NCBI GenBank assembly: GCA_023663705.1
Contig: JAMPGY010000006.1
Coordinates: 66,247 to 115,056, forward strand
Origin: Clostridium sp.
Lineage (GTDB): Bacteria; Bacteroidota; Bacteroidia; Bacteroidales; Bacteroidaceae
Reading direction: 5' to 3'
DNA: 48,810 bases
Position numbers and translations under genes: made by a program. Positions 1 to 48,810 of this stretch are shown piece by piece; the stretch's first letter is position 1, and every line of letters starts with the position of its first letter. Below the pieces are notes generated by a model. The model made no database searches. It saw only the letters and a program-made list of their open reading frames with translations, and was not told the DNA's origin.

Positions 1-55
1 CCCTATCGAAAGTCTGTCAACCCCCTATCGAAAAGTTGTTTGCCCCCTATCGAAA
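1..55. repeat. 22-bp direct repeats, truncated by window edge
   Basis: The 13-mer CCCCCTATCGAAA occurs at 21-33 and 43-55, and its last 11 bases occur at 1-11, so the period is exactly 22 bp with a 9-bp variable spacer. The array continues off the left edge. Short tandem repeats like this are known at the ends of IS21-family elements, which have multiple internal terminal repeats and end in CA; a CA follows at 61-62. That assignment is inference, because no transposase is visible here. Confidence 0.6.
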
Positions 56-113
56 GAGATCAGGAGGCTGTCCATCGATTCGGAAGGAATTCACGAACGG
101 ATATGTAAGGGCA

Positions 114-1013
114 CTAATAACTGGTGGTCATGTCCTCGGGTACACAGATGTAGAAGTCGGCCCGTCCCAGATTTTCCTCGTCCAAGCTTTCCACCGATTC
201 CTGACGCACCGTGGTGATGATTCCGACGGTGGTACCGGGACGGTATTTCAGCAGGTAGGGAATGATGCCGCCGCTGTTGTCGGAATGGTAGCTGCCGTTG
301 ATGTGCAGAAACTTGTGTTTCAGATTCCGGGCAATGAACCATGCCATGGTGGCATCCTTGATGGCCTGTGCCTCGGCCAGCAGGCGCGAATCGCCATGTG
401 TCTTGCCGCCCAGCAACTGCATCATTCCGAAGGCCTCGTTGCTTTTCTCCTCATCGTATGTGAAGGGCACAGGCAGAGGGGGCAGATAGCGTTTGGCTTC
501 GTCGGAGAGCGAATCCAGATAGGACAGCCCTTTGCTTTTCACCACATTGGCATAGCGACGCGGCACGTTGGTAGCCACAAACGGTATGTTGTTTTCCTTG
601 GCAAAGAAAACCACCGGATAATAGTCGGTGGAATAATTGTCCCACAGGCGTGCCTCGGCTTCAAAGCGGTCGTAGGAAATCTGCCGGTTCATGTATTCAT
701 CGAGAATCAGCTGGTTGTCGGCCTCCATCATTTCTTCGCCGATGACGAGTTTGTCGCCATGACGCTCGTGCAGGGAGCGGGCCACGCAGAGTTCCATCCA
801 GTGGGCGATGGGGCAGTTGTGGTTCTCGCCGAAGAACACGATGTCCTTGTCGGCCAACCGGTCTATCATCTGTCGGTAGGAAACTTCCTTGCCTTGACTG
901 TCGAACAGCGAGTAGGCCTTGGGGCTTTGAGCCGCAGCCCGCAGGCCGCCTGCTGTCAGAAGCAGGGCGGCACACAGGTTCCGGCATACGAATGTTTTCA
1001 GTGAATGTTTCAT
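114..1013 (-). CDS. ChaN-like (DUF399) exported protein, putative haem/iron uptake factor
   Basis: This 299-residue protein has an N-terminal signal peptide (hydrophobic core LCAALLLTAGG, then AAAQS). It carries the ChaN/Tiki-superfamily pattern: FFGENHNCPIAH near residues 80-91, then EEMMEADNQ and, towards the C-terminus, HINGSYHSDNSGGI. The conserved Glu and His residues in these motifs form the putative active or binding site. Campylobacter ChaN is a haem-binding lipoprotein linked to iron acquisition; here no lipobox is evident, so it is probably periplasmic. Its ATG overlaps the M16 protease stop in an ATGA (1010-1013), so it is the last gene of the SusCD operon and probably translationally coupled. 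Fold assignment is firm, haem binding is inferred. Confidence 0.85.
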   Translation of the reverse strand: MKHSLKTFVCRNLCAALLLTAGGLRAAAQSPKAYSLFDSQGKEVSYRQMIDRLADKDIVFFGENHNCPIAHWMELCVARSLHERHGDKLVIGEEMMEADNQLILDEYMNRQISYDRFEAEARLWDNYSTDYYPVVFFAKENNIPFVATNVPRRYANVVKSKGLSYLDSLSDEAKRYLPPLPVPFTYDEEKSNEAFGMMQLLGGKTHGDSRLLAEAQAIKDATMAWFIARNLKHKFLHINGSYHSDNSGGIIPYLLKYRPGTTVGIITTVRQESVESLDEENLGRADFYICVPEDMTTSY

Positions 1014-3865
1014 TGTTGTTGTATTTCTTGGTTACTCATATACAGGAGCACAAACTTGTCTGTGTCCACATGCCGGCGGAATGCCTCGCGGATGTCGTCC
1101 GGCGTGATGCTGTCCAGACAGTCCTCGTAGCGGGCAAAGTCCGTCAGGCTCTCTCCGTTCTTGACGAGTCCGGTCAGTGTGGTGCGCCAGGTGGCGGTGT
1201 TGTTATCGTCCAGTGCCTCGCGCTTGTTGATGAGGAACGACTGTTTCAGTTTGTTCAGCTCGTCTGTTGTCACGGGTTTTTCTCTCAGTTCCTGCAGCAT
1301 CTCGCGAACCAGCGTGTTCACGCGCGGCATGTTCTTGTTCTCCACCGAGGCATTGATGTCGAAGTAGAACACCGACTTGGGTGCACCGTCGTAGAACAGC
1401 GAGATGTAGGGCGAGTAGACCAGCGATTCGCGTTCGCGCAGGTTGGATATCAATCGGTTGAACACAATGCTGTTCATTAGTTTCAGGATAAGGGAGTTGC
1501 GCAGTCCCGGCTCGTAGTGCCCGAAATACAGGTAGTCGAACACGGTTTGCGTCTTGTTGTCGTTGTCAAACCGTTCCACGATGGTCTGTTCCGGCAGTTT
1601 TACCGGTTCCACCTTCCACTCAGCCGGCTGTTCGACGCGGGGCATGCGGGCAAATACGGAGGCAAAGCGCCGGGTGAGCGTGTCGGGGTCGAACTTGCCG
1701 CAGAGGATATACGTCATGCGGTTGGGCTCGTTGTAGAGCCGGCGGTAGAAGTCGGCAATGGTATCCAGGTTCAGGCTCTCCACACGCTCGATGGCCGGCG
1801 TGCTGTCGTCGCGTTCCAGCGTGTTCCCCATCAGCTGGTTGATGCGTGCCGAGAGCAGGCGGTCCTGCGTGCGGCTCAGCATCTTGTCGAGCAGAGACTC
1901 TTTGCCGGCCGAATTGCGCAGTTCCTGCCGGATGTCCTCGAAGTCGTCGTGGCGCAGTTCGGGGTCGGTGATTTTCTCATACACAAGGTTGAAGAATGCG
2001 TTGGCATCCTGCAGCTGGAAGAAACCCATGAAACCGTGCCAATAAGCATCCATGGTGAGCGACAGCGCCATGTCGCTGGCGTAGAGATAGTCCTGCAGTT
2101 GGTCGTAGTCGGCCTTGGCTATGCCGCCCAGATCCATGTAGCTGGCCGTGCTCTCCAACTGATAGAACCGGTGGGTGGGTATGGAGGCCAGACCGCCCGG
2201 TGCGAGCGAGGTCATCAGTATGTTGCCCTCTTCGGTGGTGGGTTTCAGAATCAGGCGGATGCCGTTGGTCAGTGTCACCTCGCGTATGCCCAGTTGGGGA
2301 TACGTGTGGGTGTGGGCGATGCAGCCGTCCTCGAACGGGTACTCCGTTTCCAGGCAGGCCGGGGCAGACACCTCAAGCGGTTCCTCCTGCACCGTCTCCT
2401 TGTAGTCGAAAGCCTGGGCGGGGTGTTTCTCGCCTTCGGCCCATGCCCGGCGGATGTAATCCTCCGTGAGCCGGTCGGCGCGGTAGGGATGCACGCGTCC
2501 GGCCACCAGCAGTGCGTTGTTTTTGCAGGCCAGCCATTCGTTGAGCAGCTCCTGCAGGTCGTGGCTGGTCACTTGTTCCACAGCTTTCACCACGTAGCTC
2601 ACCTGTGTGGAATCGCTCACGTGGGTGTCGCCGCTCAACACGTAGTCCGTCAGGTCGTCACACCACATTGCCGACGGGCGTCCGTGCAAGTGGTCCGTAT
2701 TCTCCAGTCGGCGTATGGCCAGTTTGGCCGCCCGTTCCACCTCCTTGTCGTGGAAACCGTAGACGAGCACACTCTTCAGGGCATTGGACAAGGCTGTGAT
2801 ACATTCCGGCAGGTCGTTGTCGGCTCTCTCTTTGATACTGAACACCAGATGTTCCTTGTCGCTCAGATACCAGTTGTTGCTCACATCGCATGGGATGCGC
2901 AGCTTCTGCAACCGGTGGGTGAGGGCACTCACCAGCATGGAACCCATTTCCTGGCGGCGCACGTCGTCCAGTGTGCGGGTGATGACGCAGGGGTGGGGAA
3001 TCATCAGTTCCACCTCATCGCGCAATTGGAGCGAGTCGATCACCTTGCTGATCTGCGTACCTTTGCGGTACACGAGCGGGTAGGTTTGTAGGTCGGGGTG
3101 GCGTTTGGGCTTCTTCTGGTTGAACATCTTCTGTATCTGCCTCTCCATCTGTTGCGGGTCGATGTCGCCCACCACCACCAGTGTGGCCAGTTCGGGCACA
3201 TACCACTTGCGGTAGAACTCCCTCAGCGTGGTGTGTGTCATGTTGCTGATGTCCTTGGAGTGGCCCAGCGGCATGCGCTGCTTGAAGATGCCCTGGCCGA
3301 TTTTCAGATCGTAGAAGTCGTCGCCCAGGTCGTATCCCCGCAGTTCCTCCAGTATAATCCCTTTCTCGGTCTCCACGCGCTGCGGGTTGATGGTCATGTC
3401 CGTGAGCCAGTCTTTCAGGATGAGCAGCGGCTTTTGGTAGCCGTCCTCCTTCTGTCGGTCCGACGGGACGGCAAACATGTAGATGGTGCGGTCGAAGCCC
3501 GTGTAGGCGTTGATGTCCTGTCCGTACTTCATGCCCAGCGACTCCAGATATTCCACGGCACCGCGCCGGGGGAAGTGGCGTGTGCCGCCAAAGGCGATGT
3601 GCTCCAGAAAGTGGGCTCCGCCCTTCTGCTGTTCGGTCTCCTGCACGGAGCCCACGCGCATAATTAGTCGGAACTCGGTACGCGAGGCGGGCGTGCCGTT
3701 CTGCTTCAATATGTATCTCAGACCGTTGCTCAGCCGGCCTTCCACGATTCCGGCAGGCAGCAGGATGGTGTCTGTCAGGCTTTGTGCGGCAAGGGGGGCA
3801 CAAACAAGGCATGCCGCCCACAGAAGGGCGGCATGACCGAGCCATTGATATATGTGTTTCTTCAT
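1010..3865 (-). CDS. M16 family zinc metallopeptidase (two-domain, insulinase/pitrilysin type)
   Basis: This 951-residue exported protein has a signal peptide ending near LAAQS. The inverted zinc motif HxxEH is present as HFLEH (H85, E88, H89), and the third ligand is expected at E165, in VETEKGIILEE; the active N-terminal domain is therefore intact. Two further M16 repeats follow, including the usual inactive C-terminal half. Enzymes of this family degrade peptides inside a closed chamber. Cotranscription with SusC, SusD and a surface lipoprotein suggests that it trims peptides imported by the SusCD transporter in the periplasm. It lies 28 nt downstream of the lipoprotein gene and overlaps the ChaN-like gene by 4 nt. 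Confidence 0.93.
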   Translation of the reverse strand: MKKHIYQWLGHAALLWAACLVCAPLAAQSLTDTILLPAGIVEGRLSNGLRYILKQNGTPASRTEFRLIMRVGSVQETEQQKGGAHFLEHIAFGGTRHFPRRGAVEYLESLGMKYGQDINAYTGFDRTIYMFAVPSDRQKEDGYQKPLLILKDWLTDMTINPQRVETEKGIILEELRGYDLGDDFYDLKIGQGIFKQRMPLGHSKDISNMTHTTLREFYRKWYVPELATLVVVGDIDPQQMERQIQKMFNQKKPKRHPDLQTYPLVYRKGTQISKVIDSLQLRDEVELMIPHPCVITRTLDDVRRQEMGSMLVSALTHRLQKLRIPCDVSNNWYLSDKEHLVFSIKERADNDLPECITALSNALKSVLVYGFHDKEVERAAKLAIRRLENTDHLHGRPSAMWCDDLTDYVLSGDTHVSDSTQVSYVVKAVEQVTSHDLQELLNEWLACKNNALLVAGRVHPYRADRLTEDYIRRAWAEGEKHPAQAFDYKETVQEEPLEVSAPACLETEYPFEDGCIAHTHTYPQLGIREVTLTNGIRLILKPTTEEGNILMTSLAPGGLASIPTHRFYQLESTASYMDLGGIAKADYDQLQDYLYASDMALSLTMDAYWHGFMGFFQLQDANAFFNLVYEKITDPELRHDDFEDIRQELRNSAGKESLLDKMLSRTQDRLLSARINQLMGNTLERDDSTPAIERVESLNLDTIADFYRRLYNEPNRMTYILCGKFDPDTLTRRFASVFARMPRVEQPAEWKVEPVKLPEQTIVERFDNDNKTQTVFDYLYFGHYEPGLRNSLILKLMNSIVFNRLISNLRERESLVYSPYISLFYDGAPKSVFYFDINASVENKNMPRVNTLVREMLQELREKPVTTDELNKLKQSFLINKREALDDNNTATWRTTLTGLVKNGESLTDFARYEDCLDSITPDDIREAFRRHVDTDKFVLLYMSNQEIQQQ

Positions 3866-3893
3866 TCTTGGTATTTCCGGTTCTTACAGGAGG

Positions 3894-5171
3894 TTAGTTG
3901 GCTGTATAGGTTACGTTTACACGGGCATATCCTCCGGCATACATGTGGTCGGCCGGGAAGGCGAAGGTCATTTTTCCGGCGTTGAAGTCGATGCTTCCGG
4001 CGGGCTCCACGTAGAAGTTGTTCTCCTCGGCATCCCATTCGTCTTCTGTGATGCCGGAATAGCGCAGGTAGTAGTAGGGGTCGGACGTGTAGTCGATGTT
4101 GAAACCCTCGATGGCCATTTCGTCACCTTGGGCTATCAGCTGGAGCAGGCGATCCCAAGCCGAGAATTTGAACTCAAACGGAATCCAGCTTGCGGCGCTG
4201 TAGGTATATGTTTCACCGTCGATCTCGATGGGGTTGCCGTCGGCATCGAGTACGTACGACTCGCCTTCCTCCACAAACTGGATGGTGTTGCCGTTGTCGT
4301 TTTCCTCGGTCAGGTCTATCACCAGTCCCTTGAGCGTCACGTTGAAGGTCTCCTGGCTGGTTTTGCTCCATCCGATGAGGTCGGCAATCTTCACGGGGCG
4401 GTCTTCCTCAGGCACATCATAGTCCACATGGTTGAAGTATTCGTCGTCGTCCACCGTGTTCTGGCGCAACCAGTTGTAGAAGAACGCCGTCATGCCCATG
4501 GGGTTGTCCACCATATCGAGCACGATTTTATCCTCGGTGCATCCTTCGCCCAGGGTGAAGATGGTGGTTCCGCTCAGCGGGGTTGTCCGTTGCTCGGAGA
4601 AATAAGTGGTGGTTCCCTCGCCCGGTTCGGTCACGTCGCCGTTGAGTGTCACCTTGCCCAGCCAGCGGGTCACGTCAATGCCGTAGTTGGCCTTCCAACT
4701 CTCCACCAGTGCCTGCTGCTCTTCGGTCAGTTCTGTGTCGGCGTCAGTGGCGGGGCGCAGGTTGACAAACACGGTCTGCACCATCTCCATGTCGGCCTGC
4801 AGGCTACCCATGGTAAGGGTGTATTGCAGAGGTCCCGTCAGGTTGCCCAGTTTGGTGGAAGTCACTTCAAATGTGGCGGTCTTGTTGCCGGCCGTGATAG
4901 TAACGGGATTTGGGGTGACGGTCAGTCGTTCCGGTTCCGTACCTTGCACCTCGACGGAGAGTTTCACGTCCACATCGTAGGCACGATCCAGTGCCACGGT
5001 CACATTCACGCTACCGTCTTCGTTCTCAATCAGAGTGTTGCCGCCCTGCACGGTCAGCGTCACTCCGTTCGTTCCCACGTAGCCGGTGGGCTCTTCGTCC
5101 TCACTGCAGGAGGCTGCAAAGCAGGCCACCAGCGCGGTCATTGCATACGCAAAATACTTTTTCATGTTCAT
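3894..5171 (-). CDS. Surface lipoprotein, possibly DUF4929 family
   Basis: This 425-residue lipoprotein has a type II signal (FAASC, acylated Cys22). The residues after it, SEDEE, match the Bacteroidetes lipoprotein export signal S(D/E)3, so it is probably exposed on the cell surface. Residues about 35-135 look like a Calx-beta/Ig-like beta domain (TVTPNPVTITAGNKTATFEV). The rest is acidic and beta-rich with many aromatic residues (YYYLRYSG). It is the third gene of the SusCD operon, where auxiliary surface binding lipoproteins usually sit. A ligand cannot be deduced. The start could be Met1 or Met3. DUF4929 is recalled from its overall character and would need a profile search. Confidence 0.75.
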   Translation of the reverse strand: MNMKKYFAYAMTALVACFAASCSEDEEPTGYVGTNGVTLTVQGGNTLIENEDGSVNVTVALDRAYDVDVKLSVEVQGTEPERLTVTPNPVTITAGNKTATFEVTSTKLGNLTGPLQYTLTMGSLQADMEMVQTVFVNLRPATDADTELTEEQQALVESWKANYGIDVTRWLGKVTLNGDVTEPGEGTTTYFSEQRTTPLSGTTIFTLGEGCTEDKIVLDMVDNPMGMTAFFYNWLRQNTVDDDEYFNHVDYDVPEEDRPVKIADLIGWSKTSQETFNVTLKGLVIDLTEENDNGNTIQFVEEGESYVLDADGNPIEIDGETYTYSAASWIPFEFKFSAWDRLLQLIAQGDEMAIEGFNIDYTSDPYYYLRYSGITEDEWDAEENNFYVEPAGSIDFNAGKMTFAFPADHMYAGGYARVNVTYTAN

Positions 5172-5198
5172 TGTTTGGGTTATTTAATAATGATTCGG

Positions 5199-6599
5199 TT
5201 AATTCAGATAGGTCCATCCCTCGTTTTGCACCACGTTCTCATTGTAGAGATATTCCTCCTTGGGGATGGGGAGGTTCCAGCGGTAGTCGTCGGACTTTAC
5301 GTTTTTGCCGGCTGCAGTGGCCCATGTGGAGAGCAGGGTGCGGCGGTAACGTTTCAGGTCGAACCAGCGCTGGCCTTCTCCGGCAAATTCCTTCCATTTC
5401 TCGGTAAGGATACGACGCATCAGGGCGTTGCCTTTCAGTCCGTCCTCCAAAGGGGCGGCACCGCGACGGGTCAGGTAATCGTTGATGGTGCGGATTGCCA
5501 GTTGTTCATCGCCTTCACTGTCCAGACAAGTGGCTTCGGCCAACAGGAAGCAGGCTCCTGCCGTGCGTAGCTTGTTGATATAGGCGATTTCCGTCTGCTG
5601 CTTGCGCATACGGTTGTATTTGCCCATATAACGGTAGGTGTGTCCGGCATATTGGAACGGGTAGACGGTGTATTCCCCGCGCACGTCTCCCTCGGTGTAC
5701 GAGTCGGCCAATGTTTCGTTGAGTGCCAGATAGTCGCCCGATGAACTGTCGTACACGATGTCCTGATAGAACGAGGAGGCCATGGTGGGGCTGTAATAGG
5801 CGAAGATGCGTTCCGTGCTGCTGTTGTCGCTCCACAGGTTGACGTAGGCCGTGGTGGTGAGACTTTCCGTTCCTTTTTCCGTCAGCAACCGGTCGGCCAG
5901 TGTGGCTGCTTCCTTATAGTTGCCGGTGTATAGTTCCACTTCGGCCTGCAGGTAGAGACAGGCTTCGCGGCCAAGCCAATAAGGGGTGTCGGCCGCTTGC
6001 ATCACGGCCGATGCTTCCTGCAGCAGTCTGCGTATCCCTTCCACACAGCCTTCCACGCTGGTTCGAGGCAGAAACTGCAGTTCCACCCGGTCTTTCATCA
6101 GGATGCCGGGCAGATCCTTACCGTCGCGGTAGTCGGAACCGAACAGGCGGAGGAGGTCAAAGTAGCAATATGCTTTCAGCACCTTGGCTTCGGCTTCTAT
6201 CTGCTCTATTTGGCGGCGTGCCTCATCGGAGGTTGCCGGTATGGCAGGCAGGCGCTCCAGCAGGGCATTGAGCGTGGCCACGACGGCATAGTAGTCCTGC
6301 CACAGTGTGGTGCCCAAGTCGCGCAGGGGGCTCGGTTCCCATTTATACAGATTCTCCAGATCGGCATTGCGCTTGATCCAGCCGGTAGGAGTAAACTCGT
6401 CGCTCATCACCGACAGGTTGAACTCCGGATGGGGGAGTTGGCTGTAGGCTGTGGCCAGCAGTTCGCGTGCGGCCTGCGGCGTGGAGATGGCATCCGGATC
6501 CGAGAACTGGTTTTCGTAGGGAATGTCCAGCGAACAGGACTGAATCAGACCTGTCAGTATGGCGCAACAAAGCGGTATGGCAAATAGTCTTTTTTTCAT
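5199..6599 (-). CDS. RagB/SusD-family nutrient-binding lipoprotein
   Basis: This 466-residue lipoprotein (lipobox LIQSC, Cys22) has the SusD family layout: an N-terminal region (DAISTPQAARELLATAYSQL), helical TPR-like repeats, and a C-terminal region with the signature LTEKWKEFAGEGQRWFDLKRY and a terminal WNLPIPKEEYLYNENVVQN-type segment. SusD proteins form the lid on a SusC TonB-dependent channel and deliver ligand to it. It begins 13 nt after the SusC gene ends, so the two form one pair. With 466 residues it is shorter than most glycan SusD proteins, and no glycoside hydrolase lies nearby. Together with the M16 protease downstream, this favours a peptide or metal-complex substrate over a polysaccharide, as in RagAB. 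Confidence 0.95.
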   Translation of the reverse strand: MKKRLFAIPLCCAILTGLIQSCSLDIPYENQFSDPDAISTPQAARELLATAYSQLPHPEFNLSVMSDEFTPTGWIKRNADLENLYKWEPSPLRDLGTTLWQDYYAVVATLNALLERLPAIPATSDEARRQIEQIEAEAKVLKAYCYFDLLRLFGSDYRDGKDLPGILMKDRVELQFLPRTSVEGCVEGIRRLLQEASAVMQAADTPYWLGREACLYLQAEVELYTGNYKEAATLADRLLTEKGTESLTTTAYVNLWSDNSSTERIFAYYSPTMASSFYQDIVYDSSSGDYLALNETLADSYTEGDVRGEYTVYPFQYAGHTYRYMGKYNRMRKQQTEIAYINKLRTAGACFLLAEATCLDSEGDEQLAIRTINDYLTRRGAAPLEDGLKGNALMRRILTEKWKEFAGEGQRWFDLKRYRRTLLSTWATAAGKNVKSDDYRWNLPIPKEEYLYNENVVQNEGWTYLN

Positions 6600-6612
6600 G
6601 GATAGACAGGGA

Positions 6613-9600
6613 TTAGAACGTTACGCTCAGGTTTATGGTCAGCACAGGTTGCACGGCAGCACCCAGCTGTCCGGTCTCGGGATCCGACTCGCTGTAGGCC
6701 GTCAGTGTGAACAGGTTGGAAGCCTGTACGGCCACGTTGGCATATTTGATGAACGGGCACCGCTTGGCCAAAAACTTGTGGGGCAGGCGATAGCGTAGCG
6801 AGAGCATGGACAAGCGCAGGTAGTTGCTCTTGCCCACGGTGTTGGTGTTGGGATAGCTCAGCGTTTCGATGGCAGCCGACGAGTAGAAGGGCGAGTAGTA
6901 GATCTTGTCCTGATCGCCGGGGGAAAACCACATCTTGTCCAGCAATCCGTGTACGGCATTTTGATAAGCTGTGCTCACGTCGCGTACGTAGGTATAATTA
7001 TATTGGCGCACTCCTCCGGCCACGTAGTAGAAATCCATATCGAAATCAAAGTCACGGTAGGAGAGGCTCACGTTTACTGTGCCGCTGTAGGGTGGTGTGC
7101 TGTGCCCCAGTTCCACGAAGTCGTCCCGTGTCAATTGGTCGGTAGCCTTCAGTTCGCGTCCGCCGGCACCCTCGAATACAGGCAGTCCTGTGCGCGGGTT
7201 GATGCCCAGTGACTTCAGTCCGTACACGATGTCGTAGGCTTTGCCCACCTGGAAGTCCGGTATCAGCGATGATTCGCCGGCATACAGTTTGTCGGTGAAG
7301 TAGAGATCAGTCACCTTGTTGCTGTTGTAGGCGAACGATCCGCCCAGACGGAAACGGAATATGTCCGTGTCCACGATCTTCATCGATGCGCTCAACTCGA
7401 TGCCGTCGTTGCGCAGCACACCGATGTTGCGTTTCATGGTGCTGAATCCGTTGGAGGCCGGAACCGGAACGTCCAGCAGGGCATCCGCCGTCTCTCGCCG
7501 ATACCATCCGAAGTCAATGGTAAGCCGCTTGAAAAACTCCAATGAGATACCGGCATCGATAGAGGTCGTCTGTTCGGGTTTCAAATCGGTGTTGTAGAGG
7601 GCCAGCATTTCCAGCAGGCGCTGGTTGCCGTAGGTGTTGCCGGAGTAGGCAAAGGTGCCGATGGTGGAGGCGGCCGACACGCCGGCCAAACTGGCCGTCA
7701 CACCGTAGGAGGCTTTCAGATTGATGCGTGTGATCACCTTGTTGTCTTTCAAAATCCGGTAGTTGCTCGGTGTCCAGCCGGCTCCTACAGCCCACGCTCC
7801 GTTCCAGCGTTTATCCTTGGGGAGCACAGACGAGGCGTCCCACTTGTAAGTGGCAAAGGCGTCATACATCCCGTTGTAGGTATATCCCCCCACCAGTCCG
7901 TAACCCAGTTGTGCGGTCTTCTCTTTGAGCGATCCCACGAGAGGTTTGCGATTGCCCTCGAGCGACTGGTTGATGAGGGCGGCCGAGGCATGGTCCCCCA
8001 CACCGTATCCGGTGATAGACACATTGTCGTTGTTGGTCAGGTAGTAATCCATATTGGCGCTCACCGTCAGATCGTGTTTCTCTGCGAAACAACGGGTATA
8101 GGTGGCGCGTATGTTGGATGAGATGTTGGCGATAGTGTTTTTGTATTTGTTCAGTTTACCGCGTGCCTCCACCGGTTCACCGCTTTGTTGCTCTTCGTAG
8201 GACGAGGCGGGAGTAAATTGTTGTCCTTCGGTGAGCAGGTAGTCCACGCCGGCCACGGCGGCCACGGTGAGTCCTGCCACGGGATCCAGGTTGATACTCC
8301 CGCTGATGCCTCCGCGTTTGTCGGACGAATCGGCGCTGTATTGGTTGAGCAGGTCGGCATAGGTGCGGTTGGGATACGACCACAGTTTACCGCCCGATGG
8401 CTGTTCATAGGGGTTGAGATTGTAGACCAGCGAGGCCGGTGAGTAGGTGGTTCCCGTGGGCGTGTCGGTCTCGGAATAGCCTCCGTCCACGCTCAGCGAC
8501 AGCACACCGATCTGACCCAGTTGTTGATCCAGGCTCATGCGCACGGTGGCCCGTTGCGTGTCGTTACCGGGCAGCGAACCTCCCTGCATGGTGTAGTTGG
8601 CCGAAATGTAGTAGGCAGTCTTTTCGTTGCCGCCTTTGAAACTCAGATTGTGACGCTGATACATGCTGCGACGTATCAGTTCCTTGAACCAGTCGGTGTG
8701 GATGCCGCGCAATGAGTCGAGCGTGTGCTGTCCGGCGGCGATCATGGCGCCGAGATCCGGTGAGTTTGGATATTTGGTGCGGAAGTAATCGGCACTGTAA
8801 CGGTAGCCCGGTGCAGCTTCGTTTTTCAACCGGCGTTCAAACTCCAGTTTTTCATCCGTATCCATCAGTTCCACGCCCCGGCGTCCGCGCATGGTCACGC
8901 CCATATTGAAGTTGTAACTCACGCTCACGCGTCCGTCCGTGGTGCCGCGTTGTGAGGTTATTTCCAGCACGCCGTTGGCGGCTTTTATGCCGTAGAGGGC
9001 ACAGGCGGCAGCGTCTTTCAATACTTTTATTTCTTTAATGTCCTGTGGGTTGAGTGTCATGAATGCGTCCGACGAAATCACCTTGCCGTCCAGCACGTAG
9101 AGCGGTTCGTTGGCGGCATCGCCTTTGCGTAGCGATGAGTTTCCGCGGATGCGTATGGTGGGTTTGGAACCCAAGTCACCTGTGTTGGTTACAATGAGTC
9201 CCGGTACACTGCCCTGCAACGCCAGCGACATATCCATCATCGGTTTGTCGTTGAGCCGCTTCATGTCCACCGTCTGCACCACACCAGCCCGTGCGCGTAG
9301 GTCGATGGCGTTGATGTTTTGCCGTGCCGTTACGGCTACTTCTTTCAAGGCTTTGGCATCCGACTGCATGGCTGCGTCCTGTTTCTGCTGCCCGAAGAAC
9401 TCCATCTCCACCGGTTTCATGCCGATGAAGGTGAATACGATGAGGCTGCCTTTCTTCCATTTGCCACGCAATTGGTATTTGCCGTCGATGTCGGTCACTG
9501 TGCCGTAGGGGGTGTCTTTCACGCGGATGTTGGCGCCGGGCAGGGGTTGCCCTTCAGGATCGGTCACCAGTCCGCTCAGCAGAAATTCCTCTGCTTCCTG

Positions 9601-9684
9601 TGCATGGGTGCAGAGTGGGGCGCAGGCAAAAAACAGGAAAAGGACAAGGCAGACGGAACCGCGATGTAAGATTGGGATTGTCAT
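6613..9684 (-). CDS. SusC/RagA-family TonB-dependent outer-membrane transporter
   Basis: This 1023-residue protein has a signal peptide, then a carboxypeptidase-regulatory-like domain (about residues 35-110: TDPEGQPLPGANIRVKDT). A TonB plug domain follows (about 120-230; IRIRGNSSLRKGDAANEPLYVLDG, and the family motif EIKVLKDAAACALYGIKAANGVLEI). The remaining part is a long beta-barrel ending in the terminal aromatic signature LTINLSVTF. It imports ligand captured by the adjacent SusD using TonB energy. It is the first gene of a five-gene operon, about 80 nt behind a promoter. No anti-sigma/ECF or HTCS regulator is visible in the window, so substrate control must be elsewhere. Confidence 0.96.
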   Translation of the reverse strand: MTIPILHRGSVCLVLFLFFACAPLCTHAQEAEEFLLSGLVTDPEGQPLPGANIRVKDTPYGTVTDIDGKYQLRGKWKKGSLIVFTFIGMKPVEMEFFGQQKQDAAMQSDAKALKEVAVTARQNINAIDLRARAGVVQTVDMKRLNDKPMMDMSLALQGSVPGLIVTNTGDLGSKPTIRIRGNSSLRKGDAANEPLYVLDGKVISSDAFMTLNPQDIKEIKVLKDAAACALYGIKAANGVLEITSQRGTTDGRVSVSYNFNMGVTMRGRRGVELMDTDEKLEFERRLKNEAAPGYRYSADYFRTKYPNSPDLGAMIAAGQHTLDSLRGIHTDWFKELIRRSMYQRHNLSFKGGNEKTAYYISANYTMQGGSLPGNDTQRATVRMSLDQQLGQIGVLSLSVDGGYSETDTPTGTTYSPASLVYNLNPYEQPSGGKLWSYPNRTYADLLNQYSADSSDKRGGISGSINLDPVAGLTVAAVAGVDYLLTEGQQFTPASSYEEQQSGEPVEARGKLNKYKNTIANISSNIRATYTRCFAEKHDLTVSANMDYYLTNNDNVSITGYGVGDHASAALINQSLEGNRKPLVGSLKEKTAQLGYGLVGGYTYNGMYDAFATYKWDASSVLPKDKRWNGAWAVGAGWTPSNYRILKDNKVITRINLKASYGVTASLAGVSAASTIGTFAYSGNTYGNQRLLEMLALYNTDLKPEQTTSIDAGISLEFFKRLTIDFGWYRRETADALLDVPVPASNGFSTMKRNIGVLRNDGIELSASMKIVDTDIFRFRLGGSFAYNSNKVTDLYFTDKLYAGESSLIPDFQVGKAYDIVYGLKSLGINPRTGLPVFEGAGGRELKATDQLTRDDFVELGHSTPPYSGTVNVSLSYRDFDFDMDFYYVAGGVRQYNYTYVRDVSTAYQNAVHGLLDKMWFSPGDQDKIYYSPFYSSAAIETLSYPNTNTVGKSNYLRLSMLSLRYRLPHKFLAKRCPFIKYANVAVQASNLFTLTAYSESDPETGQLGAAVQPVLTINLSVTF

Positions 9685-9766
9685 CTTTACGTTTGTTGGC
9701 GGGGAATATTCTCCTTTTTTTGATAGTAAAAATAGTATTTTCCCCTTGTTCTTGTTATTTGTGCGG

Positions 9767-9797
9767 CAAAGATAGTATAAAAAGCGTTAGCGACCAA
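9767..9797 (-). promoter_or_regulatory. Promoter of the susC operon
   Basis: Read on the minus strand, the -7 box is TATCTTTG (9767-9774) and a -33-like TTGG lies at 9794-9797, 19 nt upstream. This matches the Bacteroides primary sigma consensus (TAnnTTTG with TTTG/TTG). It leaves a 5' leader of roughly 75 nt before the susC ATG. Confidence 0.7.
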
Positions 9798-9921
9798 TAC
9801 TTGAAAGCAGGTAATTCGCTAACCGTGCGGTATGTGATGGGGGATCGGAGCCGATGAATCCGGTATTCTTCACCGAATAGGTATACAGGTGGCTTGTGTG
9901 TACGTCTGTAATCCACATATT
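9798..9921. other. Intergenic stretch with no feature seen
   Basis: Between the susC promoter and the MscS terminator I see no convincing ORF, repeat or structured RNA. Short ORFs here overlap the terminator hairpin and have no protein-like composition. Confidence 0.5.
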
Positions 9922-9961
9922 AAAAAAAGTTTCTGCACATGGAAAAATTATGTGCAGAAAC
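9922..9961 (-). terminator. Rho-independent terminator after the MscS gene
   Basis: A perfect 12-bp inverted repeat (GTTTCTGCACAT at 9929-9940 and its complement at 9950-9961) has a 9-nt loop. On the minus strand it is followed by a run of seven T residues (9922-9928). It lies 20 nt beyond the mscS stop codon. Confidence 0.9.
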
Positions 9962-9981
9962 AAGAGTGTCTTTTCTTCAAA

Positions 9982-10881
9982 TCAGCTACGCGGAGCTTGT
10001 TCCACTCCGTGTACGGTAAGTTGCGGGAAGGGGAAATCGATACCAGCCCGGTTGAATTCCTCATACACCAGTTTGTTCATGTCGAAAAACACGCCCCAGT
10101 AGTCGGCTTGTGCCACCCATGCCCTCACCAGGATGTTTACACTGCTGTCGGCCAGTGCGCTCACGGCTACAAACGGTTCGGGCTCCGTCAGGATGCGTTT
10201 GTCGGTGGCCATCAGTGTGCGTAGCAAGCGGCTCACCTCATCGGCCGATGTGCCGTAGTCCACCCCAAAGGTCCACTCCACACGGCGTATGTCCTTGCGG
10301 CTGTAGTTGGTGATTACGCCACTGCTCATGGCTCCGTTGGGCACGTAGACAGTCTTGTTGTCTCCGGTGGTGAGGATGGTGTGGAAGATCTGGATCTCGG
10401 CCACCGTTCCGGTGACCCCTTGTCCCTCCACCAGATCGCCCACCTTATAGGGACGGAACAGCAGGATGATGAGTCCGCCGGCCAGATTCTGCAGATTGCC
10501 CGATAAGGCCATACCCACGGCCACACCGGCCGAGGCCAGCAAGGCGGCAAACGAGGTGGTGTTGATGCCCAGAGCGCTCACCACCGAGATGACGAGCAAC
10601 ACCATCAGCAGGATATTTACCAAGCTTTTCAGAAAGGTTTGTATGGTGGTTTCCACATGGCGGCGTTCCAGCATGCCGGCCAGCAGACGGTTGAGAAACG
10701 ACACGATAAACCGTCCTGCGATAAACACGATGACGGCCACCAGGATATTTTTCCCGGCTTCCACACACCAATTCACCATCTGTTCCAATATGGTGTCCAG
10801 CTGACTCTTGTCCAACACTATCTTTTCGGCTTCCTGAGCCACCTTGGCCGCAGTCTGTGCAGCTTCCATCAATTGTATCAT
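9982..10881 (-). CDS. MscS-family small-conductance mechanosensitive channel
   Basis: This 299-residue inner-membrane channel releases solutes on hypo-osmotic shock. It has an N-terminal helix, two transmembrane segments (ILVAVIVFIAGRFIVSFL and ILLMVLLVISVVSALGI) and the pore-lining TM3 with the glycine/alanine pattern ASAGVAVGMALSGNLQNLAGGLIIL. The cytoplasmic beta domain follows (RPYKVGDLVEGQGVTGTV, VPNGAMSSGVITNYS). A longer frame starts with TTG at 10911, but that codon lies inside the -7 promoter box, so I chose the ATG at 10881. The gene is monocistronic, with its own promoter and terminator. Confidence 0.95.
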   Translation of the reverse strand: MIQLMEAAQTAAKVAQEAEKIVLDKSQLDTILEQMVNWCVEAGKNILVAVIVFIAGRFIVSFLNRLLAGMLERRHVETTIQTFLKSLVNILLMVLLVISVVSALGINTTSFAALLASAGVAVGMALSGNLQNLAGGLIILLFRPYKVGDLVEGQGVTGTVAEIQIFHTILTTGDNKTVYVPNGAMSSGVITNYSRKDIRRVEWTFGVDYGTSADEVSRLLRTLMATDKRILTEPEPFVAVSALADSSVNILVRAWVAQADYWGVFFDMNKLVYEEFNRAGIDFPFPQLTVHGVEQAPRS

Positions 10882-10908
10882 GTGTATAAGTTTAGAATAA
10901 TTGAGCGA

Positions 10909-10916
10909 CAAAGGTA
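10909..10916 (-). promoter_or_regulatory. -7 box of the MscS gene promoter
   Basis: TACCTTTG on the minus strand matches TAnnTTTG. It overlaps the alternative TTG start codon and thereby decides in favour of the downstream ATG. No clear -33 element is seen. Confidence 0.6.
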
Positions 10917-11052
10917 GTGAAAAGCTGCCGGATTTCGTGTGATGTCTTCAAAATCTTGTTTTTTGTGTAATGCTGCCGACAAATCAAATCTGATAAAAGA
11001 ATGTTGTTTGCATTATTTAACGTTCGGGGGGGGTAATTTTAGCTTTTGTTAT

Positions 11053-11060
11053 TATATTTG
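11053..11060 (+). promoter_or_regulatory. -7 box of the tubulin-like operon promoter
   Basis: TATATTTG matches TAnnTTTG exactly and lies 30 nt before the ATG of the first operon gene. No convincing -33 element lies 19-21 nt upstream. This is the only promoter-like sequence I found before the run of plus-strand genes that ends at 21267. Confidence 0.6.
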
Positions 11061-11090
11061 TCGCTCATAAAATAACGAAAAGCATAAACT

Positions 11091-11711
11091 ATGGGTAATT
11101 TATTAGGGTGGGGCTATCTGACGAATATCCTCGCGTATTCCATCGGCAGCCTGTTGCTGGGTATCGTGCTTACGATTGCGGGCATAGCATTAATGTTTGT
11201 ATTAATCCGTTCGTGGTGGCGCGACAGCACCTTCACCCCGATGAGTTTTCTGGTGGGCGGCATCCTGTTTTTCTTCCTTTCCTATCAGGCTATTCTGCTG
11301 TGTGGGGCAGTGACTATCAAGTCCTATTGCTCGGACTTCGAAGTGGCTGTGGACGAGATGGTGTCCCCGTTGCCCGGTTTTGTGGAAGTGCCGCAGGGGA
11401 TGACCGATCACATTCTGGATGAGGTGATAGAGCGTTGGCCGCTCATCGGCTATTATGTGGGTAGCTATGAATCGTGGGGGCATACCTCCACGGACTATGC
11501 AAAAGCCATGTCCGATGAGAGCCATCGGTTCATGAACTGGTACATCCTGCGCCGCATAGCCTGGAGCCTGGCATTTATCATAATCGGTGCCATGCTGGTC
11601 ATCAAGACCATTTCCCGTAAGTACAACAGCGGCCGTCGGCCGGAACGGGTGGTGTCCAACCGCCCGCAGGCTCCCTCGCGCGACCATCGTCCGCACGTGA
11701 GGAGAAGATAG
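11091..11711 (+). CDS. Three-helix membrane protein of the tubulin-like operon, unknown function
   Basis: This 206-residue protein matches no family I recognise. It has hydrophobic segments at about residues 17-39 (IGSLLLGIVLTIAGIALMFVL), 52-77 (SFLVGGILFFFLSYQAILL) and 152-173 (ILRRIAWSLAFIIIGAMLVI). A soluble loop of about 75 residues lies between the second and third, and the tail after residue 176 is very basic and Arg-rich (GRRPER, DHRPHVRRR). The tail probably faces the cytoplasm, where it could meet nucleic acid, lipid headgroups or the acidic tubulin-like protein. It is the first gene of the operon, 82 nt before the tubulin-like gene. A membrane anchor for the polymer is an inference from context. 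Confidence 0.8.
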   Translation: MGNLLGWGYLTNILAYSIGSLLLGIVLTIAGIALMFVLIRSWWRDSTFTPMSFLVGGILFFFLSYQAILLCGAVTIKSYCSDFEVAVDEMVSPLPGFVEVPQGMTDHILDEVIERWPLIGYYVGSYESWGHTSTDYAKAMSDESHRFMNWYILRRIAWSLAFIIIGAMLVIKTISRKYNSGRRPERVVSNRPQAPSRDHRPHVRRR

Positions 11712-11793
11712 TCCATTCGCGGATTCCACAGACGGAGTGAGGATTCGCAGATGTATTGCAATCAACGAATATACATATATATAAAAAAACGAT

Positions 11794-14700
11794 ATGACAA
11801 CACCGAATTTTTCAGTCAGCAATCATATATTGGTGGGACTGGGCGGAACGGGTGGAAAGATACTCCGCGCGTTCAAGATGAGAATGTTTGAGGAGTTTCC
11901 CACGCAGGACGAACGTAAGAAACTTCCGGTTTCCTTGCTGTATGTGGACTCTACGGATGAGATGATGCCCAAAGACGGTAAACCGCGCCCGGATTTCCGT
12001 GTGATGGGGCAGGACGCGTCTTTCACCAACAATGAATTCCTTAATATCAAGGCTGTAGATGTAGAACATATCCTCGACCATATCGGCAATTATCCTTCGG
12101 TGAAGGGAATTGTGAGCAATGTGTCGGTCGTGAAATCGGCAATCGGTTCTTTGGGGCAGGCTGCCGGACAGAAACGCCGCGCCGGCCGTTTGCTTTTTGC
12201 CGCCAATGCTGTGGGCTATGTCAACAGTCTTCGTGATGCTTATGCCCGTTGCGAGGGTGTGTCGGGCGACTCCAGCCATCTGAATATCCATATTTTTGCC
12301 GGTCTGTGTGGTGGAACAGGTTCTGGATCTATCATTGACGTTGTGGTGCAGAGTCGTAAGACATTCCCTGATGCCAAGATTTCCGTTTATGCCATGATAC
12401 CGGAGATGAATTTGCCCAAGAGCGATATGGATCAGGGACGTTACTATCAAAATGGTTATGCGGCACTCAATGAGTTGAATGCTTTGCAGGTGGGACGCTG
12501 GAATCCGCAGGATGTGACCGGTGGAGGTGAGGCGCGTCTGTATTCTGACCGTACGAAGGGAGTTGCCGATGGACTTACCGTATATAGTAACGTGAACGAA
12601 AATGGCTTAACCATCAATTCACTTACAGAGTTGCCCAAGATTGTGAGCGACTACCTGTTTGCCCGCATTTTCTTTGTGAGCGAGGAGGATGCGGTGAACG
12701 GAGACATTATTCGTTCTTACAATTTTGAGAATATGGACGACTTTGCCTTGGAGTATGATGAGGCGGCCAACCCCGATGCACAAGGCCGTATACCGGTAGC
12801 TCGTACAAAGAAAGTCAATTCCTTCGGCATCAAACGTGTGATGTATCCGGAACTGCGTGTGCTGAAACACATCACCTACACGGTGGGCGAGAGTGTGCTC
12901 TACCAGTTCAAATACAACAACTGGCGCGAGAACCAAGGTTTCGTAAACGAGGAACGCAACAAGGACTACCGCAAGGAGTATCTCAACGACGACAACCTGT
13001 CTAAATGGATGCTCGACCTGAAACACCTGACGCTCGACCAGAAGATATTGGCATCGGACTCCGATTACGCCACCTTCAACGACTATTGGCACGACAAGGC
13101 CATCATGTATGCCGAGGATGCCAAGAAGGCCGATTGTCCTCTCAATGAATTGGACAATATTATGAGCGAGTTCTTCGAGAATCACTTCCGCGAGGAAGGT
13201 GTGCTGAAGTTTTTTGCCGGCAAGGAGCGTGTCATCCCCGAACTGTCGCGCGAGATACGCCACAAGGTGGAGAACGAACTGTTCGACAAATGGAAGGTGG
13301 GCGACGTGTCCATTGTGGAGCTGCAGAAGGTGTCCAAACTGTTGCTGGAACGCATCGGCGAGATACGTACGGAGATAGAAGCGGCCTGTAAGGAAGAAGA
13401 CGAGAACTATAAGGCCTACGACCTGGACCGTAGCGACAACGTGGCCGAATGGAGCCGCCTGGGCATCCTGCAGCGTATGGTGGGTGCCGGTGCGCGCCGC
13501 TATGCCGACCATCAGGAAATCCTGACCGACTACTACACCTCCAAAACCCGGGTGATAGCACTCGACTTTGCCCGCAAACTGGCCGCCAAGGTGCTTATGG
13601 AACTGGGTAAGATGGATGCTGACATCTCAGCCTTCGCACAGAAAATCAACGAGGCGTTGGACGAGACCGAACGCCTGGTGACCGCCCAGCGCAAGGTGAA
13701 CAAGGGGCTTGAAGACATGAAAGGCGCCATCGTGGAGGTGAGCGAAGACGAGGTGATGTGCGAGTTTGAAACCGAACTGAAGGTAGATAAGATAGACATG
13801 CCTAATATTGCCCGTCAGATACGCGAGACCATTCTGCCGCAGGGCGACTTCGTGAACTTCGGACGTCTGGCAACCGATATCAGTCTGGACGATATCACGG
13901 ATGCTTTCGACATCACGCTGTCCAAGATAGTGAGAGAAAAACACGATGAGAAAGCCGAGAGCGACAAGAAAGTGCTCGGCCTGAACATCCTGACCCAACT
14001 GCAGCAGAAACTGCGCACAGACGATGAAATCAAGGCGTTTGCCTCCAAGATAGTCACCCAAAGCGGTGTGTATCTGAAACTCAATAACGACCAGATTCAG
14101 CTCCACCTGCGTAACAACGAGGGCAACTTGAGCCCCACCAATCCGGCCAGTATCAATAAAAAGGCCATATTGGTATCTATTCCTTCACCGGATGAGAACG
14201 AAGGCTTGAAAAAGTTTGCCGATAAACTGGAGGAGGCGTTCAAGAATTCGTTCAACCAGAGTACGGCCCGCACAAATATTACCGTCAACCGGAAGAGCCC
14301 GCGCAAGGACGAGCTTTCCATCATCACGGTATCTTATTGCTTCCCCGTGCGTGCCATCGAATGGATGGCGCCGTACAAAGAACGTTACGAACGCTTCCTT
14401 CACACCGGCAATCCTGCCACAGACACCGGCAACGCCATCCTACTCCATAGCGAGGGAGACGGCAGCCAATTGCCCTCGCTCTTTGCGGTGGATAATGCCG
14501 AGGAAATAGCACGCGCCGCTGCCGAAAAAGCTGCTGCCGAGGTGCAGGCACAGGCCATGGCCGGAGCACAGATCTACGGGCAGCCGATGCCCGGAATGGG
14601 CGGTGCGCAGCCCTATGCACAGCCGCTGGGCGGGCAACCTTATGGACAACCTATGGCTCAGCCTATGGGTGCTATGCACGGTGCCCAGCCGATGGGTGGA

Positions 14701-15012
14701 GCCGCCGTTCCGCCTCCGATGCCCGGTGCTCCCGTGCCTCCGCCTCCCGTAGCCCCCGTTGAACCGGAGATACAGCTCTTCATGTCGGTGGCCGGACAGC
14801 AATACGGACCGTATAACAGAGAAGTCTGCCGGCAGATGGTGACGAACGGACAATTGACTCCGCAGACGGTGGTGTGGATGGAAGGACTGCCCGCCTGGAC
14901 TCCTGCCGGACAGGTGCCGGCACTGTTGTCGCTGTTTGCGCCTCCCGCCGCTGTGCCGGGCATGCCCCCGATGCCGCCGATGGGCGGGCCTACGCCTCCC
15001 CCGATGATGTAA
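11794..15012 (+). CDS. Tubulin/FtsZ-superfamily protein with C-terminal GYF_2-like domain
   Basis: This 1072-residue cytoplasmic protein starts with a glycine-rich nucleotide loop (ILVGLGGTGGKILRAF, residues 12-27). It has the tubulin/FtsZ G-box GGTGSGS at 173-179, followed by a Rossmann-like strand (ISVYAMIPE). It resembles the Pfam family 'Tubulin like' (Tubulin_2). Residues about 300-900 are mainly helical with coiled-coil-like stretches (EIRTEIEAACKEEDE; NEALDETERLVTAQRK). Residues about 902-923 are Ala/Glu-rich, and 924-989 form a Pro/Gly/Gln/Met-rich linker with repeated GQPM and AQPM. Residues about 992-1045 look like a GYF_2 domain (QYGPYNREVCRQMVTNGQL, VWMEGLPAW), ahead of a Pro/Met-rich tail. 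GTP binding and polymer formation are inferred from the motif. Confidence 0.88.
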   Translation: MTTPNFSVSNHILVGLGGTGGKILRAFKMRMFEEFPTQDERKKLPVSLLYVDSTDEMMPKDGKPRPDFRVMGQDASFTNNEFLNIKAVDVEHILDHIGNYPSVKGIVSNVSVVKSAIGSLGQAAGQKRRAGRLLFAANAVGYVNSLRDAYARCEGVSGDSSHLNIHIFAGLCGGTGSGSIIDVVVQSRKTFPDAKISVYAMIPEMNLPKSDMDQGRYYQNGYAALNELNALQVGRWNPQDVTGGGEARLYSDRTKGVADGLTVYSNVNENGLTINSLTELPKIVSDYLFARIFFVSEEDAVNGDIIRSYNFENMDDFALEYDEAANPDAQGRIPVARTKKVNSFGIKRVMYPELRVLKHITYTVGESVLYQFKYNNWRENQGFVNEERNKDYRKEYLNDDNLSKWMLDLKHLTLDQKILASDSDYATFNDYWHDKAIMYAEDAKKADCPLNELDNIMSEFFENHFREEGVLKFFAGKERVIPELSREIRHKVENELFDKWKVGDVSIVELQKVSKLLLERIGEIRTEIEAACKEEDENYKAYDLDRSDNVAEWSRLGILQRMVGAGARRYADHQEILTDYYTSKTRVIALDFARKLAAKVLMELGKMDADISAFAQKINEALDETERLVTAQRKVNKGLEDMKGAIVEVSEDEVMCEFETELKVDKIDMPNIARQIRETILPQGDFVNFGRLATDISLDDITDAFDITLSKIVREKHDEKAESDKKVLGLNILTQLQQKLRTDDEIKAFASKIVTQSGVYLKLNNDQIQLHLRNNEGNLSPTNPASINKKAILVSIPSPDENEGLKKFADKLEEAFKNSFNQSTARTNITVNRKSPRKDELSIITVSYCFPVRAIEWMAPYKERYERFLHTGNPATDTGNAILLHSEGDGSQLPSLFAVDNAEEIARAAAEKAAAEVQAQAMAGAQIYGQPMPGMGGAQPYAQPLGGQPYGQPMAQPMGAMHGAQPMGGAAVPPPMPGAPVPPPPVAPVEPEIQLFMSVAGQQYGPYNREVCRQMVTNGQLTPQTVVWMEGLPAWTPAGQVPALLSLFAPPAAVPGMPPMPPMGGPTPPPMM

Positions 15013-15056
15013 TCTCTATGTATAATTCTATAATGTAAATACAAAAAAAAAGAAAT

Positions 15057-15923
15057 ATGGCAAGCTCAAATCGTTCGGAACGTGTACGTTTCAGATATGG
15101 AATCTGTCTGAATGACAGTTGTGAGAAGTGTAAATCCAAAGAGGTGCAGCAGATTAGTGCCCGTAAGGAATTTGTCTGTACCGATTGCGGCAAAGCGTTG
15201 CGCGAGTGCCCGCCTCCCCGGTCGTTCTGGGACAAGAACGGAAAACTGGTGGTTGGAGCGGTGGTGGTAGCGGTGGCTGCCGTGGTGGCCGGTGTGATGC
15301 TGCTGCCGGGTGGTGACAAGCACACAGAACCCGTAGAACAGGTAGACTCGTTGAAAAACATCAAATCGGAAGAGGACGGCATGGAGGTGAGCGAAGTAAA
15401 CGTGACGAAGATGGCGTTTATGGAGAAAGAGGCCGATATGCAGCTGAAACCCGGAGAAGAAAAGCAACTCAATGTCGACTGCACGCCCGGAAATGCCAAC
15501 GAATCCCTGACTTGGACGTCATCGGATAAGGCCGTGGCCACTGTGGACGAGAGTGGACGGGTGAAGGCCGTGAAGGCCGGAACAACCACGGTGACTGCCG
15601 TGGCCTCGCGCTCCAAAACGTCTGTTTCGCTGAAGGTGACGGTGAAGGAGGAGGCCAGGAAGACGGGCAATACCGGTGGCGGCGGTTCGGTGAAGAATGG
15701 ACAAGGTCACCTGGAACTGGGGTATGCCTCGTACGACGGCGATATTCAGAACGGGCAGCCTCACGGTAACGGAACCATCGTTTATAAGTCATCCCGCAAG
15801 ATTCTTCCCTCGAAGGATTATGTGGCTTCGCCGGGCGAACGCGTGGTGGGCAACTTTGCCAACGGAGTGTTACGTATGGGAACGTGGTATAAGAACGACG
15901 GTAACCAAATCGTTGTGAAGTGA
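15057..15923 (+). CDS. Zinc-ribbon / TM / Ig-like / MORN protein
   Basis: This 288-residue protein has an unusual domain order. The N-terminal cytoplasmic zinc ribbon contains Cys22-x2-Cys25 and Cys41-x2-Cys44, with further Cys17 and Cys51. A single transmembrane helix (about 63-83, LVVGAVVVAVAAVVAGVMLL) follows, then a bacterial Ig-like Big_2 domain (about 113-197; LKPGEEKQLNVDCTP, WTSSDKAVATVDESGRVKAV). It ends in a MORN-like region (about 217-288; YDGDIQNGQPHGNGTIVY). The single helix would place the zinc ribbon on the tubulin side and the Ig/MORN part in the periplasm, so it could link the two compartments. It starts 44 nt after the tubulin-like gene; its stop overlaps the next start as TGATG. 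Confidence 0.88.
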   Translation: MASSNRSERVRFRYGICLNDSCEKCKSKEVQQISARKEFVCTDCGKALRECPPPRSFWDKNGKLVVGAVVVAVAAVVAGVMLLPGGDKHTEPVEQVDSLKNIKSEEDGMEVSEVNVTKMAFMEKEADMQLKPGEEKQLNVDCTPGNANESLTWTSSDKAVATVDESGRVKAVKAGTTTVTAVASRSKTSVSLKVTVKEEARKTGNTGGGGSVKNGQGHLELGYASYDGDIQNGQPHGNGTIVYKSSRKILPSKDYVASPGERVVGNFANGVLRMGTWYKNDGNQIVVK

Positions 15924-17038
15924 TGTGCGGACGAGTGCTATACGGCTTGTGGACGGCAGCTCTGTTGTGGGGTTGCCTTCTCCCGGCTGTGGCGGCACCT
16001 GTGCGCTTTGCCACCGAACGGTTGAGAGACATGGCCGCTGTCATGCAGCTGGCCGGACTGGACACATTGTCTCCCGCTTCGGACTACCGGAGCGGATATG
16101 CCTATAATGGCCGGCCTCTGCATGTGGTGACTAATGCCTGGGGTGAGGTGTCGCACATCGGTTACCGCCTGTTCGACCCCGCTCTGAGCGTGGTGCAGCC
16201 CTCGCCGGTTTATCATTTTGTGGAGCGCTATGCCCTGGAGTTGGATTTGCCGTCGGAATACGGACGTTCACTCCGGTTGGAGCGCGACCAGGTGCATGTG
16301 AAAGGGGATTGGGGGCTACTGTCGCGCCTGGACGGAAGCGAGGAATTTGTGATTGATTGCCGCCCTTATGTCAAATATCGTCTCTGTTGGACACGGGATG
16401 GAAAGGAATTGCTGTCCATGTCGTTCAATATGGAGTGTCAGTTGCTGACGGGCTGCAATGCCAAGGAACAGGAAAGCAATCTGTTGCGTGATTTGAAGCG
16501 GACAGCCCCCTACGATGTGGTATTGCCCGGACGGCAGGAAGGTGGAGAACTGACTGTGGCGGAAGATTTCTATATCCGGCACGGTAGCAACTACATGAAC
16601 GACCGCACGCGCAACGACCTCTATTTTATGTGGAAAGAGAACGGATGGACATTGGTGGAGGATGCAGCTCATCCCTTGCAGTCGGTTGTCAATACGCTGC
16701 TGACGGGACAAACCGAACGGAATCCGCAAGTGGTGCTCACGCTGGACAAATATGGGCATGAGACCGAAAACCTGAAAATCAGTTGGAAACAATGGGTAGC
16801 CTTCTGCCGGGCAGAAGGATGTGAACTCTATTTCGGCATAAAAGACCGGACGGAGGACACCATAAGCGGAACCGTGTTTGCCGCAAACGACAAAATGGGT
16901 TACAACCATATGGTAAACGTCACCTTCCCGTTGTCGTTGTTGGAAAACGGCGACGGACAGCTGACGGGGCGGATGTATGCCTATATCCCTCTGCACAATG
17001 TGTCGGAAAAGTATTTCAAGTTTGACTATAAAAAGTAG
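15923..17038 (+). CDS. Exported protein of unknown function (tubulin-like operon)
   Basis: This 371-residue protein begins with a signal peptide (VLYGLWTAALLWGCLLPAVAA) and has no further membrane segment. No family is recognised. The mature part is mixed alpha/beta with many aromatic residues, and Cys residues at several places could form disulphides in the periplasm. I chose the ATG at 15923, which overlaps the preceding stop as TGATG, over a GTG at 15920; the overlap implies translational coupling to the zinc-ribbon protein. Its stop lies one base before the next start. The tight packing is the main reason to assign it to the tubulin-like system. Confidence 0.75.
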   Translation: MCGRVLYGLWTAALLWGCLLPAVAAPVRFATERLRDMAAVMQLAGLDTLSPASDYRSGYAYNGRPLHVVTNAWGEVSHIGYRLFDPALSVVQPSPVYHFVERYALELDLPSEYGRSLRLERDQVHVKGDWGLLSRLDGSEEFVIDCRPYVKYRLCWTRDGKELLSMSFNMECQLLTGCNAKEQESNLLRDLKRTAPYDVVLPGRQEGGELTVAEDFYIRHGSNYMNDRTRNDLYFMWKENGWTLVEDAAHPLQSVVNTLLTGQTERNPQVVLTLDKYGHETENLKISWKQWVAFCRAEGCELYFGIKDRTEDTISGTVFAANDKMGYNHMVNVTFPLSLLENGDGQLTGRMYAYIPLHNVSEKYFKFDYKK

Positions 17039-17039
17039 T

Positions 17040-17924
17040 ATGATGAAAAAAATAGGATGCCTGCTGTTGGTTTGTGCCTGTGTTGTATGCGTATGGGCGC
17101 AGGACGATACCGCCGCCCGGAAAAAGGAAATCAACAAGGTGAAAAAGAGCGACCAGTATCTTTACGGCGAGGCCACCATGGCCACGCAGGAAGAAGCGGT
17201 TTCGTTGGCCGAAGAACTGCTCTACGACAATATCAACCGATGGGTGGCCGAACAGAAGAAATTGAGCAAGGCCAACAAAGTAGTGGTGATGAACACCAAA
17301 CAGTTGTGGGGAAACATCGAATTGCCGCGTGGCAATATGTTCCGCGCATTCTACTATGTGAAAAAGGCGGATATCCTGCCGGCGGAAAATACCAATGTGA
17401 TAGAAAAAGGGGAGAGACGGCCTGTGGGGCAAGGAACAAAGGTGGAACCTCTGACAGCAGAAGAACTTTCCGTCAGTCCGGTGGTTGAACAACCGAAGGT
17501 AGACGTGCAGCCGATTGTGACAGAGCAGCCGGTGGTGGCCGAACAGCCGCTGGCAACTGAACCTGTGGTGACAGAGCCGGTGAAACCTGTGCCTGAGGGG
17601 CAGACACCGGCAGTGGTGCCGGCAGCAGCACCCGAAATACCGCAGTGGCCGCCAGTGGTGAACGAAGTGGCCGCCATCACGGACTTCAACAAGTTGCAGG
17701 CCTGTCTGAACCGCTTGAAAGCAGAAGGCAAGGTTACGGATTTCAATAAATATGCTGCTCTGAAAGATAAGAATGCTTATTATCTGATTGTATACAATAA
17801 GGAAGCCAGGATTGAGGCCGTGCTGAGTACTGGACCTTCGCGCCGCAACGTGAAGACCGGGCAGGCCGACGGTGTGGAAAACTATGCCGGTCGCGGTGCC
17901 ATAGGTTTCCGTATTAACGAATAA
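17040..17924 (+). CDS. Exported protein with Pro/Val/Glu-rich linker (tubulin-like operon)
   Basis: This 294-residue protein has a signal peptide (IGCLLLVCACVVCVWAQ), an alpha-helical N-terminal domain to about residue 115 (ATMATQEEAVSLAEELLYDN is reminiscent of LPP20-like domains, weakly), and a linker of about 70 residues. The linker repeats short units such as VVEQP, VVTEP and VVAEQP. A compact C-terminal domain of about 85 residues follows (FNKLQACLNRLKAEGKVTDF). Such linkers often span a distance in the envelope. A longer frame opens at 16977 inside the previous gene, but the signal peptide begins at the ATG at 17040, so that start is used. The next gene starts 18 nt later. Confidence 0.78.
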   Translation: MMKKIGCLLLVCACVVCVWAQDDTAARKKEINKVKKSDQYLYGEATMATQEEAVSLAEELLYDNINRWVAEQKKLSKANKVVVMNTKQLWGNIELPRGNMFRAFYYVKKADILPAENTNVIEKGERRPVGQGTKVEPLTAEELSVSPVVEQPKVDVQPIVTEQPVVAEQPLATEPVVTEPVKPVPEGQTPAVVPAAAPEIPQWPPVVNEVAAITDFNKLQACLNRLKAEGKVTDFNKYAALKDKNAYYLIVYNKEARIEAVLSTGPSRRNVKTGQADGVENYAGRGAIGFRINE

Positions 17925-17942
17925 AATAAAAAAGGGGAAATA

Positions 17943-18941
17943 ATGAAAAGATATATCATTACATTATGCGGACTGTGGATGGGACTTGTATTTCTGTCGG
18001 CACAGACCGTGGTGGTGACACTCACCGTTGACGAACACAGCAGCCGTCCGGTAGTCCTCGGGCGCCTGCAGGACAATCTCTCTGCTTTGCTTACGGAAAT
18101 CAATGCGGCGCAGAAGGCCAACCGTGACCTCAATATTGTGGGGCTCCCGCTGAATGACTTTGCCAAAAAATCGCTTACGATGATGTGGGCCAACATTCAT
18201 TTCTATTGCGATGACGAGGAAGTGGTGGATCGCTGCTGGGTGTTTGAGGATAGCTACATGGTGAGGCAGATACCGTTGATTATCACACCGGAAGGAGAAT
18301 CATTCGGTAGCGGAACCTATCAGGAGGCCGTGGTGGACTTCGACCGCAACGGCAACATCACCGACTTCCGTTTTGCTCTGGATGCCCAGCTGGCCGAGGG
18401 TATGGAACGTTGCGGAGCCGAAGTGGAGGAAGACCGCCGCATGATGATTCTGCAGAACTGCGAACGCTTCCGCACGGCTTACAACACCAAGGATCTCGAC
18501 TTTCTGAAACTGATTTTCAGTGATGACGCCCTGATTATCACCGGTAGTGTGGTGATGGCCAAGCCCACCGAAAACAGTATCGGCGGCCAGAAGGTTGTGT
18601 ATAAGAAGCAAACCAAGCAACAGTATATATCCAATCTGCAGCGTGCCTTCGTTCGCAACAAGTGGATAGACGTGAAATTCAGTCAGATTGGCGACAATGG
18701 AGAGCAGGGCGGATGCCCCGGCATCACACGCTCGTCGGTCAATCCCAATATGTATGGGGTGCGCTTGCGCCAGGAATGGCGCTCGAGCAACTACAACGAC
18801 GAGGGTTATCTGTTTCTGTTGTGGGATTTCACCGATGAAGCCAAACCGGTGATTCATGTGCGCACCTGGCAGCCCGAATGGGTGGGCGGGGAGAAGTTGC
18901 CCGACAACGAGATATTCTCACTGACAGACTTTGACTTATGA
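17943..18941 (+). CDS. Exported protein with NTF2-like C-terminal domain (tubulin-like operon)
   Basis: This 332-residue protein has a signal peptide (YIITLCGLWMGLVFLSAQ). Residues about 22-150 form a beta-rich region of unknown family. Residues about 165-320 resemble a SnoaL/NTF2-like cone: a long first helix (NCERFRTAYNTKDLDFLKLIFSDDALI) and curved strands ending in FLLWDFTDEAKPVIHVRTWQPE. NTF2-like domains bind small ligands or act as protein-interaction modules; no catalytic residues can be assigned. Its last codon overlaps the next gene's first ATG as ATGA (18938-18941), a sign of coupled translation. Confidence 0.78.
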   Translation: MKRYIITLCGLWMGLVFLSAQTVVVTLTVDEHSSRPVVLGRLQDNLSALLTEINAAQKANRDLNIVGLPLNDFAKKSLTMMWANIHFYCDDEEVVDRCWVFEDSYMVRQIPLIITPEGESFGSGTYQEAVVDFDRNGNITDFRFALDAQLAEGMERCGAEVEEDRRMMILQNCERFRTAYNTKDLDFLKLIFSDDALIITGSVVMAKPTENSIGGQKVVYKKQTKQQYISNLQRAFVRNKWIDVKFSQIGDNGEQGGCPGITRSSVNPNMYGVRLRQEWRSSNYNDEGYLFLLWDFTDEAKPVIHVRTWQPEWVGGEKLPDNEIFSLTDFDL

Positions 18942-20473
18942 TTTCAACAAAACAGAACGACATGACAAAGAGACTTTTCGTGGCTTTGGCCGGTTGGCTC
19001 CTTGTGGCATACCTTTCGGCACAAAGCAACTACTTCTACAACTACCAGTTGAAGTCGGAAAGCAAAAGTGTGGCGCTCAACGGAAAGTCGCAATTGGTAG
19101 TTGTGTCTCCCCACAACGACCTGACGGCTGTTTTTGCCGGCAATGCAACGGTTCGGCTTGGTGCGCCAAAGGCTGTGAAAGACGGGTTGTATAGGTATAC
19201 GACACTTATTGACCTCTCTGCCGGAAAAGAAATAAAGGCGACTTTCGCTCGCAAGGGCTCTGCGCTGCAGACAGAGTTGAAGGAAGTGCTGAAACCCAAT
19301 TATAGTGTCACCTACAAGGTGGAAGAGGTGCAGACCCCCATCAGCCTGGATAACCAGACCGGCCGCAACATGAGTAGCAAGGTGCATGGCGAATCCGATC
19401 TGGAGTTCACTACCACTATTGAAGGACTTGAGGTGACGGTCAGCCCGGCATTGAAAAGCAGAATGACCCATTCACGCACGGCGGCCGGTGCCTATGTGAC
19501 AACCGTGAGCATAGCTATGGAAGCACTGAAGGCCAAACAGGCGGATTTGCAGGCTGTGGAACAGGAATATGCCGTGCTGACACAAGAACTCAACGAAGGA
19601 AAGATAACGGCTGATGATGTGGCTAAACTGGACCGTCAGGAAGAACTGGAGAAGAAGGTGGAAGAACTGAGCGCCGAATATGCCTCGATGTGCCAGGTGA
19701 CCGTGTCGGCACCCAAGAGCAACACGCTGGTGGTCTCTATCGAAGATTTGGCCGAAAATGAGCGGAGAGCCTATGCCGTGCTGCTGATGAAACAGATAGA
19801 GGAGAAATACAATACGAGCTACGATCAATATCTGTCCAACGCTCTGGCATCGGCAAAGACCTACAAATACAAGGCTGCCGCAGATTTCTACCGTCAGGCG
19901 GCAGAAGCTCCGGATGCTCCTGCGGACGGGAAGGCAACCTGTGCGGCCAGAGCTGCGGATATGGACAATTGTTTCGGTTGTATGGATATGGCCAACAAGG
20001 CTCTTCGCCGTCTGAAAACGGAGAAGGAGAAAGGTAGGATGGTGGACTACGGACTGCTGGAGGAATGCTACAACGTGGCGATTAAGAACTACGTGAGTCT
20101 GTATGAACTGACCAAGGACGAGGAGTTTGAAAAACGTGCGGACACGCTGGAAGAGGCTTTCCGTAAATTGGGCCTTGTGGTGGAAGGCAATGTGGTGGGC
20201 ACGGATTTCAAGGGCGGTGTTCTGCAGGAGGAGCCGGTGACCGGAGTGGATATCTATGCCACACCGGCCGGCAGCCGCGGTGTGGAAAAAGGAACCGCAG
20301 GCGACAAGGTCGGCTCGGTGGACGCGAAGGGGCACTACCACGTACAGTTGGAGCGCGGTAAATACGAAGGTCTGCTGTTTGTTCCCGTATCGCTCAAGGG
20401 ATACAAGAAAAACGCCTGGCAGAGTATCAAGGAGCAAAGACATGCCAAGATAGATGTGAAATTATACAAGTAA
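18938..20473 (+). CDS. Exported coiled-coil protein with beta C-terminal domain (tubulin-like operon)
   Basis: This 511-residue protein has a signal sequence whose core is LFVALAGWLLVAYLSAQ. The first about 170 mature residues are beta-rich. A coiled coil follows near residues 188-250 (ALKAKQADLQAVEQEYAVLTQELNEG; EELEKKVEELSAEYASM). A helical TPR-like region (about 280-395) comes next, and a C-terminal beta domain (about 405-511; TGVDIYATPAG, GSVDAKGHYHVQL) resembles transthyretin-like/CarboxypepD_reg folds. The function is unknown. The start at 18938 overlaps the preceding stop as ATGA; an ATG at 18962 would give a more standard signal peptide and cannot be excluded. Confidence 0.75.
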   Translation: MISTKQNDMTKRLFVALAGWLLVAYLSAQSNYFYNYQLKSESKSVALNGKSQLVVVSPHNDLTAVFAGNATVRLGAPKAVKDGLYRYTTLIDLSAGKEIKATFARKGSALQTELKEVLKPNYSVTYKVEEVQTPISLDNQTGRNMSSKVHGESDLEFTTTIEGLEVTVSPALKSRMTHSRTAAGAYVTTVSIAMEALKAKQADLQAVEQEYAVLTQELNEGKITADDVAKLDRQEELEKKVEELSAEYASMCQVTVSAPKSNTLVVSIEDLAENERRAYAVLLMKQIEEKYNTSYDQYLSNALASAKTYKYKAAADFYRQAAEAPDAPADGKATCAARAADMDNCFGCMDMANKALRRLKTEKEKGRMVDYGLLEECYNVAIKNYVSLYELTKDEEFEKRADTLEEAFRKLGLVVEGNVVGTDFKGGVLQEEPVTGVDIYATPAGSRGVEKGTAGDKVGSVDAKGHYHVQLERGKYEGLLFVPVSLKGYKKNAWQSIKEQRHAKIDVKLYK

Positions 20474-20499
20474 TACTAACTAAACAAAAAATCCAATCA

Positions 20500-21267
20500 A
20501 TGAAACATGTAATGAAATTGAGCCTGCTGGCTTTGACATTCCTGATGTGTGTGCCGGCTTTTGCCGACAAGAAGGAAAAGCAGAAGAAGGAGAAGAAACC
20601 CTACGAATGGGTGATGCCCGAACTGACCGGAAACGAGAGCTTTGACAAATATCTGCTCACCTGTGACACGATGTTCAGCCGGGTGAAATCTTATAAGGAT
20701 GGCATAACCTTTTATGAAGTGAAGAAAATCCAGATCATGGATGCGAACGGTGCCGTGATGACGGATGAGAATGGAAATCCCAAGGAGGTGTATGTCGTGG
20801 TGGACGAAAATAACACCATCCGTGGTGCCGGACAGGCTCTGGCACAGTATCTGCAGATGACATTAGCCGGTACAAATCTGGTACTCGATATGGCCAATGT
20901 CACTCTGCTCACCGCCAGTGCCACAACGGCGCTGCCCAGTCTGGGATTGGGAGCCATCAGCTACGGCAAGTATGTGAAGGCCGGTCCGAAACTCGTAGGT
21001 ATGGCCTCTTCCGAAATCAAAGGTATCGTGAAGGATTGCCGTGCACAGGCGCGCAGCATCAAAGCTTACAAAAAGAATTTCTCGGAGAAAGGTGAACTGC
21101 TGAATCCTCAGGCCGACCCGTCGGACATCGACGGCACGAACTTTGCCGATGTGCCTGTGGTGCAGAAGCCCCAGGCCGAATATGAGAAGGAGATTCTGTC
21201 GGCAGCGGAGGAAGACAAGAACGCTGAACCGACAGACGATGATGCCTTCAACGACATGGATTTCTAA
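20500..21267 (+). CDS. Exported protein of unknown function, last gene of tubulin-like operon
   Basis: This 255-residue protein has a signal peptide (LSLLALTFLMCVPAFA), then a strongly basic stretch (DKKEKQKKEKKPYEW) and an alpha/beta core (YVVVDENNTIRGAGQALAQYLQ). An Ala/Thr/Leu/Gly-rich segment (about 120-155, including NVTLLTASATTALPSLGLGAISYG) could be a second hydrophobic helix or amphipathic hairpin. The tail is very acidic (AAEEDKNAEPTDDDAFNDMDF). Opposite charges at the two ends are a visible oddity. I recognise no family. It starts 26 nt after the previous gene and is followed by the strong hairpin at 21309-21356. Confidence 0.75.
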   Translation: MKHVMKLSLLALTFLMCVPAFADKKEKQKKEKKPYEWVMPELTGNESFDKYLLTCDTMFSRVKSYKDGITFYEVKKIQIMDANGAVMTDENGNPKEVYVVVDENNTIRGAGQALAQYLQMTLAGTNLVLDMANVTLLTASATTALPSLGLGAISYGKYVKAGPKLVGMASSEIKGIVKDCRAQARSIKAYKKNFSEKGELLNPQADPSDIDGTNFADVPVVQKPQAEYEKEILSAAEEDKNAEPTDDDAFNDMDF

Positions 21268-21308
21268 GCAAAGAGACAGTTTGCCCGAGTGTGCCATCGG
21301 TGCGTAGG

Positions 21309-21356
21309 AACAAAAGAAACGGTATGGCCGATACGGTCAATACCGTTTCTTTTGTT
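21309..21356 (+). terminator. Strong terminator hairpin closing the tubulin-like operon
   Basis: The arms AACAAAAGAAACGGTAT (21309-21325) and its exact complement (21340-21356) give 17 perfect base pairs, with extra inner pairing. The 3' arm is T-rich, and the AT-rich base lets it work on either strand. It directly abuts the promoter of the next gene. Confidence 0.85.
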
Positions 21357-21364
21357 TACCTTTG
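21357..21364 (+). promoter_or_regulatory. -7 box of the gph-like gene
   Basis: TACCTTTG begins at the base after the terminator's 3' arm. The ATG follows at 21396. There is no visible -33 element because the upstream 50 bases are the hairpin. Confidence 0.55.
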
Positions 21365-21395
21365 TCCAGCATAGTTTAATCATACAGACACACGG

Positions 21396-22082
21396 ATGAA
21401 GCGGAACATTACAACGGTGATATTCGACTTGGACGGCACTTTGCTGGATACGTTGCAGGATTTGGCGGACAGCGCGAATCATGCCTTGTGCGCCAACGGA
21501 CTTCCGGAACGCACGGTGGAGGAGGTGAGAACGTTTGTGGGCAACGGGGTGAGGCTGCTGATGGAGCGTGCTGTGCCCGGAGGGGCAGGGCACCCGCAGT
21601 TTGAAAAGATTTTCGCGGACTTCAAGGCGCACTATATGCACAATTGCCGCAACAAGACGGGACTTTATCCCGGCATCAACCGTCTGCTGCACGAGCTGAA
21701 GCAACGGGGCTACCGCCTAGCCATCGTGTCCAACAAACTGCAAAGCGGGGTGACGGAACTCTATCGGGCGTATTTCCGGGATACGGTGGACGTGGCGATA
21801 GGCGAGCGCCCGGAACTGCGGCGCAAACCGGCTCCTGATATGGTGGAACTGGCATTGCGGGAACTGGGCTGCGACCGTGCGGAGGCCGTGTATGTGGGTG
21901 ATTCGGAGGTGGACGTTGAGACGGCCCGCCAGGCAGGTCTGCCCTGTCTGTCGGTGCTGTGGGGCTTCCGCCACCGCGACTTCCTCATTAGCAAAGGGGC
22001 CACCCGTCTGATGGATAGCCCCTCCGATATTCTTGCCTGGCTGGAGGCGGAAAACGCTTCCGCTCAGTCCTCCAGCGAATAG
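21396..22082 (+). CDS. gph: HAD-superfamily phosphatase, phosphoglycolate phosphatase-like
   Basis: This 228-residue cytosolic hydrolase has all HAD motifs: motif I FDLDGTLLDT (nucleophile Asp11, acid/base Asp13), motif II IVSNK, motif III KPAPDM and motif IV YVGDSEVDVETA. The helical C1-type cap lies between motifs I and II. It fits the Gph/PGP subfamily, which removes phosphate from 2-phosphoglycolate formed in DNA repair, although substrates in this family vary widely. The last 19 nt overlap the end of the convergent SIMPL-domain gene, so the two transcripts are antisense at their 3' ends. Confidence 0.88.
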   Translation: MKRNITTVIFDLDGTLLDTLQDLADSANHALCANGLPERTVEEVRTFVGNGVRLLMERAVPGGAGHPQFEKIFADFKAHYMHNCRNKTGLYPGINRLLHELKQRGYRLAIVSNKLQSGVTELYRAYFRDTVDVAIGERPELRRKPAPDMVELALRELGCDRAEAVYVGDSEVDVETARQAGLPCLSVLWGFRHRDFLISKGATRLMDSPSDILAWLEAENASAQSSSE

Positions 22083-22765
22083 TCGATGGTAGACACCACG
22101 CGCACGCGTTTGATGTAAGGTGTGTTGGCATCGCGGTCGTCTATGCTGAACTGCCCTTGGTAGGCACGCTTGATAGATCCCAGTTCGCTCTCGCTGTCTT
22201 TGGCAAACTTCTCTGCGGCGATGCGGGCATTCTTGGTGGCCTCCTCAATCATCTGAGGCTTGATTTTGTTGAGGCTCGTGTATTCGTACTGCACGTTGTA
22301 GCGGTAGTCGCCGCTTGTGATGGCAATGCCCTGCTTCAGCAGTTCGCTCTGCTCGTTGATGAGTTTGCGCACCAAATCCACTTTGTTGGACGTGACCGTG
22401 ATGACGGAAGTCACTTGATAGCGGAACAGCTGGGGAGCGTTGTCGTAACGGTCGGCCTGCTTGTCGTTGATTTCGGGTGCGTTGACTGTAATCTCCTCAT
22501 CGGTGATGCCTTTCAGCTTCAGGAAATCCACGATCGTGCGGTTGGTGCTTTTGATTTTATTGTACAGTTCGGGCAGGTCGTTGCCCAGTTCTTTGTACAT
22601 CAGAGGCCAGGTCACCTTGTCGGCGGCCACTTCCATCTCGGCCAGGCCCTTCACGTTCACCACACGGTCCCGGTTGGTAAAACCGTCGAGACCCTTCTTG
22701 ACAAAATATCCTGAGGCAATCAGTCCTACAGACAGGATGGCGGCCTCCAGTTTCAAATTAGCCAT
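22064..22765 (-). CDS. SIMPL-domain (DUF541) envelope protein
   Basis: This 233-residue protein begins with one hydrophobic segment (LEAAILSVGLIASGYFVKKGL), a signal anchor or uncleaved signal. The SIMPL domain follows: VVNVKGLAEMEVAADKVTWPL, a central region, and ITSGDYRYNVQYEYTSLNKIKPQMIEEATKNARIAAEKFA, the usual helix of the DUF541 fold. Family members are envelope proteins of poorly known function, some linked to stress. The frame extends upstream to 22801, but the ATG at 22765 gives the proper signal segment and lies downstream of a weak -7-like sequence (TACCTTGG, 22798-22805). It overlaps gph tail to tail. Confidence 0.88.
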   Translation of the reverse strand: MANLKLEAAILSVGLIASGYFVKKGLDGFTNRDRVVNVKGLAEMEVAADKVTWPLMYKELGNDLPELYNKIKSTNRTIVDFLKLKGITDEEITVNAPEINDKQADRYDNAPQLFRYQVTSVITVTSNKVDLVRKLINEQSELLKQGIAITSGDYRYNVQYEYTSLNKIKPQMIEEATKNARIAAEKFAKDSESELGSIKRAYQGQFSIDDRDANTPYIKRVRVVSTIDYSLED

Positions 22766-22947
22766 GTTCGTTTTCAATATATGGGTTAATATAGAAGCCA
22801 AGGTACAATATTATCTTAATATTGGCAAGTGGGCCGTGATAAATATTCTTAATGTCTCTGTAAACGTCGGAGACGGAGCCGGTGTTTTTTATATATAGGA
22901 TAGCAATAAATAACAACAGAGAATATGACTATTATCCATATTTTGTA

Positions 22948-22955
22948 TATCTTTG
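22948..22955 (+). promoter_or_regulatory. -7 box of the FucP-type transporter gene
   Basis: TATCTTTG is a perfect TAnnTTTG box, 43 nt before the start codon. The rest of 22806-22998 is AT-rich intergenic sequence. It holds only a weak 7-bp inverted repeat at 22854-22874, for which I assign no role. Confidence 0.6.
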
Positions 22956-22998
22956 CCGCTCAATGCTAACTTGATTTAATGACCTACGGAAACGCGAC

Positions 22999-24423
22999 AT
23001 GAACATGAAAAAGAACGAATCCTTTTTGCGCAAGGATGGCCAAAGTCTGATCCTGCCTTTTATTTTGGTTACTGTATGTTTTGCTTTATGGGGCTTTGCC
23101 AACGATATCACGAATCCGCTGGTGGAGGCGTTTTCCAAGATATTCCGCATGAACGTTACTCAGGGTGCCCTGGTGCAGACGGCCTTCTACGGGGGATATT
23201 TCGTGATGGCCTTTCCGGCCGCCCTGTTCATCCGCCGTTATTCCTATCGGGCCGGTGTGTTGCTTGGGCTGTTTCTTTATGCTTTGGGAGCACTGTTGTT
23301 CTTTCCGGCCAAGATGGCGGGCACATTCCCCGTCTTCCTGCTGGCTTACTTTGTGCTGACTTGCGGTTTGTCGTTTCTCGAGACCAGCTGCAACCCTTAC
23401 ATCCTGTCGATGGGGGCGCCGGCCACGGCTACCCGTCGGCTCAATCTGGCCCAGTGCTTCAACCCCATCGGTTCACTGTCCGGCATGGCGGTGGCCATGG
23501 TGTTCATTCAGGCTCAGATTAATCCGGCCGGTATGGCCGAGCGTGAGTTGTGGGACGAGGCCACATTCCGTGAGGTGATGAACTCCGATTTGACTGTGCT
23601 CATCCGCCCCTATCTGTGGGTAGTGGCAGTGATTGCCGTGCTGTTCGTTTTGCTCTGTTTTGTCCGTGTGCCGTCGGTATCGGGACGGGAAGAGAAGAAA
23701 ATCAGCAACCGCGAGGCCTTGCGCCGTTTGTGGACTCTGCCCCGCTATCGCGAGGGCGTGGTGGCGCAGTTCTTCTATGTGGGTGCGCAGATTATGTGCT
23801 GGACGTTCGTCATCCAGTATGGCAAATATCTGCTGATGCACGATGCGTCGGTGATGGACAGCGGACTGATGCAGGCGGCGATGAGCGTGCTGAGCGTGCT
23901 GGATGCGGATACCTATGCCGCCATACAGTCCTCGCCGGTCATCACGGAGGCGCATGCGGCCATCCTGTCGCAGATGGTGAACATCATGGCCATGGCCGGG
24001 TTCTGCGTCAGCCGTTTTGTGTGCACCTTCCTGTTGCGCTATATCCCGGCCGGTCTGTTGCTGGGCTGTTTTGCGCTGATGGCCTGCGGATTCACGCTGT
24101 GTGTCATCTTCTCTCAGGGCATTGCGGGTCTGTGTGCCCTCATCGGCATATCGGTGTGCATGTCGCTCATGTTCCCCACCATCTACGGCATCGCTTTGGA
24201 AGGCATGGGTGAGGAGGCTAAGTTCGGTGCAGCCGGTCTCATCATGAGTATTCTGGGCGGTTCGGTGCTTCCTCCTTTGCAGGGAGCCATCATCGATGCG
24301 GGTGATGCCCGGGGTATGCTGGGGGCTTTGCCGTCTGTCAATCTCTCGTTTGTGCTTCCGCTCATCAGTTTTGTCGTGATTGGTATTTACGGCTATCGGG
24401 TGTATAGCCGGCGGTTGGCTTGA
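22999..24423 (+). CDS. MFS sugar:proton symporter, L-fucose permease (FucP) type
   Basis: This 474-residue inner-membrane protein has about twelve transmembrane helices. It shows FucP/GluP-family features: PFILVTVCFALWGFANDITNPLVEAF in helix 1, QTAFYGGYFVMAFPAA in helix 2, LETSCNPYILSMGAP, LNLAQCFNPIGS in the first half, and FPTIYGIALEGMG in the second. Members import L-fucose, glucose/galactose or related hexoses with protons. No fucose or other sugar-catabolic gene is adjacent, so the sugar cannot be told. Met3 is an alternative start. It is followed by a strong hairpin at 24478-24527. Confidence 0.9.
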   Translation: MNMKKNESFLRKDGQSLILPFILVTVCFALWGFANDITNPLVEAFSKIFRMNVTQGALVQTAFYGGYFVMAFPAALFIRRYSYRAGVLLGLFLYALGALLFFPAKMAGTFPVFLLAYFVLTCGLSFLETSCNPYILSMGAPATATRRLNLAQCFNPIGSLSGMAVAMVFIQAQINPAGMAERELWDEATFREVMNSDLTVLIRPYLWVVAVIAVLFVLLCFVRVPSVSGREEKKISNREALRRLWTLPRYREGVVAQFFYVGAQIMCWTFVIQYGKYLLMHDASVMDSGLMQAAMSVLSVLDADTYAAIQSSPVITEAHAAILSQMVNIMAMAGFCVSRFVCTFLLRYIPAGLLLGCFALMACGFTLCVIFSQGIAGLCALIGISVCMSLMFPTIYGIALEGMGEEAKFGAAGLIMSILGGSVLPPLQGAIIDAGDARGMLGALPSVNLSFVLPLISFVVIGIYGYRVYSRRLA

Positions 24424-24477
24424 ATATTGTCTGTGGACGGAGCCTTTCTGAAAGCCTGTATCTGATACCATACTATA

Positions 24478-24527
24478 ACGAATCTCCGCCGATAGCTCAG
24501 GATAAATAGCTGTCGGCGGAGATTCGT
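24478..24527. terminator. Bidirectional terminator hairpin between convergent genes
   Basis: Arms at 24478-24497 and 24508-24527 form 20 pairs with one G-U, around a 10-nt loop. The hairpin lies between the convergent transporter gene and tyrA. T-tracts are weak (GTTTATA), so it may act mainly as a shared 3'-end structure. Confidence 0.75.
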
Positions 24528-24569
24528 TTATAGGATAGGGGGCATCGTGCTGTCCGGGCAGAACCGTAG

Positions 24570-25343
24570 TTACTGAATGTTGGCCCGTATCTTGCGCAGG
24601 TAGTTGTCCAGTTGCTCCTCGTCGTGCCGCTCGATGATGTCAATGAGCATTTTCATTTCCGAACAGATGTTGCTCACCTGTTTTTTGGTGCGGGGGTTGA
24701 ACAGAATCTCACGCAACAGACAATCATCCTCACCCAGCACGCCGCGTGCTATCTTCAGGTGACGCTTGAAGGTGGTGCCCGGGGCATCCTGATGTTTCAT
24801 GACGGCCGAGAACACGAAGGTGGACACAAACGGGATGCTCAGCGAATAGGCCATCGTCTCGTCGTGCTCCACAAAGGTGTATTCGCAGATATTCAAGCCC
24901 AACCGGTTGTAAAGGTCGCGGAAGAAGATGCGTCCCATGTAGTCACCCTCGTTGATGACGATGGCGTTCTCGTGGCTCAGGTTGCCCAGGTTGGCAAACG
25001 TGGGGCCGAACATGGGGTGGGTGCTCACGTAGCGCATGCCGCAAGCTTCGTAGAACTCCTTGAAGCCGGTCTTCACGGACGAGATGTCGCTGATGATGCA
25101 GTCCTTGGACAGGTGCGGCATCACTTGGCGGAACACATCGAGCGTATACTTCAGTGTCACGGCGTTGATTACCAGTTCAGGGTCGAACGCGTCAATCTCG
25201 TCCATCGAGGTGAAGCGCTGCGTGTTGTAGAGAAAACGCAGGCGGCGCGGTTCCACGTCGTAGACGGCCATCTCGTGGTCGAAGCTCAACAGGTCGGTGA
25301 AGAAGGTGCCCATCTTGCCGGCACCCAATATCAATATTCTCAT
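24570..25343 (-). CDS. tyrA: Prephenate dehydrogenase (tyrosine biosynthesis)
   Basis: This 257-residue cytosolic enzyme makes 4-hydroxyphenylpyruvate from prephenate with NAD(P). The dinucleotide motif is GAGKMG (residues 7-12). The catalytic region contains SDISSVKTGF and the conserved STHPMFGPT, with the family histidine, followed by helical dimerisation segments. At 257 residues it is a minimal TyrA without an ACT domain, so feedback control would have to come from elsewhere. It is the last gene of the pheA operon, 24 nt after the DAHP synthase-chorismate mutase gene that supplies its substrate. Confidence 0.93.
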   Translation of the reverse strand: MRILILGAGKMGTFFTDLLSFDHEMAVYDVEPRRLRFLYNTQRFTSMDEIDAFDPELVINAVTLKYTLDVFRQVMPHLSKDCIISDISSVKTGFKEFYEACGMRYVSTHPMFGPTFANLGNLSHENAIVINEGDYMGRIFFRDLYNRLGLNICEYTFVEHDETMAYSLSIPFVSTFVFSAVMKHQDAPGTTFKRHLKIARGVLGEDDCLLREILFNPRTKKQVSNICSEMKMLIDIIERHDEEQLDNYLRKIRANIQ

Positions 25344-25367
25344 GATGTGGGTCTCCTGATAGATGCG

Positions 25368-26435
25368 TTATTTGTTGATGATTTCAATCTGTTGCCTCAC
25401 GCTTTCGCCGTGGATGGCCTCGTACACCGTCTTCACGAACTCCGGGTTCATGCCGCACATGGCACCCTGCGCACCACGTTTGTCCAGAATCTCGCTGTAG
25501 CGTCCGGTCTGCACCACGGGCATGTTGTGCTCCTTCTTGTAGGTGGCTATCTCGCGGCTGATGCGCATGCGCTTGGTGAGCAGGTCTATCAGCGTGTCGT
25601 CCAGTTCGTCAATCTGCTTGCGCAGGGCGGACAGGCTCTCGGTGGTCTCCTTGCTGTCGCGTATCACCAGACGGTCCAGGATGAAGTCGAGCACATCGGG
25701 CTGCACCTGCTGCTTGGCGTCGCTCCATGCGCAGTCCGGGTTGCAGTGGCTCTCCACGATAAGTCCTTCAAAGCCCATGTCCATGGCCTGCTGACAGAGC
25801 GGAGCGATGAGGTCGCGGCGGCCGCCGATGTGGCTCGGGTCGCAGAAGATGGGCAGGTTGGGATAGCGGCGGTGCAATTCGATGGGCAGATGCCACATGG
25901 GGGCATTGCGGTATATCTTCTGGTCGATGCTGGAGAATCCGCGGTGGATGGCACCCAGGCGCTTGATGCCGGCACCGTTGATGCGTTCCAAGGCGCCCAC
26001 CCACAGTTCCACGTCGGGGTTGACGGGGTTCTTCACCAGGATGGGGATGTCCACACCGCGCAGCGAGTCGGCCAGTTCCTGCATGGCAAAGGGGTTGGCC
26101 GTGGTGCGGGCGCCCACCCACAACAAATCCATACCGGCTTTCAGTGCCAGTTCCACGTGGTGCGGGGTGGCCACCTCGGTGGTGATGAGCATGCCGGTCT
26201 CCTCCTTCACGCGTTGCATCCAGGGTAGTCCGGCCTCGCCTACGCCCTCAAAGCCTCCGGGTTTGGTGCGCGGTTTCCAGATGCCGGCGCGGAACACCTT
26301 ACACCCTTTGGCGGCCAGTTGGCGGGCGGTTTCCATCACTTGTTCTTCTGTCTCGGCGCTGCAGGGGCCGGCGATGACTCTTGGTCTTGTGTTTCCCGTT
26401 CCGGGCAACGACAGGGGTTGTAATTCTAAATCCAT
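25368..26435 (-). CDS. Bifunctional DAHP synthase / chorismate mutase (C-terminal AroQ)
   Basis: This 355-residue enzyme performs the first shikimate step and the chorismate-to-prephenate branch step. Residues about 15-260 are a small type I-beta, KDO8PS-like DAHP synthase (VIAGPCSAETEEQV; FRAGIWKPRTKPGGFEGVG; GARTTANPFAMQELAD; NPDVELWVGALERING). Residues about 270-355 are an AroQ chorismate mutase (LRKQIDELDDTLIDLLTKRMRISREIATYKKEHNMPV). A C-terminal mutase fusion is the arrangement known in Bacteroidetes such as Prevotella and Porphyromonas, where the mutase gives prephenate feedback. The frame extends upstream to 26774, but that part is antisense-like sequence within the aminotransferase gene; the ATG at 26435 fits. 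Confidence 0.94.
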   Translation of the reverse strand: MDLELQPLSLPGTGNTRPRVIAGPCSAETEEQVMETARQLAAKGCKVFRAGIWKPRTKPGGFEGVGEAGLPWMQRVKEETGMLITTEVATPHHVELALKAGMDLLWVGARTTANPFAMQELADSLRGVDIPILVKNPVNPDVELWVGALERINGAGIKRLGAIHRGFSSIDQKIYRNAPMWHLPIELHRRYPNLPIFCDPSHIGGRRDLIAPLCQQAMDMGFEGLIVESHCNPDCAWSDAKQQVQPDVLDFILDRLVIRDSKETTESLSALRKQIDELDDTLIDLLTKRMRISREIATYKKEHNMPVVQTGRYSEILDKRGAQGAMCGMNPEFVKTVYEAIHGESVRQQIEIINK

Positions 26436-26470
26436 AGTCTTTATGTTTTTGTTTTTTGGTACGGTGGTAA

Positions 26471-27658
26471 TCAGGCAAACACCTGGCGGATGCGCTCCAG
26501 TGCCTCGGCCATCTTGTCGTCTTTGGCGCAGAGTGAGATGCGGATGTAGCGCTTGCCGTTGCTGCCGAAGATGAATCCCGGCGTGATGAATACGTGTGCC
26601 TCGTGGAGCACCCGCTCGGTCAGCTGTTCGGCATCGGCGTAGCTGTCGGGGATGCGTCCCCACAGGAACATGCCCACTTGGGCGGGGTCGAACGTACAGC
26701 CGAGTGTCGTCATAATCTCCTCGGCCAGTGCGCGACGCTTGGCATAGGTGGTGATGTTGGCCTGCTCGTGCCAATCGTCGTCGTTGCTATAGGCCTCGGC
26801 TGCGGCCAGTTGCAGCGGGCGGAACGTGCCCGAGTCTATGTTGCTCTTCACTTTCACAATCCAGCTGACAAACTCGGCGTTGGTGGCCAGCATGCCCACA
26901 CGCCAGCCCGGCATGTTGTGGCTCTTGCTCATGGAGTTGAACTCGATGCAGCATTCTTTGGCGCCTTCCACCTGGAGCAGACTCATGGGACGGCGGTTGA
27001 GGATGAGGCTGTAGGGGTTGTCGTTGACCACCACGATGTCATGGCGGCGGGCGAAGTCCACCAGCCGTTCGTACGTCTTCAATTGTGCATCGGCGCCGGT
27101 AGGCATGTTGGGATAGTTGGTCCACATCATCTTCACACGCGAGAGATCCATGTGCTCCAGTGCCTCAAAGTCCGGTTGCCATCCGTTTTCCGGTGTCAGG
27201 TCGTAGTTCACGATGTCGCTGCCCAGGATGCGGTTGAGCGAGGTGTAGGTGGGGTAGCCGGGGTTGGGCACCAGCACCTGGTCGCCGGGATTTACAAAGG
27301 CCAATGTGACGTGCAGTATGCCCTCTTTGGATCCGATGAGCGGTTGTATCTCCGTCTTCGGGTCGAGCGTCACGCCGTAGCGCCGCCGGTAGAATCCGGC
27401 CATGGCCTCTTTCAGTTCCGGTATGCCCACCGTGGGCTGGTAGCCGTGGGTGTCCGGTCGGCGTGCCTGCTCGCACAGTGTCTCTATGGTGCGCGGCGAG
27501 GGGGGCATGTCGGGACTGCCGATGGCCAGACTGATGACGTTGAGCCCTTCGGTATTCATGCGTGCCACTTCTTTTCCTTTCACGGAGAAGTAGTACTCGT
27601 TGACGTGCGACAGGCGGTCGGCCGGCTGTATGCCGGGGTTATAAACTTTGTTTTCCAT
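26471..27658 (-). CDS. PLP-dependent class I/II aminotransferase (aromatic pathway)
   Basis: This 395-residue fold-type I aminotransferase has the PLP lysine Lys245 in NSMSKSHNMPGWRVG, with Asp213 in VNDNPYS to bind the pyridine nitrogen, and PNMPTG and GSKEG contacts. Its place between pheA and the DAHP synthase gene suggests that it transaminates phenylpyruvate and 4-hydroxyphenylpyruvate to Phe and Tyr, or makes arogenate from prephenate; the sequence alone does not separate these. The start overlaps the pheA stop by 20 nt, and it ends 35 nt before the next gene. Diaminopimelate aminotransferases look similar, so the role rests partly on context. Confidence 0.9.
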   Translation of the reverse strand: MENKVYNPGIQPADRLSHVNEYYFSVKGKEVARMNTEGLNVISLAIGSPDMPPSPRTIETLCEQARRPDTHGYQPTVGIPELKEAMAGFYRRRYGVTLDPKTEIQPLIGSKEGILHVTLAFVNPGDQVLVPNPGYPTYTSLNRILGSDIVNYDLTPENGWQPDFEALEHMDLSRVKMMWTNYPNMPTGADAQLKTYERLVDFARRHDIVVVNDNPYSLILNRRPMSLLQVEGAKECCIEFNSMSKSHNMPGWRVGMLATNAEFVSWIVKVKSNIDSGTFRPLQLAAAEAYSNDDDWHEQANITTYAKRRALAEEIMTTLGCTFDPAQVGMFLWGRIPDSYADAEQLTERVLHEAHVFITPGFIFGSNGKRYIRISLCAKDDKMAEALERIRQVFA

Positions 27659-28481
27659 CGGTATATTCTCCTAATATTTTAAGTTCTTGGGTAAGCGGTA
27701 TGATGGCATCGATGCCTTGGGTGTAGCGGGTGTAGTCCTCGAAACTCAGGTCGATGTAGAACATATATTGCCATTCCTTGCCGATGATGGGCAACGACTG
27801 GATTTTGGTGAGGTTCAGTTTGTAGAACGACAGGATGGAGAGCACCTGCGAGAGCGACCCCTCCTCGTGGGGTAGCGAGAACACCAGGCTCGCCTTGTTG
27901 CAGCTGCGGATGTCGCGCAACAGGTTGGCGCGGCGCGGATGGCAGAAGACGAGAAAGCGGGTGTAGTTGTGCTTGTTGGTCTCGATGCCTTCCTCCAGCA
28001 CCTTCATCCCGTAGAGCGGAGCCGCATACTTGGAGCAGATGGCGGCATGTCCGCGCAGGTGGCGGCGGCTGATGTTCTCGGCCGAGCCGGCTGTGTCCTC
28101 ACATTCCACCACCTTCATGTCGGCATGCCGGTTCAGAAACTCCCGGCACTGCATCAGAGCCACGGGATGGGAGTTTACCTCTGTGATGTCCTCCCAGTTG
28201 TCCTCCGGCAGGCACATGATGCTGTGTGAGATGCGCAGTTTGTGTTCGCCTATGATGGTGGCGCCGCTTTCGCGTAGCAGTTCGTAGTTGTGCAGCAGAC
28301 TGCCTGCTATGGTGTTCTCGATGGCCGCCATGCCTATCACGGTGGAGTCGGCCTCCATCTCGGCAAACACCTGTTCGAAGGTGGAGCAGCAGATGAGTTC
28401 AATGTCTTCATCTGCGAAGAAGCGGTGGGCTGCAATGTCGTGGTACGAGCCCTTGATACCTTGTATGGCTATTCGTTTCAT
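27639..28481 (-). CDS. pheA: Prephenate dehydratase with ACT domain
   Basis: This 280-residue cytosolic enzyme turns prephenate into phenylpyruvate. The catalytic domain (about 1-180) begins IAIQGIKGSYHDIAA, contains GMAAIENTIAGSLLHNYELL, and carries the conserved catalytic TRF motif in KHNYTRFLVF. The ACT domain (about 195-275) starts KASLVFSLPHEEGSLSQVL. The Phe-binding motif that is ESRP in many PheA proteins reads QSLP here, which might alter allosteric inhibition. It is a stand-alone dehydratase with no N-terminal mutase, because the mutase is fused to DAHP synthase downstream. It is the first structural gene after the aromatic leader attenuator. Confidence 0.95.
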   Translation of the reverse strand: MKRIAIQGIKGSYHDIAAHRFFADEDIELICCSTFEQVFAEMEADSTVIGMAAIENTIAGSLLHNYELLRESGATIIGEHKLRISHSIMCLPEDNWEDITEVNSHPVALMQCREFLNRHADMKVVECEDTAGSAENISRRHLRGHAAICSKYAAPLYGMKVLEEGIETNKHNYTRFLVFCHPRRANLLRDIRSCNKASLVFSLPHEEGSLSQVLSILSFYKLNLTKIQSLPIIGKEWQYMFYIDLSFEDYTRYTQGIDAIIPLTQELKILGEYTDGKQSL

Positions 28482-28503
28482 TCCGTTGTCTTTCCGTTCT
28501 GTT

Positions 28504-28536
28504 CAAACAAAAAATCCCGCTCATTGGAGCGGGATT
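28504..28536 (-). terminator. Attenuator terminator of the pheA operon
   Basis: On the minus strand AATCCCGCTC (28527-28536), loop CAAT and GAGCGGGATT (28513-28522) form a perfect 10-bp GC-rich stem. It runs into TTTTTTGTTTG. It lies 23 nt before the pheA ATG, downstream of the leader peptide stop. Confidence 0.9.
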
Positions 28537-28595
28537 CTGTCTTTATGTTCTTTTAGGCTTTACACTGACTTTAAAGGTATATAACTTCCCGCTCC
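28526..28595 (-). promoter_or_regulatory. Antiterminator pairing region of the pheA leader
   Basis: GGAGCGGGA inside the leader ORF (28587-28595, minus strand) is exactly complementary over nine bases to TCCCGCTCC (28526-28534), which contains the 5' arm of the terminator. The two pairings are mutually exclusive. The upstream copy sits about 14 nt before the leader stop, where a ribosome finishing the leader would cover it, whereas a ribosome stalled earlier at the aromatic codons would leave it free. Confidence 0.8.
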
Positions 28596-28660
28596 ACTTT
28601 GTTGCTAAAGTAGAAATAATAAAAGAAGTAAAAGAATGCCTTTTCCAGTAGAGCCTTCAT
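28571..28660 (-). CDS. Phe/Tyr-rich leader peptide of the pheA operon
   Basis: This 29-codon ORF has ATG at 28658-28660 and TAA at 28571-28573. Residues 9-18 read FFYFFYYFYF, six Phe and four Tyr in an unbroken run, which is far beyond chance. Another Tyr is at position 28. It lies 26 nt after a good -7 box and is followed by overlapping antiterminator and terminator structures. The arrangement is that of a translational attenuator: shortage of charged tRNA-Phe or tRNA-Tyr stalls the ribosome on the aromatic run and lets the downstream operon be transcribed. No conserved protein function is expected for the peptide itself. Confidence 0.92.
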   Translation of the reverse strand: MKALLEKAFFYFFYYFYFSNKVEREVIYL

Positions 28661-28686
28661 CTTTCAGTTGTTTTTGTTATCGCTTG

Positions 28687-28718
28687 CAAATATAGAACTT
28701 TTTAATATTCCATCCCAA
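28687..28718 (-). promoter_or_regulatory. Promoter of the pheA operon
   Basis: On the minus strand the -7 box is TATATTTG (28687-28694) and a -33-like TTGG lies at 28715-28718 with a 20-nt spacer. Transcription would start about 20 nt before the leader ATG. The sequence between 28719 and 28786 shows nothing else recognisable. Confidence 0.7.
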
Positions 28719-28786
28719 TGTTTTGCTGCTTTTTTTATGCTTCACGATGCTTTCCCTTTATTTTGTTAAGCATATACGGCGTTTCC

Positions 28787-29761
28787 TCAGAACTGGAAGG
28801 GGTTCTGTGCCCGATACTGCTCGTTCATCTCCTGTTCCACGTTGGTGTAGTTGCCGTCCAGTGTCTTGCCCTCTTCCGGTGCCAGTTCGAGTGCTTTCTT
28901 CAGGTCGTCCATAGCGCCCTGCTTGTCGTTGAGCTGCAGCCGTATGCGTCCCCGTTCCTTATAGGCTTCGGCAAAGTCGGGAACCAGTTCGATGCCCTCT
29001 TCCAGCACCTGCAGCGAGCGGTCGGCTTGGCGGTTGGCGTCATACGTCTCGCTCAGGGCAATGTAGACAGGGCGGTGGAACGGGTTCAAGTCTTTCACCT
29101 TATTATAATAGGTGATGGCCTCCTCCGGCCGGTTCTGCAGTTGCAGCAACTGTCCTTTCATCATCAGGCTCTCCTCGCTGTCGCCGAAGTGTTCCAGCAG
29201 ATAGTCGGTGTCCTTTTCAGCTTCGGCCAACTGCCCCATCTCCTTCAGCACCTCGGCTCTTTTCAGGTAAGCCCTGTCCGATTCGGGAGCTTTCTGCACG
29301 GCTTGCGTCAGCGCCACGATGGCCTCGATGAAGCGTCCCATGGCGGCGTAGGCTTGTCCGTTCAGCAGATGCACTTCGGCCTGCAGCTCTTCGCTTCCGT
29401 CTGCGTGACTGCCGGCCTCAATGGCCTTCTCGTAGTTCTTCAGTTGGAACTCTGTCTGTGCCAGAGCCAGCCACAGGTTCGGATTGTTGGGGATGCGTGC
29501 GGTCAGCTGCTCCAAGGTGTCGCAGGCTTCCTGTGTGCGTCCGCTCATCAGATAGGCTTGTGCCAGTCCAGTTTCCGCCTCGTCATCCGATTGGATGCCG
29601 AGTGCTTGTTCAAAGCACTTGGCGGCATAGTCTGCCTGGTGCATGCTCAGCGCCCTCAGTCCGTCGTGTTTCAGAATGTTGAAATTACGCGTCTGCTGTC
29701 TAGCTTCCTTCTCTTCGGCGCTCTCTTCCTGTCCGCCGAACAATGCTTTCAAAAATCCCAT
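28787..29761 (-). CDS. Tetratricopeptide-repeat protein
   Basis: This 324-residue protein has no signal peptide. Its N-terminus reads MGFLKALFGGQEESAEEKEARQ and may be amphipathic. From about residue 25 there is a chain of 34-residue TPR motifs with the usual W/L-G-Y-A-F-A-P spacing (for example AKCFEQALGIQSDDEAETGLAQAYLMSGR and AITYYNKVKDLNPFHRPVYIALSETYDANRQ), about eight in all. TPRs are protein-interaction scaffolds, and no partner can be read from the neighbours. I used the ATG at 29761 because the upstream start at 29767 is a TTG only two codons earlier. Confidence 0.88.
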   Translation of the reverse strand: MGFLKALFGGQEESAEEKEARQQTRNFNILKHDGLRALSMHQADYAAKCFEQALGIQSDDEAETGLAQAYLMSGRTQEACDTLEQLTARIPNNPNLWLALAQTEFQLKNYEKAIEAGSHADGSEELQAEVHLLNGQAYAAMGRFIEAIVALTQAVQKAPESDRAYLKRAEVLKEMGQLAEAEKDTDYLLEHFGDSEESLMMKGQLLQLQNRPEEAITYYNKVKDLNPFHRPVYIALSETYDANRQADRSLQVLEEGIELVPDFAEAYKERGRIRLQLNDKQGAMDDLKKALELAPEEGKTLDGNYTNVEQEMNEQYRAQNPFQF

Positions 29762-29775
29762 GTCCAATACGTTCT

Positions 29776-29795
29776 TATCTTTGTGGACAAAGATA
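29776..29795 (-). promoter_or_regulatory. Palindromic promoter element of the TPR gene
   Basis: TATCTTTG (29776-29783) and CAAAGATA (29788-29795) form an 8-bp inverted repeat with a 4-nt spacer, so a -7 box points both ways. The minus-strand copy at 29788-29795 is placed to serve the TPR gene. No gene starts on the plus strand nearby. Confidence 0.6.
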
Positions 29796-29833
29796 AATAA
29801 AAAGTGTCATACTGGGAGTGGATGCGTGCAGTT

Positions 29834-30961
29834 TTATACCTTCAGGTAGATGCGCAGGCGGTGGAGCATGTACAGCAATAGCCAGCAGGTGAACGTATAT
29901 CCGAGCGCATATACCAGGAGGCGGGTATTCTCGGGCATTAGCCGTTGCAGTCCGCCGAAAAGCGCCAGACTAGTATGGCGGAAGTCGATAAACTCCTGCG
30001 CCAGGTAGATGGTGATGGAGTTGAGGCCGATGACGGTGAAGACGTAGCTCCATCGTCGCCATCCGCGCACGTCTATAATGTAGTGGAACAGGGCAAACAG
30101 CATGAGTGACCATCCACCGGATACACAGACAAAGGAGCTTGTCCACAGGTATTTGTTGATGGGGAAAACGGTGTTCCACACTGTGCCGACGGCCAGCAGG
30201 GCGAGTCCGGAACCTCCCATCAGCAGGCATTTGCGCGTGTCGCTTATCCGGAGATTATCCTTCACAAACCATCCTGTGAGCATGCCCAGCAGAGCGGTGG
30301 ACACGGCCGGCAGGGTGGAGAGCAGTCCTTCGGGGTCGTAGTTGCCGCCGTGGAGTGTGCCGGGCAACAGCAGGCGGTCGACATAGCAGGCTATGTTGCC
30401 CTGGGGCGTGAACGCATCCGCTCCCTGTGCATCGGGGGCGGGCACGAGGGCGAGTAGCGCCCAGTAGCCCAACAACAGTGTGGCGGCCGTGACAGTTGCC
30501 GTGCGCCACCCGCAGCGCATCCACACGAGTGCGCCCAGCATCCAGGCCAGTCCGATGCGGCCCAACACACTGGCGTAGCGCAGGGTGGCGAAGTCGAGGC
30601 TGAGCAGTCCGTTGTACACCACGCCCAGCACTACCAGGGTGAGTCCGCGCTTCACCACCTTGCGGGCAATGCGGCCGTCCGATGTCCCTTTGCTTCGTTG
30701 CGCGGCCAACGAGAAAGGAAACGAAATGCCGGCTATAAACAGGAAGAGCGGAAAGATAAGATCCTCAAAGCGGAACCCTTCGCCCCACGGGGCGTGATTC
30801 ATCTGTCGGGCTAATGTCTCCATCAGTGGGGTGGGGAAGCAGGTGGCCAGTCCGTAGACAATCAGTCCACCGCCCATGATGAAAAACATGTCCATGCCGC
30901 GCAGAGCGTCCAGCGAGTGCAGGCGGGCGGAAATTGTAGCGTTGTGTGTCTTCATATCCAT
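29834..30961 (-). CDS. DUF5009/NagX-like membrane acyltransferase
   Basis: This 375-residue membrane protein has about ten hydrophobic helices. It starts with the family motif RLHSLDALRGMDMFFIMGG and contains GEGFRFEDLIFPLFLFIAGISFPFSL, RIGLAWMLGALVW and FTVIGLNSITIYLAQEFIDFRH. The family is related to heparan-alpha-glucosaminide N-acetyltransferase, which moves an acetyl group across a membrane onto a sugar amine using a histidine; bacterial members are thought to act on amino sugars. In the window it stands alone with its own promoter, so the acceptor is unknown. Met3 is an equally possible start. Confidence 0.87.
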   Translation of the reverse strand: MDMKTHNATISARLHSLDALRGMDMFFIMGGGLIVYGLATCFPTPLMETLARQMNHAPWGEGFRFEDLIFPLFLFIAGISFPFSLAAQRSKGTSDGRIARKVVKRGLTLVVLGVVYNGLLSLDFATLRYASVLGRIGLAWMLGALVWMRCGWRTATVTAATLLLGYWALLALVPAPDAQGADAFTPQGNIACYVDRLLLPGTLHGGNYDPEGLLSTLPAVSTALLGMLTGWFVKDNLRISDTRKCLLMGGSGLALLAVGTVWNTVFPINKYLWTSSFVCVSGGWSLMLFALFHYIIDVRGWRRWSYVFTVIGLNSITIYLAQEFIDFRHTSLALFGGLQRLMPENTRLLVYALGYTFTCWLLLYMLHRLRIYLKV

Positions 30962-30981
30962 GATTTAAGGAATTAACGTTG

Positions 30982-31010
30982 CAAAGATAGTCATTTGATT
31001 CGTAATTCAA
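30982..31010 (-). promoter_or_regulatory. Promoter of the DUF5009-like gene
   Basis: TATCTTTG on the minus strand (30982-30989) with a TTG at 31008-31010, 18 nt upstream. It lies 21 nt before the ATG. The remaining 31011-31111 holds no feature I can support. Confidence 0.6.
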
Positions 31011-31111
31011 GACTTATCAATCACATTCAGGTATACGTATGTAGTGGGATTCGTGTAACGTTTACTTTGTTTTTACTTCCGTTGGGAGTAAGAACGGGTG
31101 TTTGGTAAATG

Positions 31112-31705
31112 TTATATCAGGTGGTTTATCGCCATATACTTCCACAGCGGGGCAGCCATCATGGCTTGGTGGAACTCATCGTTGCAGAGCAGGCGGATCA
31201 CCTCTTCCGGTTCCATCAGCACGATGCGTATGTCCTCCGATGTCTCGAGGTGCTGGCTGGAAATCTGTTCCACACCCACGGCCAGAAACGTGTGGCAGTA
31301 GTTGGTGCAGGCTCCGGCGTTGGGACTGATGGTCATGAAGTGGCTCCATTCGCCGCCGCCGAATCCGGTCTCCTCATACAACTCACGCTTAGCAGCCTCC
31401 ATGGTATCTTCACCCTTCTCCACACATCCGGCCGGAATTTCGTAGGCTGTCAGGTGTTGGGCGTGTCGGTATTGCCTTTCCATCAGGAACTTTCCGTCGC
31501 GTGTGATGGCGATGACGTTGCAAAACTCCGGATATTCCAGCACATAGAAATCCTTTATCTCCGCTCCTGTGGGCAGTTTCACGTGGTCGCGCCGGGCGGT
31601 GAGCCAGGGCTGATTGAAGAGATACTCCGATTCCAGGACCTCCCAGCTCATGTCGTTGTCGTCTGAATGATCGGTCATGTTTGTAGTTGGTTTCATGTAT
31701 TGCAT
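31112..31705 (-). CDS. NUDIX hydrolase, ADP-sugar pyrophosphatase-like
   Basis: This 197-residue cytosolic hydrolase has a complete Nudix box GCVEKGEDTMEAAKRELYEETGF (Gx5Ex7REUxEExGU). Before it lies ITRDGKFLMERQYRHAQHLTAYEIPAG, the pattern typical of ADP-ribose/ADP-sugar pyrophosphatases of the NudF type. After it comes SPNAGACTNYCHTFLAVGV. The likely reaction is hydrolysis of a nucleoside diphosphate sugar with Mg2+. The open frame extends to 31783, but a -7 box at 31732-31739 lies inside that part; I chose the first ATG after it, at 31705. ATGs at 31696 and 31678 are also possible. Confidence 0.85.
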   Translation of the reverse strand: MQYMKPTTNMTDHSDDNDMSWEVLESEYLFNQPWLTARRDHVKLPTGAEIKDFYVLEYPEFCNVIAITRDGKFLMERQYRHAQHLTAYEIPAGCVEKGEDTMEAAKRELYEETGFGGGEWSHFMTISPNAGACTNYCHTFLAVGVEQISSQHLETSEDIRIVLMEPEEVIRLLCNDEFHQAMMAAPLWKYMAINHLI

Positions 31706-31731
31706 CTGAATGTTTACGGTTTCAAAAATAA

Positions 31732-31739
31732 CAAATATA
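31732..31739 (-). promoter_or_regulatory. -7 box of the NUDIX gene
   Basis: TATATTTG on the minus strand fits TAnnTTTG and lies 27 nt before the chosen ATG. It rules out the longer reading frame. Confidence 0.55.
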
Positions 31740-31819
31740 ACTGAAAGGAAGCGTGCAGAAGGATGGGAAAAAGGCAAAAGCAAACAATGAATGGTCGTGG
31801 ACGACTGGAGGGAATAGGA

Positions 31820-32311
31820 TTACAGTATCTTCCGAGCAATCCAGGCGCAGGCTTCGGCGTCGGCCAGGGCATGATGGTGGTTTGCCATATTGAAACCGCA
31901 GGCGGCCGCTACGGTCTGCAACTGGTGATTGGGCAGGTGGCGTAGCGCACAGCGTGCGGTGCGGAGTGTGTCGTGAAACTCGTAGTCGGGGTAATCCATT
32001 CCATACACACGGAAGACTGCCCGCAGGCAGCCTTCGTCGAAGGGACTGTTGTGAGCCACCAAGGGAAGTCCGGCGATCAAGGGCTCTATCTGTTTCCAGA
32101 CTTTGGGAAATGACGGAGCATTTTCGGTATCCTTGCGGGTGAGACCGTGTATCCGCGAGCACCAATAGGTATAGTAGTTCGGTTCGGGATTGATGAGTGA
32201 GTAGAAAGAGTCGGTGATTACGCCCTCCCTCACGATGACAACTCCCACGGAGCATACCGAGGATCGTTCGTTGTTGGCCGTTTCAAAGTCGATGGTTGCA
32301 AAATCTTTCAT
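31820..32311 (-). CDS. DnaQ-like 3'-5' exonuclease (DEDDh)
   Basis: This 163-residue protein is a single exonuclease domain of the Pol III epsilon type. Motif Exo I is ATIDFETAN (catalytic Asp and Glu). Exo II is in LVAHNSPFDEGCL, and Exo III is HHALADAEACAWIA with the general-base histidine, so it is the DEDDh class. It has no polymerase-binding tail and is too short for a BRCT extension, so it is probably a stand-alone DNA or RNA trimming or proofreading enzyme. The open frame runs to 32395, but a -7 box at 32332-32339 and the conserved start MKDFATIDFET place the ATG at 32311. Confidence 0.9.
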   Translation of the reverse strand: MKDFATIDFETANNERSSVCSVGVVIVREGVITDSFYSLINPEPNYYTYWCSRIHGLTRKDTENAPSFPKVWKQIEPLIAGLPLVAHNSPFDEGCLRAVFRVYGMDYPDYEFHDTLRTARCALRHLPNHQLQTVAAACGFNMANHHHALADAEACAWIARKIL

Positions 32312-32331
32312 TGGGATGTCCGATTGGTTTG

Positions 32332-32339
32332 CAAATATA
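32332..32339 (-). promoter_or_regulatory. -7 box of the exonuclease gene
   Basis: TATATTTG on the minus strand, 20 nt before the ATG at 32311. It sits in the short gap after the metal ATPase gene. Confidence 0.55.
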
Positions 32340-32384
32340 CTAAAATGGCCGGATGTAGACGCTGCGTCAGAGTTGTTTTCAGAA

Positions 32385-34340
32385 TCATTCTGCACGCGTG
32401 TAGAGAATGCGCATGGAGTTGATCACGGCCAGCAGCGCCACTCCCACATCAGCAAACACGGCTCCCCAAAGCGAGGCAAAACCCAGGGCACCGGCAATAA
32501 GGATGACCGCCTTGGCGCCGATGGCACCGATGACGTTTTGCCGGACGATGCGTCCGGTGGTGCGTCCGATCCGGATAGCGGTGGCCACCTTGTGGGGCTG
32601 GTCGGTCTGGATGACGATGTCAGCACTCTCGATGGCGGCGTCCGAGCCCAAACCTCCCATGGCGATGCCTACATGGCTCAGCGCCAGCACGGGTGCGTCG
32701 TTCATGCCGTCGCCCACAAAAGCCACGGTGTGTCCCTTGGCTGTGAGTTGTTCAATGTGCTGTGCTTTGTCTGCCGGCAGCAATCCTCCGTGAGCCTGTT
32801 GTATGGCCAGTTTCCGGGCATATTTATCCACCACTTCCTGCTTGTCTCCCGACAGCAGATGGATGCTTCGGATGCCCAGTTCGTGTAGACTGCGGATGGT
32901 TGCAACGGCGTCCTCTTTCAGTGTGTCGTCAAGCAGCAAGGCTCCGGCAAAAGTTCCGTTGAGGGCACAGGCAACAACTGTGGCGCGGCTTCGGATAATG
33001 TCATCCGGTACGGCGATACCCCTTTGCGCCAACAAACTGATATTGCCGGCCAGCACGTTCTGTCCGTTCGCCACGGCTTCTATGCCATAGCCGGCAATCT
33101 CCGTCATGCTCTCCACTTTACATTCGGTAAAATTGTGTCGGTTTGCATAGCGTACCACGGCGCGTGCCACGGGGTGTGTGCTTGCTTCCTCCACAGTTCG
33201 CAGGATGCCTAGCAGTTTTTCCTCATTGATGCCCGGGGCTGTCTGTACGGCTGTGACTTCAAACGTTCCCTGTGTGAGGGTGCCTGTTTTGTCAAAGGCC
33301 ACACTGTCCACGTGTGCGACGGCATCCAGATAATTTCCTCCTTTGAACAAAATGCCCGTCCGGGATGCCGCACCGATGCCGGCGAAGTAGCCCAGCGGTA
33401 CGCTGATCACCAAGGCGCAGGGGCAGGAGATGACCAGAAAGACCAAACCGCGGTAGAGCCAGTCTGTGAAGAGGTATGGGAAGGGAAATGCCAGTGACAC
33501 TAAGGCGGGAAGAACGACGATGAGTGCGGCCAGCAGGATTACCACCGGAGTGTATATGCGCGCGAAGCGCCGGATGAAGAGCTCGGCCGGAGCCTTGCGC
33601 TCCGATGCATCCTTCACCAGATGGAGAATGCGTGCCAAAGCGCTTTTGTCGTAGGGCCGGAGAATGGTCAGGCACACAGGATGGTCGCTGCTGATCATGC
33701 CGGCCAGCACTTCATCACCAGCTTTCATGGTTCGGGGCATACTTTCACCTGTCAGGGCGGACGTGTCGAATGAGGCGTATCCGTCTTGTAACACGCCGTC
33801 CAATGGAACCCGTTCGCCGGTTCTCACTTCGATTCGTTCGCCCACTTTCACGGTTTTCGGTGATGCTTCCACGTAGCCCCCGTCTCGCCATACACGGGTT
33901 TGTTCGGGGCGCACGTCCAGCAGTTGCCCGATGTTGCGTGTGGCACGGTCCACGGCTTTGTGTTGAAGAGTCTCGCCCACGGTGTAGAACAGCAGGACGG
34001 CCACCGCCTCCGGATATTCCCCGATGGCAAAAGCCCCGACGGCGGCCACGACCATCAGTGTGAACTCGTTGAATACATCTTTGCGGCATATCGCCTCCAC
34101 GGCTTTTTGCAAGACGGGAAGTCCCACCACGGCTGCGGCTGCCAAATACCACCACGGCCGCATCCACGGCATGCCGCTCACGAACCATTCGGTGTGATCC
34201 ACCGTCAGTCCGATGATCAGCAGCAGGAACGACAGCGAGGGGCGCCAAGTACCGCCTTGTTCGGTTTCATGTTCGTGATGATGTCCGCAGCAGTCTGTCT
34301 GTCGGCACAGTTCTCTCTCATGTGTATGCTTTTTTTTCAT
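32385..34340 (-). CDS. P1B-type heavy-metal ATPase (Zn/Cd/Co/Pb exporter type)
   Basis: This 651-residue inner-membrane pump has the actuator motif LTGES (196-200), the transmembrane metal motif CPC (306-308) in VISCPCALVISVP, the phosphorylation site DKTGT (Asp350) and the ATP-hinge region GDGMNDAPVLA. The C-terminal TM8 region reads QNVIGAIGAKAVILI, where Zn/Cd pumps carry a conserved Lys and a Asp that also appears in FADVGVALLAVINSMRIL. There is no N-terminal HMA domain; residues 5-26 instead hold a His/Cys-rich stretch (HTHERELC, CCGHHHEHE). It should export Zn, Cd or similar ions. The start at 34340 is preferred over 34388 because a -7 box lies at 34364. Confidence 0.93.
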   Translation of the reverse strand: MKKKHTHERELCRQTDCCGHHHEHETEQGGTWRPSLSFLLLIIGLTVDHTEWFVSGMPWMRPWWYLAAAAVVGLPVLQKAVEAICRKDVFNEFTLMVVAAVGAFAIGEYPEAVAVLLFYTVGETLQHKAVDRATRNIGQLLDVRPEQTRVWRDGGYVEASPKTVKVGERIEVRTGERVPLDGVLQDGYASFDTSALTGESMPRTMKAGDEVLAGMISSDHPVCLTILRPYDKSALARILHLVKDASERKAPAELFIRRFARIYTPVVILLAALIVVLPALVSLAFPFPYLFTDWLYRGLVFLVISCPCALVISVPLGYFAGIGAASRTGILFKGGNYLDAVAHVDSVAFDKTGTLTQGTFEVTAVQTAPGINEEKLLGILRTVEEASTHPVARAVVRYANRHNFTECKVESMTEIAGYGIEAVANGQNVLAGNISLLAQRGIAVPDDIIRSRATVVACALNGTFAGALLLDDTLKEDAVATIRSLHELGIRSIHLLSGDKQEVVDKYARKLAIQQAHGGLLPADKAQHIEQLTAKGHTVAFVGDGMNDAPVLALSHVGIAMGGLGSDAAIESADIVIQTDQPHKVATAIRIGRTTGRIVRQNVIGAIGAKAVILIAGALGFASLWGAVFADVGVALLAVINSMRILYTRAE

Positions 34341-34499
34341 ATCTGTTGTTCGTTTTGTAACCACAAAAGTAAGGAAGAGTTCGTGCAACCGGAATGCAAA
34401 GTGCGTGGTAGAAGCCGAGGAGGGGGTATATACCGAGACTGCTTCACAGGACAGAGCTGCTATAATCAGGAGTATACGAAATATTCTTGTGGGTGGAAT
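34341..34499. other. Divergent intergenic region upstream of the ATPase and the B12 operon
   Basis: It contains the ATPase -7 box (TACTTTTG on the minus strand, 34364-34371). I see no clear metal-regulator operator or other structure in the remainder up to the btuB promoter. Confidence 0.5.
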
Positions 34500-34530
34500 T
34501 TTGTGGTGTGGCGGATAGTGCGTATCTTTG
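34500..34530 (+). promoter_or_regulatory. Promoter of the btuB operon
   Basis: The -33 box TTTG (34500-34503), a 19-nt spacer and the -7 box TATCTTTG (34523-34530) match the Bacteroides consensus completely. Transcription would begin just before the cobalamin riboswitch. Confidence 0.8.
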
Positions 34531-34539
34531 GCGTTGCAT

Positions 34540-34690
34540 TCGGTTCACTCCACCGGAGTGATGAAAAGGGAACGGGGTGAGATTCCCCGGCTGTCCCGCA
34601 GCTGTAAGCCATCGTTGAGGGTGCGAACACGGTAGTCACTGATAGTTTTGGGAAGACGTTCGTGCCGGATGACAAGCCAGAAGACCTGCC
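34540..34690 (+). ncRNA. Cobalamin (adenosylcobalamin) riboswitch
   Basis: The leader has the core motifs of this aptamer in order: CGGTTC near 34541, GGGAA-GGTGAGATTCCCCGGC at about 34567-34593, the conserved CCGCAGCTGTAAGC (about 34596-34609), GTCACTG (about 34635-34641), GGGAAG (about 34650-34655), and the B12 box GCCAGAAGACCTGCC ending at 34690. It binds B12 coenzyme and should lower expression of the BtuB-BtuG operon when B12 is plentiful. The boundaries are read from motifs and are approximate. Confidence 0.95.
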
Positions 34691-34708
34691 TGTGCATAGT
34701 GATAATCA

Positions 34709-34739
34709 GTCCGGAATACCCTGGGGATGGATACCGGAC
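34709..34739 (+). promoter_or_regulatory. Possible expression-platform hairpin of the riboswitch
   Basis: GTCCGG (34709-34714) and CCGGAC (34734-34739) pair, with further ACCC/GGG contacts inside. There is no T-run after it, so control is more likely at translation initiation (btuB ATG at 34759) than by termination. This assignment is tentative. Confidence 0.45.
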
Positions 34740-34758
34740 AGCAATCGGAACAAAAACG

Positions 34759-36777
34759 ATGATAAGTAGATTCCTTACGGTTATTCTGTGGGTGGGTGTC
34801 GCGGTCTGTACGGCAGCCCGGCCCGTGGGGCAACTGCCTTCATTCCGGGATGAAGACAGTCTGAAGCGTTTGCGCGAGGTGGTGGTGACTACACAGTCGC
34901 CCCGGCGTTCCGTGATACCCGTGCAGCAGTTGGCCGGTGAGGAACTGAAGCGTCTCAACGCTCATTCCGTGGCGGATGCCATGCGTTATTTCTCCGGGGT
35001 GCAGGTCAAGGATTATGGCGGTGTGGGTGGCTTGAAGACGGTGAATGTGCGCTCATTGGGGACGAATCATACGGGGGTGTTTTACGATGGCGTGGAGCTG
35101 GGAAATGCCCAAAACGGAGTGGTGGATCTGGGACGATTCTCGTTGGATAACATGGAGTCTGTGCAACTCTACAACGGGCAGAAGACCACTATTTTCCAGC
35201 CGGCTAAGGATTACGCATCGGCTTCGGCCGTGTATCTGCAGACTCGTGTGCCGCAGTTTGACGGAACAAAACGCGACAACTTGAATCTGTCGGTTAAAGG
35301 CGGTTCGTTCGGCACCTTCAATCCCTCGCTGATGTGGGAGCACAAGCTTTCCGCAGCTGTGAGTTCGCAGTTAAGCGCCGAGTGGATGACCACCAACGGA
35401 CGCTATAAGTTCCGCTATGCCAAGAAAGACGGATACGACACCACGGAGGTGAGACACAACGGCGACGTGCAGGCCTTGCGTGTGGAGACCGGAGTGTTTG
35501 GACGAACGGAACGGACAGAGTGGCGAGGCAAGTTGTATTTCTACAACAGCGAGCGCGGCTATCCCGGAGCGGCCGTGCGTGAGGAACCGGGACGCTTCAC
35601 CCATCAGGACCGGCAGTGGGACACCTCTGTCTTCGGGCAGGGATCGTGGCGCCACCGTTTCACGCGGCGCTATAGTATGATGGTCAATGCCAAGGTGGCC
35701 TATGACTATCTTCACTACTTGAGTGATCCCCGTCTGGACGTGACCACAATGTACACCGATAACAGTTACCGTCAGACCGAAGGCTACCTTTCTGTGGCCC
35801 ATCTGGTGAGTGTGACCGAGTGGCTCTCGCTGTCACTGGCCAACGACGGGCAGTATAATTATCTCGACGCTGATCTGGTGAACTTTGTCTATCCCACACG
35901 CTACTCCCTATTGTCCTCTCTGGCGGCCAACATCACGTGGCGAAGGTTGTCGGCGCAGGCTTCCGTGCTTCACACCTTTGTTTCCGATCACACCCGTGAG
36001 GCGGGAGGAGCAGCCGGAAACAACAGCCGGGTTACCCCCACGGTGGCCGTTGCCTATCGGGCCGGAGGAGGTTTTGATCTGCGGGCGTTTTACAAACGCA
36101 TTTTTCGCATGCCTACGCTCAACGACCTCTATTACACCTTCATAGGCAACAAGAGTCTCAATCCCGAATATACCACACAGTACGATGCCGGTTTTACTTG
36201 GACACTGACGCCCCGAAATGGGGCGCTGAGGCGTGTGGAGATGCAGACGGATGGCTATTACAACGAGGTGGAGGACAAGATTGTGGCCATGCCCACCAGC
36301 AACCAGTTCCGATGGACGATGATGAACTTCGGGCTGTGTCACATCTGGGGGCTTGACACTTCGATCAAGGCTTTATGGCGTGTGGGAGCGGTGGATGTGC
36401 AGGCCCATGCCACTTACACCTACAACAAGGCTATGGATCACACTGACAAGGGCAGTCGTTTCTACGGAGGACAGTTGCCTTATATCCCCTGGCACAGCGC
36501 TTCGGCCATACTCTCCGCCTCATGGCGGGGGTGGGCGGCCAACTACAGTTTTATCTATACCGGTGAGCGCTATGAGGCCAGTGCCAATATACCCGAGAAC
36601 TACTCCAAACCGTGGTACACGAGCGACCTGTCGTTGTCGAAGGACTTCCGTATGCGCCGTTGCGGCATGCGCATTACCGGAGAGGTGAACAATCTGTTCA
36701 ATCAGCAATACGAGGTGGTGCAGTGCTATCCCATGCCTGGCACTAATTTCAAACTGAAATGGAATGTGACCCTTTGA
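34759..36777 (+). CDS. btuB: TonB-dependent cobalamin receptor BtuB
   Basis: This 672-residue outer-membrane protein has a signal peptide (FLTVILWVGVAVCTAARP), a TonB-box-like LREVVVTTQ, a plug domain (about 45-160; LNAHSVADAMRYFSGVQVKDYGGVGGLKTVNVRSLG, PGVE-type turn GVFYDGVELGN) and a beta-barrel ending in a terminal FKLKWNVTL. The cobalamin riboswitch just upstream identifies the ligand as B12 or another corrinoid. The frame remains open upstream to 34648, but that stretch lies inside the riboswitch, so the ATG at 34759 is the start. Twenty-four nt separate it from the BtuG-like gene. Confidence 0.93.
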   Translation: MISRFLTVILWVGVAVCTAARPVGQLPSFRDEDSLKRLREVVVTTQSPRRSVIPVQQLAGEELKRLNAHSVADAMRYFSGVQVKDYGGVGGLKTVNVRSLGTNHTGVFYDGVELGNAQNGVVDLGRFSLDNMESVQLYNGQKTTIFQPAKDYASASAVYLQTRVPQFDGTKRDNLNLSVKGGSFGTFNPSLMWEHKLSAAVSSQLSAEWMTTNGRYKFRYAKKDGYDTTEVRHNGDVQALRVETGVFGRTERTEWRGKLYFYNSERGYPGAAVREEPGRFTHQDRQWDTSVFGQGSWRHRFTRRYSMMVNAKVAYDYLHYLSDPRLDVTTMYTDNSYRQTEGYLSVAHLVSVTEWLSLSLANDGQYNYLDADLVNFVYPTRYSLLSSLAANITWRRLSAQASVLHTFVSDHTREAGGAAGNNSRVTPTVAVAYRAGGGFDLRAFYKRIFRMPTLNDLYYTFIGNKSLNPEYTTQYDAGFTWTLTPRNGALRRVEMQTDGYYNEVEDKIVAMPTSNQFRWTMMNFGLCHIWGLDTSIKALWRVGAVDVQAHATYTYNKAMDHTDKGSRFYGGQLPYIPWHSASAILSASWRGWAANYSFIYTGERYEASANIPENYSKPWYTSDLSLSKDFRMRRCGMRITGEVNNLFNQQYEVVQCYPMPGTNFKLKWNVTL

Positions 36778-36801
36778 GGGCAAATACCTATATATACCGA
36801 A

Positions 36802-37962
36802 ATGAAAAAAGAGAATATCCTATTGCTGGCTTTGAGCGTGACAGCCGGCATGTTACAGTCCTGCAGGACGGACGACGAAGACATTGTGAAGTCACAGATA
36901 TCCCAGGTGACTCCTCCTGTAGAGACAGGGCATATCGCGGGTTTTTTCCTGCTCAACGAGGGCAACATGGGAGCTAATAAATGCACACTTGATTATTTCG
37001 ATGCGCAGACAGGCAACTATGTGCGAAATATCTATGCCCAAGCCAATCCCGGTGTAGTGCAGGAATTGGGAGACGTGGGCAACGACATACAGGTGTATGA
37101 CGACAAGTTGTGGGCTGTGATAAACTGCTCCAACATGGTGGAGGTGATGAATCTTGCGGATGCCCGTCACATCACCCAAATCTCCATTCCCAACTGCCGC
37201 TACATCACGTTCAAGGGTGACTATGCCTATGTCAGTTCCTACGCTGGCCCTGTACAGATTGATCCAAATGCGCGTCTGGGTTGTGTGGTGAAGATAGACA
37301 TACATACCCTGAAAGTGGTGGGGGAATGTACCGTGGGGTATCAGCCCGAGGAAATGGTGGTAGTGGACGACAGACTCTATGTGGCCAATTCGGGCGGTTA
37401 CCGCGTGCCTTATTATGACAGCACGGTGAGCGTGATAGACTTGAATACTTTTAAGGTGACCGGTACCATAGATGTGGCCATCAATCTCCATCGCATGAAG
37501 CTCGACCGTCAGGGCTACATTTGGGTAGGCTCTCGCGGCAATTATTACGAGGCGTCTTCGAAGACATTTGTGATAGACCCGCGCACAGACCGGGTTTGTG
37601 CCGAGGTGGAGCTGCCTAACTCCAACATGGCAGTGGCCGGAGATTCGCTTTATGTGTATGGTACGGAGTGGAACTATATTTCCGGCGATGTCACGGTGAC
37701 TTATGCCATTGTAGATACGCGTACCCGTGAGGTGATCACGCGCAACATGATCACGGACGGTACGGATCGACGCATAGTCATTCCTTACGGCATTGCGGTT
37801 AATCCCGAGACACGTGAGTTCTACATTACTGACGCGGGCAACTACGTGTCGCCCGGCGAATTATATTGTTTTTCACCCGAGGGGAGCTTGAAATGGCATG
37901 AGCGCACGGGAGATGTGCCTGCTCACTTTGCCTTCACCCCGCAACCGCTCAGTTACGAGTGA
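36802..37962 (+). CDS. btuG: BtuG-like surface B12-binding beta-propeller lipoprotein
   Basis: This 386-residue lipoprotein (LQSC, Cys21) has acidic residues right after the Cys (RTDDED), as expected for surface display. The rest is a YncE/DUF5074-type beta-propeller with repeated blades (YVSSYAGPVQIDPNARLGCVVKIDIHTLKVVGE; YVANSGG; STVSVIDLNTFKVTGTIDV; IWVGSRGNYYEASSKTFVIDP). In Bacteroides thetaiotaomicron BtuG2 is such a propeller; it binds B12 with extreme affinity and caps BtuB. The gene follows btuB directly in the riboswitch-controlled unit, which supports the same role. It ends the operon; a hairpin follows at 38042. Confidence 0.88.
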   Translation: MKKENILLLALSVTAGMLQSCRTDDEDIVKSQISQVTPPVETGHIAGFFLLNEGNMGANKCTLDYFDAQTGNYVRNIYAQANPGVVQELGDVGNDIQVYDDKLWAVINCSNMVEVMNLADARHITQISIPNCRYITFKGDYAYVSSYAGPVQIDPNARLGCVVKIDIHTLKVVGECTVGYQPEEMVVVDDRLYVANSGGYRVPYYDSTVSVIDLNTFKVTGTIDVAINLHRMKLDRQGYIWVGSRGNYYEASSKTFVIDPRTDRVCAEVELPNSNMAVAGDSLYVYGTEWNYISGDVTVTYAIVDTRTREVITRNMITDGTDRRIVIPYGIAVNPETREFYITDAGNYVSPGELYCFSPEGSLKWHERTGDVPAHFAFTPQPLSYE

Positions 37963-38041
37963 TGAACAGTGTTCGAAGAAAGTAGAGACAAAGGAAGTGT
38001 AAGTCAGGTTGCCTTCCCATTACCTTAATTATATATAATGG

Positions 38042-38089
38042 ATGAAGCCGTCTTTCAACCCCGGGCTATGGAGTGAAAGACGGCTTCAT
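38042..38089. terminator. Bidirectional terminator hairpin between btuG and mutB
   Basis: ATGAAGCCGTCTTTCA (38042-38057) and its exact complement (38074-38089) form a 16-bp perfect stem with a 16-nt loop. It lies between the convergent btuG and mutB genes. T-tracts are weak on both sides. Confidence 0.75.
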
Positions 38090-38118
38090 TATGGTGCCGC
38101 CGTGGGTACGGTCGGTTC

Positions 38119-40284
38119 TTATTCCTTATCCAAAAGAAGTTTCACCATCTCGCAGGCGGCCTTGGCTACTGAAGTTCCAGGGCCGAAGATGGCAGCCACG
38201 CCGGCTTTGTAGAGGAAGTCGTAGTCCTGTGCGGGGATAACGCCACCGGCAATCACCATGATGTCCTCGCGACCCAGCTTCTTCAACTCTTCGATTACCT
38301 GAGGAATCAGGGTCTTGTGACCGGCAGCCAGTGAACTTACGCCCAAGATGTCCACATCGTTCTCCACTGCCTGACGGGCAGATTCTGCCGGTGTCTGGAA
38401 CAGCGGCCCCATGTCTACATCGAATCCGCAGTCGGCATAACCTGTGGCACAAACCTTGGCACCACGGTCGTGACCGTCCTGTCCCATCTTGGCCAGCATG
38501 ATGCGCGGACGGCGTCCTTCCTGCTTGGCAAACTCCTCTGTCAACTCGCAAGCCTTGGCGAAGTTGCAGTCTGTCTTACTTTCTGATGAATACACTTGTG
38601 AAATGGTTCTGATAACGGCTTTGTAACGACCTACGATAGCTTCGCAGGCATCTGAAATCTCTCCCAAGGTGGCACGGACACCGGCTGCTTTCACAGCCAG
38701 ATCAAGCAGATTGTGCTCGCTCTTCTTGCCTTCGTTGAACTCGCGCACACATTCCGTGATGGCGTCGAGAGCCTGCTTCACGGCTGCCTCGTCACGGTTG
38801 GCCTTCAGGGTCTTCAGGTTTTCTTCCTGCTGCAGGCGCACGGCGGTGTTGTCCACCTCCAGAATGTCGATGGGATCCTCATGGTCGAGGCGGTACTTGT
38901 TCACACCCACGATGGTCTGTGCACCGGAGTCAATGCGGGCCTGTGTGCGTGCGGCAGCTTCCTCGATACGCATCTTGGGCAGTCCGGTCTCGATAGCCTT
39001 GGCCATACCGCCCAGCTTCTCGATTTCCTGAATGTGTGCCCAAGCCTTGTGCACCAGTTCGTTGGTCAGCGTCTCCACATAGTAGGAGCCGGCCCACGGG
39101 TCGATGTGTTTGCACACCTGAGTTTCGTTCTGGATATAGATCTGCGTGTTGCGCGCGATACGTGCGGAGAAGTCGGTGGGCAGGGCGATGGCCTCATCCA
39201 GCGAGTTGGTGTGGAGCGATTGGGTGTGACCCAGCACGGCAGCCATAGCCTCGATGCAGGTACGTCCCACGTTGTTAAACGGATCCTGTTCGGTGAGTGA
39301 CCAGCCTGATGTCTGTGAGTGGGTACGCAGTGCCATGGATTTCGGGTTCTTGGCACCGAAACTTTTCACAATCTTGGCCCAAAGCAGACGGGCGGCACGC
39401 ATCTTAGCGATTTCCATGAAGTGGTTCATGCCGATGGCCCAGAAGAATGACAGGCGCGGAGCAAACGCATCGATGTCGATGCCTGCGTTCACACCGGCGC
39501 GCAGATAGTCCATACCGTCGGCCAGCGTGTAGGCCAGTTCGATGTCGGCTGTGGCACCGGCTTCCTGCATGTGGTAACCGGAGATGGAGATGGAGTTGAA
39601 CTTCGGCATCTTCTGTGAGGTAAACTCAAAGATGTCGGCGATGATCTTCATAGAGAAGGCGGGCGGATAAATGTAGGTGTTGCGCACCATGAACTCCTTC
39701 AGAATATCGTTCTGGATGGTTCCGGCCATCTCTTCCAATTGGGCGCCCTGTTCCAGTCCGGCGTTGATGTAGAAAGCCAAGATGGGTAGCACGGCACCGT
39801 TCATGGTCATGGACACGGACATCTTGTTCAGGGGGATTCCGGCAAAGAGTACTTTCATGTTCTCCAGCGAGCAGATAGACACACCGGCCTTACCCACATC
39901 GCCCACCACACGCTCGTTGTCCGGGTCGTAACCACGGTGTGTGGGAAGGTCGAAGGCCACCGACAGACCCTTCTGTCCGCTGGCCAGGTTGCGGCGGTAG
40001 AAAGCATTACTCTCCTCGGCAGTGGAGAAGCCGGCATACTGTCGGATAGTCCACGGGCGGAAGGGATACATCATGCTGTAGGGGCCGCGCAGGAAGGGAG
40101 GAATACCGGCTGCAAAGTCCAGATGCTCCATGCCTTCCAAGTCCTCTTTTGTATATACCGGCTGGATATCAATCTGTTCGGGTGTAGTCCAATTGGCGGT
40201 GATGCCGTTTTCTTTTTGCCAGTCCTGTCCGTTCTGTTCGGCGAAACCGGCAAATATATCTATATCTTTAAAGTTCTGTCTCAT
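38119..40284 (-). CDS. mutB: Methylmalonyl-CoA mutase large (catalytic) subunit
   Basis: This 721-residue cytosolic enzyme interconverts succinyl-CoA and (R)-methylmalonyl-CoA with adenosylcobalamin, a step in propionate formation in Bacteroidetes. The N-terminal TIM-barrel domain (about 1-560) contains [32 protein letters not shown] and the substrate-binding [24 protein letters not shown]. The C-terminal B12 domain has the base-off motif DGHDRG (His near residue 605), GVSSLAAGH and [12 protein letters not shown]. The start overlaps the MutA stop as ATGA, so the two subunits are coupled. It lies beside the B12-uptake operon. Confidence 0.97.
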
Positions 40285-42149
40285 TTGATTCCCAATTTAG
40301 TGTTATACTCTTTCAGCGTCTTCAGTTGGTCTACACGCACGTGGATGAAGTTCTCGATGCCGGCGGCTTTCAGTTCCTCGGCGCAGGCCGGTGCACCGGC
40401 CACAACGAACATGGCGTGTCCGTCCAGAGCCTTGAAGGCCGGGATGGCGTATTCGGCATACTCGTCATCGCTGGAACAGAGCACCACGATGTCTGCACCG
40501 GCTTTCATGGCAGCCTCCACGCCTTCTTCCACTGTGGGGAATCCTAAATTGTCTATCACCTTGTAGCCGGCGCAGGCCAGGAAGTTGCAGCTGAACTGTG
40601 CGCGTGCCTGACGCATGGCCAGATTGCCGATGGTAAGCATGAAGGCTACCGGCTGCTTCTCGGCCTTTTCGGTCTGCATGCGCAGATCCTCGAAATCGGC
40701 CGACAGGCGTGTGGTCTCAATCCGGGCAAACGGCTTCTCGCACTCCTCGCTGTGGCTGTGGCAGCATGTGCAGGCGGCCAGCGGCTCTTTGCCCTCGCTC
40801 TTCTCGTTGAAGTTGGGGAACTGGTTTGTGCCGAGCATGAACTCCTTGCGCTTTCCGGCGTTGGCGTGGCGTGCGGCATTGGTGGCGTTGATGGTCTCCT
40901 GCACGGCTCCGCTCTTCACGGCTTCCAGGAATCCGCCCTTCTCCTCTATGTCGAGGAACAGCTTCCAGGCTTCTCCGGCCAGCGAGCGGGTCAGCGTCTC
41001 AATGAAATAAGAACCACCGGCTACGTCCACAATCTTGTCGAAGTGGCTTTCCTCCTGCAGCAGCAACTGCTGGTTGCGGGCGATGCGCTCGGCAAATTCC
41101 GTCGGAACCTCGTAGGGCGCGTCAAACGGAGTCACCACGATAGAGTCTACATTGGCGATGGCGGCGCTCATAGCTTCGGTCTGCGTGCGGAGCAGGTTCA
41201 CGTGGCTGTCAAACACGGTCATGTTATAAGTAGAGGTGGTGGCATTCACGCACATCTTGCAGGCCTCGTCGCCCTCTGCGGGATTGTACTGCTTCACGAT
41301 GTTTGCCCACATCATGCGTGCGGCACGGAACTTAGCGATTTCGGTGAAGTATACACCGCTGATGCCCAGATTGAACTTGATTTTCTGTGCGGCAAGACCG
41401 GCCGGAACACCGGCTTCCGTTAGTTGCTGCATGTATTCGTTACCCCAGGCCAGGGCGTAACCCAATTCCTGATAAATATAGGCGCCGGCATTGCACAGCG
41501 TGTCGGCGTTCACTGTGATGCAACGGAAACCGGGATAGTCGGCCAGCGTTTCCACCAGTGTCTTGGCCTGTGCCAGCAGGGCGGTAGTGTCCTTGCCTTT
41601 GGTCAGCATTTTCGCCATCGGGTCGAAATTCACGCTACCCGTCAGTTTTGCGGGATCGTAGCCTTTTTGGGCGAAGTAGGCTGTCAGCAACTGAGTCAAT
41701 TCCACAGTGTGACCTTGACAGGTAGAGAAGTTCAGTTCCACGCATTCGGCCTCGATTCCGGCCAGCAGCGTATCAATGTAATCGGCGCTGAGTTCTTTTG
41801 CGGGAATCTTGAACCCCAGTGAATTGACACCCTTGTTCAGGATGTCGATCGCTTTCTCGTTGGCAGCTTTGGCATCGGCACATTTGATGTTCTGTCTCAC
41901 ATACCAGCGGTTGTTATCCTTCTTATTGCCCCTGAGATAAGGATATTGACCGGGCAGTGCGTTCGTCTGCGACAAGCCGTCCAGGTCTTCTTTGCGGTAG
42001 AAAGGCTGCATGCTGAAGCCTTCGTTGGTTCTCCAGACCATTTTCTTCTGGAAATCGGCTCCCTTGAGGTCAACCTCAATCTTGTCCAACCATTCCTGGC
42101 GGGACGGAGCTGTGAAATCCGAAAAAAGTTTTTCTTTACTATTTGCCAT
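40281..42149 (-). CDS. mutA: Methylmalonyl-CoA mutase small subunit
   Basis: This 622-residue partner of MutB has the mutase barrel (about 40-440; [80 protein letters not shown]) and a B12-fold-like C-terminal domain without the DxHxxG motif ([28 protein letters not shown]). It is therefore structural, as in other heterodimeric mutases. A Cys/His cluster, [11 protein letters not shown], sits in the linker between the two domains. It is first in the mutAB operon, behind a complete promoter. Confidence 0.96.
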
Positions 42150-42182
42150 AGTGTATTTTATTAAATAGGATATTTGTTAAAA

Positions 42183-42213
42183 CAAAAGTAGCAAAACTTC
42201 ATTTACCCACAAA
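42183..42213 (-). promoter_or_regulatory. Promoter of the mutAB operon
   Basis: On the minus strand -33 TTTG (42210-42213), a 19-nt spacer and -7 TACTTTTG (42183-42190) fit the consensus. The mutA ATG lies 34 nt downstream. Confidence 0.75.
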
Positions 42214-42253
42214 ATTTGAGTGGGAAAAACTAAAATAGTAGCTTTTTTTTGCT

Positions 42254-42261
42254 TAATTTTG
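42254..42261 (+). promoter_or_regulatory. -7 box of the AspT/YidE-like transporter gene
   Basis: TAATTTTG fits TAnnTTTG and is divergent from the mutA promoter. The ATG follows at 42303. No -33 match lies at the expected distance. Confidence 0.5.
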
Positions 42262-42302
42262 CAGCCGTTTTAAAGTAGGTATAGTATTATTGTCAATACA
42301 TT

Positions 42303-43991
42303 ATGGAGTGGATTCAAACTTTATTCTCCGAATCGTCATCCATCGGACACATTGTCCTGTTGTATGCGTTGGTGATTTCGGTGGGGCTTTTCTTGGGTAA
42401 ACAGAAGATATTCGGTATATCCTTAGGTGTTACGTTTGTTCTTTTTGCTGGTATTGTGGCCGGTCATTTTGGTCTCACCGGAACTTTGTCCACATTGAAT
42501 TTTATTCAGGATTTCGGTTTGATGATCTTTGTGTACTGTGTCGGTCTGCAGGTGGGGCCGGGTTTCTTTGAGGCTTTCCAAAAAGGCGGTGTCACGCTCA
42601 ATTTGCTGGCTGTGGGCATTGTGTTGCTCAATGTGGCTGTCATGCTCGGTCTGTATTATCTGGTGTTTGACACGACCGATCCGAATAATCTGCCGATGAT
42701 GGTGGGCGTGCTTTGTGGAGCCGTGACCAATACTCCCGGACTCGGAGCGGCCACCGAGGCGCTGTCTCAGGTGTTCGGTGCTGATCAGGCAGTGCCACAG
42801 ATAGCTTCCGGTTATGCCTGTGCTTACCCGTTGGGTGTGATGGGTATCATCGGTGCCACGATTGCCTTGCGCTACATCTGCCGCATTCGTTTGCAGGAAG
42901 AGGAAGACAAAATAACAGCTGAGCGTGCGGAGAATCCTCACGTGAAACCTCACAAGATGACCTTGAAAGTGGAAAATGCGGCCCTCAACGGCAAGACTCT
43001 CCTGCAGGTGCGCACATTTTTGGGTCGTGATTTCGTTTGCTCCCGTGCTCTGCACGAGGGACATGTCAGCATTCCAAATCGTGACACGGTGATCTATTTG
43101 GGCGACTCACTCTATATAGTATGTGCCGAGGATGATGCTGAAGCTGTGGTGGCTTTCGTGGGAACGGAGACGCATGTGGATTGGGCCGTGCAGGATGTTC
43201 CCTTGGTGTCGAAGAGCATATTGGTGACGCAACCGTCGATGAATGGTAAAACCTTTGGACAGTTGCATTTCAGTTCGGTGCATGGAGTGAACGTGACCCG
43301 TATATCGCGTTCGGGAATGAACCTTTTCGCCGACCGTAACCTGCGTATGCAGGTGGGCGACAAGATTATCGTGGTCGGACCGGAGGACGCTGTGGATCGT
43401 GTGGCTAACATGATGGGCAACTCCATCAAGCGTCTCGATCATCCCAATCTGGCGATTATCTTCGTAGGGTTGATGCTGGGTATTGTCTTGGGTAGCATAC
43501 CGTTCGCTATTCCGGGTATTCCCATGCCGGTGAAGTTGGGTTTGGCCGGTGGTCCGCTGGTCGTGGCTATATTAATAGGTAAGTGGGGGTATAAGTTCCA
43601 CATGGTTACTTACACCACCACCAGTGCCAATCTGATGTTGCGTGAGTTCGGTTTGGCCTTGTTCTTGGCCAGTGTGGGTCTTAAGGCCGGTTCTAACTTT
43701 GTGGATACAGTGGTGGCCGGAGACGGACTGAAGTATGTGTGGACGGGTTTTCTCATTACGATTGTTCCCATCTTGATTGTAGGATTGATTGCCCGCCTGA
43801 AATATAAACTAAACTATTTCACGATTATGGGTCTTATTGCCGGTAGCACGACCGATCCACCGGCCTTGGCTTTCGCAAACCAGTCGGCCAATAATGATGC
43901 TGCCGCAGTAGGATATTCCACAGTTTATCCGATGACGATGTTCCTGCGTATTCTTACGGCTCAGATCATCATTCTGTTGCTCTGTCAGTAG
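42303..43991 (+). CDS. AspT/YidE/YbjL-type membrane antiporter with TrkA-C domains
   Basis: This 562-residue inner-membrane protein contains the duplicated AspT/YidE/YbjL domain. The N-terminal half (about 12-190) holds [20 protein letters not shown] and [17 protein letters not shown]. Two TrkA-C-like regulatory domains follow (about 215-295 and 300-380; [19 protein letters not shown]). The second half (about 390-562) holds [20 protein letters not shown] and [16 protein letters not shown]. The family includes the aspartate:alanine exchanger AspT, but the substrates of most members are unknown. No aspartate decarboxylase is nearby, so the substrate cannot be assigned. It is closed by the hairpin at 44017. 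Confidence 0.9.
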
Positions 43992-44016
43992 GACAGTTGG
44001 TGGCCGGAAACGAATA

Positions 44017-44065
44017 CAATGCGGGTGTGATGCACGTCGGGTGCTTTACGTCCGCATTGTTTTTG
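44017..44065 (+). terminator. Rho-independent terminator after the transporter gene
   Basis: ACAATGCGG (44017-44025) pairs with CCGCATTGT (44052-44060), followed by TTTTTG. The loop is 26 nt long and has weak internal pairing. Confidence 0.8.
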
Positions 44066-44136
44066 TGGTGGGTTGGGGTATTTGTATCGGAAATCCGGAA
44101 TAGAAAATGAAGAAATGAAAAAAAGATGAGTTATAA

Positions 44137-44168
44137 TTTGGAGGAAATGCAAAAACTCTCTATCTTTG
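44137..44168 (+). promoter_or_regulatory. Promoter of the tRNA-Ala gene
   Basis: -33 TTTG (44137-44140), 20-nt spacer, -7 TATCTTTG (44161-44168): a full Bacteroides consensus. It lies 17 nt before the tRNA. Confidence 0.8.
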
Positions 44169-44185
44169 CATTCGGTTAAGAGAAC

Positions 44186-44259
44186 GGGGCATTAGCTCAT
44201 CTGGCTAGAGCGTTTGACTGGCAGTCAAAAGGTGGCAGGTTCGAGTCCTGTATGCTCCA
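44186..44259 (+). tRNA. tRNA-Ala (anticodon GGC)
   Basis: The 74-nt gene folds as a cloverleaf: acceptor GGGGCAT/ATGCTCC with the alanine identity pair G3-U70, D stem GCTC/GAGC, anticodon stem TTTGA/TCAAA around CTGGCAG (anticodon GGC), variable loop AGGTG, and T stem GCAGG/CCTGT with loop TTCGAGT. The discriminator is A. The CCA end is not encoded (the next bases are CAT). It is monocistronic, with its own promoter and terminator. Confidence 0.95.
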
Positions 44260-44262
44260 CAT

Positions 44263-44297
44263 AAGCGGATTCAGAATGAAAACTGAGTCCGCTTTTT
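44263..44297 (+). terminator. Terminator of the tRNA-Ala gene
   Basis: AAGCGGATTCAG (44263-44274) pairs with CTGAGTCCGCTT (44283-44294), 12 bp with one G-U, followed by TTT. It starts 4 nt after the tRNA. Confidence 0.85.
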
Positions 44298-44380
44298 ATA
44301 TAGAATTGCAATATAGAGAGTATCTCTCTCTGCGCATGAAACTTTTCGGGAACAATTGCGCATAAGTCAGGAAAATAAAC

Positions 44381-44388
44381 TATTTTTG
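44381..44388 (+). promoter_or_regulatory. -7 box of purB
   Basis: TATTTTTG fits TAnnTTTG, 24 nt before the purB ATG; a TTG at 44356-44358 lies 22 nt upstream, slightly far for a -33 element. Confidence 0.5.
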
Positions 44389-44412
44389 CAGTCTGAATAA
44401 TACGTATTACTT

Positions 44413-45759
44413 ATGGAATTGGATTTGTTGACGGCCATATCGCCTATTGACGGCCGTTATAGAGGTAAAACAGAAGCGTTGGCTGCTTACTTTTCAGAGT
44501 ATGCCTTGATTCGTTATCGTGTGCGGGTGGAGATAGAATATTTCATCACGCTTTGCGAGGTGCCCCTTCCCCAGTTGGCATCGTTTGATAAAGGTTTGTT
44601 CGAGTCCCTGCGTGATATCTACCGCACATTTTCCGAGGAAGATGCGCAACGTGTGAAAGACATTGAGAAGGTAACGAACCACGATGTGAAAGCCGTGGAA
44701 TACTTCATCAAGGAGGAGTTTGACAAGATGGGTGGTTTGGATGCCTATAAGGAATTCATCCATTTCGGCCTGACGTCCCAGGACATCAACAATACGTCCG
44801 TTCCCCTCTCCATCAAGGATGCGTTAGAGGAATGCTACTATCCCCAGGTGGAAGAATTGATTGCACAGTTGAAGGCGTATGCCGAGGAGTGGAAAGACGT
44901 GCCTATGTTGGCCAAAACGCACGGTCAGCCTGCTTCGCCAACCCGACTGGGCAAGGAGGTGCAGGTTTTTGTTTACCGTTTGGAACGTCAGTTGCAACAG
45001 TTGAAGGCCTGTCCCGTCACGGCCAAGTTCGGCGGAGCCACGGGTAACTATAATGCCCACCACGTGGCTTATCCCGGGTATGACTGGCGCAGTTTCGGAT
45101 CGCGTTTTGTGTCCGAAAAGTTGGGGCTGGAACGTGAGGAATACACTACACAGATTTCCAACTACGACAATTTGGGGGCTATCTTTGATGCCATGAAGCG
45201 TATCAACACGATTATTATCGATCTCGACCGCGATTTTTGGCAATATGTTTCGATGGAATACTTCAAGCAGAAAATCAAAGCGGGTGAGGTGGGATCAAGC
45301 GCTATGCCTCATAAAGTGAATCCGATAGACTTTGAGAATTCCGAAGGCAATCTGGGTGTGGCTAATGCCGTGCTGTGTCATCTGAGCATGAAGTTGCCCG
45401 TGTCCCGCCTGCAGCGTGACCTCACGGATTCCACAGTGCTACGTAATGTCGGTGTGCCGATGGGACATATGGTGATAGCGATACAGAGTACGTTGAAGGG
45501 ATTGCGCAAGCTGCTTCTCAACGAGAAGGCCATCGCGGCCGATCTGGACAACTGCTGGGCAGTGGTGGCCGAGGCTATCCAGACTATTCTGCGTCGTGAG
45601 GGTTATCCACATCCTTATGAGGCGCTGAAAGCGCTCACGCGCACCAATCAGGCCATCACCGCGGAGTCTATCAGGAACTTTATCGAAAGTCTGGAAGTGG
45701 GCGAGAACGTGAAGGAAGAGTTGCGTGTCATCACGCCTCACACCTATACGGGTATGTAA
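44413..45759 (+). CDS. purB: Adenylosuccinate lyase
   Basis: This 448-residue cytosolic tetramer cleaves SAICAR and adenylosuccinate to release fumarate in purine synthesis. It has the start LTAISPIDGRY, the substrate-binding THGQPASPTRLGKE (catalytic His), and the fumarase/aspartase superfamily signature GSSAMPHKVNP (about residues 296-306), whose flexible loop carries the catalytic Ser. The length is close to that of the E. coli type PurB. It stands alone behind its own -7 box. The next gene begins 86 nt downstream and I see no clear terminator between them. Confidence 0.97.
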   Translation: MELDLLTAISPIDGRYRGKTEALAAYFSEYALIRYRVRVEIEYFITLCEVPLPQLASFDKGLFESLRDIYRTFSEEDAQRVKDIEKVTNHDVKAVEYFIKEEFDKMGGLDAYKEFIHFGLTSQDINNTSVPLSIKDALEECYYPQVEELIAQLKAYAEEWKDVPMLAKTHGQPASPTRLGKEVQVFVYRLERQLQQLKACPVTAKFGGATGNYNAHHVAYPGYDWRSFGSRFVSEKLGLEREEYTTQISNYDNLGAIFDAMKRINTIIIDLDRDFWQYVSMEYFKQKIKAGEVGSSAMPHKVNPIDFENSEGNLGVANAVLCHLSMKLPVSRLQRDLTDSTVLRNVGVPMGHMVIAIQSTLKGLRKLLLNEKAIAADLDNCWAVVAEAIQTILRREGYPHPYEALKALTRTNQAITAESIRNFIESLEVGENVKEELRVITPHTYTGM

Positions 45760-45845
45760 AAACGGAAATCACAATGCGGAGCGGTCGGGACCGAGAGGGT
45801 TCTGCCCATGCCCTGCTTAATTTAATAATATATTAAGGTATAACA

Positions 45846-47297
45846 ATGAGTACAGAAGATGAAAAGTGGCGGGAACAATTTGCCGCCAATGGTGAACAGG
45901 AAGGTAGCCGTGAGGGTTATAAGCCTTACAATAGAGAGTATAATCATTCTTATTCGCAAGGAGAAAATGCTGGTGGGGAAAGAACCGGCTACGGTCGTTC
46001 CGATCGCCCGATGCGTCCGCGCATACAACGTGGTGACAGAGCCTATACGGCAATGGGCAACGGCGAAGGTCGTACCTATCGTCCCCGCATCAACCGTGAG
46101 GGCATGAACGGAGAACGTGTGGTTCGATCGCACTATGGAAACGGCGAAGGAGAAGAAAATGCAACATACACCCGTCCGCAACGTAATTATGAATCGTCTG
46201 GCTATAGGCGTGAGAACGGTTATCAGCAGCGTGAAGGCGGTTATCAGTCCCGTCAGGGCGGTTACCGTCGCGAAGGCGGATACCAGCAACGCGAGGGTGG
46301 CTATCGTCGTGAAGGTGGCTATCAACAGCGTGAGGGTGGTTATCAGTCCCGTCAGGGTGGTTACCGCCGTGAAGGGGGCTATCAGCAACGCGAGGGTGGC
46401 TATCAGAACAACGGTTTCCGTCCCCGTTTCAATCGTGAGGGGGGCTACAACAATCAGGGTGGCGGCTACAACCGTTTCGGTGGCGGACGTCCGCAGCATC
46501 GCACGGGTGACTATGATCCCAATGCCAAGTACAGCCACAAAAAGCAGATAGAGTATAAGGAACTGAACATGGATCCCGATGCGCCGATCCGTCTGAACAA
46601 ATTCCTGGCCAATGCCGGTGTCTGCTCCCGCCGCGAGGCCGATGAGTTTATCACGGCTGGAGTGGTGACAGTGAATGGTGAGGTGGCTACGGAGTTGGGC
46701 ACTAAGGTGAAGCGTTCGGATGAGGTGAAGTTTCACGACCAGTTGGTGAGCATTGAGAAGAAAGTATATGTGTTGCTCAATAAACCGAAGGATTACGTGA
46801 CCACGAGTGAGGATCCGCAGAATCGCAAGACGGTGATGGATTTGGTTCGCAACGCTTGCCGTGAGCGCATCTATCCCGTAGGTCGTCTGGACCGCAACAC
46901 CACTGGTGTGCTGTTGCTCACTAACGACGGCGAGTTGGCATCCAAACTGACACACCCCAAATATTTGAAAAAGAAAATTTACCACGTATATACAGACAAG
47001 AACGTGACGGCAGCCGATATGCGTCAGATGGCTGAAGGCATACAGCTGGAAGACGGTGAAATACGTGCCGATGCAGTGGAATACGCCAGCGAAACCGACA
47101 AGAAACAGGTGGGCATCGAAATTCACTCCGGTAAGAACCGTATCGTACGTCGTATTTTCGAATCGCTGGGCTACCGTGTGATCCGTCTGGATCGTGTGTT
47201 TTTTGCCGGACTCACCAAGAAGAACCTGCGTAGGGGCGACTGGCGTTTCCTGACGGAAAAAGAAGTGAACATGTTGCGTATGGGTGCTTTTGAATAA
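45846..47297 (+). CDS. RsuA/RluB-family pseudouridine synthase with repeat-rich N-terminus
   Basis: This 483-residue protein has two parts. Residues about 245-483 are a complete RNA pseudouridine synthase: an S4 RNA-binding domain (RLNKFLANAGVCSRREADEFITAGVVTVNG) and the catalytic domain with the nucleophile Asp349 in VGRLDRNTTGVLLLTNDGELA. The fold matches RluB/RluE/RsuA enzymes, which modify rRNA. Residues 1-245 are disordered-looking and rich in Arg, Gly, Tyr and Glu. Residues 120-187 are a run of 6-7-residue units (YRREGG, YQQREGG, YQSRQGG). Bacterial relatives usually lack so long a tail. The substrate base in rRNA cannot be given from sequence. Confidence 0.93.
   Translation: MSTEDEKWREQFAANGEQEGSREGYKPYNREYNHSYSQGENAGGERTGYGRSDRPMRPRIQRGDRAYTAMGNGEGRTYRPRINREGMNGERVVRSHYGNGEGEENATYTRPQRNYESSGYRRENGYQQREGGYQSRQGGYRREGGYQQREGGYRREGGYQQREGGYQSRQGGYRREGGYQQREGGYQNNGFRPRFNREGGYNNQGGGYNRFGGGRPQHRTGDYDPNAKYSHKKQIEYKELNMDPDAPIRLNKFLANAGVCSRREADEFITAGVVTVNGEVATELGTKVKRSDEVKFHDQLVSIEKKVYVLLNKPKDYVTTSEDPQNRKTVMDLVRNACRERIYPVGRLDRNTTGVLLLTNDGELASKLTHPKYLKKKIYHVYTDKNVTAADMRQMAEGIQLEDGEIRADAVEYASETDKKQVGIEIHSGKNRIVRRIFESLGYRVIRLDRVFFAGLTKKNLRRGDWRFLTEKEVNMLRMGAFE
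46203..46406 (+). repeat. In-frame coding repeat in the pseudouridine synthase gene
   Basis: About ten tandem units of 18 or 21 nt encode YRREGG, YQQREGG and YQSRQGG. The larger unit YQSRQGG-YRREGG-YQQREGG recurs at about residues 133-152 and 166-185, so the array grew by duplication of a block. Codons for the same residues differ between copies, which suggests selection on the protein sequence. Confidence 0.85.
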
Positions 47298-47325
47298 TGG
47301 AATTTAATGTATTATAGACAACAGA

Positions 47326-48729
47326 ATGGAACAGATTCGTAGAACAAAGGTTATCGACCTGTTGAAGCGTGAAGATTACGGTTCGGAGGTCAATGTGAAA
47401 GGATGGGTGCGGACCCGCCGGGGAAGCAAGGCTGTGAACTTCATCGCCCTCAACGACGGTTCTACAATAAATAATGTGCAGGTAGTGGCTGATGTGGAGC
47501 GTTTCGATGAGGAACTCATCAAGCAGGTCACCACCGGTGCCTGTCTGAGCGTGACGGGCGAGCTTGTGCAGAGCGTAGGGTCGGGTCAGAATGTAGAGAT
47601 TCAGGCACATGAGATCGAGGTGTTGGGCACTTGCGGCGCCGACTATCCGATGCAGAAGAAAGGACAGACGATGGAGTACATGCGTCAGCATGCCCACATG
47701 CGTTTGCGCACCAATACGTTCGGTGCCGTGTTCCGCATTCGTCACAACATGGCCATGGCCATACATCGGTATTTCCATGACCATGGTTTTGTCTATTTCC
47801 ACACGCCCATCATCACAGCAAGCGACTGCGAAGGTGCCGGTCAGATGTTTCAGGTGACGACCAAGAATCTCTATGATCTGAAGAAGACGGAGGACGGCAA
47901 GATTGACTATAGCGATGATTTTTTCGGCAAGACCACGTCGCTGACTGTGTCCGGACAATTGGAAGGTGAACTGGCCGCCACGGCCTTGGGCGCCATCTAC
48001 ACGTTCGGTCCCACGTTTCGTGCCGAGAACTCCAACACGCCGCGCCATCTGGCGGAGTTCTGGATGATTGAGCCTGAGGTCGCATTCTATGACATTACGG
48101 ACAATATGGATCTGGCCGAGGATTTCATCAAGTACTGTGTGCGCTGGGCACTGGATAATTGTCAGGATGATTTGGCCTTCCTCAACAAAATGATCGATAA
48201 GACTTTGTTGGAGCGCTTGAACTTTGTGGTTGACAATGACTTTGTTCGTTTGACTTATACCGAGGGTATTGAAATTCTGGAAGAGGCTGTGAAGAACGGT
48301 CGCAAATTCGAGTTCCCAGTCTATTGGGGGGTGGATCTCGCCAGTGAGCACGAGCGTTATCTGGTGGAGGAACACTTCAAGCGTCCGGTTATCCTGACAG
48401 ATTACCCGAAGGAGATAAAGGCATTCTACATGAAACTCAACGAGGACGGCAAGACTGTGCGTGCCATGGACGTGCTGTTCCCCCAGATTGGCGAAATCAT
48501 CGGAGGCTCGGAGCGCGAGGCGGACTACGACAAGTTGATGGACCGTATCAACGAACTGGGTATCCCCATGAAAGACATGTGGTGGTATCTTGATACGCGC
48601 AAATATGGAAGTTGCCCCCATAGCGGATTCGGTCTCGGTTTTGAGCGTCTGATTCTCTTCGTCACCGGCATGCAGAATATCCGCGACGTGATACCGTTCC
48701 CGCGTACACCGAAGAACGCTGAGTTTTAA
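47326..48729 (+). CDS. asnS: Asparaginyl-tRNA synthetase
   Basis: This 467-residue class IIb synthetase charges tRNA-Asn. The N-terminal OB-fold anticodon domain (about 15-110) reads [25 protein letters not shown]. The catalytic domain has motif 2 in [26 protein letters not shown] and motif 3 [15 protein letters not shown]. The end [11 protein letters not shown] is typical of AsnRS, and it lacks the long insertion seen in bacterial AspRS. It starts 28 nt after the pseudouridine synthase gene and probably shares its transcript. A terminator-like hairpin follows. Confidence 0.97.
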
Positions 48730-48756
48730 TTGTGTTTGCAACTTTACTGCATAGAG

Positions 48757-48787
48757 AGGCTGTCTAACAAGTTCAGGCGGCCTTTTT
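48757..48787 (+). terminator. Terminator after asnS
   Basis: AGGCTGTCT (48757-48765) pairs with AGGCGGCCT (48775-48783) through nine pairs including two G-U, followed by a TTTT run. Confidence 0.7.
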
Positions 48788-48810
48788 CCTGTGTGGATGG
48801 CTGTGTCGGC

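Follow-up and report, generated by a model that had tools for sequence, protein, structure and literature searches.

The window, by which we mean the whole stretch of 48,810 nucleotides that was analysed, comes from a gut bacterium and contains an operon of eight plus-strand genes (Table 1). Such an operon had been proposed in a preliminary description of this DNA and was confirmed, with an intrinsic terminator formed by a perfect inverted repeat at its end. The candidate promoter was called from the Bacteroidales -7 consensus, and a sigma70-like match (9/12, positions 11046-11073) overlapped it. As far as can be told from sequence, the proposed layout (a cytosolic tubulin, membrane proteins and exported proteins) is likewise correct.

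Table 1. Genes and control elements of the operon, numbered from the first nucleotide of the window.
Feature	Position	Strand	Description	Basis
Candidate promoter	11053..11060	+	-7 element TATATTTG	Bacteroidales type
g1	11091..11711	+	Inner-membrane protein, 206 aa, 3 predicted TM segments	
g2	11794..15012	+	FtsZl1/Tubulin_2 protein, 1072 aa	Pfam, motifs
g3	15057..15923	+	Cys-rich zinc-ribbon-like N-terminus, one TM, Big_2 and MORN-like outer part	
g4	15923..17038	+	Exported protein, 371 aa	
g5	17040..17924	+	Exported protein	
g6	17943..18941	+	Exported protein, 332 aa	
g7	18962..20473	+	Exported protein, weak TPR-like stretch	
g8	20500..21267	+	Exported protein, accessory	
Intrinsic terminator	21309..21356	+	Perfect 17-nt inverted repeat, T-rich arm last	

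The g2 protein matched Tubulin_2 (PF13809) in Pfam with 167.4 bits against a cut-off of 27. Its GTP-binding motifs are intact at the sequence level, with GLGGTGG in the glycine-rich T1 loop and GGTGSGS in the T4 loop, whose signature is GG[TS]G[ST]G. Among g2 proteins of at least 700 aa, T4 was found in 75/77 and T1 in 72/77. Besides the tubulin domain there is a long extension; the middle region holds no named domain, and a proline-rich linker leads to a C-terminal GYF_2 domain at residues 996-1044. Judged by these matches, g2 is a clear member of the Tubulin_2/FtsZl1 family. The cell-division FtsZ was ruled out as its identity (PF00091, 16.5 bits against a cut-off of 33), and the genome has a separate ftsZ gene on contig C3 that matches PF00091 at 1e-44.

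The g3 protein would place its zinc-ribbon-like N-terminus inside and its Big_2/MORN-like part outside, with a juxtamembrane LRECPPP motif. A GYF domain ends g2 in the window's clade and has a single origin on the tree, and PPP in g3 was also present at 6 of 24 loci where g2 lacks GYF. The GYF domain of g2 perhaps contacts the PPP of the inner tail of g3, an idea that rests on one clade. The structure model of g4 was confident (pLDDT 91.9) and suggested a weakly NTF2-like C-terminus. The N-terminus of g5 matched a domain that other genomes carry in fusion with one of the g6 type and that there gives a weak LPP20 match (18.4 bits against a cut-off of 25.9). The best kept of the exported partners was g6, and g7 was variable, with PEGA, FGE-sulfatase, WG or Sel1 proteins at its place or further downstream elsewhere. 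Some homologues of g8 had glycine-zipper matches. Among the loci scanned, g1 was found only beside tubulin, with no match in the 18 loci L193-L210 or in L244.

Of 306 related loci, the best 80 were used for neighbourhood counts, only where the contig reaches, and with partner profiles that had been trained on the same loci, so that weak matches lean towards presence; on this basis g1 was present in 67/75 loci, g3 in 74/74, g4 in 69/70, g5 in 65/68, g6 in 66/66, g7 in 55/62 and g8 in 37/60. In the same best 80, all five partners were found in 57 of the 65 contigs that span g1-g6, and the order was colinear in every one of these 57 complete loci. The flanking genes varied, and the commonest flank family was seen in 12/93 loci. 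Searching a sample of 393 genomes drawn from the order gave 15 with g4, and in every one of these g6 lay no more than 1.5 kb away on that contig; eight of them had the tubulin, one a TIR protein, one a kinase and five another exported gene upstream. By gene content and order, these comparisons showed a conserved colinear g1-g6 unit, followed at the 3′ end by exported proteins that vary. The earlier claim of a single system was thereby borne out by its own criterion of co-occurring homologues, since the partners co-occur in a fixed order and g6 lies near g4 in all 15 genomes that carry g4. Chance clustering of unrelated genes, which might be proposed given that six of the eight proteins lack a Pfam family over its cut-off, is refuted for practical purposes by these counts, by the tight spacing, and by the g5-like N-terminus and g6-type domain sharing one ORF in six of the eight loci where g6 is part of a larger protein.

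The partners were also found with other cytosolic parts. In four other genomes, the membrane and outer half of g3 was fused to a TIR domain (three genomes) or a Ser/Thr kinase (one). At L193 a TIR_2 match (3.5e-14) was followed in the same ORF by a C-terminal match to the g3 profile at 4e-29; at L195 the corresponding values were 4.7e-28 for Pkinase and 4e-26 for g3, and at L207 TIR_2 scored 27.6 bits, just below the cut-off of 28. The gene for g6 adjoined all four fusions and that for g4 two of them, and none of the four genomes had a Tubulin_2 match. Such fusions were few (4/393 genomes of the order), and of the three TIR genomes, G091 and G420 belong to one genus and are without g4. With E<1e-10, the TM and MORN module of g3 was detected in 11/393 genomes, at seven tubulin, three TIR and one kinase loci; g6 adjoined it on the contig in ten, and the eleventh (G274) lay at a contig end. 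The outer part was exchanged on a Paraburkholderia plasmid, where g2 (6e-178) and the zinc-ribbon and TM half of g3 (4e-12) were accompanied by a TPR-type outer part. At the level of domain composition, g3 was shown to be modular and to cross the membrane once; its outer half travels with g4 and g6 and its inner half with the tubulin. Because it is joined to differing inner and outer parts across genomes, g3 seems to couple an envelope complex to cytosolic modules that can be exchanged. By eye, no cytosolic module was seen in the unit in 5 of the 15 g4 genomes or in the eight loci with g6 inside a larger protein, and therefore the envelope complex would do something without one. At L198, a TIR_2-Sel1 gene adjoined the unit on the opposite strand.

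The finding of TIR or kinase domains where the tubulin part would otherwise be points to signalling rather than remodelling or secretion. We give a probability of about 0.5 to the reading of the operon as a signalling system that spans the envelope, with the tubulin as its GTP-binding module. The small number of TIR and kinase fusions and the units in which no cytosolic module was seen count against this reading. In such a system, g4-g6, together with proteins of the g7 and g8 type, would respond to a cue in the envelope, by sensing it or by assembling on it, and g3 would pass this state across the inner membrane, outside-in or inside-out. The FtsZl1 protein would be held at the membrane by g1 and the zinc-ribbon and proline-rich inner tail of g3, perhaps through the GYF domain in the window's clade. 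It might then bind GTP and switch or assemble, filling the role that the TIR domain or the kinase would have in sister systems. The swaps suggest a role for the tubulin in relaying signals and not in shaping the cell; if so, a member of the tubulin superfamily would serve in signalling, as a switch or an effector, and not as part of the cytoskeleton. The broader proposal falls a little short of an even bet: a Bacteroidota platform in which exported g4-g5-g6 and a g3-type coupler are combined with an interchangeable output, namely an FtsZ/tubulin-family GTPase, a TIR domain or a Ser/Thr kinase.

The operon could instead encode a machine for membrane remodelling, envelope building or secretion, with FtsZl1 filaments beneath the inner membrane that push, position or scaffold a transenvelope complex for the production or display of g7- and g8-type proteins. 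Remodelling is what PMC2875224 proposed for FtsZl1. The exported 3′ genes differ from locus to locus and, in those scanned, include the binding or repeat modules named above, and the glycine-zipper matches of some g8 homologues would suit a cargo. A structural role, however, fits poorly with the replacement of the tubulin part by TIR or kinase domains. Moreover, in the available portion of PMC2875224 filament formation by FtsZl1 is treated as an unsettled question, and a reviewer doubted that a filament in the cytosol would remodel membranes together with partners in the periplasm, suggesting transport or signalling instead. The envelope or secretion role suggested in the preliminary description was left without support, as Pfam named no secretion, vWA or OmpA component in the operon and no GTPase besides the tubulin. 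We consider a machine of this kind unlikely.

Somewhat less likely again is an anti-phage or inter-bacterial conflict system, in which an attack would be detected by the envelope part and answered by the tubulin, TIR or kinase module as cytosolic effector. A comparative-genomics survey (Kaur et al. 2020, PMC7159879) treats, in its accessible part, modules of all three kinds in the context of conflict systems. The distribution of Tubulin_2 is patchy (20/393 genomes of the order, 16 over the cut-off), another Tubulin_2 class adjoins vWA and brxL genes in 3/3 Thermales plasmids, and the TIR version at L193 has a TIR-TPR gene and a TrkA_N-RyR gene beside it. Against this, PADLOC 2.0.0 gave no family for any of the eight operon proteins at E 0.01, its matches to the L193 TIR and L195 kinase proteins spanned those domains only, and the L208 TIR protein had no match. 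The viral contigs searched contained no relative. By eye, no mobile genes were recognised in the 14 recurring flank families listed, and several loci sit amid housekeeping genes.

If the operon is indeed a transmembrane signalling system, tubulin-fold GTPases would be plug-in signalling modules alongside TIRs and kinases in gut and rumen bacteria. FtsZl1 tubulins have been named since 2010 with remodelling as a guess, and we found no experimental function for them in the literature available to us. Function becomes directly testable through one coupler module that is found with a TIR domain, with a kinase, or with a zinc ribbon and a tubulin: NAD loss and phosphorylation, for which assays exist, can report the cue of the envelope complex, and the tubulin can then be tested under that cue.

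Several known systems share parts of this operon. GltJ of the Myxococcus gliding complex is an inner-membrane protein with a zinc ribbon and a GYF domain facing a GTPase. It shares the GYF domain with g2, and the NCBIfam model gliding_GltJ aligned with g2 residues 995-1055. This identity was ruled out for g2, as the 20.8 bits came from the GYF part only and the cut-off is 450; no other Glt family was among the NCBIfam matches of the eight proteins. Two loci of the same order, L065 (HSP70-like/trypsin type) and L058 (vWA/papain type), share the Tubulin_2 domain with g2, with weak matches of 3e-4 and 2e-6, respectively, but their neighbours differ from those in the g2 operon (one locus of each type was scanned).

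The closest published relatives are the FtsZl1 proteins of Makarova and Koonin 2010 (PMC2875224), whose alignment includes Bacteroides caccae and which come with multi-gene, membrane-linked operons. The preliminary description had called the system a candidate undescribed one, which holds only in part: the tubulin itself is not new, because FtsZl1 and its operons were described there, and the conserved g1-g6 system is what the present analysis adds. According to the sections of PMC2875224 available, the majority of FtsZl1 proteins have an extended coiled coil and a mostly helical C-terminal domain, and their operons frequently, not universally, hold vWA, GTPase, kinase and OmpA partners. Like those operons, the present one places a Tubulin_2 protein with T1, T4 and a long extension beside membrane and exported proteins. 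It differs from those seen there in the GYF domain at the C-terminus of g2 and in the partners g1 and g3-g8, and no vWA, P-loop GTPase, kinase or OmpA family was found in the eight proteins (Pfam, E 0.1). Some of these partners may be among the unnamed families A1-A2 and B1-B9 of that survey. The GAP1-N2 DO-GTPase conflict systems with their tubulin and kinase themes, as far as they are covered in the accessible text of PMC7159879, offer a further comparison, for which the eight proteins likewise had no P-loop GTPase family in Pfam; in contrast to those systems, the constant part here is the envelope complex, and the coupler is g3.

The eight plus-strand genes g1–g8, arranged around the tubulin-like gene g2, were found in the window as the preliminary description had claimed, and so were the terminator and, upstream, a candidate promoter element of the TAnnTTTG type (see the table below). 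By hydrophobicity, g1 has three predicted transmembrane (TM) segments, g3 has one and g2 lacks any, in agreement with the claim of one multi-helix and one single-crossing membrane protein. By Pfam, g2 matched Tubulin_2 (167.4 bits) and, at its C-terminus, GYF_2 (53.9 bits), and no family exceeded its cut-off in g1 or g4–g8. Among the small modules that had been proposed, Big_2 was recovered in g3, whereas MORN and zinc ribbon appeared only below their cut-offs. With NCBIfam, none of the operon's proteins reached a cut-off. The dN/dS ratios between the window and L053, the locus of a congener, were 0.17 (g1), 0.03 (g2), 0.11 (g3), 0.07 (g4), 0.07 (g5), 0.05 (g6) and 0.10 (g7), with synonymous sites near saturation, and g8 was intact in L053 at 76% identity. 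The genome of the window carries one Tubulin_2 gene and a separate ftsZ.

Coordinates of the features in the window and in related loci
Feature	Sequence	Position	Strand or place
Genes g1–g8	Window	11091–21267	+
TAnnTTTG-type element (candidate promoter)	Window	11053	+
Terminator: perfect 17-nt inverted repeat, T-rich arm	Window	21309–21356	End of operon
Two g2 genes in tandem, 774 and 1032 aa	L054 (congener G003)	6087–11522	Same operon
Second g2 relative	L055 (genome G009)	3–3035	Cut by contig start
g2 in two pieces, 755 and 265 aa	L070 (genome G421)	7435–10563	
TIR-TPR gene and TrkA_N-RyR gene	L193 (genome G058)	14473–17677	Adjoining the TIR version

In the genome collection, 306 stretches were confirmed by a profile of g2, and the best 80 of them were kept for counting. 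Nearly all of these were labelled Bacteroidales or Bacteroidetes, including Paraprevotella, Prevotella, Bacteroides, Phocaeicola, Xylanibacter brevis, Parabacteroides, Tannerellaceae, Muribaculaceae and others. An operon of the Bacteroidales type was also present in L128 and L152, whose labels (Lachnospiraceae and Elusimicrobia) are probably binning errors. The final six-frame count gave g2 in 80/80 loci and, where the contig reached far enough, g1 in 67/75, g3 in 74/74, g4 in 69/70, g5 in 65/68, g6 in 66/66, g7 in 55/62 and g8 in 37/60; the profiles were trained on these 80 loci and 20 more, so faint members tend to be counted as present. All five partners occurred in 57 of the 65 contigs spanning g1 to g6, the other 8 having no match to g1, g4 or g5, and gene order was identical in all 57, which bears out the claim of a single system for g1–g6. 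Genes outside the unit varied. The commonest family, which is itself exported and encoded at the 3′ end, was found in 12 of 93 loci, and the second and third (8 and 7 loci) also lay downstream. Ten downstream proteins were scanned; PEGA, FGE-sulfatase, Sel1 and WG modules were among them, and two had no family.

Separate searches of 393 genomes of the order found g4 in 15 and g6 in 49, with g6 within 1.5 kb on the same contig in all 15 genomes having g4. The tubulin type was present in 8 of the 15 (in G274 on another contig), and the remaining seven were fetched. The gene that overlaps g4 in G058 (L193) joined TIR_2 (3.5e-14) to a TM segment and a g3-type outer part (profile positions 54–225, 4e-29). 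Its counterpart in G174 (L195) lay ahead of g4, g5 and g6 and combined a protein kinase domain (4.7e-28; motifs HFDIKPDN and DFG) with a TM segment and an outer part of the g3 type (4e-26). The other five (G146, G326, G327, G390 and G396) had a different exported-looking gene upstream of g4, which by domain scan in two of them gave Sel1 (35 bits in L196, sub-threshold in L198), and no cytosolic module was seen in the unit when these loci were read. A TIR_2-Sel1 gene adjoined the unit in L198 on the opposite strand. In G091 and G420 (L207 and L208), which belong to a single genus, TIR-TM-MORN genes stood ahead of g6 without g4 (TIR_2 scored 27.6 bits in L207, slightly below the cut-off of 28, and 36.6 bits in L208), so that two of the four TIR or kinase loci had g4. 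Neither g1 nor g2 was matched among ORFs called in the 18 loci L193–L210, of which L199 and L210 are short. No Tubulin_2 match was present anywhere in 17 of the 18 genomes; the exception, G396, had one of another class. The genes adjoining the TIR version in L193 are listed in the table.

A profile of the g3 TM segment and outer module matched 26 of the 393 genomes at E 0.001. Eleven matches were below 1e-10, in seven tubulin, three TIR and one kinase locus; the other 15 were weak (6e-5 or above). Among 335 genomes of the phylum there was one additional strong match, L244, with a different N-terminus before the g3 module and then g4, g5, g6 and a PEGA protein. On a Paraburkholderia megaplasmid, g2 (6e-178) was followed by a protein whose match to g3 was confined to the half with the zinc ribbon and TM segment, and whose outer part carried TPRs. 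In the class whose g6 is part of a larger protein, g5-like N-terminal and g6-like C-terminal parts shared one ORF in 6 of 8 loci read, which ties g5 to g6. These proteins of about 600 aa (L200–L206 and L209) came from genomes without a Tubulin_2 match, and several adjoined exported proteins with a g7-like match; this is a candidate envelope pair.

The domain swaps suggest that g3 is the coupler, its outer half going with g4–g6 and its inner half with the tubulin. A TIR or kinase domain, fused at the same place, can stand in for the inner half together with the tubulin (and g1). TIR domains and kinases are known to act in signalling or as effectors, and a signalling task is by analogy the most likely one for the tubulin module too. 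The sequences themselves show the conservation, the gene order, the domain swaps and intact GTP loops; from them we infer the membrane topology, complex formation, GTP binding by g2, the cue and the signalling direction. A bolder reading, a platform with interchangeable cytosolic output, we would give somewhat less than even odds.

Of the 77 g2 proteins of at least 700 aa from named records, 75 had the T4 loop GG[TS]G[ST]G and 72 had the T1 loop; the two without T4 were cut at a contig end (L110) or read from a far upstream start (L109). The g2 of the window ends in a Pro-rich linker and the GYF domain. GYF-bearing proteins formed a single clade (50 of 73 rows of the tree), and g2 of other lineages had different C-terminal endings. 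The GYF domain could possibly dock on the juxtamembrane LRECPPP motif of g3, where at least three prolines were present in 44/51 GYF loci versus 6/24 others, an association that loses most of its weight because the GYF rows are one clade. Variants included the tandem g2 genes in G003, a second g2 relative in G009 (34% identity, ending in two GYF-like repeats) and the g2 of G421, which is broken or misassembled, as it was read in two pieces.

Tubulin_2 was found in 20 of the 393 genomes (16 over the cut-off), other classes included. In one locus scanned per class, the neighbours were HSP70-like and trypsin-like proteins (L065), or a vWA protein and a papain-domain protein flanking the tubulin (L058, with L067 and L069 of the same class and order). 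Three of three Thermales plasmids (L252–L254) carried vWA, Tubulin_2, hypothetical and brxL genes in this order; in L254 an IS element preceded brxL, and in L252 HmaC-like and DUF1156 genes were nearby. This arrangement suggests that the Thermales class may belong to phage defence.

The system had been called a candidate undescribed one, and this stands in part. Neither the tubulin nor the concept of an FtsZl1 operon is new: g2 is a member of the FtsZl1 family, for which Makarova and Koonin in 2010 list, in the available text, a Bacteroides caccae protein and propose membrane remodelling (PMC2875224), and Tubulin_2 proteins served as tree root in a 2023 study (PMC9871819, available part). The operon, its partner families and its TIR or kinase versions were not found in the open-access texts searched. 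The FtsZl1 operons of 2010 have vWA, GTPase, kinase and OmpA partners, whereas by Pfam the operon in the window has none of these; some partners of the window's operon may be among the unnamed families of that paper. Tubulins and kinases are also themes of another framework, DO-GTPase/GAP1, in the available text of a 2020 survey of conflict systems (PMC7159879).
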